DNA of 41,098 nt from a virus. Each line of letters starts with the position of its first letter. The first letter of the stretch is position 1. Of the stretch, positions 1-41,098 are shown piece by piece. Under the pieces are notes generated by a model, which was not told the origin of the DNA, searched no databases, and saw only the letters and a program-made list of their open reading frames with translations. Position numbers and translations under genes: made by a program. The stretch lies in the IMG/VR virus record IMGVR_UViG_3300035190_000306, positions 1-41,098 of that record; one strand, written 5' to 3'.

Positions 1-2009
1 CCAATTTTTATATCAGTTTGCCCATAAGTATCTAAATCTCTAAAATTAGAATCCAACCCATTATTTTCAAGATAAATATTAGTTAATCCTATAATACCTG
101 CTTCTTGTTGAGTAACATCAGCACTTTTAATTAAATTGGTAAACATGCCCTCTAATACAGGAGATTTTTCTTTATTCATTTTAATTTTTTCTTCTGTAAA
201 AACAGTAGGGCCATCTTTAGTTTTTTTAGTTTCTACATTTAAATATACATTTCCATCAGCATCTATTTTAAAATGGGTTGTCTCTGGAGTAATTGAATAA
301 TAGCCTTTGTATTTTTCTCCTAAAGGAATGGCTTTTCCATTTTTACCTATAATATTTATTTCTCCTGATTTTACAGAATTTGTAATACTTTCTAAAGCAT
401 ACTTATCTCCTGCTCCAGGTCTTATATCATAAGTAGTAACATCTTTTGTTTTATTTTTCTCATACCCATCTTTAATTTGATTAACTCCATTAATCCAATA
501 CTTACCAGCAGTATATTTTTGGTAAGTATTTGATAGATGAGAAAAATAATCTTGCCCTTCTAAATTAGAAAAATCTTCATTTAAATGCTGCTTATGTAAA
601 ACATCTAGCTCATTTTTAAGCTTAGTCTTATCTTCTTTAGATAGAGTACTATCATTATTAATTCCATTTAAAGCTATGGTATAGGTTTTATCTATAGTAG
701 TTTTGTGCTTATTTTCTAAAGTTTGTTTAGAATCATTTGCAGCATTATATGAAGTTCTAGCATTAAAATAATCTCCAACAGCTTTAATAGCCCCATAATT
801 ATTTTGAATTTCAGGAGAATTTTTGTATTTATCCAAATCTTCAAATTTATTTATTTTTCCAGAAGCTATTAAAGCATGTATTTGAGGATAATTAGTTTTT
901 AAATAATTTCCTTTAGTAATGTAGTCATTCATAGTAATGGATACATTAGTTCTAGCTCCACTATAAGTACCTTTACCAGTAATATCTACAGGATTATTTG
1001 TATTTTCAGAAGTTATATTACCTACAATTACAACAGGTTCTATTTCAGCTCTTCTTTTTGTAATATCATCTGTATTATCTACTTTATCATATCCTGTTTT
1101 AGAAGAAACATCATTAACTCTAAATAAAGGAATCCTAGATAATACTATACCTAATCCTGTTTTAGCAACATCATCTTTAACATCTCCTGGATCAAAAGGA
1201 TTAGTCTTAGAATTTATTGCATTGGTTCTGTAGTTATCATAATATTGCGCATATTCAGGCATTTTCCCTTGTTGTCTAGCTCTTGTTAAATACACACCTT
1301 CAGGAGTATTAGGTGAGGTTATATCAACAGAAGCTGCATTGATAGCTGCTAAATATTTTGGTAAATATTCATTAAATATTTTAGTTTCCCCAGATGAACT
1401 TACCTTATATAAGTTATGGGTAGTAGGATCATATTTTAAATTTTTAATATCTTCATTAGCCCATGTAGAAGCATCTGCTGTAATTTTATCTAAACTTACA
1501 TCAACTCTTTTAAATACATCAGCAAAAGGAGTTCTATTATAATGAGATAGTGGATTAATTACTTGTCCTAAAGGATTTTGTACAATTTGTCCATCTTTTC
1601 CAATATAATGTTGTAAGTTTCCTTTTTCAACATCTTCCTTATATTGTTTCTCAAAATCTGCTTTATATTTATAATCTATTACAGCAGATTGATAATCAGG
1701 ATTTTCTTGTATAGTTTTTCTACTTTTAAATAATCTTGGTAATATAGTATCTACTCCACCAGAATTAGGATCCATTAATCCTTCTGTTAGTAATTTAGCT
1801 TGTTCATCTATTAGCTTATTAGCAGCTTCAGCTTGAGCTTTAGTACCATATCCTCCTTGAATATGTCCATAAGTATCCATATAACCTTTTAAAGCTAAAT
1901 CATTTTGCTTACTAATATCTTGAGCTTTACCTGCTAGTATTTCTATAGGTAATTCCTGAACTCCTTCACTTATAGGGGTTTGCCCAAAGTTTATAAATCT
2001 TGATGCCAT
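1..2009 (-). CDS. Large internal virion protein, N-terminal part (runs off the left edge)
   Basis: Read on the minus strand from the ATG at 2009 (MASRFINFGQTP), the frame stays open to base 1, giving at least 669 residues with no stop. The protein is hydrophilic, rich in Lys, Asn, Asp and Thr, with no signal peptide or membrane segment. Predicted helical stretches (for example around the AKAQAEAANKL-like region near residue 55) alternate with Tyr-rich segments. I see no enzymatic motif in the visible part. It starts 24 bases after the stop of the GG-motif protein and lies two genes past the muzzle-type gene. In crAss-like phages this place is held by ejected cargo proteins and, further on, by the giant virion RNA polymerase. 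I infer a cargo or internal virion protein; whether polymerase motifs follow lies outside the window. Confidence 0.85.
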   Translation of the reverse strand, partial: MASRFINFGQTPISEGVQELPIEILAGKAQDISKQNDLALKGYMDTYGHIQGGYGTKAQAEAANKLIDEQAKLLTEGLMDPNSGGVDTILPRLFKSRKTIQENPDYQSAVIDYKYKADFEKQYKEDVEKGNLQHYIGKDGQIVQNPLGQVINPLSHYNRTPFADVFKRVDVSLDKITADASTWANEDIKNLKYDPTTHNLYKVSSSGETKIFNEYLPKYLAAINAASVDITSPNTPEGVYLTRARQQGKMPEYAQYYDNYRTNAINSKTNPFDPGDVKDDVAKTGLGIVLSRIPLFRVNDVSSKTGYDKVDNTDDITKRRAEIEPVVIVGNITSENTNNPVDITGKGTYSGARTNVSITMNDYITKGNYLKTNYPQIHALIASGKINKFEDLDKYKNSPEIQNNYGAIKAVGDYFNARTSYNAANDSKQTLENKHKTTIDKTYTIALNGINNDSTLSKEDKTKLKNELDVLHKQHLNEDFSNLEGQDYFSHLSNTYQKYTAGKYWINGVNQIKDGYEKNKTKDVTTYDIRPGAGDKYALESITNSVKSGEINIIGKNGKAIPLGEKYKGYYSITPETTHFKIDADGNVYLNVETKKTKDGPTVFTEEKIKMNKEKSPVLEGMFTNLIKSADVTQQEAGIIGLTNIYLENNGLDSNFRDLDTYGQTDIKI

Positions 2010-2033
2010 AATTTAGGGTAAAGTTAAGAAAAA

Positions 2034-4256
2034 TTACTGAGATAGTAACTTCATAGTATTAGCTAAGTAATTAGGATCTGCAACAACTTTAGGAATCATC
2101 TTACCATTCTTACCTCTAACATATTTAATCTTAGTTCCAGCAGGTAACATATTATTAGCAGCTATATTATAATAATTCTGCATTTGTTCATCTTTACCAT
2201 ATTGCTGAACAGCTCCTATTTGATTATCTATAATACCAGCAGTTTGATTAATCCTATTAGCTTCAGCTTGATCTAATATAAGATTGTTAGCTGTAGTATT
2301 AGCATTGTTTCTAATATTTTCTTCGTTGTTAATAACTATATTAGAATTATCATATTGCTGTTTAATATCAGCTATAGCAGAACCTGTATTGGCTCCTAAT
2401 GTAGAAGCTAATATATTAGCATTAGCAACAGCTTGTCCAGAAGATGTAGCATTATCTCTAATGCCTCTAAATCCAGCAGCTAAAGCATTATTAGAGTTTT
2501 GTTGAGCTATGTCAATAGCAGGTTGAGCATTAAGATTATCTAAGTTAAGATTAGGAGTTAACCTACCTTTATTAGAATTTAATAGCATAGCTTCTTTAGC
2601 TATATTACCTGCTATATTAGTACCTAGTGGTAGTAGAGAGTTATTAAATTCATAAGGCATTGGGCCTGTACTCTCATCTATAAAATAAGGATTAGCCTTA
2701 GCCATTTGAGGCACTTCTTGTTCAGCTCCAAAAGGAATTTGTTCTATATTTAATCCTTTTAGTTTAGGGTAACCTGTAGCAAAAGTACCATCTTCCATTA
2801 CAGGGCCTATAGGAGTATCTCCACCAAAAACATATTTCATTACTCTACCACCCATTCTAGCTTGTTGTTTACCTAAAACAAACCTCTCATATTCTTCTTT
2901 AGCAGCAGGTAATCCTATTTCAGAGGCTCTTTGATTAAATATAGAAGGTATTCCCATAGGATCTTGTTCCATTTGGTTAGAATCAAAAATCATATTATTT
3001 TCTTGATTTACAGGAATCTTACCAGAATCTTCAGCAATATATGGATTCCCTCCAATTTTACCACCAAACTTCATAGCTTTCTTCATATACTTATCAGTCA
3101 TAACTTGCTTAAATGCTTCTTGAGTATCTCTTAAAGCTAGAAGTTCTTTATCTTTAGCTTCTAAAGATAGTGGATCATTAGGTCTAAGTTTAAACTTATT
3201 ATGAATAGATTTAGATTTACTTGCAAATGTAGATTTACTTTTAGGCATTTTTAATACATCAGAAAATATATAATCATCTATTTTAGTTTCACCACCTTCA
3301 GCTTCAGCATTAGGTGTAATAGCCATACCACCCATTTCATGAGAAGGGCCTCCTATCATTTCTAATTGCCCACCTTTTCTAAATTTTAATGCACTTTGTT
3401 CAGCGTTAATAACTTCTCCTGCAGCTTTACCTGCAGCTCCAATACCTGTACCTAATCCTGGAACTACCATATTTAAAGCAGATACTCCTACTTTACTAGA
3501 AATATCTCCAGCCATATTAGCTACTTTAGAACCTACTTGTCCTAGTTTAGTACTGTATTCTGGATTAAATATTTCAGCTCCTGTTAAACCTTCTAAAGGA
3601 GCAGTAAGTCCATCTAACAATAAATTCCCCATATCTCTTCCAAAAGATTGAGGATTATTACCTTGCATAAGTAAATTCTGGTTAGTCTGAGCTATTTGAG
3701 ATTCTCTACCACCTAAAGCATATTTTTTCTTTAATCTTCCGCCCATTGAATATTCAGCTTTAATCTTAGCTTCTTGTTCTAACATTTCTTTTGTAGGTTT
3801 TTTACCTGAGCCTTTACTAGCCCTGATATTATTCCAAAGAGAATTTTTTACTCCAAGTTTATTTAGTTTTCCACCCATTGCATAATTATTTTGCATTATT
3901 CCAATATTATCTATAGTATCATAAAATTTACTATAACTAGCTGGATCTTTCATTGTTTTAAATCTTTCTCCAGTATTATTAAATCTTTCTAAAGCCCTAT
4001 TTCCTAAATACTGTCCACCTACAATAGTAGGTATTTGTATTTCATCTGGAGTTCCTGTATCATAACTAACTTTATATTCTGAAGCATTAACTTCAGGTAA
4101 TAATTTAGGTCTATTAGGATCAGGTAAAATATAACCATTAGCCATAGGTTGATTATATTCTGGCACTAAATAAGGATTTTGTTCTTTAAGAGGTAAATCT
4201 AAAGGCATTTTATTAGTTGGGCCTCCAGTTTTATACTTCTTTTTTAATCTCTTCAT
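2034..4256 (-). CDS. Putative internal virion (cargo) protein with repeated GG motifs
   Basis: This 740-residue protein has a basic start (MKRLKKKYKTGG) and the same kind of basic/aromatic stretch ending in Gly-Gly recurs: near residues 11, 128, 172, 182, 295, 302, 309, 321, 398, 402, 469 and 478, in contexts such as YAMGGK, YSMGGR, KYALGG and ARMGGR. Around residues 302-335 lies the string SHEMGG followed by EAEGGE and YIFSD, which I recall from structural proteins of other Bacteroidetes phages. Residues 250-282 form a Gly/Ala-rich amphipathic stretch that could contact membrane during ejection. The C-terminal third is Asn/Gln/Ala-rich and looks helical. The gene is coupled to the muzzle-type gene by a TAATG overlap. 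By position it is likely a cargo/ejection protein; an internal scaffold is the alternative. Function is inferred. Confidence 0.85.
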   Translation of the reverse strand: MKRLKKKYKTGGPTNKMPLDLPLKEQNPYLVPEYNQPMANGYILPDPNRPKLLPEVNASEYKVSYDTGTPDEIQIPTIVGGQYLGNRALERFNNTGERFKTMKDPASYSKFYDTIDNIGIMQNNYAMGGKLNKLGVKNSLWNNIRASKGSGKKPTKEMLEQEAKIKAEYSMGGRLKKKYALGGRESQIAQTNQNLLMQGNNPQSFGRDMGNLLLDGLTAPLEGLTGAEIFNPEYSTKLGQVGSKVANMAGDISSKVGVSALNMVVPGLGTGIGAAGKAAGEVINAEQSALKFRKGGQLEMIGGPSHEMGGMAITPNAEAEGGETKIDDYIFSDVLKMPKSKSTFASKSKSIHNKFKLRPNDPLSLEAKDKELLALRDTQEAFKQVMTDKYMKKAMKFGGKIGGNPYIAEDSGKIPVNQENNMIFDSNQMEQDPMGIPSIFNQRASEIGLPAAKEEYERFVLGKQQARMGGRVMKYVFGGDTPIGPVMEDGTFATGYPKLKGLNIEQIPFGAEQEVPQMAKANPYFIDESTGPMPYEFNNSLLPLGTNIAGNIAKEAMLLNSNKGRLTPNLNLDNLNAQPAIDIAQQNSNNALAAGFRGIRDNATSSGQAVANANILASTLGANTGSAIADIKQQYDNSNIVINNEENIRNNANTTANNLILDQAEANRINQTAGIIDNQIGAVQQYGKDEQMQNYYNIAANNMLPAGTKIKYVRGKNGKMIPKVVADPNYLANTMKLLSQ

Positions 4257-7200
4257 TAGTGAAAGCTATTAGTTATATTAGTACCCCAAGAGTTAATAAT
4301 GTATTTATAATTATTAACATTGTCATTACCTGCTTTAATCTTTACATACTTATCTCTTAGATAAGGTTTTATAGGACTAGTTGCTAGATAATCATATACT
4401 TCATTTATTCTAAAAGTCCTTTCAAACTTTTTAATATTTGAGTTTAACGTTAAACCTGTTAAAGAGTTTACAGTAGATTGATAATCATTTTCAAAGATTA
4501 TTGAATCTAAAGGAGATACATCTATAGATTTGTTATTTAAGTCTAATATCTGAGACCAGAAATCTACATAATCTACTCTTGAAGTTTCTTCATTAGCTTC
4601 TCCTGTAGTAGTTACTAAGAACTCAAAGTTCCAAGGATATACCTGATTATAGAAACTACCATATAAACCTACATTATGTAACCATAAAGTATTATTAATA
4701 TCAAATGGATTAGCTGTAATAAACTGTTCATCTGTACCTATATATAATGTAGGTTTAAAAGAATGTTCAGATTCAAAGCAATTTAATAATTTATTATAAG
4801 ATATAGTATGTGCAAAATAAGCTTTAGCTCTAAAATTAGGTATAGTACCTATTACATTCTTTAATTGAACATAAGCTTTTTGATTATCTAAATCTATAGT
4901 TATAACTCCTGTAGTATTATCTGGGAACTCATTACCTAAAGGTACTATCGAGATTTCATCTCCTGTTACAAATAAATCCTGTAATACACTAAATATAGGA
5001 GTTGTAATTTCAAATGTTTGATTAAAAGGAGCAAAAGGTATACAAGCTATATTTATTTCATTAGAGAAAGTAAAATAAGCTTTGTTATACTTAGTATCAT
5101 AACCACCATGAACTCCTACTCTAAGTAGAGGTTTATCTGTATTAGTAATTACACCTCTTGATATTCCTCTAAAGTACCCTGATAATCCTTCTATATCACT
5201 AAATGGTGTAGGCCCACCTGGGGTATACATAAACATCTTTTGTAATCTATTATCCCAACTAAATATAGTATCAGAACCTACAAGTACACTAAATTGATGT
5301 TGAGTTCCTGTTTTAACAGAACCATTAGTATAATCATAGAAAGATAATATATTTCCTAATCCTACAGTAAAAGCTGTTCCATCTGTTGTAGGAACTGAAG
5401 ATACTTGTTGAGAATTTAAAATAGATATAGCTCTTTCCTGATATACAAATAGATTATCCTTAAAGTTTACAATCCTGTTAATTTGTCCATAAGTACCTTC
5501 TGCTGGAAGATATTGATTAATAGGAAATACTCTCCATTGGTCAACATTCTCTCCATCTAGCTTACTGTTAGAAGCCCAAGTAAAATTAGGTTGTTGTTCT
5601 GAAGGTCTAAAGTTTACAGGTCTTGAAACAAAAGATTTAATATTATTTTGTTGTCCATAAGCATAGTTATACAAGAACTCATCAAATTGAAAACTTGCAA
5701 ACTTTGTAGAATTGAAAGTAGGTAATTGGGATTTATTCCAATAAGTACCATGCCTCATTTCAGTATTAATGGTTGATTCACAAGGAAATACTAAAGATAC
5801 CCCTTTCATATCATCAGTATAAGCATAACCTGGATATAATCCAGAACCTACTCCACCTCTTTCAGGCACATCCCAATCTTCTATCCAAGGAAAGCAATAA
5901 AGCATTGTTGAATAGAAGTTAGTGTAAGTATCTCCACCAAATACTAAAGTTACTTGTTGAGGGCTTTGTACAGTATCAATAGGTTGAAAATGATTACATT
6001 GAATATAAACATTACCATATCTATTAACTCTCCAAGGCCCACCATACTGCCCAAAGTTATATTTACACATAGAACTAACCCTATGTAAGTATTGTAACTG
6101 AGGATAATTAGGTAAAGTACTTTGTACAGATATATTATCTACATCTGTCAATCCAAATATATGTTTAGCTCCACCACCTGCTAATTCTCCATTTTGATTA
6201 TTAGGTCTAATAGCAATGTTATAATAATCCCATTGCATATAAGTATCATAAGAAGCAGGTACTATATCTTCAATATCTACATTCCTATGTTTAGTGATAT
6301 TAATAAGATGGTTAAATGTATAACCCACTTTCATTAATTTAACCCACCAAGCATCTACTCTGGTATTAGCATTAGTAGTTAAATCTCCAAAATCTACCCC
6401 TGTAAGTTCAGGATCAAAATAATTAGTTTCTATAGATTGATAGAAATGTACAGTTTTTAAATGTGTAGCATCAAAGTTATATACATCAAAATCATGTTCA
6501 GGAGATTTAATAGTAAATAACCTTGAACTACTTTGCCCATTAAAATCTACTGTAGAATCAAAATTCTGAGCCATTAACCATGAAGAAGCGCAAGCTCCAT
6601 AGTTAGCTGAAGCATAACTATCAAAAGTTGTACTAAAAGCTCTTGTAGGTAGTTTAAATCCAAGATAATAACAATTGTTAGGATTACCATTAATCTCTAT
6701 GTTATCATCTGTATTAGTACCTAATAATGAAACACCTGGGTTATCAGATTCCTGAAAAGTATTAACATTATTAGCACTACCATTATCAAAATTATATAAA
6801 GCTTGCCCTGTTCTTAGAGGAGATAATTGAATACCTTGTCCTAGCCTAGTTTTATCTTTAGCTTTTCTTTCCATTCTAACAAAGTAAAACCCTGTTACCT
6901 CTGGGGGTAATTGAGTAGTATCTTTGATAGTAAATTCTAAACCTATAATGTTAAGGTTTATAGGGCCTTGTATTGTAGGTGCAGATGATAAATTCCATTG
7001 TCCAGTAGAAGATTCCCAAGGTTCAGGAAATCTAATATCAGCTATCCATTTAGCTTCATATTCTTCTCCTTTATCTGTAACAAACACAATTCCAAATCTA
7101 CATACTTCTCCTCTTGGATAACCACAAAATAATGAAGCTGTATAAATATTCTTATTACCTGATTGAGGATAACCAATAGGATATACTTGTCCTAACACTC

Positions 7201-8995
7201 CCATATAGTTTTGGTTAAGTGTAGGTACTATAGGATCTACTTGAGTAGGTGTAGGGCCTGTAAATGAGGATGCTAATTGCCCTTGTCTATAAAACTTACC
7301 ATCTACTTGTACAGCTCCTAAAAATGGAACTTGTAAAGTATCAGCAGGTTGAGAATGTGTTATAAATTTATATTTAATATTCTCACCTTCTCCACCTAAT
7401 GTTATACCATCAGCTTGCATTTTAAATTGCTGAGTGGTAGTCCAAAGATTATAATCAGGAGTAGCACCTTGAGTTCCATAAACTGTACCTGATTCATCAT
7501 TATAAGGATTTACTAAATCCATTGAATCTGGTGGTACATAAGGAGTTACAGAAACACCATTCTCAGAGTATACTTGAAAGTTGGTATCTATATATTGATA
7601 AGAACCTTCTTTAGAATACACTTCAGAATATATTAAAAATCCTGGGTTTTGGGCTACCCTTTTAAACCTGTAAGCTCTTGAATCCCAATCAGTAAATAAA
7701 TTAGGAGTTGTTGTATTAGCAGGATATAACCTATTCTTTTTATAAGTTATAGATTTAGCAGTTTTAAATTGAACTCTAGGATTTACAAAGTCAGCTACAA
7801 GAACAGGAATCTTTTGTTCAGAACCTGTATAGGTATATTCTACTGTATCAGAATCTATTGCTATTTCTGCTACATCATATATTAAAGGAACATCTTTAGT
7901 AGAGTATTCTACTACAGCTAATACTAAATAATCATATCTGGTATCTACACCATCTATTTTAATAGATACAGCCTTATTGCTATTAAGTCCAGTTTCAGAA
8001 CCTTCAAAATCTACATAAGCAGTTTGAATACCTGATTGTGTTAAATTTATCAGATTACTTTTAGGGCTATAATTTGTAATAGCTCCATCTACAGTTTTTA
8101 GATAATAAGCAAATTCTATAGAGCCTACAGGTATATTACCACCATCAGCTACTTGTTGTATAATAGGAATACTCTGATTAAAAGCTGGTTTAACATCTAA
8201 TAAATCAGGTGGTACTGCAAATAAATCTGGATTATAAACATTAGCTACCCTTAGATAATTATAATTATCTGTAAAGTATTGCCTACCTAAGAATTGATTT
8301 TCCTCTCTACCTATAGTTTCATTATATATAGCATGAGTTAAATAAAAATCTAAGTATTCTTCATATACCATGTGGTGATATAAAGAAAGTTCATAAGTAG
8401 GAGCTATGGTATCTAATATAGTATTATTAACATAATCAAATTCTACAACCCATATTTGACCTACAGTTATTTGACCTGTAACAGGTTCTATATTAGCTTT
8501 ATTTGTAGTATATAATACCAGCTTTTCATTAACCCTACCATAACCTATACAAGATAGGTTAACTTCTGGTTGAATGTATATATCTAAAGTTCCTCCTACA
8601 ATGGTAGGTACAGGATCTATACCACAAGATATAATTAATATATATTGATTATTAGCTTGTATTTTAAATTGCTCCTGAGCAATCTCTGTAGCAAACTCTA
8701 TTTTTAATTGATCTGCTATAAATTTAATTCCACCTGCTGTATTGTAAGTGTAAGTATGCCCATTTAAGGTTATAGTATTAGAACCTTGTTGAGGAATATA
8801 TTTATATACATTCTTAGTATCAGGAAAAGTTAAATAGATTTTATTACCTCTGGTGTTAGTAATAGATAATGTAGAACCCCTTTCATAATTAGTAGTAAGT
8901 TCTATATTTAAACCTTTATATAAAGAGTCATTACCAGCCCTAGTAAAGGCTATATCTCTATTCCAACCTTTTCCAAAGTTATTTGTAACTCTCAT
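4256..8995 (-). CDS. Tail muzzle / stabilization-type protein (crAss-like family)
   Basis: At 1579 residues this is the largest complete protein in the window. It begins MRVTNNFGKGWNRDIAF, followed by a Gly/Asn/Thr-rich beta pattern throughout, with many aromatic residues and no signal peptide. The size, the start, and the position directly after a ring-like gene (5-base gap) and before the internal virion genes match the crAss-like stabilization protein, which forms the muzzle at the end of the short tail. Residues near 1170-1300 (FKDNLFVYQERAISIL and the following FSWDNRLQKMFMY) suggest a beta-propeller-like repeat such as is seen in tail nozzle proteins of podoviruses; this is inference. 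Expected role: closing the tail channel and controlling release of DNA and cargo. The assignment is good by context, moderate by sequence. Confidence 0.85.
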   Translation of the reverse strand: MRVTNNFGKGWNRDIAFTRAGNDSLYKGLNIELTTNYERGSTLSITNTRGNKIYLTFPDTKNVYKYIPQQGSNTITLNGHTYTYNTAGGIKFIADQLKIEFATEIAQEQFKIQANNQYILIISCGIDPVPTIVGGTLDIYIQPEVNLSCIGYGRVNEKLVLYTTNKANIEPVTGQITVGQIWVVEFDYVNNTILDTIAPTYELSLYHHMVYEEYLDFYLTHAIYNETIGREENQFLGRQYFTDNYNYLRVANVYNPDLFAVPPDLLDVKPAFNQSIPIIQQVADGGNIPVGSIEFAYYLKTVDGAITNYSPKSNLINLTQSGIQTAYVDFEGSETGLNSNKAVSIKIDGVDTRYDYLVLAVVEYSTKDVPLIYDVAEIAIDSDTVEYTYTGSEQKIPVLVADFVNPRVQFKTAKSITYKKNRLYPANTTTPNLFTDWDSRAYRFKRVAQNPGFLIYSEVYSKEGSYQYIDTNFQVYSENGVSVTPYVPPDSMDLVNPYNDESGTVYGTQGATPDYNLWTTTQQFKMQADGITLGGEGENIKYKFITHSQPADTLQVPFLGAVQVDGKFYRQGQLASSFTGPTPTQVDPIVPTLNQNYMGVLGQVYPIGYPQSGNKNIYTASLFCGYPRGEVCRFGIVFVTDKGEEYEAKWIADIRFPEPWESSTGQWNLSSAPTIQGPINLNIIGLEFTIKDTTQLPPEVTGFYFVRMERKAKDKTRLGQGIQLSPLRTGQALYNFDNGSANNVNTFQESDNPGVSLLGTNTDDNIEINGNPNNCYYLGFKLPTRAFSTTFDSYASANYGACASSWLMAQNFDSTVDFNGQSSSRLFTIKSPEHDFDVYNFDATHLKTVHFYQSIETNYFDPELTGVDFGDLTTNANTRVDAWWVKLMKVGYTFNHLINITKHRNVDIEDIVPASYDTYMQWDYYNIAIRPNNQNGELAGGGAKHIFGLTDVDNISVQSTLPNYPQLQYLHRVSSMCKYNFGQYGGPWRVNRYGNVYIQCNHFQPIDTVQSPQQVTLVFGGDTYTNFYSTMLYCFPWIEDWDVPERGGVGSGLYPGYAYTDDMKGVSLVFPCESTINTEMRHGTYWNKSQLPTFNSTKFASFQFDEFLYNYAYGQQNNIKSFVSRPVNFRPSEQQPNFTWASNSKLDGENVDQWRVFPINQYLPAEGTYGQINRIVNFKDNLFVYQERAISILNSQQVSSVPTTDGTAFTVGLGNILSFYDYTNGSVKTGTQHQFSVLVGSDTIFSWDNRLQKMFMYTPGGPTPFSDIEGLSGYFRGISRGVITNTDKPLLRVGVHGGYDTKYNKAYFTFSNEINIACIPFAPFNQTFEITTPIFSVLQDLFVTGDEISIVPLGNEFPDNTTGVITIDLDNQKAYVQLKNVIGTIPNFRAKAYFAHTISYNKLLNCFESEHSFKPTLYIGTDEQFITANPFDINNTLWLHNVGLYGSFYNQVYPWNFEFLVTTTGEANEETSRVDYVDFWSQILDLNNKSIDVSPLDSIIFENDYQSTVNSLTGLTLNSNIKKFERTFRINEVYDYLATSPIKPYLRDKYVKIKAGNDNVNNYKYIINSWGTNITNSFH

Positions 8996-9000
8996 TTAAA

Positions 9001-9993
9001 CTAATTAAAATTACTAAGTTGTTGTATACTAGGTTGTTGGTACATTTTTGGAGTAGTACCTAGATAAGCAAAGAAGGTATGTTGATCCATTGGGGATTTA
9101 AAAGACCTAATCCTTGCATTTTTATAAGATTCAAAATAATCTTTATTATCTAATTGAGTTTTACCAATAGCTTTTTTAAAGGCTACATCTCTTGTATTAG
9201 CTACTAAAGCAAATTTATTCTCATTAACTTTATCTGTCCAGTAAAGCTTAAAAGCTATTTTAGTAGCTATAGAAGCTATTACAAACTGTAATACATGATG
9301 ATCATCAGGAATCATTGGATAACCTTGATCATCAGTAGGTATAGCCCTGTAAGCCATTACTAACCTACCTTCCCTAAAGTTTGTAACTATCTGATTATTA
9401 TTAACTTCATAAGTTAATTCTCCTCTACATTTTGCATCAAGGTTAGTACAATGTATAGCACTTGGCCTGTGGTTTAATCCTGTAGCCTGATACATAGTAG
9501 AAGTAGTATACCTCATTGGAATTAGATAATGAAATTTATCTTCTCCATGACATTTATATTGATGGCAATTACTAGAATCTGTAGCACATGAAGGCCAGTC
9601 TAATAAAGTCATACAAGGCCCACATTGAGGCCCTGTAGCTGTTGTACAAGCTGTATTATTATGATAATCATAATATACTAATCCTCCCATATATAAAGGA
9701 GAGCATTGGGTATTATTCTGTAAACCTTCTTGTAAATAGGCTGTTTGAACTATACCTAGTAAATCACAAGGCAAATCTCCTCTATGGTCTTTGATAATAA
9801 TAGGATCTTTATGTCCTAAAGTTTGATTTCCATCAGTTACTTTATCTACATAATACCTATTAATACCTAAATCTCTTAGAGCATCATCTAACCATTCTAT
9901 AGCTTCAGCATTTTGAAAACTATAATTAAATGGATAATCAGTATATAATCTCTCAAGAATATACTTATATGATTTTAATTTACCGTTATACAT
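9001..9993 (-). CDS. Tail ring / head-tail connector-like protein, Cys-rich
   Basis: This 330-residue protein sits just upstream of the muzzle-type gene. The N-terminus (LKSYKYILERLYTDYPF, then EAIEWLDDALRDLGI) and the late helical segment (HVLQFVIASIATKIAFKLYW) fit the helical framework of podovirus connector or tail-tube proteins of the P22 gp4 kind and of crAss-like ring proteins. A central insert at about residues 96-150 carries a run of cysteines and histidines (CSPLY, CTTATGPQCGPC, CATDSSNCHQYKCHG), with two more cysteines in CTNLDAKCRG. This is unusual for a virion protein and could bind metal or form cross-links. It starts at a TAATG junction with the upstream 90-residue gene. Ring protein is an inference from context and fold pattern; specific ring number unknown. 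Confidence 0.8.
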   Translation of the reverse strand: MYNGKLKSYKYILERLYTDYPFNYSFQNAEAIEWLDDALRDLGINRYYVDKVTDGNQTLGHKDPIIIKDHRGDLPCDLLGIVQTAYLQEGLQNNTQCSPLYMGGLVYYDYHNNTACTTATGPQCGPCMTLLDWPSCATDSSNCHQYKCHGEDKFHYLIPMRYTTSTMYQATGLNHRPSAIHCTNLDAKCRGELTYEVNNNQIVTNFREGRLVMAYRAIPTDDQGYPMIPDDHHVLQFVIASIATKIAFKLYWTDKVNENKFALVANTRDVAFKKAIGKTQLDNKDYFESYKNARIRSFKSPMDQHTFFAYLGTTPKMYQQPSIQQLSNFN

Positions 9994-10265
9994 TAAACAT
10001 CTAGTTTAGAAAGCATAGCCATTAAATCTTCTTTCTCATTAGCTGCATTACCATCTACATCACATACATAAGATTTAGCAGATTCTAATTTATCTTTCCA
10101 GTTATAGGAAGTACCATCTTCCCTTTTTTCAGGGACTTTAACAGTTTCTATACATATATATGCACCATCATGTAATTCATAAATACATTTACAAACCCTT
10201 TTTTCAGAGTTTTCAAAAGTAACTTCTTTACTTGACTTTACATATTCTTGGTCTATATGGCTCAT
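9993..10265 (-). CDS. Small conserved-looking protein of unknown function
   Basis: A 90-residue acidic protein (MSHIDQEYVKSS) with beta-prone stretches in the middle (KRVCKCIYELHDGAYICIE) and a helical acidic end (NEKEDLMAMLSKLDV). It overlaps the preceding HU/IHF-like gene by 38 bases and joins the following ring-like gene through TAATG. Three cysteines occur close together in the middle third, in line with the Cys-rich virion proteins around it. I do not recognise the family. The context, between ring-like and muzzle-type genes, suggests a small virion or assembly protein. Confidence 0.75.
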   Translation of the reverse strand: MSHIDQEYVKSSKEVTFENSEKRVCKCIYELHDGAYICIETVKVPEKREDGTSYNWKDKLESAKSYVCDVDGNAANEKEDLMAMLSKLDV

Positions 10266-10728
10266 CTTGGATATAATTTACGTTATAATTATTTTTTACT
10301 ATGTGTTGACCTAATTTTCTATTAAACGCCCTACAAGCTCTAAAGTTATAGTAACTCCTATTTTTAAATCTACCTTTATACCAACTTACTTTAAAATCCC
10401 TATCATCAAAGTTTTTCCTGTAAAAAGTTAGTTTACCTAATTCTTTAGTAGCTTTAAAATCTATTTTACTAACATGCTTTAATATTCTTGTTCCTGTATC
10501 TTCATATCTTGTAGGAAATTCTTTTATACAAAAGCTACCTAATCTTTTCTGTTGGAATATAAAACCTGTTTCTATTATATGATCTTGTATTCCCTCAAAG
10601 AAATCTTTTAAAAAACTTTTGTACTGTCTTTTTAATTTAAAAGAAGCTCTTACAGTAATATCAGGATGGTATTGTTTTATGTAATCATTGTAAAATGAAT
10701 CTAAACCAGCATCTTCTTCTGTTCTCAT
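10228..10728 (-). CDS. Possible HU/IHF-like DNA-binding protein
   Basis: This 166-residue, strongly basic protein has a helical segment followed by RLGSF (near residue 62), resembling the helix-then-GxGxF transition of HU/IHF proteins (helix near LKDFFEGIQDHII). The second half is rich in Lys, Arg and aromatic residues, with KIDFKATKELGK, FKVSWYKGRFKNRSYYNF and AFNRKLGQ, a pattern I recall from DNA-binding proteins encoded beside tail genes in crAss-like phages, where IHF-like subunits have been described. It overlaps the upstream ring-like gene by 4 bases (ATGA) and the downstream gene by 38. A role in DNA compaction or packaging would fit. The family call is tentative; a basic tail assembly protein is the alternative. 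Confidence 0.7.
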   Translation of the reverse strand: MRTEEDAGLDSFYNDYIKQYHPDITVRASFKLKRQYKSFLKDFFEGIQDHIIETGFIFQQKRLGSFCIKEFPTRYEDTGTRILKHVSKIDFKATKELGKLTFYRKNFDDRDFKVSWYKGRFKNRSYYNFRACRAFNRKLGQHIVKNNYNVNYIQDEPYRPRICKVK

Positions 10729-11429
10729 CTAGCATCTAATTCATCATTAGCATTATTAACTCTATCTTGAGGAACTTTTAATTTATCTAATAAGTCAGTA
10801 GTAATATCTTTAAAAGCATAAGTCCATAATCTTTCTTCTAATTGAAATGGGCTTAATGGTGTCCAACAAGGTTTATTAGCGCAATTTGTAAAATTACCTA
10901 CATCTCTAGGGTCTCTAAATATACCTCTAACATTAATTTTATCTATTAAAGACAATGTAGGAAACTCTTTGCTTATCAAATAGATTCTATTTTTATAATA
11001 AAAAGCTGCAATTCTGTTAGCATTATATCTTAAATTACCATAACCATCAGCTCTTTCAAAATCTATAATATCAAATAGATTAGTAGGGGTGTTTTGATAA
11101 ACACTTACAGGCCAAGCTTTTACAAATAATTCTCCATCAGATAAAGACCTAAATCCAGGAACTTCTAATTTAGTCCTCATTATAGTACAACCTGTTTGAA
11201 ACTCACAACATTCAGCTTGGTCAGCTTGTTCTATTTCAAGGCATTCTATAGTTTGATAATACAGCTCTGGTATATCTTTAGAGAACTTTTCGTAAGTATT
11301 ACAGAACCATTTATTAGTCCAAATGATAATTTGATCTTCTAAATACCTGTATGAAAATACAGAATCATCAGAATACTGACTAATAAATTCTATTAATTGA
11401 GATCTATATTGAGCTAAAGTTGCAACCAT
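10725..11429 (-). CDS. Tail ring / connector-like structural protein
   Basis: A 234-residue protein beginning MVATLAQYRSQLIEFI. Its layout resembles the 330-residue ring-like protein downstream: helical N-terminus, a Cys-containing insert (CLEIEQADQAECCEFQTGC at about 63-81), a central beta region (RIAAFYYKNRIYLIS), then a late helical stretch (FQLEERLWTYAFKDITTDLL). A second Cys pair occurs in CANKPCW. This arrangement fits ring or adaptor proteins stacked below the portal in crAss-like phages. It overlaps the upstream gene by 16 bases and the downstream one by an ATGA. Virion location is inferred from gene order. Confidence 0.8.
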   Translation of the reverse strand: MVATLAQYRSQLIEFISQYSDDSVFSYRYLEDQIIIWTNKWFCNTYEKFSKDIPELYYQTIECLEIEQADQAECCEFQTGCTIMRTKLEVPGFRSLSDGELFVKAWPVSVYQNTPTNLFDIIDFERADGYGNLRYNANRIAAFYYKNRIYLISKEFPTLSLIDKINVRGIFRDPRDVGNFTNCANKPCWTPLSPFQLEERLWTYAFKDITTDLLDKLKVPQDRVNNANDELDAR

Positions 11430-11833
11430 TTTCCTATAGTGTTTATAATACCTGTAATTTCTTCAGGATCTTTAACGGTAATATCTATAATTAAGTTGAT
11501 AGAGTTAGGTTGAAACAAAAGACATTGTGTATTCATATCTACAATTTCAGTAATATTAGTAGCCATTAAATGTTCTTTAGCTGTAAACCTAAAAGGAATA
11601 AACACTTTAACTTCAGATATATCTGAAACTTTTACAGTAATATCTAATATCATTTCAGGGTATTCTTCAAATGAAGACACCCATTCTTTAACACTTTGAT
11701 TAGGAACATTACATAATACCTTATAACCTTTCTTTAGCAAAATAGCTAAGAGGGAACTCTTAGCTGATTCTGATAATTGAAAAGAAGAAATATCTTTATA
11801 CTCATTTAATATTTGACTAGATAAGTATATCAT
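11414..11833 (-). CDS. Unknown protein in the tail gene cluster
   Basis: A 139-residue protein (MIYLSSQILNEYKDISS) with a helical start and a beta-rich second half that contains two similar stretches, LDITVKVSD and LIIDITVKDPEE, suggesting an internal repeat of a small domain. No membrane segment, signal peptide or known motif is visible. It overlaps the spanin-like gene upstream by 4 bases (ATGA) and the ring-like gene downstream by 16, so it is part of the same translational unit. I would guess a tail completion or head-tail joining protein, but nothing in the sequence proves it. Confidence 0.75.
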   Translation of the reverse strand: MIYLSSQILNEYKDISSFQLSESAKSSLLAILLKKGYKVLCNVPNQSVKEWVSSFEEYPEMILDITVKVSDISEVKVFIPFRFTAKEHLMATNITEIVDMNTQCLLFQPNSINLIIDITVKDPEEITGIINTIGKWLQL

Positions 11834-12465
11834 TTTTGAAGTTTAAATGCTTTTTTCACACCAAAGGTAATACTTTTTCCTGAAAAATCATATTGTGCTT
11901 CATACACCATACCTTTTGGAGTAATTATACCTGCATTTATTCCTGCTACAAAAGTATTCTTATTACCACCAATAGCTCCTCCCACAGTTAAAGACAGGGG
12001 TTGTTTATATACAGTTCTTGTTTTGTATATAGTTATAGAGTCTGTCTTAGTTATTACAGGATACTTATAAGTATAATCTAGTTTAAGAGAATCTAAAGTA
12101 CCTGTTACTCTTGCTATTATCTTACCTGTAATAAGAGTATCTTCTACAGGAACAGTGTATCTGTTTACCTGCAAATCCAAACAAGTATCTTTGTACTCTT
12201 TAATTAGGTCAGGGTAAGGTACAGATACATATTTAATAACTCTGTTTGTTACATATACAGTATCTACTGTAGACTTTCTTATTATAGAATCTACTACAGT
12301 CCTATCTAAGTATTGTATCTTAGGTTTATTACAATACTCCAATCTTAGTAGTAAAAATACTATTATTATTGAAAGTACTGCAATTACTTTATTCTTTACG
12401 CTCCAAGTCTTTAGGTTGTTCCACAACTTCTCCAAACGTGATATTACCTTGGTTTTCAAGCTCAT
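11830..12465 (-). CDS. Membrane-anchored periplasmic protein, spanin-like
   Basis: This 211-residue protein has a short basic N-terminus (about 26 residues), one clear transmembrane helix (KVIAVLSIIIVFLLLRLEY, about 26-44), and then a long extracytoplasmic domain rich in Thr, Val, Asp and Tyr with alternating beta patterns (VDTVYVTNRVIKYVSV, TDSITIYKTRTVYK). The end is Gly-rich and beta-like (LTVGGAIGGNKNTFVAGINAG). Proteins with this anchor-plus-stalk plan are common in Bacteroidetes phages and are often considered spanin-like (DUF6808-type); I recall this and cannot confirm it. A spanin would link inner and outer membranes in the last step of lysis. The start overlaps the preceding 63-residue gene by 77 bases; no later ATG would keep the membrane helix intact, so this start is preferred. 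Confidence 0.75.
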   Translation of the reverse strand: MSLKTKVISRLEKLWNNLKTWSVKNKVIAVLSIIIVFLLLRLEYCNKPKIQYLDRTVVDSIIRKSTVDTVYVTNRVIKYVSVPYPDLIKEYKDTCLDLQVNRYTVPVEDTLITGKIIARVTGTLDSLKLDYTYKYPVITKTDSITIYKTRTVYKQPLSLTVGGAIGGNKNTFVAGINAGIITPKGMVYEAQYDFSGKSITFGVKKAFKLQK

Positions 12466-12580
12466 TTGTTATTTGTATAAATTGGTTTATAGCATTGTAA
12501 ATATCTCCCCAATTAGGGTCTTTTAGTTTTAAGAATGGCTCTACCTGAGCATTAATTACTTGTTGTTTTGTTGCTTTCAT
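12389..12580 (-). CDS. Small protein of unknown function
   Basis: A 63-residue protein (MKATKQQVINAQVEPFLKL) that looks like a compact helical domain, Gln/Asn-rich, with a charged end (EQPKDLERKE). It starts at an ATGA junction with the DUF1353 gene and its last 77 bases are shared with the spanin-like gene in another frame. The coupling and sensible composition argue that it is real. Small proteins next to spanin or holin genes are sometimes antiholins or chaperones, but this one has no membrane segment, so no role is assigned. Confidence 0.6.
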   Translation of the reverse strand: MKATKQQVINAQVEPFLKLKDPNWGDIYNAINQFIQITNELENQGNITFGEVVEQPKDLERKE

Positions 12581-12951
12581 ATTTTATTATAATTTGATTT
12601 GCCAAATATACGAATAATATAATAAAATAACCATTTAGTAAATTGGTTAGTATTTGTCTTACCCATATCTAATAAGAATTGTTTATCAGCAAATTCTCTG
12701 CTGTATAGTTTATTATCATATAAATAATCATGTATTATAGAAGGCATAACATAAACACCTTGTTGTGAGTATATTCCTCTTAGTAGCTTTGGTATACTAG
12801 CTCCATTACTTATGTAATTAACAGGTACTATTATTTCTACTCCATTAGATAGAGTATGCTTAATAGGCACTTTAATCTTAAACCTACCTCTTGTAGATTT
12901 AGGTAATAGTTCTACTATTGGATTATCGTATATAGTTAGATATTTAACCAT
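12577..12951 (-). CDS. DUF1353-family phage protein
   Basis: A 124-residue protein showing the signature of the DUF1353 family: VNYISNGASIP (about 44-54), followed about 20 residues later by PSIIHDYLY (70-78), then a helical segment with FADKQFLLDM. In the family the His-Asp of HDYLY is invariant. DUF1353 proteins occur in tail and lysis regions of many tailed phages and their biochemical role is unknown. The C-terminus is aromatic and hydrophobic (WLFYYIIRIFG), perhaps membrane-associated. It overlaps the upstream gene by 8 bases and the downstream one by 4 (ATGA). The family assignment is made on motif alone and is fairly safe. Confidence 0.85.
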   Translation of the reverse strand: MVKYLTIYDNPIVELLPKSTRGRFKIKVPIKHTLSNGVEIIVPVNYISNGASIPKLLRGIYSQQGVYVMPSIIHDYLYDNKLYSREFADKQFLLDMGKTNTNQFTKWLFYYIIRIFGKSNYNKI

Positions 12952-13312
12952 TAAACCTACCTTGTTGTTCTGCTCTTAATACTACACTTTCTTTAAAATC
13001 TTCATTTGTAATAGGTAATACTATACTCTCTAAAAAACTAATATAGTCATACTCACCCCATGCCCCTGGGGTATCAGGTGGAACAGGATTTCCGTTTGAC
13101 GGGTCAACAAATGTTGAGTTATCAGCCCTAAGATTAACTATGTAACTGTTAACCGCCTGATTGCTTATAATTTCACCGTTTAGGTAATTATCAATGCGTA
13201 CTACCAACGTGCTAAACTTAGCTTTGTGGTTGCTGTATGTCTCCTCAATTACCGCTTTACGAGTAGTATTGGGCAATGATGGATGAGGTGTTAGTAAGTC
13301 TATTGTCTGCAT
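12944..13312 (-). CDS. Unknown protein downstream of the tail fibre
   Basis: A 122-residue acidic protein (MQTIDLLTPHPSLPN) joined to the fibre gene by TAATG. The middle holds a Pro/Asp/Gly loop (VDPSNGNPVPPDTPGAWGEY) between beta-like and helical segments. Its first two thirds (about 13085-13312) share the CpG-containing, less AT-rich base composition of the C-terminal fibre segment upstream, while its last third matches the rest of the phage. This suggests a recombination edge inside the gene. By position it could be a fibre chaperone or fibre-tip partner exchanged together with the fibre; this is inference. Confidence 0.7.
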   Translation of the reverse strand: MQTIDLLTPHPSLPNTTRKAVIEETYSNHKAKFSTLVVRIDNYLNGEIISNQAVNSYIVNLRADNSTFVDPSNGNPVPPDTPGAWGEYDYISFLESIVLPITNEDFKESVVLRAEQQGRFNG

Positions 13313-16239
13313 TATGCTTTAAGTAGTTGTTGTCCTGTTTTTAAATCACTTATTAATGCTGCCAATCTTTCATCACTTGTTTTAACAGCATCTATTAAGT
13401 TTTGCATTATTGTTTGGTCATATAACACCCCTGCCGTTGCCCCTGCATAGGTAGCAAAGGTTGTTCTTGTTAACGTGCCTGTCGGTGTTCCCCAACCGCC
13501 TATTGAGTAAATCTTTACTATATCACCATTTTCAGTCCTAAAATGAGGTGCTGCATTACCCGCCACTATATCGGCTGAATATTGTTGAAAGCAATCGGCA
13601 GGGCTTGTGGTTGGTGCTACCCCTGTTGCCATTGCTAACACATTTGTGCCGTTTGTTCCAAAGGTCATTTGCCCTATTCCAAAATTACCCTTGTTAGCCT
13701 CAAACTTGTACTTTTTAGTAGTCTGCTGATTGATATAAAAGTTAGATGATGTAGATATAACTATTGTGCCATTACCATCACCAATATTACCTGAATTATT
13801 TAATATAACGGTGTTTTGTGTCGAATCTCCATAAGAAGTACCCAACCCATAGTTGCCTATATCAAATTGGCGTGTAGTTGTTGCATTTTGGTCGTAAACC
13901 CTTCCCCCGAAATATATAGAACCAACCGTAGTTACGCTTGCTGTTTTTTCATCTCGCACCCTAAATAATACGTTGCCATATTCTCCATTCTGCACTGTAA
14001 AATTATCAGCAGCAGCACCAAAGTTATGGCGCAATAACATCATTCCGCTTGGTGTTGTTGTAGCCCCTCCAAAAATAAACTGGGTGCTACCCATTGCTAA
14101 AAAATGATTAGCTGAGTTTGCACTATTTCGCAATCTTAATGTTAAATCAGTTGTTGCCGTTCCCGAAGATAGTACATCTAACCTTGCTGCTGCCAGCATA
14201 GAGCCAATGCCAACATTTAGCGTAGAACCATTTATAGTTAAACCAAAGTTTCCACTTGTTACATCTAAAAAACCTAAACCACCTGTACCTAATATTGCGT
14301 TAGATGTATTGCCAACTAATATCCCCCACTCACGGTTAGGGCTTACGTTTACTATGGTTAAACCTACTGACGCACTAACAGATGTTGTACCCCTTATAGT
14401 AGCAGCCCTAAAATCGTTGTTGTACCTAAATGATAAAACTGTCTGCGGTGTTCCCGAAACTACCTGACCTATCCTTACATCTTGATTAGCTTGGTTGTTT
14501 GTAATATAAGTATGGCTATTGGGACCTTTAAAACTTATGCCAACATTATTAGCTAAACCATCTGTGTTTTCAATATGGAATTGTAACTCGTTACTTACGT
14601 TAAAACCAATTCTTGACGGTAAAGATTTAATATTACCATCACCGTAAATTATTAACCTATCGGTACTATCAGCAGCGTTTCTAATAACCAAATTCTGAAC
14701 TGCGGCATTATCTGAACTGTTTACAATTGTTAAGCGTGTACCCCTTGCAATTGCTCCGCCTATAATTAAACCGTTGGTTGTATTTAAATTTAAGATTGCG
14801 TTTTCTTGTAGAACATTTCCTGTACCTTCAAATAAAACTCTACCTACTGTACCTGATGTTATAGGCGTAGTTCCTACTACTAATCCACCCCCTGTAGCAT
14901 TTAATGTAGTACCTGTTAAAGATAATCCTGTACCAAGGGTAATTTCTTCCATTACACCTACACCTGCTGTACCTCTACCTACTAATTTATTTGTGTTTAC
15001 AGAAGTAGTAATAGTTCCTGTATTAGTTATAGTACCTCCTGATATTAAACCTGCTGTAGCTATGCTTGTTACTGTACCATTGCCTTTGTTATTAAATGTA
15101 GTCCAATCTGCACTACTTAGTTTTCCTGTATTAGCAGCACTTGCAACAGGTAGATTAAATGTATGTGTAGCTGTTACAGAAGATATATTAAAATCTGTTC
15201 CTGTTGTGCCTGTTGCAAAAGTTTGTACCTGTGCTGTTAAGCCATTAAGGGCTGTTAGACCTGTTGTAAAGGTTGTTATAACTTGGCAGAGATTGTTATC
15301 CTCTGTATGTAAAGTTATTGTTCTACCACTATTATTTACATAAACCCTTACTGCTAATCTATCTGTTAATGATAGGGTAGTAGCAGGGACAGCCAATGCA
15401 GTAACATATAAGTCTACTGTTGTTCCATTAGTAATTCCTTCGGGATTTGTAGAGCTGCTTGCTATTAAGGTAAAAGCTGCCCCGTCCCATTTATATAATT
15501 CTACATAAAAAGAGGGCGAGCCTCCATTTGAAGATGCTTGAAAATACATCTCAAAATTCCAATTTCCCGCAGGTATATTTAGTTGAGAGGGGTCATTTGC
15601 ATCTGTTATAAATTGAGATATATAACCATTGGTAGCTATTGTAAAGTTAGTTCCTGCTCCAATAACAGGTATTTTACTCATTTGGTAATATGTATTACCA
15701 CTAAAAGTACCTTGATTAATAGAACCATTTAGGTAATAACTTACAGAAGCCCCTCCACCTGTTGATGTAGGAAAATTAGCCAAAGTGCCATCTCCTCTTA
15801 CGTATTGGCTTGTAGTACCCGCACCTGTTACAGCTAATGTGCCTGCTGTAGTAATAGGGTTTCCCGATACAGCAAAAGCACTTGGCATAGTAAGGTCTAC
15901 TGATGTTACTGTACCTGAACCTGAAGGCAATGTAGCAAGACTACCATCACCTCTAATATATTGAGCAGTAGTACCAGTAGGTACATCATATTTAGTAGCA
16001 AATTCTGTCTTTAAATCTGTTTGATTATTTATATTACCTGTAATATTACCCCAAGATATTTTTGAAGTATCATCTCCTTGTAATTGCCAAGATAATCCAT
16101 TAGAGTAATACCAGCCTCTAGCATAGTTTATAAAACTATCTTTAACTTGGTTAACTACAGCATTTTTAACAAATATAAGTTTACCTACAGATAACTTTGC
16201 AGGAGGTAAATCATTATATGTGTTAACTTTAGCATTCAT
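13312..16239 (-). CDS. Long tail fibre / receptor-binding protein, mosaic
   Basis: A 975-residue fibre-like protein. The N-terminal 75 residues (YNDLPPAKLSVGKLIFVKNAV, then WYYSNGLSWQLQGDD) resemble a virion-attachment domain. Next come repeats of the GTVTSVDLTMPSAFAV and GTVTSIATAGLISGGTI kind, with SQYVRGDGTLANFP and SQYIRGDGSLATLP-like units, typical of Bacteroidetes phage fibres. The C-terminal half carries GNIKSLP, NVGIGSMLAAARLDVLS and related beta-helix repeats and ends in a helical coil (TSDERLAALISDLKTGQQLL). I see no S74-type autocleavage site. The segment from about 14860 down to the stop contains many CpG dinucleotides and is visibly less AT-rich than the N-terminal half, so the distal part was probably acquired by recombination. 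Role: adsorption to host surface glycans or proteins (inferred). Confidence 0.85.
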   Translation of the reverse strand: MNAKVNTYNDLPPAKLSVGKLIFVKNAVVNQVKDSFINYARGWYYSNGLSWQLQGDDTSKISWGNITGNINNQTDLKTEFATKYDVPTGTTAQYIRGDGSLATLPSGSGTVTSVDLTMPSAFAVSGNPITTAGTLAVTGAGTTSQYVRGDGTLANFPTSTGGGASVSYYLNGSINQGTFSGNTYYQMSKIPVIGAGTNFTIATNGYISQFITDANDPSQLNIPAGNWNFEMYFQASSNGGSPSFYVELYKWDGAAFTLIASSSTNPEGITNGTTVDLYVTALAVPATTLSLTDRLAVRVYVNNSGRTITLHTEDNNLCQVITTFTTGLTALNGLTAQVQTFATGTTGTDFNISSVTATHTFNLPVASAANTGKLSSADWTTFNNKGNGTVTSIATAGLISGGTITNTGTITTSVNTNKLVGRGTAGVGVMEEITLGTGLSLTGTTLNATGGGLVVGTTPITSGTVGRVLFEGTGNVLQENAILNLNTTNGLIIGGAIARGTRLTIVNSSDNAAVQNLVIRNAADSTDRLIIYGDGNIKSLPSRIGFNVSNELQFHIENTDGLANNVGISFKGPNSHTYITNNQANQDVRIGQVVSGTPQTVLSFRYNNDFRAATIRGTTSVSASVGLTIVNVSPNREWGILVGNTSNAILGTGGLGFLDVTSGNFGLTINGSTLNVGIGSMLAAARLDVLSSGTATTDLTLRLRNSANSANHFLAMGSTQFIFGGATTTPSGMMLLRHNFGAAADNFTVQNGEYGNVLFRVRDEKTASVTTVGSIYFGGRVYDQNATTTRQFDIGNYGLGTSYGDSTQNTVILNNSGNIGDGNGTIVISTSSNFYINQQTTKKYKFEANKGNFGIGQMTFGTNGTNVLAMATGVAPTTSPADCFQQYSADIVAGNAAPHFRTENGDIVKIYSIGGWGTPTGTLTRTTFATYAGATAGVLYDQTIMQNLIDAVKTSDERLAALISDLKTGQQLLKA

Positions 16240-16856
16240 TATTTTATAAATCTAGCTACAGTATATACTTGATTTTTTAATCTTCTTTTTCTTGCTACTT
16301 TATTACCTTCTCTTGTTGCTTGCCCGTAATTATCATCAGAAGTATTACCTTCTTGTGTAATTACAGTATTGCCTTTATCTTCATAAATAAAACCTACATG
16401 TGCAGGTCTTTTCAAGTTTGCAAAGTATATACTAAATACATCTCCCATAGTAAAAGGAACCAAAGGCTTTCCTTTTTTCCATATTACAAACTTATTACTA
16501 GCCCAAGAAGGTGACCAACCTGATACTATGTAATCTACTTTATAACCTCTTTTAGCTAAGTACTGTAGATTATAAGAAGTATAAGCAGCACACCAAGCAT
16601 CTCCTTTTACTCTGTTTACAGAACGAAGAAAAGCCTCAACTTGAGGCCCATCATTTTTTCCAGTTAATTCCCTGATGTTTAATTGAGTAGTAAATAAACT
16701 ATCTAATACTTCATAAACATCTTTTTTAACAACTATAGGTTCTACTTTAGGTACTACAACTTTATTAGAATCTAAGTTAAAAGAGCTAAGGTTATTAGCA
16801 AGAACATTAGAATGTATTTGGAGACCACAAAGAAGGATAATAAGGTAATTTGCCAT
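16239..16856 (-). CDS. Endolysin, CHAP/NlpC-P60-type cysteine peptidase with signal peptide
   Basis: A 205-residue secreted lysin. Residues 1-20 (MANYLIILLCGLQIHSNVLA) look like a signal peptide ending at an Ala-Asn site. The catalytic domain shows GDAWCAAYTSY (Cys89), then MGDVFSIYFANLKRPAHVGFI (His153) and TQEGNTS (Glu169/Asn171), the Cys-His-polar triad order of CHAP and P60-type endopeptidases. The predicted reaction is cleavage of peptide cross-links in host peptidoglycan. A signal sequence suggests Sec export, with holins then needed only for timing or membrane collapse. The start lies 85 bases inside the upstream membrane-protein gene; the clear signal peptide favours it over any internal start. 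It ends with a TAATG junction to the long fibre gene. Confidence 0.88.
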   Translation of the reverse strand: MANYLIILLCGLQIHSNVLANNLSSFNLDSNKVVVPKVEPIVVKKDVYEVLDSLFTTQLNIRELTGKNDGPQVEAFLRSVNRVKGDAWCAAYTSYNLQYLAKRGYKVDYIVSGWSPSWASNKFVIWKKGKPLVPFTMGDVFSIYFANLKRPAHVGFIYEDKGNTVITQEGNTSDDNYGQATREGNKVARKRRLKNQVYTVARFIK

Positions 16857-17161
16857 ACAGGTAATTTAGTATAATCTAATTCTAAAAATGTTTTATATAA
16901 ATTAGGGTGGTTTAATTTAAAACCAATATACGCTAAACAGTTTAATGTTAATCCTATAATTGCTACAAGTACTACTGTTTGTACTACTCCCCAATCCCAA
17001 CTAGCTGCTGTTGGATCTACCATATACAATAAATGAGGGCTGTAATAAAAACTTACTAAAACTAAAGGTAATCCAAATATTTCAGGAAACTGTCTTACAA
17101 TTTCTTTAACTTTCATTACTTGTTCTACTAACCACCAACTAGCTTTTTCTTTTCTGCTCAT
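16772..17161 (-). CDS. Multi-pass membrane protein, holin candidate
   Basis: A 129-residue protein read from the ATG at 17161 (MSRKEKASWWLVEQVMK). An in-frame ATG 36 bases earlier would add a basic, uninspiring extension lying inside the previous gene, so the later start is preferred. Three hydrophobic segments are visible: about 28-45 (FGLPLVLVSFYYSPHLLY), 57-82 (VVQTVVLVAIIGLTLNCLAYIGF) and 105-128 (ITLLSFFVVSKYILMFLLITL). Charged residues lie at the N-terminus and in the loop before the last helix. The size, three helices and the position directly before the endolysin support a class I holin-like role, though no holin family signature is recognised. Confidence 0.75.
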   Translation of the reverse strand: MSRKEKASWWLVEQVMKVKEIVRQFPEIFGLPLVLVSFYYSPHLLYMVDPTAASWDWGVVQTVVLVAIIGLTLNCLAYIGFKLNHPNLYKTFLELDYTKLPVWQITLLSFFVVSKYILMFLLITLALLT

Positions 17162-17405
17162 TTTTGTATTTTTTAATATAAGCTTTAAACTCATCAATAG
17201 CCCATTTACCTATTCCACCGAATATTCCACCAACAATAGCATATAGAGCGACAAGCAGCACTTTCTGTAAAATTGTTTCTAGGTTAATTTCTTGTTCTTG
17301 GGTAACAACATGTTTAACTCCTGCACCTATTCCTACTGTAGCACCACAGAGTCTTTCAAAGTTTTCGTGGATATATATACCTATTTGGTCAACTATATGT
17401 TTCAT
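17139..17405 (-). CDS. Small single-helix membrane protein, holin-like
   Basis: An 88-residue protein (MKHIVDQIGIYIHENFERL) with a Gly-rich hydrophobic segment (VLLVALYAIVGGIFGGIGKW, about 49-68) and a highly basic tail (AYIKKYKNEQKRKS). A weaker Gly/Ala patch (GATVGIGAGV) lies near residues 21-30. This plan, one membrane helix with a charged C-terminus, is typical of small holins and of phage protein families from Bacteroidetes placed just before the lysin. It overlaps the next membrane-protein gene by 23 bases. Together the two may act as holin and antiholin; the order of action cannot be read from the sequence. Confidence 0.75.
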   Translation of the reverse strand: MKHIVDQIGIYIHENFERLCGATVGIGAGVKHVVTQEQEINLETILQKVLLVALYAIVGGIFGGIGKWAIDEFKAYIKKYKNEQKRKS

Positions 17406-17423
17406 TACATCAATTATTTTTGG

Positions 17424-18482
17424 TTAGATTGCTGTTACTGTTAGTGTACCTCCATCAGCTGCTGTAATTCTGTATTTAGTACCATCTTGGCTATATAATA
17501 TTAAACCATTATTTTTATTTGTTACTTCAATATCTCCATCATCTACTGTTAATAATGAACTAGGTGTAGAAGTACCTATGCCTACGTTGCCGTTGCCTGG
17601 AAAATCTTGAAAAGCAATATGGGAGCCACCATTTGTTCTTGCATAAATACCCACATTACCCGACATAGTTAATGTAGCTTGAGTACCATCAGTGTAGTTT
17701 TGAACGTCAAACGTCATTCCTCCATACCCTTGTAGTATCCTAGAATAATCCCCATCAGCGTTTTGAGCTTCTATTGTGTGGAGTAAACTATTATCAATAA
17801 AAGATGCGTACAAATCTCCTGCAATGGTTAGTTTAGAACCAGCACTAGTTGTGCCTATACCTACGTTACCATTTACACCTCCAGTAGCTGTTATTGCATT
17901 GATTGTTGTATTTGCCGTAGAAGCTATACCTATTTCTCCATTTGGATAAACATGAATATCTGATATTCCTGTTCCTGATGCTGATAATAGTATTTCAGCT
18001 AAACTTACTATTGTTTGATTAGAAACACTTGTTCCTACATCTTCTACTACTGTAGTTACATTTCCTGTAGTTACTCCAACACTTGTTACAAGTACATCAG
18101 ATACATATATTTTTTGATTTATAGCATCTGTACTCCATTGAAGAACGCTGTAACTTCCTGATGGATTTAAAACATCAGTTGTACTTAAAGCCCCACCATT
18201 TTCATCAAACCCTAATCTTGCAACATTATTTGTTCTAAAGGTAAGAGGCTCATCATCAGAAGTACCAATAAAGTCAGTAGTATAGTCAGTACTCTTATTG
18301 CCTTTTGTTAGCCAAGAACCAGCACTTGAAGATATTAAACCTAAAGAAGCAGCCTGTTCAAAAAATTCCTGCATTGTAGGTAAACACCCTTGACCTATTC
18401 TAGGGTCATACATACCTATACCAAATTCTGCATTTAATGTAAGAGCTTTACCATAAGGTAAGCCTTGAAATGGATTTGCCAT
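17424..18482 (-). CDS. Tail fibre / virion appendage protein
   Basis: A 352-residue protein that starts MANPFQGLPYGKALTLNAEF. It contains the GNVGIGT-(S/T)-x-SxLT unit at about residues 208-222 and again at about 297-312 (GNVGIGTSTPSSLLTVDDGD), a repeat found in many beta-helical fibres of Bacteroidetes and their phages. Gly, Thr, Ser and Asn dominate; no membrane segment is seen. It lies between the HTH-metallophosphoesterase gene and the lysis genes. A short internal stretch (about 17570-17900) holds more CpG than its surroundings, hinting that this fibre too has been exchanged. It is probably an accessory fibre or side spike. Confidence 0.8.
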   Translation of the reverse strand: MANPFQGLPYGKALTLNAEFGIGMYDPRIGQGCLPTMQEFFEQAASLGLISSSAGSWLTKGNKSTDYTTDFIGTSDDEPLTFRTNNVARLGFDENGGALSTTDVLNPSGSYSVLQWSTDAINQKIYVSDVLVTSVGVTTGNVTTVVEDVGTSVSNQTIVSLAEILLSASGTGISDIHVYPNGEIGIASTANTTINAITATGGVNGNVGIGTTSAGSKLTIAGDLYASFIDNSLLHTIEAQNADGDYSRILQGYGGMTFDVQNYTDGTQATLTMSGNVGIYARTNGGSHIAFQDFPGNGNVGIGTSTPSSLLTVDDGDIEVTNKNNGLILYSQDGTKYRITAADGGTLTVTAI

Positions 18483-18524
18483 ATTTTAAATATCTATAAT
18501 ATAAACCTGTCTAACGTAGTTTTA

Positions 18525-19709
18525 CTATGAAGGTTGTTCAAAGATAATATCCTCTTTAATAATTCTTGAAGAATATTTATCTACAATTTCATAAGCATAA
18601 CCAGCTCTGTTAGTACCAAAATTTGTCATAATCCATTTAGAAGAACCATACATAGAAAGTATGTTTTTATATCTGAATATTTCAGAGTTCTCTTCATTAG
18701 CCTGATGTAAATCTCCTTTAACTACATGAATATTAGGAGTTTGTATTCTATGTTGATGGATATAGGTATTTATGTATTTTTCAGTTTTCTCATTTAATCT
18801 TAATGGAAAACCAAATTTCATATCTTTATCATCTTTACCATGTGTATAAATAAAAGTATGTTGGCCATATTGAATATAGTCTATAAACTTTTTAATTATA
18901 TTACATTGAATATCAGGATACTTGCAATTAAGGTATATTTCTACTAATCTATTAGCAGCATACCCAAAATTTCCACTATGATTATCATTGGTACAAGCTA
19001 TAAAATTAATTCTAGTAGCTACATTCATGTGTACTATACTATCAAATAACTCTTTATGAGCTTCAAAGTAAGTATCTAATTGTTGGTTATTATTTAGATT
19101 TTGAGGTAAAGCATGTCCACCTCTTGTAGTTTGTGCATTATAACCATCTAAACAATCTCCTAAATCTATAATATACAAAGCATCAAATGTACCATGTAAT
19201 TTATGTTGTTCATGAATAATTTCTAAAACATGGAATAATCTTTCTTTGAATACTTCAGCATTATACTCATTTAAGTATAGGGAATCTGAAGATGTTTTAG
19301 CACCTACATGTTTATCTGAAGTATAGATAAAAAGAGCTTTCCTATTATCTTTCTCTTTAACATCTATTTTAATAGGTTGAATAACATCTTTAAATGATGC
19401 TCTAATAGATTCTAATTGCTCTTCTAATGGTATACTACCACTATCAGGTTTAAAGTCAACAGACCATCTTAAATCACCTCCTGACATACTTTGCCAAGAT
19501 TTAGTTTTAATTACCTGACTTTCTTTAACACCTATTGTTTCTAAATGTTCTTTATAAGAACTTTGAATTTTTAAATCTTGCCTAACTACTTTTAATGCTT
19601 CTGTAACAATCTCTTCTGAACAATTTAATTTTTTGGAAAGTTTAGCTTTTGAGGTTTTTAACATTCCTGTGTACTTGTGAAAGTACTCTATTGCTTGTTT
19701 TAAATCCAT
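18525..19709 (-). CDS. Helix-turn-helix / calcineurin-like metallophosphoesterase fusion
   Basis: A 394-residue protein with two parts. Residues 18-47 (AKLSKKLNCSEEIVTEALK within them) look like a helix-turn-helix. From about residue 125 the metallophosphoesterase motifs follow in order: SDKHVG (131-136, D-x-H), GDCLDG (184-189, GDxxD), NDNHSG (241-246, the GNHD block), THGKD (289-293) and GDLHQ (332-336) where GHxH is usual. The metal ligands are therefore present, with Asp in place of the first His of the last motif. The family hydrolyses phosphodi- or monoesters using two metal ions, often Mn. The HTH suggests nucleic-acid binding. It joins the upstream gene by TAATG and sits among fibre genes. 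The substrate is unknown: DNA processing or destruction of a host nucleotide signal are both possible. Confidence 0.88.
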   Translation of the reverse strand: MDLKQAIEYFHKYTGMLKTSKAKLSKKLNCSEEIVTEALKVVRQDLKIQSSYKEHLETIGVKESQVIKTKSWQSMSGGDLRWSVDFKPDSGSIPLEEQLESIRASFKDVIQPIKIDVKEKDNRKALFIYTSDKHVGAKTSSDSLYLNEYNAEVFKERLFHVLEIIHEQHKLHGTFDALYIIDLGDCLDGYNAQTTRGGHALPQNLNNNQQLDTYFEAHKELFDSIVHMNVATRINFIACTNDNHSGNFGYAANRLVEIYLNCKYPDIQCNIIKKFIDYIQYGQHTFIYTHGKDDKDMKFGFPLRLNEKTEKYINTYIHQHRIQTPNIHVVKGDLHQANEENSEIFRYKNILSMYGSSKWIMTNFGTNRAGYAYEIVDKYSSRIIKEDIIFEQPS

Positions 19710-20287
19710 TAACAGGTTGGTTGAAGTTCATAAACTTGGTTAACTAAATGACAAATTTCTGTAGTTGTCAAACAGTTCCACAAATTTACTAAAATATTTG
19801 GATTATCCTCTAAGTTAGTTAAAGTACCTATAGTAGTAGTTAAAGAGCTTGTAAATGTAGTAGTTTCATTGAAATCTACAGATATTTTATAAGAATAGAT
19901 ATATAGTACTCCACCATTAATATAACCTAAATATACACCAGAAGCATTTAGCTGATCTCTAAGGTTAATTAATATTGCAGAAGCAGTTTCTATACCTGTA
20001 TAGCTAAAAGTATCTGAGCCTATATCTAAATCAATTGTAACACTATTTAAATTACCTCTTGTAATGCTTAAAGAGTATAAATAAGTTAAATCTGTTAAAT
20101 AAGGTTTATAACAACTAAGTATACTTTTAACTTCATTAAATAAGATAAGTTTAGATTGCAAGCATTCACAATTAGAACCTGTAGATACTTTTATATTAAA
20201 TTCTTCTAAAAGATCATTAAGTATCTGACTTATCTTATTATAATGTGTGTTTCTACATTCTAATATCATACTAATAACATATTTCAT
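19709..20287 (-). CDS. Unknown, beta-rich protein next to a fibre gene
   Basis: A 192-residue protein beginning [19 protein letters not shown]. The first third is helical with Cys-containing [14 protein letters not shown], while the rest alternates beta-prone Thr/Ser/Tyr stretches ([33 protein letters not shown]). Seven cysteines, two near the end ([15 protein letters not shown]), again fit the Cys-rich style of this late region. It overlaps the upstream YadA-like fibre gene by 17 bases and is joined to the HTH-phosphoesterase gene by TAATG. No family is recognised. A virion or fibre-assembly role is inferred from position only. Confidence 0.75.
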
Positions 20288-22319
20288 TAAAATCTAATAC
20301 ACAATGCCAGTCAATAGTTTTACTAGCTTGACCTTGTACTTCTATTTTTAAACAATCGTTAGTATTATCAGCAGTTATAAATATATCCCAAGCATCTGTA
20401 CTAGTAGTTCCATTTATATTATGTCTAATAACATATACTGATGTATTATCTGGGGCTACTCCAAAATTTGCACTTGGAGTAATAGTATAAGTAGAACCTA
20501 CATAATCTGCAACAATCCTAGACTGCCCAGCTCCTGTACCTGAAACTATGGTAACTATAGCTCCATTATAATAATCATTTGTGGCAGGTGCAGAAGCTGA
20601 TAGTACAAGAGTACTTACAGAACCTGATTGTGCAGTACCAGTTAAATGGGCATTAGGAATTAACCTTGTAGGAGAGGTAAATACAATGTTAGATAATTCT
20701 TCATCTACAAGAACTAAAGATGTAGTACCTGATATATTTTTAATAGTACCACTAAATTCAAAAGATTTAGAATCTCCTACAGAACCTGAACCACCTGCTG
20801 TTTGTATTCCAGTAAGTGTGCCTTTAAATTGTACTATAGAATTGGCTTGTATATCTAAAGTTTCAGAAACACCATCTACAAATAATTCAGTTAAAGTAGC
20901 ATTAGTAGTTTGTTTCCTTGCAAAAGCTATAACTTTTTGATTAGCTGTAGCTGATGTTCCACCTATATTACCTGCTGAAGTAGCTGTAGAACCATATATT
21001 TTAGCAGCAGAGTTTTTACCTGTAGCAAATGAATATTGCCCAGAAGCTGTATTATTAAATCCAAGAGCTATAGCATAATCATCAGAAGCAGTACAAGTAT
21101 CTCCTATTGCAAGAGTTTTTACTGCTGCTGAAGTATTATTATTACCTATTGCAATTGCAGCTCCTCCAGTAACACTATTACTTAAACCTAATGCTATATT
21201 ATAATTACTTCCTACTGCGTTACCAGAACCTGATACTAATGTGTAATTACCTGAAACAGTATTACCATCTCCCAAATCTGTAGCCCAATCTCCACCTACT
21301 GTAGAAGTAGTACCAATTTTTTGTGCTGAACCTGTTCCAGAAGCTCCTGATTCCCAAATAATTTCTAATAAAGATTGCATTTGAGATACTGTTAAATCCA
21401 ATGGATCTGCTGAAGAACCTGTATTATTACCTTTAACAGTAAAAGCAGCCATTTGAGCTAACTTAGGATTGGTAATATTATTGTTAGTTATATCAGCAGT
21501 TACTAATGGAGCAAATACTAATTGATTAGCAGCATTTCTTTTAAATAATGTGCTAGCTGAAGATGCTGCTACAGCAGTAACATTAGCTGTTGCATTAGTA
21601 GCATTAGCAAGTACTGTTAATGCTGGAGTTTGTTCTATATTAGATAGTAATACCTGATTAGCATAAAGCTGTCCTGTTAGTAAAGTACCTATCCAAGCAG
21701 AGCCTGTATAATAAGCATATACCATTAGATTACCTACTAAGGCTTGTTGAGTTGATATTGTATTACCAAATAAAGTAATAGTATTTACACCTGTAGTTAC
21801 AGTAGCTTTATAATCTATGATAAATTCATCTCCTGCTATCCCACCTGATGCTGTAAAAGCATAAGAAGCTGCTAATGTTGGAGAACCTATTAATCTTTGT
21901 ATAACTTTGTTAGTTCTTGGTACTAAAGTTATAGTTCCACCAGCAGCTAATAAAGTTGTAGTTTCTACACCATTATATTGATCTCCAGAATCTTGAGAAT
22001 CCTGGAATATATCTACATTCCATTGAGCATTCTGATAGTAGCAATCTATAGTACAACTTGTTAAAGCCATCTCTTGTGTAAGAGTTACAGCAGAACCAAA
22101 GTTAAACACTACAGAGCCACCATTATAGGTTGCTATAGCTTTGTATTTAAATCTATAAAATAATCCTTCTTCAGGGGTTCCTGAAGGTTGTATTACATAA
22201 TTAGATGTAATTGTAGCAGTACCTAATACTACATATAATGCAGCAGGATCTGATACTAATATAGTATCTGTAGTTCCTGATGTTAAAGTTAAAGGGGTTA
22301 TTATTTCTACAGATGCCAT
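20271..22319 (-). CDS. Tail fibre with YadA-like head repeats
   Basis: A 682-residue fibre-like protein. Residues 1-240 form two beta-rich units with similar wording ([15 protein letters not shown] and [17 protein letters not shown]), perhaps a duplicated domain. Residues 350-440 contain 14-residue-type repeats such as [30 protein letters not shown] and [16 protein letters not shown], matching the left-handed beta-roll of trimeric autotransporter adhesin heads (YadA). The remaining C-terminal part is beta-rich and ends in [14 protein letters not shown]. The repeats imply a trimeric shaft; the distal domain may bind the host surface. CpG is absent across large parts of the gene (none in 21361-21960). 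It is joined to the collagen-like gene by TAATG. Confidence 0.83.
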
Positions 22320-22918
22320 TATACAATTACTTTTTTAGATTCAATTCTTAAATAATCCATGCTACAGTTATTAGATTGTGCTGTAGATTGTATAGAACCA
22401 AAGATATAAAAATCTGAAGTTAAATTTGAAGGAGAAGTAAAAGTTACTGATGGAAATACTGGAGCTTGCCCAGAAAATGAAGATGATGAAGTTAATCCAC
22501 CATACAAAGTTATTTCTCCTTCTACTTTAAATGTATTTACAGATAATCTTGAAAGTTCTATTTTAGCTTTTACTCTATAATTTTTAGAGTTTACTGTTAG
22601 TGAGCATAGAGTATTAGCTCCTGCTACTACAGCAGTAGTATTTTGTTTTAACCTAAATACAGTAGTATCTGCTGTTGGGCCTCCTGTAAACCAAGCAGTT
22701 ATACTTAATGTATCTTGATTATTAGACAAAAGTTGATTAATAGCAGCTATTAATTGAGATTGCATTACAGTCTCTGTAGTAGCTGTATGAGTAGTTACTG
22801 AAGTAGTATTAACTACTATTATACTTGAAGATGAACCTGAAGGGCCTTGTGGGCCTACTTGTTGTTCTAATACTATTTGATCACAACCACAGTTGCCACC
22901 ACATCCATTTGCACACAT
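22319..22918 (-). CDS. Collagen-like appendage protein with Cys-rich N-terminus
   Basis: A 199-residue protein. The N-terminus [14 protein letters not shown] holds four cysteines in 12 residues, followed by a very short collagen-like piece ([12 protein letters not shown]) and then a beta-sandwich-like domain of about 160 residues ([31 protein letters not shown]) of the sort found in trimeric fibre tips. The upstream Cys-rich gene ends in the same style, so the two may be linked by disulphides or by a shared metal. TAATG junctions join it on both sides. It is probably a short fibre or base-of-fibre protein; this is inferred from composition. Confidence 0.78.
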
Positions 22919-23553
22919 TAGCAGTTACAGTTTTTAAAATCACAATATTTTTGAGCTTTAGCTAAAAGTTGGTCAGCTAATGTAAAATCCCATTGGCTTA
23001 CAGCAGAAGTTATACCATAATCAAGGTATACTTTCATCATCATGTAGTTTTTAAGGTCTTTACAACCACAACCACCACATCTAATTATATCTAAATAAGA
23101 AGATAGTTTTTTATCTACACAACATTTAGTTTGACATGTAGAATAAAAACACCCTGTTGAGGTATAATATGTAGAAGTAGCAGAATCAAATAATTGGTAT
23201 ATATATTCATATTTACCATCAGGAAACTTTCCAGTTAATGAAAAATCTGAAGTTTCTACTTCTGCTATAAGAAATTCATAGTTTAGATAATAAGCATTAG
23301 GAGTAGCTGTACCAGATACTTGTGCTTTAACATCTAAAGTATAATAAGTAGTTTGATTAGGAAATTTAAGTTTAAATGTAACTGTATCTAAGCTTGAAGC
23401 AAAATCTGTCCTATTAACATTAGGATTACCTGCTCCAGTTATATTCCACCCATAAGGGTTATCTGTAACATGATATAATCCTCTTACATCTGTAATTACC
23501 ATTTTAGTACAATGGTCTGAGATACAAATACCTACTTTGGGTTTTAATGCCAT
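22918..23553 (-). CDS. Cys-rich structural protein of unknown function
   Basis: A 211-residue protein. Residues 1-120 are beta-rich (LKFPNQTTYYTLDVKAQV, YLNYEFLIAEVE). The C-terminal part holds a dense set of cysteines: GCFYSTCQTKCCVD, IRCGGCGCKD and YCDFKNCNC at the very end, about twelve in 85 residues, interrupted by a helix (LADQLLAKAQKY). Spacing of the CxxC and CxC pairs would suit zinc or iron binding or disulphide cross-links. It lies just after a strong terminator and is coupled by TAATG to the collagen-like gene. A virion protein is likely by context; the Cys-rich domain is not one I can name. Confidence 0.75.
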   Translation of the reverse strand: MALKPKVGICISDHCTKMVITDVRGLYHVTDNPYGWNITGAGNPNVNRTDFASSLDTVTFKLKFPNQTTYYTLDVKAQVSGTATPNAYYLNYEFLIAEVETSDFSLTGKFPDGKYEYIYQLFDSATSTYYTSTGCFYSTCQTKCCVDKKLSSYLDIIRCGGCGCKDLKNYMMMKVYLDYGITSAVSQWDFTLADQLLAKAQKYCDFKNCNC

Positions 23554-23560
23554 TTTTATA

Positions 23561-23594
23561 TTTTATTAAAAAGGGGGAGCATTACCTCCCCCTC
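23561..23594 (-). terminator. Intrinsic terminator after the 437-residue structural gene
   Basis: On the minus strand an 8-bp perfect stem (AGGGGGAG with CTCCCCCT, 23572-23593, loop GTAATG) is followed by TTTTAATAAAA. It ends the message of the upstream abundant structural gene, about 60 bases after its stop, and lies just before the next start codon. It probably lowers expression of the fibre genes relative to the capsid genes. Confidence 0.85.
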
Positions 23595-23651
23595 ATTAAA
23601 ACAAACAATTAAACAATTAATAAACAACTTATTATGAGAAGAGAAAACTCA

Positions 23652-24965
23652 TTACAAATTACCTAATTGAGGTTGTAGAGCTGGATTTTGTGATGCAAAA
23701 GCATCTAGTACATCTACAAATGATGTTGGTACACCAGTATAGTTAGTATCAAAAGTGTTTGCCACATTACCATCTAAAGCACAAGCTATTAGGTCATTAC
23801 CTACAAAAGGTTGAGTTGTAATACTGTAATTAAACCTTCTCCAGCTTAAATTTAGTGTAGCATAATCTTGATTAGTTACAGCAGTAAAGTAAGGTAGGTA
23901 AGGAGGGAACTCAGTATAGTTATGTAACAAACCTTTAGCTCTAAAGTAAGTAACTTGAGATTCTATAATTTGCTCATAATTACCATTACCTCTATAAGGT
24001 TTAACTTGAAGAGAAGTAGGAGTTACTGTATTAGCAATACCTACATCCATCATGTTTACACTATAAGGTCTTGAATCAAGAACCCAAGGTTGTTGAATAC
24101 CTGTAATCTTGATACCAAAATCACCAGCATTGATAGTTGCTGCTACACCTACTGACATAGCTGCTGCTAATATAGTAGTAGTTGCAGTTTGATAAGGTAC
24201 TGCAAGTGTTATAGTATTTGCAGTAGTATCTACAGCACTTACTAAGTAAAGAGGAGCTACACCACCTGTTACAGGGGCAGCAGTCCTTAGATAATCACCT
24301 ACTGCAATGTTAGTAGGATCACCGCCTGTAGGATCATAAGATACTACTTTTGAACCACGAGTAAATGTGTATGAAGTTGGCGCACCTGTTATTGCAATTG
24401 AAGCTGCACTAGAAACTAATTCTGCATAATAAGGGCGTTTAGTATAAGTAGCTATTTGAGCAGCTAGTTTAGCATAAAGACCATTAGCAATTTCAGCTTC
24501 TGTTGCTGTAGCATCAGATTCATAAGATACAAATGAAGCAGGATATAGAGGGGCATATTGGCCCATCATTTCCCTAACAGAAATATCTATGATGTAGTTA
24601 TTAGAGTTAATAACCTCAAAAGCTCCTACACCAGTTACAGCATTGTAACCTATATAAGAGATTTGTTGAACAGTACCTTGAAAAGGGAACCCTGTATAAG
24701 ATACAATGTCTCCAAGTGCAATAGGTTCTGTTTGAATTAACCTTTCAACACCTTGTATTGTTGCTTTTTGCACAAGTACAATTTGGTCTACTTGGGTTAC
24801 TGTGGTAGTGTCTAATATTACCCCACCTGCATCAGTAACAAGTAATTCACCATCTGCAAGGATACCTGTAGATACTAAAGTACCTGCTGTAGCACCTGCT
24901 GAACGGGGAATATCTGCACCTACTTGTACAAAAAGAGTATTATTTAATTGTGATTTTGCTTCCAT
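23652..24965 (-). CDS. Abundant structural protein (head or tail shell candidate)
   Basis: A 437-residue, Ala/Thr/Val-rich protein beginning MEAKSQLNNTLFVQVGADIP, which reads as a beta-barrel-rich structural protein (ITGIQQPWVLDSRPYS, GAFEVINSNNYIID). No membrane or signal segment is visible. Three signs suggest it is abundant: a strong terminator follows it, its Arg codons include CGN (unlike most neighbours, where AGA dominates), and it sits in the operon behind the capsid gene. I do not recognise the family. Candidates are an auxiliary capsid protein, a head fibre or a tail shell protein. A second capsid-forming subunit is less likely, since the gene next to the scaffold fits the capsid protein better. 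Confidence 0.8.
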   Translation of the reverse strand: MEAKSQLNNTLFVQVGADIPRSAGATAGTLVSTGILADGELLVTDAGGVILDTTTVTQVDQIVLVQKATIQGVERLIQTEPIALGDIVSYTGFPFQGTVQQISYIGYNAVTGVGAFEVINSNNYIIDISVREMMGQYAPLYPASFVSYESDATATEAEIANGLYAKLAAQIATYTKRPYYAELVSSAASIAITGAPTSYTFTRGSKVVSYDPTGGDPTNIAVGDYLRTAAPVTGGVAPLYLVSAVDTTANTITLAVPYQTATTTILAAAMSVGVAATINAGDFGIKITGIQQPWVLDSRPYSVNMMDVGIANTVTPTSLQVKPYRGNGNYEQIIESQVTYFRAKGLLHNYTEFPPYLPYFTAVTNQDYATLNLSWRRFNYSITTQPFVGNDLIACALDGNVANTFDTNYTGVPTSFVDVLDAFASQNPALQPQLGNL

Positions 24966-24994
24966 TTTTTATATCGTTAGCTATAATTTATTTA

Positions 24995-25402
24995 TTAAGT
25001 TAATTGAATTAAGTCGTAATCTACTACTACTTTAAGTTTATCTGCTGCATTAGCTGTAATAGCTACAGTAAATAAAGCTTCTACTGCTTTACCAATACAA
25101 GCTGTACCAGCAATAGCATTAATAGCTGAAGGTTCTGATGTATCAAAAGCTGCACCAGCAGCATTAAGTACACCATTAGCAGAGTTTACACCTGCAAAGG
25201 TTACTAATACTGTAGTATCTCCTACATAGCGGAAATTTAAAGCTGAAGCTGAACCAGCTATTTGAGTACCTGTTTTGTATAAGTTAATACTATTAACTCT
25301 TACAATAAATCCTGAATCCCTTGGTGCTGACACTACAGTAAGTGGTGTAGCATCCATAGCATCTAATTGGGCTTTGTTAAAAACACGAGTTACTTTTGGC
25401 AT
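24995..25402 (-). CDS. Putative head decoration protein
   Basis: A 135-residue, Ala/Val-rich beta-type protein (MPKVTRVFNKAQLDAMD) ending LKVVVDYDLIQL. It has the size and composition of small capsid decoration or auxiliary proteins: Gly/Ala loops (GVNSANGVLNAAGAAF) between beta strands (INLYKTGTQI, TTVLVTFAG). It lies between a connector-like gene and the abundant 437-residue gene, 29 bases before the latter. There is no cysteine cluster and only one Cys in all. A decoration role is inferred from size, composition and position. Confidence 0.72.
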   Translation of the reverse strand: MPKVTRVFNKAQLDAMDATPLTVVSAPRDSGFIVRVNSINLYKTGTQIAGSASALNFRYVGDTTVLVTFAGVNSANGVLNAAGAAFDTSEPSAINAIAGTACIGKAVEALFTVAITANAADKLKVVVDYDLIQLT

Positions 25403-25462
25403 TTTTCTATAATATTTATAATTAATTTAGACTTTATACTTTATAATTAAAGTAAAAGTTAC

Positions 25463-26290
25463 TTAACTAACATTCTGCTGATTTATAGTATCTTGGTTAG
25501 GTTGTACTAAAGCATCTTTAAGCATTCCAACAGCAATCTCTATAATAGTTTGATGTGTAAAATCATCTAGTTCACAATGCCTTTGATTAGCTAGATTTTG
25601 TTGATCTACTACTATTTCTCTTGGTATTTTATAATACCTAACAAAGTAATTAGTTACATTAAAAGTACCATCAGTAACTAGCTCATGCCTTTTAGCAGTT
25701 TGTGTAGTTAGATAGTCATAACCATTATCTATTGTAGGATTATATGTAGGATTTGTAGTAGGGTTTAATTGATTCACAAATGATGAATCATAGCCTGACT
25801 GTACTCTTGAATAGAATAACCTGTTTATTTCAGCAGAATAAGAATTATAAAAAGGTACTTTGTAATAATTACCTGTATAGGCATCTTCTGTTCTAGAAAG
25901 TTGGTCATGCCTTATAGCTCTTATTGTAGGTTGTATAGGTTTGCCTGTAATGCAATTTATTTTATCAATTAAAGCATACTCATACATGTTAAACCAATAG
26001 TCCTTGGGAAGGTCAAAGAAAGTTCCATTTGGAACATTTTCTATAGTTGGGGAGGAAGGAAGGACATTTTGTGTAGCTAAAAGCTGAGACATTCCTTCAC
26101 CTCTTAATTCAGTTTCTTCCAGACCTTCTCCAAGGTTATTAGTTTTTTCATTCAATCTTGACATTACAAAATAGAGTTGAGCATTGCTAAGTATCCTAGA
26201 CATAACTGGATCTTGAATACCTGGCGCACCAGCAGAGTCTAATTTCTCATACTGAATTTTAACCTGCAATGCCATCTCATTTGCTGTCAT
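25463..26290 (-). CDS. Head-tail connector / ring-like protein
   Basis: A 275-residue protein (MTANEMALQVKIQYEKLDS). The N-terminal helices contain an Asn/Gln-rich stretch (MSRILSNAQLYFVMSRLNEK), the middle is FFDLPKDYWFNMYEYALI, typical of connector proteins in which a LPxDY-like turn precedes a beta core, and the end is a helix (HQTIIEIAVGMLKDALVQ) followed by Asn/Gln. Tail-adaptor proteins of podoviruses and of Bacteroidetes phages share this plan. The gene is joined to the upstream 346-residue gene by TAATG. It is likely the first ring or adaptor below the portal, but the exact position in the tail is unknown. Confidence 0.75.
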   Translation of the reverse strand: MTANEMALQVKIQYEKLDSAGAPGIQDPVMSRILSNAQLYFVMSRLNEKTNNLGEGLEETELRGEGMSQLLATQNVLPSSPTIENVPNGTFFDLPKDYWFNMYEYALIDKINCITGKPIQPTIRAIRHDQLSRTEDAYTGNYYKVPFYNSYSAEINRLFYSRVQSGYDSSFVNQLNPTTNPTYNPTIDNGYDYLTTQTAKRHELVTDGTFNVTNYFVRYYKIPREIVVDQQNLANQRHCELDDFTHQTIIEIAVGMLKDALVQPNQDTINQQNVS

Positions 26291-27330
26291 TATTCTTTGG
26301 TAGCTTTATTTTTCTTAATATTTAAACCTTTAGCTTTATTGAACTGATATAAAATCCTTGCTTCAAAATCAGCATCTTTTTGTACTTTTTCAATTACTTC
26401 AAAGATATTGCCTATGATTTCTCCACCTGAAGTTTCATACCTTTCTCCACGTTTAGTAATATCTTCACCATTTTTAGCAGCAAAGAATATAGCCAATCTT
26501 ATATCTTTGTTATTTTCCTTAACCAATTCTAAGAATTGTTTAGGAGTATCCATACAAAGAGTTTTTACAGATTTCTCTAAATGTGCTAGTTCAGCATTAT
26601 AACTTAAACGGCTATTTGGATCTAGGGTTATAAGAATTTCCAGCAATCTATCTTTCTTATTTGTATCTGCTAATAGAGTGTTTAGTTCTCCAAAAGCCTT
26701 AAATTGAAGTTCCATTGCATCCATTTTAGCATCAGCTTGTTGTTGCTCATCTTCAAGATAAAATCTGTAGGTTTGAAGAGCATCTCTTTGCTCATAAGAA
26801 TGTGCAATCTCATCTTGAGAAATATATAGAATCCTGTAATGTAGGTTATCTATAATGTTAGCTAAATCTAATATTTTAGGTTTTTCATCTAGGTATACAA
26901 TCTCTTGAGATTTATTAGAGCTATCTGTAGATGTTGAAGCCCAACCATCCCACCAGTTCCTATTTGTTAATCTAGTATCTAGGTTAACACCTAATTTCAT
27001 TGAGAACCATTCTAGTTCTGACATTTCTCCATCAGGAGTTTTAAATTTAGCTGTAGATAAGATTTGAGGATATTGACCTTCAGAACCTAATCTTGAACCT
27101 CTACCACATTTTCTTAGCATATAACCACGCAAAGCTCTTGGTAGGTTAGCCATAGAAGAAGGAATTACAATTCTACCATCTCCTTTAGGATCTTTTCTTT
27201 GTACTGAGTTATCTGACCAAGTACTTAGAACATTATCTGTTCTTGATTTAACAATTATCTTTTTTGTGGGTAAAAAGTTAACAAACCCTTTTTCATCTAC
27301 TTCTCTAAGATGTTTAAACAAATCTTCCAT
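26290..27330 (-). CDS. Unknown protein first in the operon after the capsid gene
   Basis: A 346-residue protein (MEDLFKHLREVDEKGF) with a basic beta-type N-terminal third (KKIIVKSRTDNVLSTW, LPRALRGYMLRKCGRGSR), a long central helical part (QRDALQTYRFYLEDEQQQADAKM would form a coiled coil near 185-215), and a Lys-rich tail (LNIKKNKATKE). No enzyme motif is seen. It begins a transcription unit: 20 bases upstream of its start lies a TATATTTG box, and upstream of that the capsid gene terminator. In crAss-like phages the gene after the capsid protein is a conserved structural protein; the function here is not known to me. Confidence 0.78.
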   Translation of the reverse strand: MEDLFKHLREVDEKGFVNFLPTKKIIVKSRTDNVLSTWSDNSVQRKDPKGDGRIVIPSSMANLPRALRGYMLRKCGRGSRLGSEGQYPQILSTAKFKTPDGEMSELEWFSMKLGVNLDTRLTNRNWWDGWASTSTDSSNKSQEIVYLDEKPKILDLANIIDNLHYRILYISQDEIAHSYEQRDALQTYRFYLEDEQQQADAKMDAMELQFKAFGELNTLLADTNKKDRLLEILITLDPNSRLSYNAELAHLEKSVKTLCMDTPKQFLELVKENNKDIRLAIFFAAKNGEDITKRGERYETSGGEIIGNIFEVIEKVQKDADFEARILYQFNKAKGLNIKKNKATKE

Positions 27331-27349
27331 AAATTATTTTTTAGTTACA

Positions 27350-27357
27350 CAAATATA
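27350..27357 (-). promoter_or_regulatory. Bacteroidetes-type -7 promoter box (TATATTTG)
   Basis: The minus strand reads TATATTTG, matching the Bacteroidetes -7 consensus TAnnTTTG, 20 bases before the start of the 346-residue gene. The only TTTG upstream is 14 bases away and belongs to the terminator U-tract, shorter than the usual 19-21, so the -33 element is weak. It would restart transcription just after the capsid terminator. Confidence 0.5.
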
Positions 27358-27371
27358 TAAAAAATAATTGA

Positions 27372-27402
27372 CAAAAAATAAGGGGCTTTTTAGACCCCTT
27401 AT
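27372..27402 (-). terminator. Intrinsic terminator after the major capsid gene
   Basis: On the minus strand ATAAGGGG pairs perfectly with CCCCTTAT (8 bp, loop TCTAAAAAG), followed by TTTTTTG. It lies 21 bases after the capsid gene stop. A very similar U-tract is not present on the plus side, so it acts on the minus strand. Confidence 0.9.
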
Positions 27403-27422
27403 CTTTTACAATTATTAGTTTA

Positions 27423-28949
27423 CTATAGAGGTTGGTATTTGTACATTAGAACCTTAGTAGGATCTACTACTACACCACCACAATACTTCATTAATTCTAC
27501 TGAGTACTCATCAACTGGAGATGATGTTTGGGTTAAATTAGCCCAAGAATCAAATGGTGAACGCATACCTGAGTTATACCTTACAATAGTTTCAGGCATA
27601 TCTTTAATACGAAGTTTTTTCCAGTTTGGATCTTTAAATCCTGTACCACGCATTAGAGAACTCATATCCCAGTTTCTGATAAGGATATTACGAGAAGAAT
27701 CTAAGCCTAGACCAGAAGCATGTTTTTTCTTCCAGAACTCATCATCATCAAACAAGCCACGATCTTTTATAATCAAATGTAAGCCTGTGTATGATTTGTA
27801 TTCTGAGTAGATAGCTCTGTTCAATCTACCACCTGTTTCACCTGGTTTAATCAAGGTTTCTAAGGTTCTTGCAGGAGCATATTGAGCTGACCTTGCTTCT
27901 AACCAACGTTGGATTTCAATTCTACCTCTAACACCTGTTTCAAGAACTACATATTTAGAATCTTGACCTGATAGACCTCTGTAAGACATTGCAAGTTTTA
28001 ACTCAACAATTTGGTCTATAATACTATCCAAGTTGATAGTAGTATAAGGAGTAGTGTTAGCAGGAGCTATTTGATTGAAGAAACCTGGAATAGATTGGAT
28101 ACTAGCTTGGTTTTTCTCATCAATATGGAAATACTGCTCATTCTGAGTATAGTTAGGCTTAGAATAACACAAAGCCTTATCAATCATTATCTCATATTGA
28201 TAACGGGTTAGGAAATTCCAAAAGGTATCAGGTACAGCAAATTTCTTGCCTTCAAGAGCAAATGGGAATACAATTGGGAAGTCTTTAATATCTTCTTTAA
28301 TCATATTACCTGCCATTGTATACTTCATACGCATTAAGCCTGTTGGAACTTTACATTGCCAGCCAGTATTAATGTGTGCAGTAGAGCCTGTATAAGACCT
28401 TTCTTTAGATTGCCAGTTCCAGTCTTTAGAGAATGGAGTACCTGCAACTAGTTGATCTGAGCCTACACCACCACCGTTGAAAGGATCATTGGTTACAAAC
28501 TGTACTTTATACTTAAAGTAGTTTTGAGAGATTTGTTCTACTGAAGCTACACGGTATTGATATACATCTGGGTTATAACCAGAAATATGATCATTAACAT
28601 CAAAGAATCTCTCACCAAAGAATAGATAGAAATAAGTGTTATTAGCACCTACTACTGCTGGTGTTGCACCTAGAGAATCTTCATAACCCATAAGGGCTAC
28701 TGTCTTGTTATTGTTACCTGCAAGGTTCCAATAGAAGAAATCATTTTCTGAGTCCAAAGCTGGAGCATCAGTCATTTCACTAGTAAATTCACGCCAATCT
28801 TCTTTTGGCAATGAATCAAACATGTTCACATAAATTTGTGAAGCTACATTTGCTTTTTTAAGACCCAACTCACTTAGGTTAGCCAGAGTTAAATTCTGGT
28901 TAAAGGATTTAGGGCCATAGGGGGTTAAATACTGTAAGAACTCTTGCAT
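27423..28949 (-). CDS. Major capsid protein (HK97-fold expected)
   Basis: A 508-residue protein (MQEFLQYLTPYGPKSF) placed after portal and scaffold-like genes, the usual place of the capsid gene in crAss-like phages, whose capsid proteins are about 490-510 residues. It contains segments typical of that group as I recall it: SELGLKKANVASQIYVNMFD near the start, and GLSGQDSKYVVLETGVRGRIEIQ near residues 330-350. Support for abundance is a strong terminator directly behind it and Arg codons of the CGN type (acgc, acga, acgg on the printed strand), rare in other genes here. No delta-domain cleavage site is obvious. The call rests on order, length and expression signs; the fold was not tested. Confidence 0.85.
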   Translation of the reverse strand: MQEFLQYLTPYGPKSFNQNLTLANLSELGLKKANVASQIYVNMFDSLPKEDWREFTSEMTDAPALDSENDFFYWNLAGNNNKTVALMGYEDSLGATPAVVGANNTYFYLFFGERFFDVNDHISGYNPDVYQYRVASVEQISQNYFKYKVQFVTNDPFNGGGVGSDQLVAGTPFSKDWNWQSKERSYTGSTAHINTGWQCKVPTGLMRMKYTMAGNMIKEDIKDFPIVFPFALEGKKFAVPDTFWNFLTRYQYEIMIDKALCYSKPNYTQNEQYFHIDEKNQASIQSIPGFFNQIAPANTTPYTTINLDSIIDQIVELKLAMSYRGLSGQDSKYVVLETGVRGRIEIQRWLEARSAQYAPARTLETLIKPGETGGRLNRAIYSEYKSYTGLHLIIKDRGLFDDDEFWKKKHASGLGLDSSRNILIRNWDMSSLMRGTGFKDPNWKKLRIKDMPETIVRYNSGMRSPFDSWANLTQTSSPVDEYSVELMKYCGGVVVDPTKVLMYKYQPL

Positions 28950-28973
28950 TTTCTGTAATTAATTTTTCTATAG

Positions 28974-30164
28974 TTAGTAATTATTTTTATTTTTAATTTT
29001 TTCTTCTGCTTTACTAAAAACTGCCCAAAGATCATCTTTGTTATCTTTAGTATCTTTATTTTCATTTAAACCACTTGTAGTAGATTTCATAAGTTCAACA
29101 GCTCTTTCCTGAGCTATATCTTTTCTAACTGCATCTACAGCTTTCTTTTCAACTACTGCTTGTACTGGAGTAAAGTCCAGTTGGTAAGTATTAGTTTTTT
29201 TATTGTAAGTAACTAAATTAGATGCTATAAATCTTACTAAAGTATTAAATTCACGTTTATTATAAGAAGACAATTCTTGAATAGGATCTACACCATTTGA
29301 AGGAGTAAAAGATTTAATCAAGTTTGTTTTCATTTTATTAGTAAGCTTAATGCCTCCTAAATCTGTTAAATTTTCTAAATAATCATTAAATTCTTTAGCA
29401 CTATTCTGAACTGCTAACTCTTGCTCTTCTTTTTGCTTTTTAGCTACTTCAACTGCTTTTGTTTCTTTTTGTTTCAGAACATCTTTTAGTTCATCAAAAG
29501 ATTCCATTGCAGTTTCTGTAAGAGTGCCTAAAGTTTCTGCACCATCTACCATTTTTTTAATTTTCTCATCAGAGAAAGTAGTAGAAAGTTTTAAATGATT
29601 AGTATAAATCTTTTTAGCAATAGCAGGATTTTCTTCTACTTGATCTTTAGTAATCTCAGATAGATTCTTATATGTAAGAACAATATCAGCAGATTCTTTT
29701 TCAGAAACACCTGTTTCTACTAATTGCTTAAATTTATTTTGAAGAGGAGTTAAAACTTTAGATGTAGTTTCTTGAACAGTTTGCTCTGCAAAACCTGTTA
29801 TTTTCTCATCTAGTTTTTCTTTTAAATAAGCTATTTTATCTTCTGCTGTTTCTAGCTTAGATATAGCTTCTTTAAGTTCAGGTAACTCTTCTTCATCAAA
29901 ATAATCTACAATATCAATAACAAAGTTTTCAGCATCACCAACTATTTTAGTAGTTTTAGATTCTGATTCTTTGTTTAAACCCTCAATAGGTTTTTTCTCT
30001 TCAGAATCTTCCTTTGTAGGTTCTTCTTTTTTTAAATCTTTTTCATTAATTAACCCATCAGCATTGAATAAAGCAGTTAGTCCTGTAGAATTTTCAGGTT
30101 CTAATAGTTCTGCTTGTGATTCCCCTTCTGGAGTTAAAAGTTCTAATTTAAATGCTTCTGCCAT
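28974..30164 (-). CDS. Putative capsid scaffolding protein
   Basis: A 396-residue protein, highly charged and predicted to be almost entirely helical or disordered. Residues 40-75 are Lys/Glu/Ser-rich (KKEEPTKEDSEEKKPIEG), residues 95-150 form a long acidic/basic coiled coil (EELPELKEAISKLETAED), and another coil lies around 240-270 (KQKETKAVEVAKKQKEEQEL). The position between portal and capsid gene, low hydrophobicity and coiled coils are standard for an internal scaffold that templates procapsid assembly and then leaves. A fused prohead protease is not visible: there is no catalytic His-Ser pattern I can point to. It lies 24 bases upstream of the capsid gene. Confidence 0.78.
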   Translation of the reverse strand: MAEAFKLELLTPEGESQAELLEPENSTGLTALFNADGLINEKDLKKEEPTKEDSEEKKPIEGLNKESESKTTKIVGDAENFVIDIVDYFDEEELPELKEAISKLETAEDKIAYLKEKLDEKITGFAEQTVQETTSKVLTPLQNKFKQLVETGVSEKESADIVLTYKNLSEITKDQVEENPAIAKKIYTNHLKLSTTFSDEKIKKMVDGAETLGTLTETAMESFDELKDVLKQKETKAVEVAKKQKEEQELAVQNSAKEFNDYLENLTDLGGIKLTNKMKTNLIKSFTPSNGVDPIQELSSYNKREFNTLVRFIASNLVTYNKKTNTYQLDFTPVQAVVEKKAVDAVRKDIAQERAVELMKSTTSGLNENKDTKDNKDDLWAVFSKAEEKIKNKNNY

Positions 30165-30185
30165 AATAAAATTGTTGTTAAAACG

Positions 30186-30199
30186 TTAATATATATTAA
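30186..30199. repeat. 14-bp AT palindrome upstream of the scaffold-like gene
   Basis: The sequence TTAATATATATTAA is a perfect palindrome in the 72-base gap between portal and scaffold-like genes. It could be an operator or an AT-rich start site, but such runs arise by chance in AT-rich DNA. The same gap holds a weak hairpin (ACTACC-CAA-GGTGGT at about 30211-30225) without a U-tract. Confidence 0.3.
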
Positions 30200-30236
30200 T
30201 TAGTTACAACACTACCCAAGGTGGTTTATTTTATAC

Positions 30237-32579
30237 CTAAGATGTTGTTTTCTTTTTTGCTTGAATCTTCTTAACTTCTATTTCTTTTTCTTTAAGTCTT
30301 AGAGCTTCTTGGTCTTGCTCATTCTGTTTAGCATTTTGCTTAACAGTTTCCTGATGCCCTTGTTCTTCTAAAGCTTGTTTTCTTAGTTTAATAATATCAT
30401 CAACTGAACTATCTGGTTCAAAACCTAAAGATTGAATACTAGCTTTGTCAACATCTGCCCTAAGTTTAGCATATTCCAAAGCCATCTTTTCATCGTGCAT
30501 TTGTTTATCCAGTTGATTTTTAGCTTGTTGAGCCTGAGCTTGGGCTTGCTCTTGTTTCTGTTCATTATCTTTAAGTTTTCTAATACCTGACATTAAAGAA
30601 TTACTCATAAATAGATCTGCTAGTTGAGACATTTTAGCTGTACCTGAAGCAATAGCCCTCTCAAATAACATTTCAATTTTCTGCCTAACTACTTCATAAT
30701 GTGTAGAAGAAGTTACCATAATATCAAAATCTGTCATATCTACACCTCTTAACTGTTCATCTGTCATAACAGCTTGGGTATAGTCATTCATAATCCAAGA
30801 TAGTAATTGAGGATTCTCTCTAAGAATCTCTTTACCTATATTAAGGGTTTTCTTCATCACCCTTCTTTTAAAGAACTCATGTGTGGCAAACCATTTTTCT
30901 GTTATAAAAGAAGAATTTTGATTTGCAGATTGCACATTAGCTACAGCTTCTCTAGGTTGAACATCTCCTAATCTTTGAGAATTAATACCACATACAACAT
31001 CCATTTGTTGTAATACAGAGTTCATCATTTCATCTACCATTCTAATAGTAGCTCCACCTGAAGACTGTAAATACCTCATTCCATTAGCATTGAAATTACC
31101 AGCAGCTTTATTAATAGCAGGGCCTGATGGGATACTTCTTGTAGGATCTTCAGGAGCTGTACCTGTAGTTTCTATTAAATATAGGTAATCTCCTTCATCT
31201 AATCCTTCAGGTATCATAGAAGGATTATAAGTTAGAATATCTGGTTTTAAAAGAGCTACCAGCTTATCTCTCCTATCTGAATATACATCATACCAAAAGT
31301 CAAATGGTTTTATTAAATCCATTAAAGACTGAGCTTTGGCATTATTAAAGTTATGCAGTTGTAGAGTAACAGGGCATTCCTGTTTAGACATATTAGATGT
31401 AGAGCTATTAAGATAGTCTACAGGGCCATAATCTACATATATATCTGAACCTATTTTAGTACATTGCCACCATTCTGACCACCACATTTTTTTCTTGATG
31501 GTCTCAGTATTCTTATCTACTTTATATTTAGAATGTGCAAATTTAGTTCTTTGAATACCTAATTCATCAAAGTATTCTATTTCTAATACTTGTTTTTTAG
31601 ATTTCCAAAGTACATATAGTACCATTACATTACCAGCTTGGTCTACTGGAGAACCAAAGAAAAACTGTTCACTGTCATTAGGAGATAGTAATTGTGCTGT
31701 AGGAGCTTCTTCATTTACTATAGCTAGTGTAGAAGCACTACCTATTTTAGGATAAGGGGTGTTACCTATAGTATTCCAATAATCCCTTAATTCTTGTATT
31801 CTTTTTACTTCAGTATCACTTAATTTATCCCAATACCTATCTTGTACTGTAGATGGGGTTAAGAATTGTACATTCACATATACCTCTAAACCATCTTCAG
31901 TAGTAGCTTCACTATCAGATATATAGAAAGACCTTAAAGGATTTTCTATAGATATAGCCATAGCCGAAGCTATCTTTTGATGCCTCATTATAGATTCACC
32001 AAATACTAAGAAATTTTCAAAAGTACTATCAAATTTCTCTTTAAGATTTTGTTGTTGATAGTAATAATTAAGAATTATATTAGCACCTATTTCAGCAGTA
32101 TCCTGCCAATCATATTTAAAATATTCAGCTTGCTTTTGAATTTCAGCTTGTAATTGTTGTGGATCTTGTATTTCTTGAGTAAGCTTTTCAACCATATATT
32201 GTTGAATAGCATCTCTTTTACTATTTTCTTTCCTAGAAACCCCCATTTCATCTCCTGATGAAACTATGGCTTTAAAATCAAATGGTCTTAGTATATGCTC
32301 TCCTACTAATCTTGTTATCCTTGAATTTCCTATACCCACATGTTTTAAATCTGTAGGAAAAGATTGATTGCCTAATCTATGGGTATCAATAACCTTCATA
32401 AAATCAGCAGGGTTAATAATGCCTCTTCTTAAATTCTGGTTAGCACACTTATTATCATAAGTAGACCTAATAGTTTTAAATTCAAAAAATATCAGATTCT
32501 GATAAGAATTAACATTCTCCTCAACCCATTTCTTATCTTTCTGAGAATCTGGTACTGTTTGTAGTGGTGTTGCTGCCAT
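30237..32579 (-). CDS. Portal protein
   Basis: A 780-residue protein directly after the terminase (10-base gap), as expected for the portal that forms the dodecameric DNA gate and docks the packaging motor. The N-terminal half carries helical and beta segments typical of crAss-like portals (NLIFFEFKTIRSTYDN; ADFMKVIDTHRLGNQSFPTDL; RLVGEHILRPFDFKAI). The middle region has WKSKKQVLEIEYFDE-type beta sheet and the conserved DRRDKLVALLKPDIL stretch, and the C-terminal 110 residues form a long Gln/Lys/Ala-rich coil (EQKQEQAQAQAQQAKNQL), suitable for the portal barrel. There are no catalytic motifs, as expected. Confidence 0.88.
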   Translation of the reverse strand: MAATPLQTVPDSQKDKKWVEENVNSYQNLIFFEFKTIRSTYDNKCANQNLRRGIINPADFMKVIDTHRLGNQSFPTDLKHVGIGNSRITRLVGEHILRPFDFKAIVSSGDEMGVSRKENSKRDAIQQYMVEKLTQEIQDPQQLQAEIQKQAEYFKYDWQDTAEIGANIILNYYYQQQNLKEKFDSTFENFLVFGESIMRHQKIASAMAISIENPLRSFYISDSEATTEDGLEVYVNVQFLTPSTVQDRYWDKLSDTEVKRIQELRDYWNTIGNTPYPKIGSASTLAIVNEEAPTAQLLSPNDSEQFFFGSPVDQAGNVMVLYVLWKSKKQVLEIEYFDELGIQRTKFAHSKYKVDKNTETIKKKMWWSEWWQCTKIGSDIYVDYGPVDYLNSSTSNMSKQECPVTLQLHNFNNAKAQSLMDLIKPFDFWYDVYSDRRDKLVALLKPDILTYNPSMIPEGLDEGDYLYLIETTGTAPEDPTRSIPSGPAINKAAGNFNANGMRYLQSSGGATIRMVDEMMNSVLQQMDVVCGINSQRLGDVQPREAVANVQSANQNSSFITEKWFATHEFFKRRVMKKTLNIGKEILRENPQLLSWIMNDYTQAVMTDEQLRGVDMTDFDIMVTSSTHYEVVRQKIEMLFERAIASGTAKMSQLADLFMSNSLMSGIRKLKDNEQKQEQAQAQAQQAKNQLDKQMHDEKMALEYAKLRADVDKASIQSLGFEPDSSVDDIIKLRKQALEEQGHQETVKQNAKQNEQDQEALRLKEKEIEVKKIQAKKKTTS

Positions 32580-32589
32580 TTTTTATAAT

Positions 32590-34791
32590 TTACCTATTAG
32601 GTTTCTTAAATTTTTCATAGTATTTTGACTTTTTTACGGATTTAGTAGTAGATTGTTCAACAGATACCATATAAAGTTTATCAATTGATTGTGCATAGTA
32701 AGCTAAATTCCTTAAAGCAGATACTCTGTCAAAGTTTCCTTTAGGGTTAAACCTAATTAATTCTGTTAGTACAGCAGGTGATTTTATAGTATGTAAGACT
32801 AACCTACCAGTTCCATCACTAAGAGGTTCTAATAGTAATTCTCTTAGGGAATCTAAATATCTTTTTACATATTGAGGAGATGGTGGAATACCTTTAGATG
32901 TATCAGAACCTTCTTTAAATGTACCTGGATCTCTTAAATCATAAGGTGTATCAGCTAGTAAATATAAACACCTATTACCTTCAAAGTATTGATATATGTT
33001 AGATGTAGACCTTTCATACATTAAAGTAGCATTGTAATAAATACAAGCTCTCCTCATTTGTTCCCAGAAATGTTGATTTCTTTCTGGTCTACCTGTGTAT
33101 TCTAAAACTATTCTTCTGGATAACCTATCCATTATAAAGAAAGAATTTAAAGATGTAGTAGTAGATTCATCTAAGTGGCATTGGTCAGATCCAGCTATGT
33201 ATCTTAAATTTTCTATACCACCTATAGAATCTCTAATAGGATATTCAAATATCTCTACACAACCTCTTTCTTTTTCTTTTAAAGGGTATTCCCTAATAGG
33301 TTTAGCATCTTCTGTAGTTTTAAATTCAAATTCCTCTTTATCAGTATTATATTCAAAAAATCCTTTTAAAGATTTCTCAAAATAATGCTCTGGAGAAGTC
33401 ATTACATCAGCTTTATGCTCTTTTAAATATTCAAGAGGAAAGAATCCACCTTCTGCTACTATAAATACTTCTGAAGGTACTGAAGGGTTATTTGCTAGAA
33501 AAGCTAATAATTTACCTTTATCTTGAGAACCTTCTTCTTGTTTTCTTTCTTCAGCATATCTTTTCTTAGCTAGAACTTCATTTAGATCCCCTGATTCATT
33601 TCTTAAATCATTATATTTCTTCCAAGCAGGTACAAAATATGCTATAGGAGTTTTTCTACCTTCATATTCATCTTTAAAAGCTAAACAATTATAATCTTCA
33701 GGTTTATAGAATATCTCTTCAGCATCATCAATAGAACCACTCTCATTTTCACCGCCAGTACCAAACATCCATACTGTACCAAAAGATATACCACCTCTGG
33801 TAGTGGTATCTCTGATAGCTCCTAATGCTGATTTAATATTATAGAAGAAACCTAATTCCTCTAACATTACAAGGTTAGGAGATAGACCATTACCTGCTAC
33901 AGGATTATCATAAAAAGACCTATGATGTATCTTAGAATAAGAACCTTTAGTAATCCAGTTATCTCCTATTTTTTCTTCATAAGAAGCTTCTAAGAAATCA
34001 CCTGATTTATTTAAAGAACCTCTATAGGTTGGCAATAATGGGCATGGGTGGTATTCTTTATTATAAGTTTGTCCACCTGGCATTGTATCTAAACCTAAAT
34101 AAGTTGCTGCTACTAGTACACCTGAGTATTTAGTATCAATAGCACCTATCAATGTTTCAGAAGATAATGGATTATCAGAAGCTTTAGCTGCTAAGTAATC
34201 ATCATAATCTGTAGCCCCATCAGTAATAAAGTTATTGGCTACTACTAAAGCTGCAAAATATGTCTTACCTCCACCCCTAGCTTCAAAATCTAATATGTTC
34301 TTATTATCATTATAGTATAAAGGTTTACCTAAATTACTACTATGTATTTTAGGTAGGTATTCTCTGGCAGGTATATAGGTTTTATAATCTCCATTAGGTT
34401 TATATAAAGCTTTAGCTATTTTTCTACCATCTTCATTTAAAGATAAAGCTTCTATTTCATCTTCTAAGTTACTAGCTATTAACCTCTTATCACATGAGAA
34501 TTGTGTATCTAAAGAAAACCCAGAGAATCCTCTAGCTTCTGTATATAAATAAGCTTTCTCCCAATCCATATCCCTAACCATTGGAGAATCTATAGATTGT
34601 TGTTTAGAGCCTTTCTTAGCTATCTTAATTTTATGAAAATTACCAAAATGATAAATCTGAGGAGGAATCCATACACCTGAAGACCATTTACCTTCAATAA
34701 TACATCTCTTCTGTTCTCTCCAGAAATCTAAATACTCATAAGAATGAGGATTTAATGTTGGTATTTCTTTTAAAAGATAATCTGTAATCAT
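32590..34791 (-). CDS. terL: Terminase large subunit (packaging ATPase and nuclease)
   Basis: A 733-residue terminase. The ATPase has Walker A ARGGGKTY (171-178) and Walker B with the catalytic Glu in NLVMLEEL (306-313), plus a coupling-like segment in WMFGTGGENES (341-351). The C-terminal nuclease begins with a beta strand ending in GSD (534-536, RYIAGSDQCH), where Asp536 is the expected first metal ligand, and continues with ATLMYERST (588-596, Glu593). These are the RNase H-type residues. The enzyme pumps DNA into the procapsid through the portal and cuts the concatemer. It is joined to the upstream candidate small terminase by TAATG and followed by the portal after 10 bases. Long N-terminal extension (about 160 residues before Walker A) is typical for crAss-like terminases. 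Confidence 0.95.
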   Translation of the reverse strand: MITDYLLKEIPTLNPHSYEYLDFWREQKRCIIEGKWSSGVWIPPQIYHFGNFHKIKIAKKGSKQQSIDSPMVRDMDWEKAYLYTEARGFSGFSLDTQFSCDKRLIASNLEDEIEALSLNEDGRKIAKALYKPNGDYKTYIPAREYLPKIHSSNLGKPLYYNDNKNILDFEARGGGKTYFAALVVANNFITDGATDYDDYLAAKASDNPLSSETLIGAIDTKYSGVLVAATYLGLDTMPGGQTYNKEYHPCPLLPTYRGSLNKSGDFLEASYEEKIGDNWITKGSYSKIHHRSFYDNPVAGNGLSPNLVMLEELGFFYNIKSALGAIRDTTTRGGISFGTVWMFGTGGENESGSIDDAEEIFYKPEDYNCLAFKDEYEGRKTPIAYFVPAWKKYNDLRNESGDLNEVLAKKRYAEERKQEEGSQDKGKLLAFLANNPSVPSEVFIVAEGGFFPLEYLKEHKADVMTSPEHYFEKSLKGFFEYNTDKEEFEFKTTEDAKPIREYPLKEKERGCVEIFEYPIRDSIGGIENLRYIAGSDQCHLDESTTTSLNSFFIMDRLSRRIVLEYTGRPERNQHFWEQMRRACIYYNATLMYERSTSNIYQYFEGNRCLYLLADTPYDLRDPGTFKEGSDTSKGIPPSPQYVKRYLDSLRELLLEPLSDGTGRLVLHTIKSPAVLTELIRFNPKGNFDRVSALRNLAYYAQSIDKLYMVSVEQSTTKSVKKSKYYEKFKKPNR

Positions 34792-35324
34792 TAAATAGCT
34801 CCTTTATCTGATAGTGATAGATTCTTACCACCTTTCTGTACTGTACTAGCTTCTTTAGATACTTCTTTCATAATTACAAAGTATTGATCCCAGATTCTTT
34901 TAGTATTAACCATCATAGAATCTAGTTCTTTAGAATTTTCTATCTTGTAATCTGTATTTCTAATAAAATCATCTCTTTGTTTAAGCTTATTATAAAAGTT
35001 AAACAATGATATTTGAGCAGGAGTTAGCATTAAAGTCTTTAAGGTTTCTGTTTCTTCTAAATACTTATCCCATTTAAAATCTTCATCTTTAAGAAACTGT
35101 CTGGCTATTAATACTTTCCTATCATCAGGTGGTACATGTCCATATACTTTATTAGATTCTGAAACATCTAAATAAAAACATAAAGCATACATTATCTTAG
35201 AACTTTCTTCTTTCCTCTTACTCTTATCTTTATCATGTAAAGATTTAAGTACTGGATGAATTAAAGTTTGTGGATTAGAAACCCAAAAATTATCTACACC
35301 TGAGTAACTATTTAGATATGCCAT
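34791..35324 (-). CDS. Candidate terminase small subunit
   Basis: A 177-residue, mainly helical and charged protein (MAYLNSYSGVDNFWVSNPQ) directly before terL, to which it is coupled by TAATG. It contains a long helix with mixed charges (LKQRDDFIRNTDYKIENSKEL), and no HTH is obvious. Position and size match small terminase subunits, but the sequence gives no family signature, so the call is by position. The N-terminal part (VLKSLHDKDKSKRKEE) is basic and may bind DNA. It overlaps the HU-like gene by 17 bases. Confidence 0.72.
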   Translation of the reverse strand: MAYLNSYSGVDNFWVSNPQTLIHPVLKSLHDKDKSKRKEESSKIMYALCFYLDVSESNKVYGHVPPDDRKVLIARQFLKDEDFKWDKYLEETETLKTLMLTPAQISLFNFYNKLKQRDDFIRNTDYKIENSKELDSMMVNTKRIWDQYFVIMKEVSKEASTVQKGGKNLSLSDKGAI

Positions 35325-35541
35325 TATATAACCTATATGTATATTTCTTATTTAATTGAAAAGCTCCAAAGTAAGGAACTCTTATGTTATTCTTAAAATC
35401 AGGAAATTCTTGATTCTTCATCTGGTTTAAAAGGCTCTGGACTAAGCATTTGTAAATTTGATTCCCCTGTTTCTTGCTTAGGTTGTTCTTTTGGCAAGCT
35501 GCTAGGAATATCTTGTCTATGTGTGCTTGGGATATTACCAT
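35308..35541 (-). CDS. HU/IHF-like small protein, nested out of frame
   Basis: A 77-residue protein. Its order of features follows the N-terminal half of HU/IHF: helix (AHIDKIFLAACQKNNL), the SKKQ turn, second helix (GNQIYKCLVQSLLNQM), then strand and VPYFGAF where HU has VGFGTF. Only about 18 residues follow, so most of the DNA-embracing arm is missing. Of its 234 bases, 143 are shared, in another frame, with the C-terminal third of the 162-residue gene upstream. Since the HU-like pattern runs from the shared part into the unshared part, the overlap is probably real. Likely role: DNA binding or dimerisation next to the packaging genes. An inactive remnant is possible. Confidence 0.65.
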   Translation of the reverse strand: MVISQAHIDKIFLAACQKNNLSKKQGNQIYKCLVQSLLNQMKNQEFPDFKNNIRVPYFGAFQLNKKYTYRLYNGISK

Positions 35542-35887
35542 AATTAATATGTAATAATTTTAAATCTTCTAATGAAGAAATACCTTTAAATAATTGTGTA
35601 TCAAATATATCCTTCTTTTTAATCTTACTAAGATAGTTCTCTAATTCTTGAGGTTTCATTTCTAACTTAGTTCTTATAGCCTCTTTATTTTTTTTAGTAT
35701 TTATAAGGTCTAACCTAGTCTCAAAGTCTTTAACTCCATCTTGTATATACTTTACATTGTATAATATCAAGATAGATACCAGCTTAATTTCTTTTTCAGA
35801 TAAAGAAGGGTTTAATAATGAATTATAGCAGGTAACAAATTTAACTGCTAAGTCCTCATTATCAATATATTTAATAAGTAATTTCAT
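35399..35887 (-). CDS. Unknown protein upstream of the packaging genes
   Basis: A 162-residue protein (MKLLIKYIDNEDLAVKF). Residues 1-105 look like a compact helical domain (SEKEIKLVSILILYNVKYIQ; RTKLEMKPQELENYLSKIKK), in which a KMKPQELENYLSKI-like stretch resembles a DNA-binding helix pair; residues 115-162 are Pro/Gln/Glu-rich and probably disordered. The disordered tail is exactly the part shared with the HU-like gene in the other frame, a typical arrangement for overlapping genes. No family is recognised. Confidence 0.72.
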   Translation of the reverse strand: MKLLIKYIDNEDLAVKFVTCYNSLLNPSLSEKEIKLVSILILYNVKYIQDGVKDFETRLDLINTKKNKEAIRTKLEMKPQELENYLSKIKKKDIFDTQLFKGISSLEDLKLLHINYGNIPSTHRQDIPSSLPKEQPKQETGESNLQMLSPEPFKPDEESRIS

Positions 35888-35934
35888 TTCTATCTAGTAT
35901 TTTTTCAAGATATTTAACCCTTACAGTCAATACC

Positions 35935-36126
35935 TTATTTCTTTTCATAAGGATTTGAAGAATCTTTAGTTTCAAACTCTTTATAAATCTCATCTTGAAG
36001 TTTAACACATAACTTAGCAAGGTTTGTTTCTTCAATGACTTTTGTTTTTTCTGTAGGGGTATCTTCATTATAGGTTATAATTCTTATAATATATTTATCT
36101 TTTCTCTTGAAAACCTCTAATTTCAA
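35935..36126 (-). CDS. Small protein with probable TTG start
   Basis: A 63-residue protein (MKLEVFKRKDKYIIRIITY when TTG is read as Met). No ATG is present in this frame, so the start is TTG at 36126 or an earlier rare codon; it overlaps the upstream gene by 32 bases. The protein has a beta-type beginning and an amphipathic helix (NLAKLCVKLQDEIYKEF), a balanced composition that supports a real gene. An ATG-started frame at 36068 on the same strand is a basic, low-complexity shadow and is left out. Function unknown. Confidence 0.55.
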   Translation of the reverse strand: MKLEVFKRKDKYIIRIITYNEDTPTEKTKVIEETNLAKLCVKLQDEIYKEFETKDSSNPYEKK

Positions 36127-36367
36127 ATTTATTAGTATTTACATGATTAGTATCTCTTAGTTCTTCTAGCTCTTCAAAAGATATATGCAAGATTAATTCT
36201 CTTCCTGCTACTACTACTTTACATCTATCTGTAAGTATTGTTCCTTTGGAATCTAATATATGTTCTGTATAAGTTATATCCTCAAGAAAAAAACTACATT
36301 TACATAAAGGGATTATATTGTGGTTCTGATACTTCTCTATTATCCTGCTCAATATAACCTTTTCCAT
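36095..36367 (-). CDS. Small unknown protein
   Basis: A 90-residue protein (MEKVILSRIIEKYQNHNII) with a beta pattern in the middle (VVVAGRELILHISFEELEEL). The ATG at 36367 makes the first 22 codons overlap the previous gene by 68 bases in another frame; no later ATG exists before the well-structured part, so the start is uncertain. The ILHISFEELEELRD segment reads like a small beta-helix fold, but I recognise no family. Confidence 0.6.
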   Translation of the reverse strand: MEKVILSRIIEKYQNHNIIPLCKCSFFLEDITYTEHILDSKGTILTDRCKVVVAGRELILHISFEELEELRDTNHVNTNKFEIRGFQEKR

Positions 36368-36557
36368 AGAATCTTACAATATGTCCATTATTTTCAAGAG
36401 CAATTATTTCATAATCAAATGTATCTATTACCACATAGAAACTAATTAAGTCGTACATAAGAACTTGAAGCTCTTCTATTCTTTCAAGAAGAGCTTGCAA
36501 ATCCTTGTATTCAACTGTATAGCTATAATCCGAGTATATAATTTCTGAGTTTGCCAT
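36300..36557 (-). CDS. Small unknown protein
   Basis: An 85-residue acidic protein read from the ATG at 36557 (MANSEIIYSDYSYTVEYK). An ATG 33 bases earlier exists but would lie deeper in the preceding gene. A helix (LQALLERIEELQVLMYDLI) sits between beta-like stretches (FYVVIDTFDYEIIALENNG). It overlaps its neighbours on both sides, as do most genes in this cluster of small genes between the chaperonin and packaging genes. Function unknown. Confidence 0.65.
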   Translation of the reverse strand: MANSEIIYSDYSYTVEYKDLQALLERIEELQVLMYDLISFYVVIDTFDYEIIALENNGHIVRFYGKGYIEQDNREVSEPQYNPFM

Positions 36558-37074
36558 AAGCTTCTGGGTCAGATGATGCTTGAATTTCAATAGGGGTAGA
36601 TTCTAATCCTTTCTTTTGAAATTTAAACAAATGGGTAGGAGCAGGTTGCTCTCCTTCAGCTACTTCTACTTTAGGTAACTCTGTAGCTGGTTCTGTTAGT
36701 TCATAACCTTCTAAACAAGATATAAACTTAAAGAACTTCAAAGTATCTATTTCAATAGCATAAGGCCCAAATGTACCTGTTTCTATAATAAACTTATTAG
36801 GCAGTTCTTGTAGTTCTTCTTTAGACAAAGCTGCTTCTACTAAATCTCCTTCAATAAACTTCATAGCAAATATATCCTGCAAGGTTTTAACCTTATCAAA
36901 CCTAGCATTAGCTTGTTGATTATAATAGATTTGCTGCATAGCAAATACTTTAAATTTATCAATAGCATCTGCTTGTAATCTCTTAACAGATTGGTTAGGA
37001 TTCTCTTTAACAGGTTTTTTGTGTAAAGGTTTATCTTCTTTAACTGCTTGTAATGGTGCTTTAGTTTCTTCCAT
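36523..37074 (-). CDS. Unknown 183-residue protein
   Basis: The first 30 residues are Lys/Pro/Gln-rich (KAPLQAVKEDKPLHKKPV) and likely disordered. A helical domain follows (AIDKFKVFAMQQIYYNQQAN, then TLQDIFAMKFIEGDLVEAAL), then a beta-type part (FIIETGTFGPYAIEIDTLK), and a C-terminal part rich in Pro and Glu (LPKVEVAEGEQPAP). No membrane segment or motif is seen. It follows the 84-residue gene after a single base. It could be an assembly or virion protein; nothing more can be said. Confidence 0.72.
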   Translation of the reverse strand: MEETKAPLQAVKEDKPLHKKPVKENPNQSVKRLQADAIDKFKVFAMQQIYYNQQANARFDKVKTLQDIFAMKFIEGDLVEAALSKEELQELPNKFIIETGTFGPYAIEIDTLKFFKFISCLEGYELTEPATELPKVEVAEGEQPAPTHLFKFQKKGLESTPIEIQASSDPEAYGKLRNYILGL

Positions 37075-37075
37075 T

Positions 37076-37330
37076 TTAAAATTTTAATAATTGTTTAATA
37101 TCTATTGGTTTATTAATTGCTATTTCTTTCTCTGATTTATCGGGTAATAGTACTCTAATTGCATAATAATCTATTGGAGATTCTGAAGTTTCAAATCTAG
37201 TTCTTATTCCTGAAACAAAATCTATAATTTGAATATCTTTAGAATCTAAATGTTCTAAAACTCCTTCCCATTCATTAGGGGTTATAGTTCTAATTTGTTC
37301 TAAAGTTATTTCTACATCTTTAGGACTCAT
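37076..37330 (-). CDS. Small unknown protein
   Basis: An 84-residue acidic protein (MSPKDVEITLEQIRTITP) with a helix-beta pattern (EWEGVLEHLDSKDIQIIDF; YYAIRVLLPDKSEKEIAI). It starts at an ATGA junction with the upstream gene and ends one base before the next. It has no Cys and no recognisable motif. It belongs to the operon that begins with the chaperonin genes. Confidence 0.7.
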   Translation of the reverse strand: MSPKDVEITLEQIRTITPNEWEGVLEHLDSKDIQIIDFVSGIRTRFETSESPIDYYAIRVLLPDKSEKEIAINKPIDIKQLLKF

Positions 37331-37626
37331 TTGTTTGCATATTTTAAATTAAATTTCTCATCTGACATTACTATTATATCAGCAGCCATATTCTGCTGAA
37401 GTTTAATATACTCTACTGCTTTGATTAGATAATCTATATCAAGATTAAATATCTTAACATTATCTTCTTTATCATTATTAAAAACTACTGTAGGTTTTAT
37501 TTCTGCTAAATAAGTAGAAAGGTTTTTACCTACATGTGCTGCACCTGACATTAGGATAATAGCAGTTTCTAGCTTAGAGTTCTTAATATTAGAAGTATCT
37601 GGTAATTGATATTCTGATTGTTCCAT
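37327..37626 (-). CDS. Small unknown protein after the co-chaperonin
   Basis: A 99-residue protein (MEQSEYQLPDTSNIKNS) coupled to the groES-like gene by TAATG. It holds a hydrophobic strand (LETAIILMSGAAHVGKN, about 20-36) that superficially recalls a P-loop, but lacks the Ser/Thr after Gly-Lys, so no nucleotide binding is claimed. The second half alternates helix and strand (DYLIKAVEYIKLQQNM; ADIIVMSDEKF). The close coupling makes it a candidate partner of the chaperonin pair. Confidence 0.7.
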   Translation of the reverse strand: MEQSEYQLPDTSNIKNSKLETAIILMSGAAHVGKNLSTYLAEIKPTVVFNNDKEDNVKIFNLDIDYLIKAVEYIKLQQNMAADIIVMSDEKFNLKYANK

Positions 37627-37898
37627 TATTTAGTATAATAAATATGAAACACATCTACTAATCTAATACTTACTATAGATTCTGAGTTAGCTAATTTAAC
37701 AGGTGGTACTCCAGTATTAAATTGTACTATCATTCCTATAGAAGGTTCTTCTTCTTTAGAACTAACTTTGATAACTTTACCTAAATTATTTATAGGCTCT
37801 TCAGCACCAAATAATTGAGATTTAGGTTCTTGTTTAATAAGTTCTATTAGTATCCTACCATTTAAAGGATGTGGTATAATATCTTTAATTTCTTCCAT
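37626..37898 (-). CDS. groES: GroES-like co-chaperonin
   Basis: A 90-residue protein read from the ATG at 37898 (MEEIKDIIPHPLNGRILIEL), which forms a TAATG junction with groEL. An earlier in-frame ATG at 37922 lies inside groEL and adds eight residues, so it is less likely. The order PLNGRILIELI, GKVIKVSS, GMIVQFNTGV and VSIRLVDVFHIY matches the Hsp10 barrel (PLxDRVLV, GxVxAVG, GDxVxF, xxExDIxAI). The segment between first and second strands, the mobile loop that docks on GroEL, is about 18 residues, slightly shorter than in E. coli, and QLFG stands where GGIVL is expected. It would cap the chaperonin encoded next to it; whether it also fits host GroEL is open. Confidence 0.8.
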   Translation of the reverse strand: MEEIKDIIPHPLNGRILIELIKQEPKSQLFGAEEPINNLGKVIKVSSKEEEPSIGMIVQFNTGVPPVKLANSESIVSIRLVDVFHIYYTK

Positions 37899-39469
37899 TA
37901 GTTTTCTTCTATAATTACACATTCAGTTGTTAATAGCAATGAAGTAATAGCAGCAGCATTTTCAAGAGCTACTCTATTTACTTTAGCAGGATCTATAATA
38001 CCTACTTTCATTAAATCTTCAAATTTATCAGTTTTAGCATTGTAACCTAGTTTAGAAGATTTAACTTTAGAGATAATTGAAGAGTCTTCAATACCATTGT
38101 TAAACAGGATTTGTTTTAAAGGAGCTTCTAAAGCTTTCTTAACAATCTCAATACCTAAGTTAATATTAGGATCTTTATGAGGTTTAATAGCCTTAATTGC
38201 TTTAAGGTATACTGATGAACCACCAGCAACAATACCTTCTTCAATAGCAGCTAATGTAGCACAAAGAGCATCATCAACCCTATCTTTCTTTTCCTTTAAT
38301 TCTACTTCTGTAGAAGCACCTACAAATACTATAGCAGCAGTTTCTGATAGCCTGTGAATCCTATCATTAAGTTTCTGCTTATCATATTCAAAATCTGTAG
38401 TTTCTATTTGAGCTTTTAACAAAGCTATTCTTTCTTCAATAGTATCTTTAGAACCTTTACCACCTATAATAGTAGTTAATTCCTTACCAACTTTAAGTTT
38501 ATCAATTTTACCTAAATCATTGCCTCTGGTTTTCTCAAGAGCTAGTTGTAATTCCTCAGATATTACTACAGTACCTGTAATAGCAGCTACATCTTCTAAG
38601 AAAGCTTTTTTAGCATCTCCAAAGTAAGGAGCTTTAATAGCTACTAACTTTAGGATATTCTGCATCTTATTAACTATAAGATGAGTTAAAGCTTCTCCTT
38701 CAAGATCTTCACATATAATTAGTAAAGGTTTGCCAGCTCTCATTACATCTTCTAGTAAAGGAACTATTTGCTGCATATTAGTAATTTTTCTTGAGGTTAC
38801 AAGAACCATACAATCTTCATACTCAGCCACCATCTTAGAAGGGTCTGTCATAAAGTATGGAGATATATAACCTGCATCTACTCTAAAACCTTCAACAACT
38901 TCTACATAGGTTTTATTAACCTTAGATTCTTCTACTGATATTAGACCACCAGTACCTACTTTATTTACTGCTTCAGCAATTAGGGAACCTATAGAAGGAT
39001 CATTATTAGCAGAAATTGTAGCTACATGTATAATATCTTCTTCTTTAACAGGGATAGCTGCTAATTTAATATATTCTGCTACCTCATAAACTGCTGAATC
39101 TATACCTTTCTTTAAATACATAGGATTAATTCCAGCACTAAGATGTTTAAGACCTTCTTGAATAATAGCCTGAGCTAGGATAGTAGCAGTTGTAGTACCA
39201 TCTCCTGCTTGTTCAAGAACTTTATTAGCAATATCTTTCATTAAATCTACACCTACATTTTCTACAGGATCATTAGATGAAATACTTCTTGCTACTGTAA
39301 CACCATCTTTAGTAATATGTGTCCCAAAGGTTTTAGAAATTAGAACATTTCTTCCTTTAGGGCCTAAAGTTACTTTAGTAGCATTAGCTACTAGGTCTAC
39401 TCCTCTTTTTAAAGCTTCTCTAGCTTCTGTGTCAAAAACTACAATTTGTTTTTTCTTTTCCTTATCCAT
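37898..39469 (-). CDS. groEL: GroEL-type chaperonin (phage-encoded)
   Basis: A full-length 523-residue group I chaperonin. ATP-site motifs are intact: TLGPKGRNV (34-42), KDGVTVA (54-60, the Asp52 equivalent is Asp55) and GDGTTTAT (89-96), plus the catalytic Asp400 in RVDDALCAT and GIVAGG (412-417). In the apical domain Tyr201, Tyr205 and Phe206 (GYISPYF) match the substrate- and GroES-binding residues of E. coli (199, 203, 204). The C-terminus ends VIIEEN and lacks the flexible GGM tail of bacterial GroEL. The product should form a cage that folds proteins using ATP. It lies at the head of the phage late block, 3 bases after a small basic gene and coupled to groES, so it probably serves virion protein folding. 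Confidence 0.95.
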   Translation of the reverse strand: MDKEKKKQIVVFDTEAREALKRGVDLVANATKVTLGPKGRNVLISKTFGTHITKDGVTVARSISSNDPVENVGVDLMKDIANKVLEQAGDGTTTATILAQAIIQEGLKHLSAGINPMYLKKGIDSAVYEVAEYIKLAAIPVKEEDIIHVATISANNDPSIGSLIAEAVNKVGTGGLISVEESKVNKTYVEVVEGFRVDAGYISPYFMTDPSKMVAEYEDCMVLVTSRKITNMQQIVPLLEDVMRAGKPLLIICEDLEGEALTHLIVNKMQNILKLVAIKAPYFGDAKKAFLEDVAAITGTVVISEELQLALEKTRGNDLGKIDKLKVGKELTTIIGGKGSKDTIEERIALLKAQIETTDFEYDKQKLNDRIHRLSETAAIVFVGASTEVELKEKKDRVDDALCATLAAIEEGIVAGGSSVYLKAIKAIKPHKDPNINLGIEIVKKALEAPLKQILFNNGIEDSSIISKVKSSKLGYNAKTDKFEDLMKVGIIDPAKVNRVALENAAAITSLLLTTECVIIEEN

Positions 39470-39472
39470 TGT

Positions 39473-39646
39473 TTATATAAAAGTTAGTTTAACTCTGTAA
39501 GTATAATTTTTAAATCTGTTTCTTTCTCCTATTTTAAATCTACTTGCTTTGGGCAATAAAATATTTCCAGACCAAATAGTTTGTATATAAAGTCTTGGAA
39601 TTATTGTCTTTGTTAACTTCTTATTTAAAAATCTAGTACCTTTCAT
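39473..39646 (-). CDS. Small basic protein upstream of groEL (57 residues)
   Basis: An ORF of 57 codons from the ATG at 39646 (MKGTRFLNKKLTKTIIPRL, ending YTYRVKLTFI), stopping 3 bases before the groEL start (TAA-ACA-ATG). The protein is strongly basic (14-15 Lys/Arg, one Glu) with alternating hydrophobic residues. Thirteen bases upstream of its ATG lies a consensus promoter, so it would be the first gene of the chaperonin operon with a very short leader. No family is recognised. A role as a small nucleic-acid-binding or leader protein is possible; simple spacer translation is the alternative. Confidence 0.6.
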   Translation of the reverse strand: MKGTRFLNKKLTKTIIPRLYIQTIWSGNILLPKASRFKIGERNRFKNYTYRVKLTFI

Positions 39647-39658
39647 AATTGTTTGCTA

Positions 39659-39689
39659 CAAATATATAACTAATTTTTTAATTTCCAAA
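39659..39689 (-). promoter_or_regulatory. Consensus Bacteroidetes promoter for the chaperonin operon
   Basis: On the minus strand TTTG (39686-39689) and TATATTTG (39659-39666) are separated by 19 bases, matching the Bacteroidetes -33/-7 consensus in both sequence and spacing. It overlaps the stop codon of the HExxH gene and would start transcription a few bases before the 57-residue gene. This is the best promoter in the window. Confidence 0.78.
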
Positions 39690-40016
39690 TTCTTTAAAAA
39701 CTATTATAGTTTGATTAGTTAACCATTCCATAAAATAAGCTTCTAGTTCATCATTTCCAGTATCTATATCATACCCTATATGTTTAAATAGATAATTTTT
39801 AGTATGAATAAGCTCATGAGCTATCAGCCCGTAGTTAATTTCTTTAGAATTAAACCATACTAAGATTACCTTACCTAAAGAATGAGTTTGGGCATAACTT
39901 TCATTGTCTTTATCTAAAGGAGCTAATTCTAAAGAAATCATAGTTTCATCAGATGGTTTTCCTATGTGTATATGGAGCATTCCATCATATATAGGAATTG
40001 GTATAGATTTTAACAT
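39678..40016 (-). CDS. HExxH-motif protein (possible metallopeptidase)
   Basis: A 112-residue protein read from the ATG at 40016 (MLKSIPIPIYDG). The more upstream ATG at 40043 overlaps the -7 box, so it cannot lie in the message started there. Residues 68-77 read LIAHELIHTK, giving the zinc-binding HExxH; about 20 residues later comes NDELEAYFMEWL, where a Glu could be the third ligand. This order (HExxH, then E in a helix) is that of gluzincin-type minimal peptidases and of several small phage proteins. It may be a host-takeover factor or a virion-processing enzyme; no substrate can be named. It is divergent to the plus-strand coiled-coil gene. Confidence 0.75.
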   Translation of the reverse strand: MLKSIPIPIYDGMLHIHIGKPSDETMISLELAPLDKDNESYAQTHSLGKVILVWFNSKEINYGLIAHELIHTKNYLFKHIGYDIDTGNDELEAYFMEWLTNQTIIVFKEFGN

Positions 40017-40031
40017 AATTTTAATTTTTAA

Positions 40032-40039
40032 CAAATATA
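40032..40039 (-). promoter_or_regulatory. -7 promoter box (TATATTTG) for the HExxH gene
   Basis: TATATTTG on the minus strand fits the Bacteroidetes -7 box, 15 bases before the chosen start. No TTTG is present 19-21 bases further upstream, so it is weaker than the one at 39659-39689. It lies in the 71-base divergent gap shared with the plus-strand gene at 40088. Confidence 0.45.
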
Positions 40040-40087
40040 TCATTTATTTTTAATAAACCTTTAACTACTGCTTTACGTTATAGTGCT

Positions 40088-40387
40088 ATGGGATTTATTA
40101 CTGTTAATATTAATAATGTAAACTTAGAACAAATTATGTCAAAAATTAATGAATTAGCTGCTGAAGTGGTTAAATTGCAAGTATCTGTAGATGCTACTCA
40201 AGAAAAAGTAGTAACTGCTATTAATGGTTTTAAAGCCACTATTGCTAGTCTGGAAGCTCTATTAGCTGAAGGTGCTAGTGCTGAACAAATTCAAGGAGTA
40301 ATTGATGCTGTTAAGGTAGTTACTGCTGATGTAGAAAGTACTTCTACTGGTGATGAAGCTCCTGTAGTAGATCCTGTAGTAGAATAA
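40088..40387 (+). CDS. Small coiled-coil protein (plus strand)
   Basis: A 99-residue protein (MGFITVNINNVNLEQ) with a second possible start at an ATG at 40136 (MSKINELAAEVVKLQVSVD, 83 residues). From there a heptad-like coiled coil runs to about residue 80 (NGFKATIASLEALLAE), followed by an acidic, Pro/Val-rich tail (GDEAPVVDPVVE). Small proteins with this coil plus tail are common in tailed phages as head or fibre-associated proteins of unknown role. It is the first gene transcribed in the opposite direction and ends at its own terminator. Its promoter is not evident: the 71-base gap lacks TAnnTTTG on the plus strand. Confidence 0.8.
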   Translation: MGFITVNINNVNLEQIMSKINELAAEVVKLQVSVDATQEKVVTAINGFKATIASLEALLAEGASAEQIQGVIDAVKVVTADVESTSTGDEAPVVDPVVE

Positions 40388-40409
40388 CTTATTAGTTATC
40401 TTAGTTAAG

Positions 40410-40444
40410 AACCCTCACCTAGTAAGTGGGGGTTTTTATTTTTC
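40410..40444 (+). terminator. Intrinsic terminator of the coiled-coil gene
   Basis: AACCCTCAC (40410-40418) pairs with GTGGGGGTT (40426-40434), nine pairs with one T-G wobble and a seven-base loop CTAGTAA, followed by a T-rich run (TTTTTATTTTT). It lies 22 bases after the stop codon. Confidence 0.9.
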
Positions 40445-40451
40445 CAATAAT

Positions 40452-40472
40452 TTTATAAAAAGCTTTTATAAA
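40452..40472. repeat. 21-bp inverted repeat after the terminator
   Basis: TTTATAAAA and TTTTATAAA flank AGC, giving a perfect 9-bp inverted repeat with a three-base centre. It could be a repressor operator controlling the nearby plus-strand promoter, or an AT-rich hairpin. It is too AT-rich to be a terminator. Evidence is symmetry only. Confidence 0.4.
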
Positions 40473-40832
40473 GAACCTATTAAATATAATTCTGTTATCC
40501 CAACTTAATGGATCTTGAGACACTCACTTATTTAGATCCTTTACTTTGTATAATAGAAAAACTTCCCTGATGGAACACCAAGGACTCTAAATATTCTGTT
40601 AATTTTTGGGGAGTTCAGGTCTTTTATTTCCCAGAACTACTCTTAACCTATGCCACTATCTCTTGGGCGGTAGTAAACTCCTTATAATTAACTTTTTATC
40701 ACTATGGAAACCTCATTTCACAATAACAGGATTACTCCTTATGCTACTCTTACTACCCCATTTCTCCCTTACTCTGATTACCCTCAGGGGTGCTAGGTGA
40801 TGGACAAATATACGGATTTATTTTTAATTGGT

Positions 40833-40840
40833 TATCTTTG
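40833..40840 (+). promoter_or_regulatory. -7 promoter box (TATCTTTG) for the right-edge gene
   Basis: TATCTTTG fits TAnnTTTG, 20 bases before the ATG at 40861. No TTTG is found 19-21 bases upstream, so the -33 part is missing or degenerate. The leader would be AT-rich without a Shine-Dalgarno sequence, as usual in Bacteroidetes. Confidence 0.5.
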
Positions 40841-40860
40841 TATAAAATAATTCTAAGTTT

Positions 40861-41091
40861 ATGATAAAAATAACTAATGATTTACATAGCCTAAAGATCT
40901 ATATATCTGATTTACTGCACTTTAATTTATTACTAACAGAATATACAGGTATGCAATCCTGGATTGCAGGTACTAAGAAAAAAAGATTCTATATAGAATT
41001 TTACCTTAAAGGTAGAGAATCTATAACTTTAGAATATGAAAAGCAAGAAATCTGGAAATCTATTTTAGAGGAGTTAGATAAAAACCTTTAA
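40861..41091 (+). CDS. Small unknown protein (plus strand)
   Basis: A 76-residue protein (MIKITNDLHSLKIYISDLL). It has the pattern IKIT-helix-GMQSWIAGTKKKRFYIEFYL-helix, with a conserved-looking WIAG turn and a final helix (EIWKSILEELDKNL); I recall similar short proteins in other Bacteroidetes phages without known function. It is preceded by a TAnnTTTG box and stops 7 bases before the window end. It is probably the first gene of the oppositely oriented early or middle region. No enzymatic motif is seen. Confidence 0.7.
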   Translation: MIKITNDLHSLKIYISDLLHFNLLLTEYTGMQSWIAGTKKKRFYIEFYLKGRESITLEYEKQEIWKSILEELDKNL

Positions 41092-41098
41092 AAAATTT

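Follow-up and report, generated by a model that had tools for sequence, protein, structure and literature searches.

In related phages of the order Crassvirales, comparison of gene order indicates that a fixed place directly upstream of the gene for tail ring protein 2 (ring 2) holds several families of nuclease. One of these families, MPE_A, is a helix-turn-helix (HTH)-metallophosphoesterase (MPE) encoded in the window, by which we mean the whole 41,098-nt stretch of viral DNA analysed here (Table 1). We favour, with modest confidence, the view that MPE_A is a late-region, DNA-targeted nuclease of the Crassvirales, carried in an exchange cassette and probably a 3'-5' exonuclease. Direct support comes from motif conservation, the fold model, synteny, a common N-terminus and the swapping of nuclease types. 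From these we infer the DNA substrate, the 3'-5' direction, the timing and the role of the enzyme.

The window and its metallophosphoesterase

The capsid, ring 1, ring 2, muzzle and cargo 1 proteins of the window match crAss Pfam families, and on these matches the window is classed as a Crassvirales fragment. It also encodes a GroEL-type chaperonin (37898-39469; phrog_5725, E 4e-152). Two of its segments (16239-17405 and 11830-12465) are 95-100% identical to contig L002 while the flanking genes are only 30-60% identical, suggesting recent exchange. No SbcC/Rad50-like ATPase partner was recognised among the genes searched in this fragment of a genome.

Table 1. Features of the window and of the MPE_A protein that it encodes
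Feature	Position	Strand	Remarks
crAss cargo protein 1	2034..4256	minus	PF25725, E 1.5e-10
crAss muzzle protein	4256..8995	minus	PF25731, E 2e-94
crAss ring protein 1	9001..9993	minus	PF24228, E 6e-35
phrog_12177 protein	10228..10728	minus	IHF subunit in phi14:2 annotation
crAss tail ring protein 2	10725..11429	minus	PF25702, E 2e-22; nuclease normally directly upstream (synteny)
139-aa gene	11414..11833	minus	directly upstream of ring 2 in the window at present
Fibre-like gene	17424..18482	minus	downstream of MPE_A
HTH-metallophosphoesterase, type MPE_A	18525..19709	minus	394-aa ORF; phrog_22398-like
Metallophosphoesterase domain (aa 122-394)	18528..19346	minus	Foldseek to PolD DP1, Rv0805, GpdQ, Mre11
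Motif V, KGDLH (aa 331-335)	18705..18719	minus	family form of GHxH; D333, H335 invariant
Motif IV, HGKD (aa 290-293)	18831..18842	minus	invariant (H290; 56 homologues)
Motif III, NDNH (aa 241-244)	18978..18989	minus	N243, H244 invariant (56 homologues)
Family insert TTRGGHxLPQN (aa 194-204)	19098..19130	minus	T194, H199, L201 invariant
Motif II GDxxD, GDCLD (aa 184-188)	19146..19160	minus	D185, D188 invariant (56 homologues)
Motif I DxH, DKH (aa 132-134; D132, H134)	19308..19316	minus	invariant, 56 homologues
Beta-hairpin with invariant Trp72 (aa 66-86)	19452..19514	minus	common to phage 'DNA repair exonuclease' relatives
N-terminal HTH-like domain (aa 1-60)	19530..19709	minus	helices in structure models; HMM also finds phi14:2 g075 N-terminus, E 7e-7
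Gene upstream of MPE_A	19709..20287	minus	adjoins MPE_A in the window only; stop overlaps MPE start (TAATG)
crAss major capsid protein	27423..28949	minus	PF23898, E 4e-36
Portal and large terminase	30237-32579 and 32590-34791	minus	phrog_6547, E 3.8e-87, and phrog_6681, E 5e-76

The motif order of the superfamily (DxH, GDxxD, NH(D/E), H and GHxH) is kept in MPE_A, with Asp in place of the first His of motif V. D132, H134, D185, D188, N243, H244, H290, D333 and H335 are invariant in 56 of 56 aligned homologues, a conservation of putative ligand residues far above chance. Is the unusual motif V a sign of decay? Asp333 and His335 are invariant among the 56 relatives, which rules decay out, and because of this invariance GDxH in place of GHxH appears as a fixed trait of the whole family. 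Asp333 would then, judging by the motif, be a metal ligand. The sequence-only reading had described the metal motif series with GDLH for GHxH, and both the invariant residues and the modelled fold bear it out; the odd last motif is best read as a family-wide Asp ligand and not as loss of metal binding.

An AlphaFold2 model made with 56 sequences has an alpha/beta calcineurin-type MPE fold (pLDDT 92). A structure search against Mre11, phosphodiesterases and nucleases had been proposed; Foldseek gave 98 PDB matches at E<=0.001, the closest being the 3'-5' exonuclease PolD DP1 (E 6e-9), Rv0805, GpdQ and Mre11, followed by further phosphoesterases. Motifs and predicted fold together place the protein in the calcineurin-like metallophosphoesterase superfamily. 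The Pfam Metallophos families (PF00149 and PF12850) matched neither the window protein nor any of 11 aligned family members, and a PDB sequence search found no structure of the MPE fold for the family. The non-MPE matches of the 11-member alignment in the PDB (E 0.2-5.6) were noise, and matches of the window protein to the phrog_999 chaperone and to Pfam ydhR were at chance level.

The window protein matches phrog_22398 (E 3.9e-42) and phrog_284, an 'exonuclease' (E 3.1e-16). The members of phrog_22398 in Cellulophaga phages phi46:3, Nekkels, phi10:1 and phi19:1 belong to the same MPE family, with KGDxH and 30% identity, but they have another N-terminus and gene setting and their phages are not crAss-like. 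The phage 'DNA repair exonuclease' group of phrog_284 and phrog_704 (1984 phage records, including S-CBS2 gp3, the Flavobacterium snork phages and ECBP5) shares with MPE_A the Trp hairpin joined to the MPE domain and a TTxxGTPQ-type insert (hhalign of hairpin and MPE, 98.7%, E 2.8e-16). It differs in its last motif, HxH where MPE_A has DxH in 56 of 56, and in its setting, usually replication modules or the genome start and sometimes near terminase. The small subunit DP1 of archaeal PolD and Mre11-SbcD have the fold and the two-metal motif order of MPE_A, but not its Asp in motif V, and show no significant sequence match to it. Rv0805, a class III cyclic-nucleotide phosphodiesterase, matches in fold, but the GHxH of its class differs from GDxH. 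A limited literature search found no characterised member of the MPE_A family; among crAss genes Yutin et al. 2021 tabulate an 'MPP metallophosphatase' (PMC7886860), to which g075 of phage phi14:2 corresponds and which may also take in MPE_A.

The N-terminal HTH proposed in the sequence-only reading is plausible: four helices are modelled (aa 3-12, 14-18, 21-28 and 32-59), but the structure search did not confirm the fold, Foldseek with this part alone returning mainly HTH proteins and none at a significant level (E >= 0.7). Among 8030 ORFs, the sole clear match of the N-terminal HMM outside the family was to the first ~50 residues of g075 of phi14:2, a Cellulophaga phage of the Steigviridae (Crassvirales). 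The two N-terminal domains align in hhalign at 92.8%; the catalytic domains give no detectable alignment.

The ring-2 slot

Searching viral contigs with a family alignment turned up 404 stretches that encode MPE_A relatives, of which the best 80 were retained; 84,980 prokaryote genomes gave 2. The family is therefore phage-borne. The MPE gene was upstream of ring 2 in 38 fetched loci, often with an overlap, and in five it lay a few genes upstream of terminase. The window protein's three nearest relatives, at 57-59% identity, are encoded directly upstream of ring 2, as is the MPE in most other crAss-like contigs. The window copy lies ~8 kb from ring 2 among fibre genes, its ATG overlapping the preceding stop codon. 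The sequence-only reading was right about this placement for the window, but relatives place the gene elsewhere, and since the three nearest keep it at ring 2 the fibre position appears to be a private relocation of the window genome. Coupling to a fibre gene, also suggested, is not supported. In L002 the counterparts of the genes at 19709 and 17424 are adjacent with no MPE in between, and the fibre genes of L003 are arranged likewise, which rules out a fibre partnership. Outside the crAss-like phages, relatives follow genes for a RecE-like exonuclease and a prim-pol; other DNA-metabolism neighbours are YqaJ and primase, and in ECBP5 the order is exonuclease-EndoVII-MPE-polynucleotide kinase.

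Which genes occupy the place upstream of ring 2 in related phages? Four types were found: MPE_A, MPE_B (as in phi14:2), MPE_D (S-CBS2-type) and a DEDDy/PolB-type 3'-5' exonuclease (DEDD_C). In the cultured crassvirus phi14:2 it is g075, annotated as a calcineurin-like phosphoesterase, that lies directly upstream of ring 2. This protein has the phage order, position, N-terminal domain and superfamily fold in common with MPE_A; it differs in its canonical GNHD and GHLH motifs, in its family (phrog_221) and in belonging to another MPE subfamily. A search with the N-terminal part, the HTH-like domain that the window protein shares with other slot nucleases, gave 33 loci with ring 2 downstream in all 33, and the domain behind it was a DEDDy exonuclease, MPE_B or MPE_D. 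The DEDDy domain has Pfam matches to RNase_H_2 and PolB exonuclease, matches PolB structures in the PDB, and has D, E, D, Y and D invariant. In three contigs (L252:4021-4944, L251:3851-4999 and L248:3774-4934) a NUMOD-like DNA-binding domain of homing endonucleases is fused to the slot phosphoesterase and substitutes for the HTH. For the sequence-only reading, a known-function family always in this place would have counted against it; what was found is a fixed place with several families, none of which was found to have a tested function.

Two scans anchored on ring 2, which share contigs and are not independent, had a slot nuclease upstream in 26 of 29 and in 70 of 75 loci (~1 kb away in three of the latter); many of the contigs surveyed are fragments. 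Ring-2 proteins clustered at 90% identity (n=97, a pool that takes in loci fetched by nuclease) were accompanied by DEDDy in 35 cases, MPE_A in 22, MPE_B in 19, MPE_D in nine and none in 12. In the gut Steigviridae examined (crAss001 and seven others) there was no nuclease at the slot, and so it would be dispensable there. A PDDEXK nuclease of the structural block of crAss phages has already been described (PMC7886860); PDDEXK_a was not seen at the slot in the gut genomes examined, which hold other small genes there and do not include alpha, gamma, delta and zeta genomes.

Other features of these loci were observed. The gap between MPE and ring 2 is a hotspot for homing-type nucleases, with EndoVII-type, HNH-type or GIY-YIG genes in L059, L063, L067, L068 and L072-L078. 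Endonuclease VII (L063, L072-L074 and L078) was ruled out as a functional partner: close relatives have HNH or GIY-YIG in the same gap, so the EndoVII-type genes are probably homing nucleases. In bajarodcaudo virus 1 (L099:2456-6543) the major capsid gene is annotated in several pieces with intron-associated endonucleases between them. Contig L150 carries two MPE_D-ring 2-phrog_12177 sets (2-2094 and 5995-8330), as if nuclease and ring 2 had been duplicated together. A further phosphoesterase-like ORF at L234:2561-3442 has neither HTH nor Pfam match, and a lysozyme-like gene lies between it and ring 2.

Exchange of nuclease types

The ring-2 tree requires at least 20 changes of nuclease type, a number that recombination within ring 2 could inflate; its well-supported branches alone force at least 10-11, for DEDDy and MPE_B. 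The exchange can be seen between close relatives. For example, L189 and L192 have ~90% identical flanking DNA, yet one encodes DEDDy and the other MPE_B, and the breakpoints are at the ends of the gene, the DNA being common up to the gene start and again from the stop codon. L190 and L193 show the same pattern.

A limited literature search found no earlier account of what appears to be a modular, swapping slot. Switching between DNA polymerases A and B in Crassvirales is already in the literature. We are evenly divided as to whether the slot is a parallel to it: a dedicated exchange locus of the Crassvirales, in which a DNA-targeting module is joined to 3'-5' nuclease domains that are functionally equivalent yet non-homologous, namely DEDDy and three types of phosphoesterase, with at least 10 swaps driven by host or inter-phage conflict.

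Function of the slot nuclease

In the explanation that we prefer, the N-terminal DNA-binding-type module would direct the two-metal metallophosphoesterase onto DNA, and the enzyme would act there most likely as a 3'-5' exonuclease and possibly also as an endonuclease, as in Mre11. The target would be phage DNA late in infection, for instance when ends or branches have to be trimmed as genomes recombine, as concatemers are processed or at packaging. In related phages the cassette lies directly upstream of ring 2 and its catalytic domain is repeatedly replaced by other nuclease types; in the window genome it has moved ~8 kb into the fibre cluster. Because MPE and DEDDy interchange on one N-terminal module, what they have in common is probably the ability to degrade nucleic acid as metal-dependent 3'-5' exonucleases; MPE and DEDDy are the same pair of folds that proofread for PolD and PolB. 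DNA is the likely substrate because relatives adjoin recombination genes, and the late gene position suggests either a competitive role or a part in packaging, in the processing of concatemers or in recombination. A nucleic-acid-targeted hydrolase of the late region had been among the original suggestions, and it gains support from the swap with a PolB-type exonuclease on the same module and locus and from relatives beside RecE-type exonuclease and prim-pol.

The rapid turnover of the slot nuclease could equally mark a weapon or a counter-defence gene. The slot could be a hotspot for moron-like antagonistic nucleases, directed at host DNA, plasmids or rival phages in the same cell, or at defence systems, and replaced often as targets and inhibitors change. 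Wholesale replacement does recur between near-identical genomes, and homing-type nucleases also enter the region. In the phi14:2-like group, moreover, 11 of 30 slot genes closely follow a promoter of Bacteroidota type (TTG...TAnnTTTG; for example L190:2535-2590), and 17 of 31 are closely followed by a terminator-like hairpin. However, over 90% of ring 2-anchored loci have a slot nuclease, which is more than one would expect of an accessory gene, the second nuclease-ring 2-phrog_12177 set of L150 does not fit well, and in the MPE_A group the gene overlaps or directly abuts ring 2 and none has such a hairpin. We regard an antagonistic nuclease as rather unlikely, though the most serious competitor. 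MPE and DEDD enzymes can also have RNA substrates, and both folds include RNA enzymes, so the same folds might serve in tRNA or mRNA processing or repair; this is improbable given best matches to PolB exonuclease domains, PolD DP1 and Mre11, and relatives adjoining RecE, prim-pol and recombination genes.

A shade more improbable is a virion enzyme ejected together with the DNA, one of the roles first proposed. The gene does lie beside those for the tail barrel and cargo, and crassviruses carry cargo proteins (PMC10172136). It is disfavoured by the MS/MS-based virion annotations, which could miss rare proteins: for phi14:2 the muzzle and both ring proteins are marked whereas g075 is not, and for phi19:1 the MPE gp013 is absent. 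Least probable of all is counter-defence by hydrolysis of cyclic oligonucleotides. The sequence-only reading had raised such an activity and the phosphodiesterases Rv0805 and GpdQ are among the Foldseek matches, but a DEDDy exonuclease, attached to this N-terminal domain, replaces the enzyme at the slot in other phages, and a DNA-binding-type domain would be superfluous for this purpose.

With the DNA-targeted nuclease that we prefer, one odd phosphoesterase becomes part of a testable system, in which unrelated nuclease folds appear to exchange on a common N-terminal module at a fixed locus of a major phage order. Such non-homologous replacement narrows down the common activity, predicted to be that of a 3'-5' nuclease, more tightly than one family alone could, and the recurrence of swaps between genomes that are otherwise nearly identical suggests selection. 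If the slot is indeed a dedicated exchange locus, the Crassvirales would have a late-acting enzyme of a kind without an assigned role.
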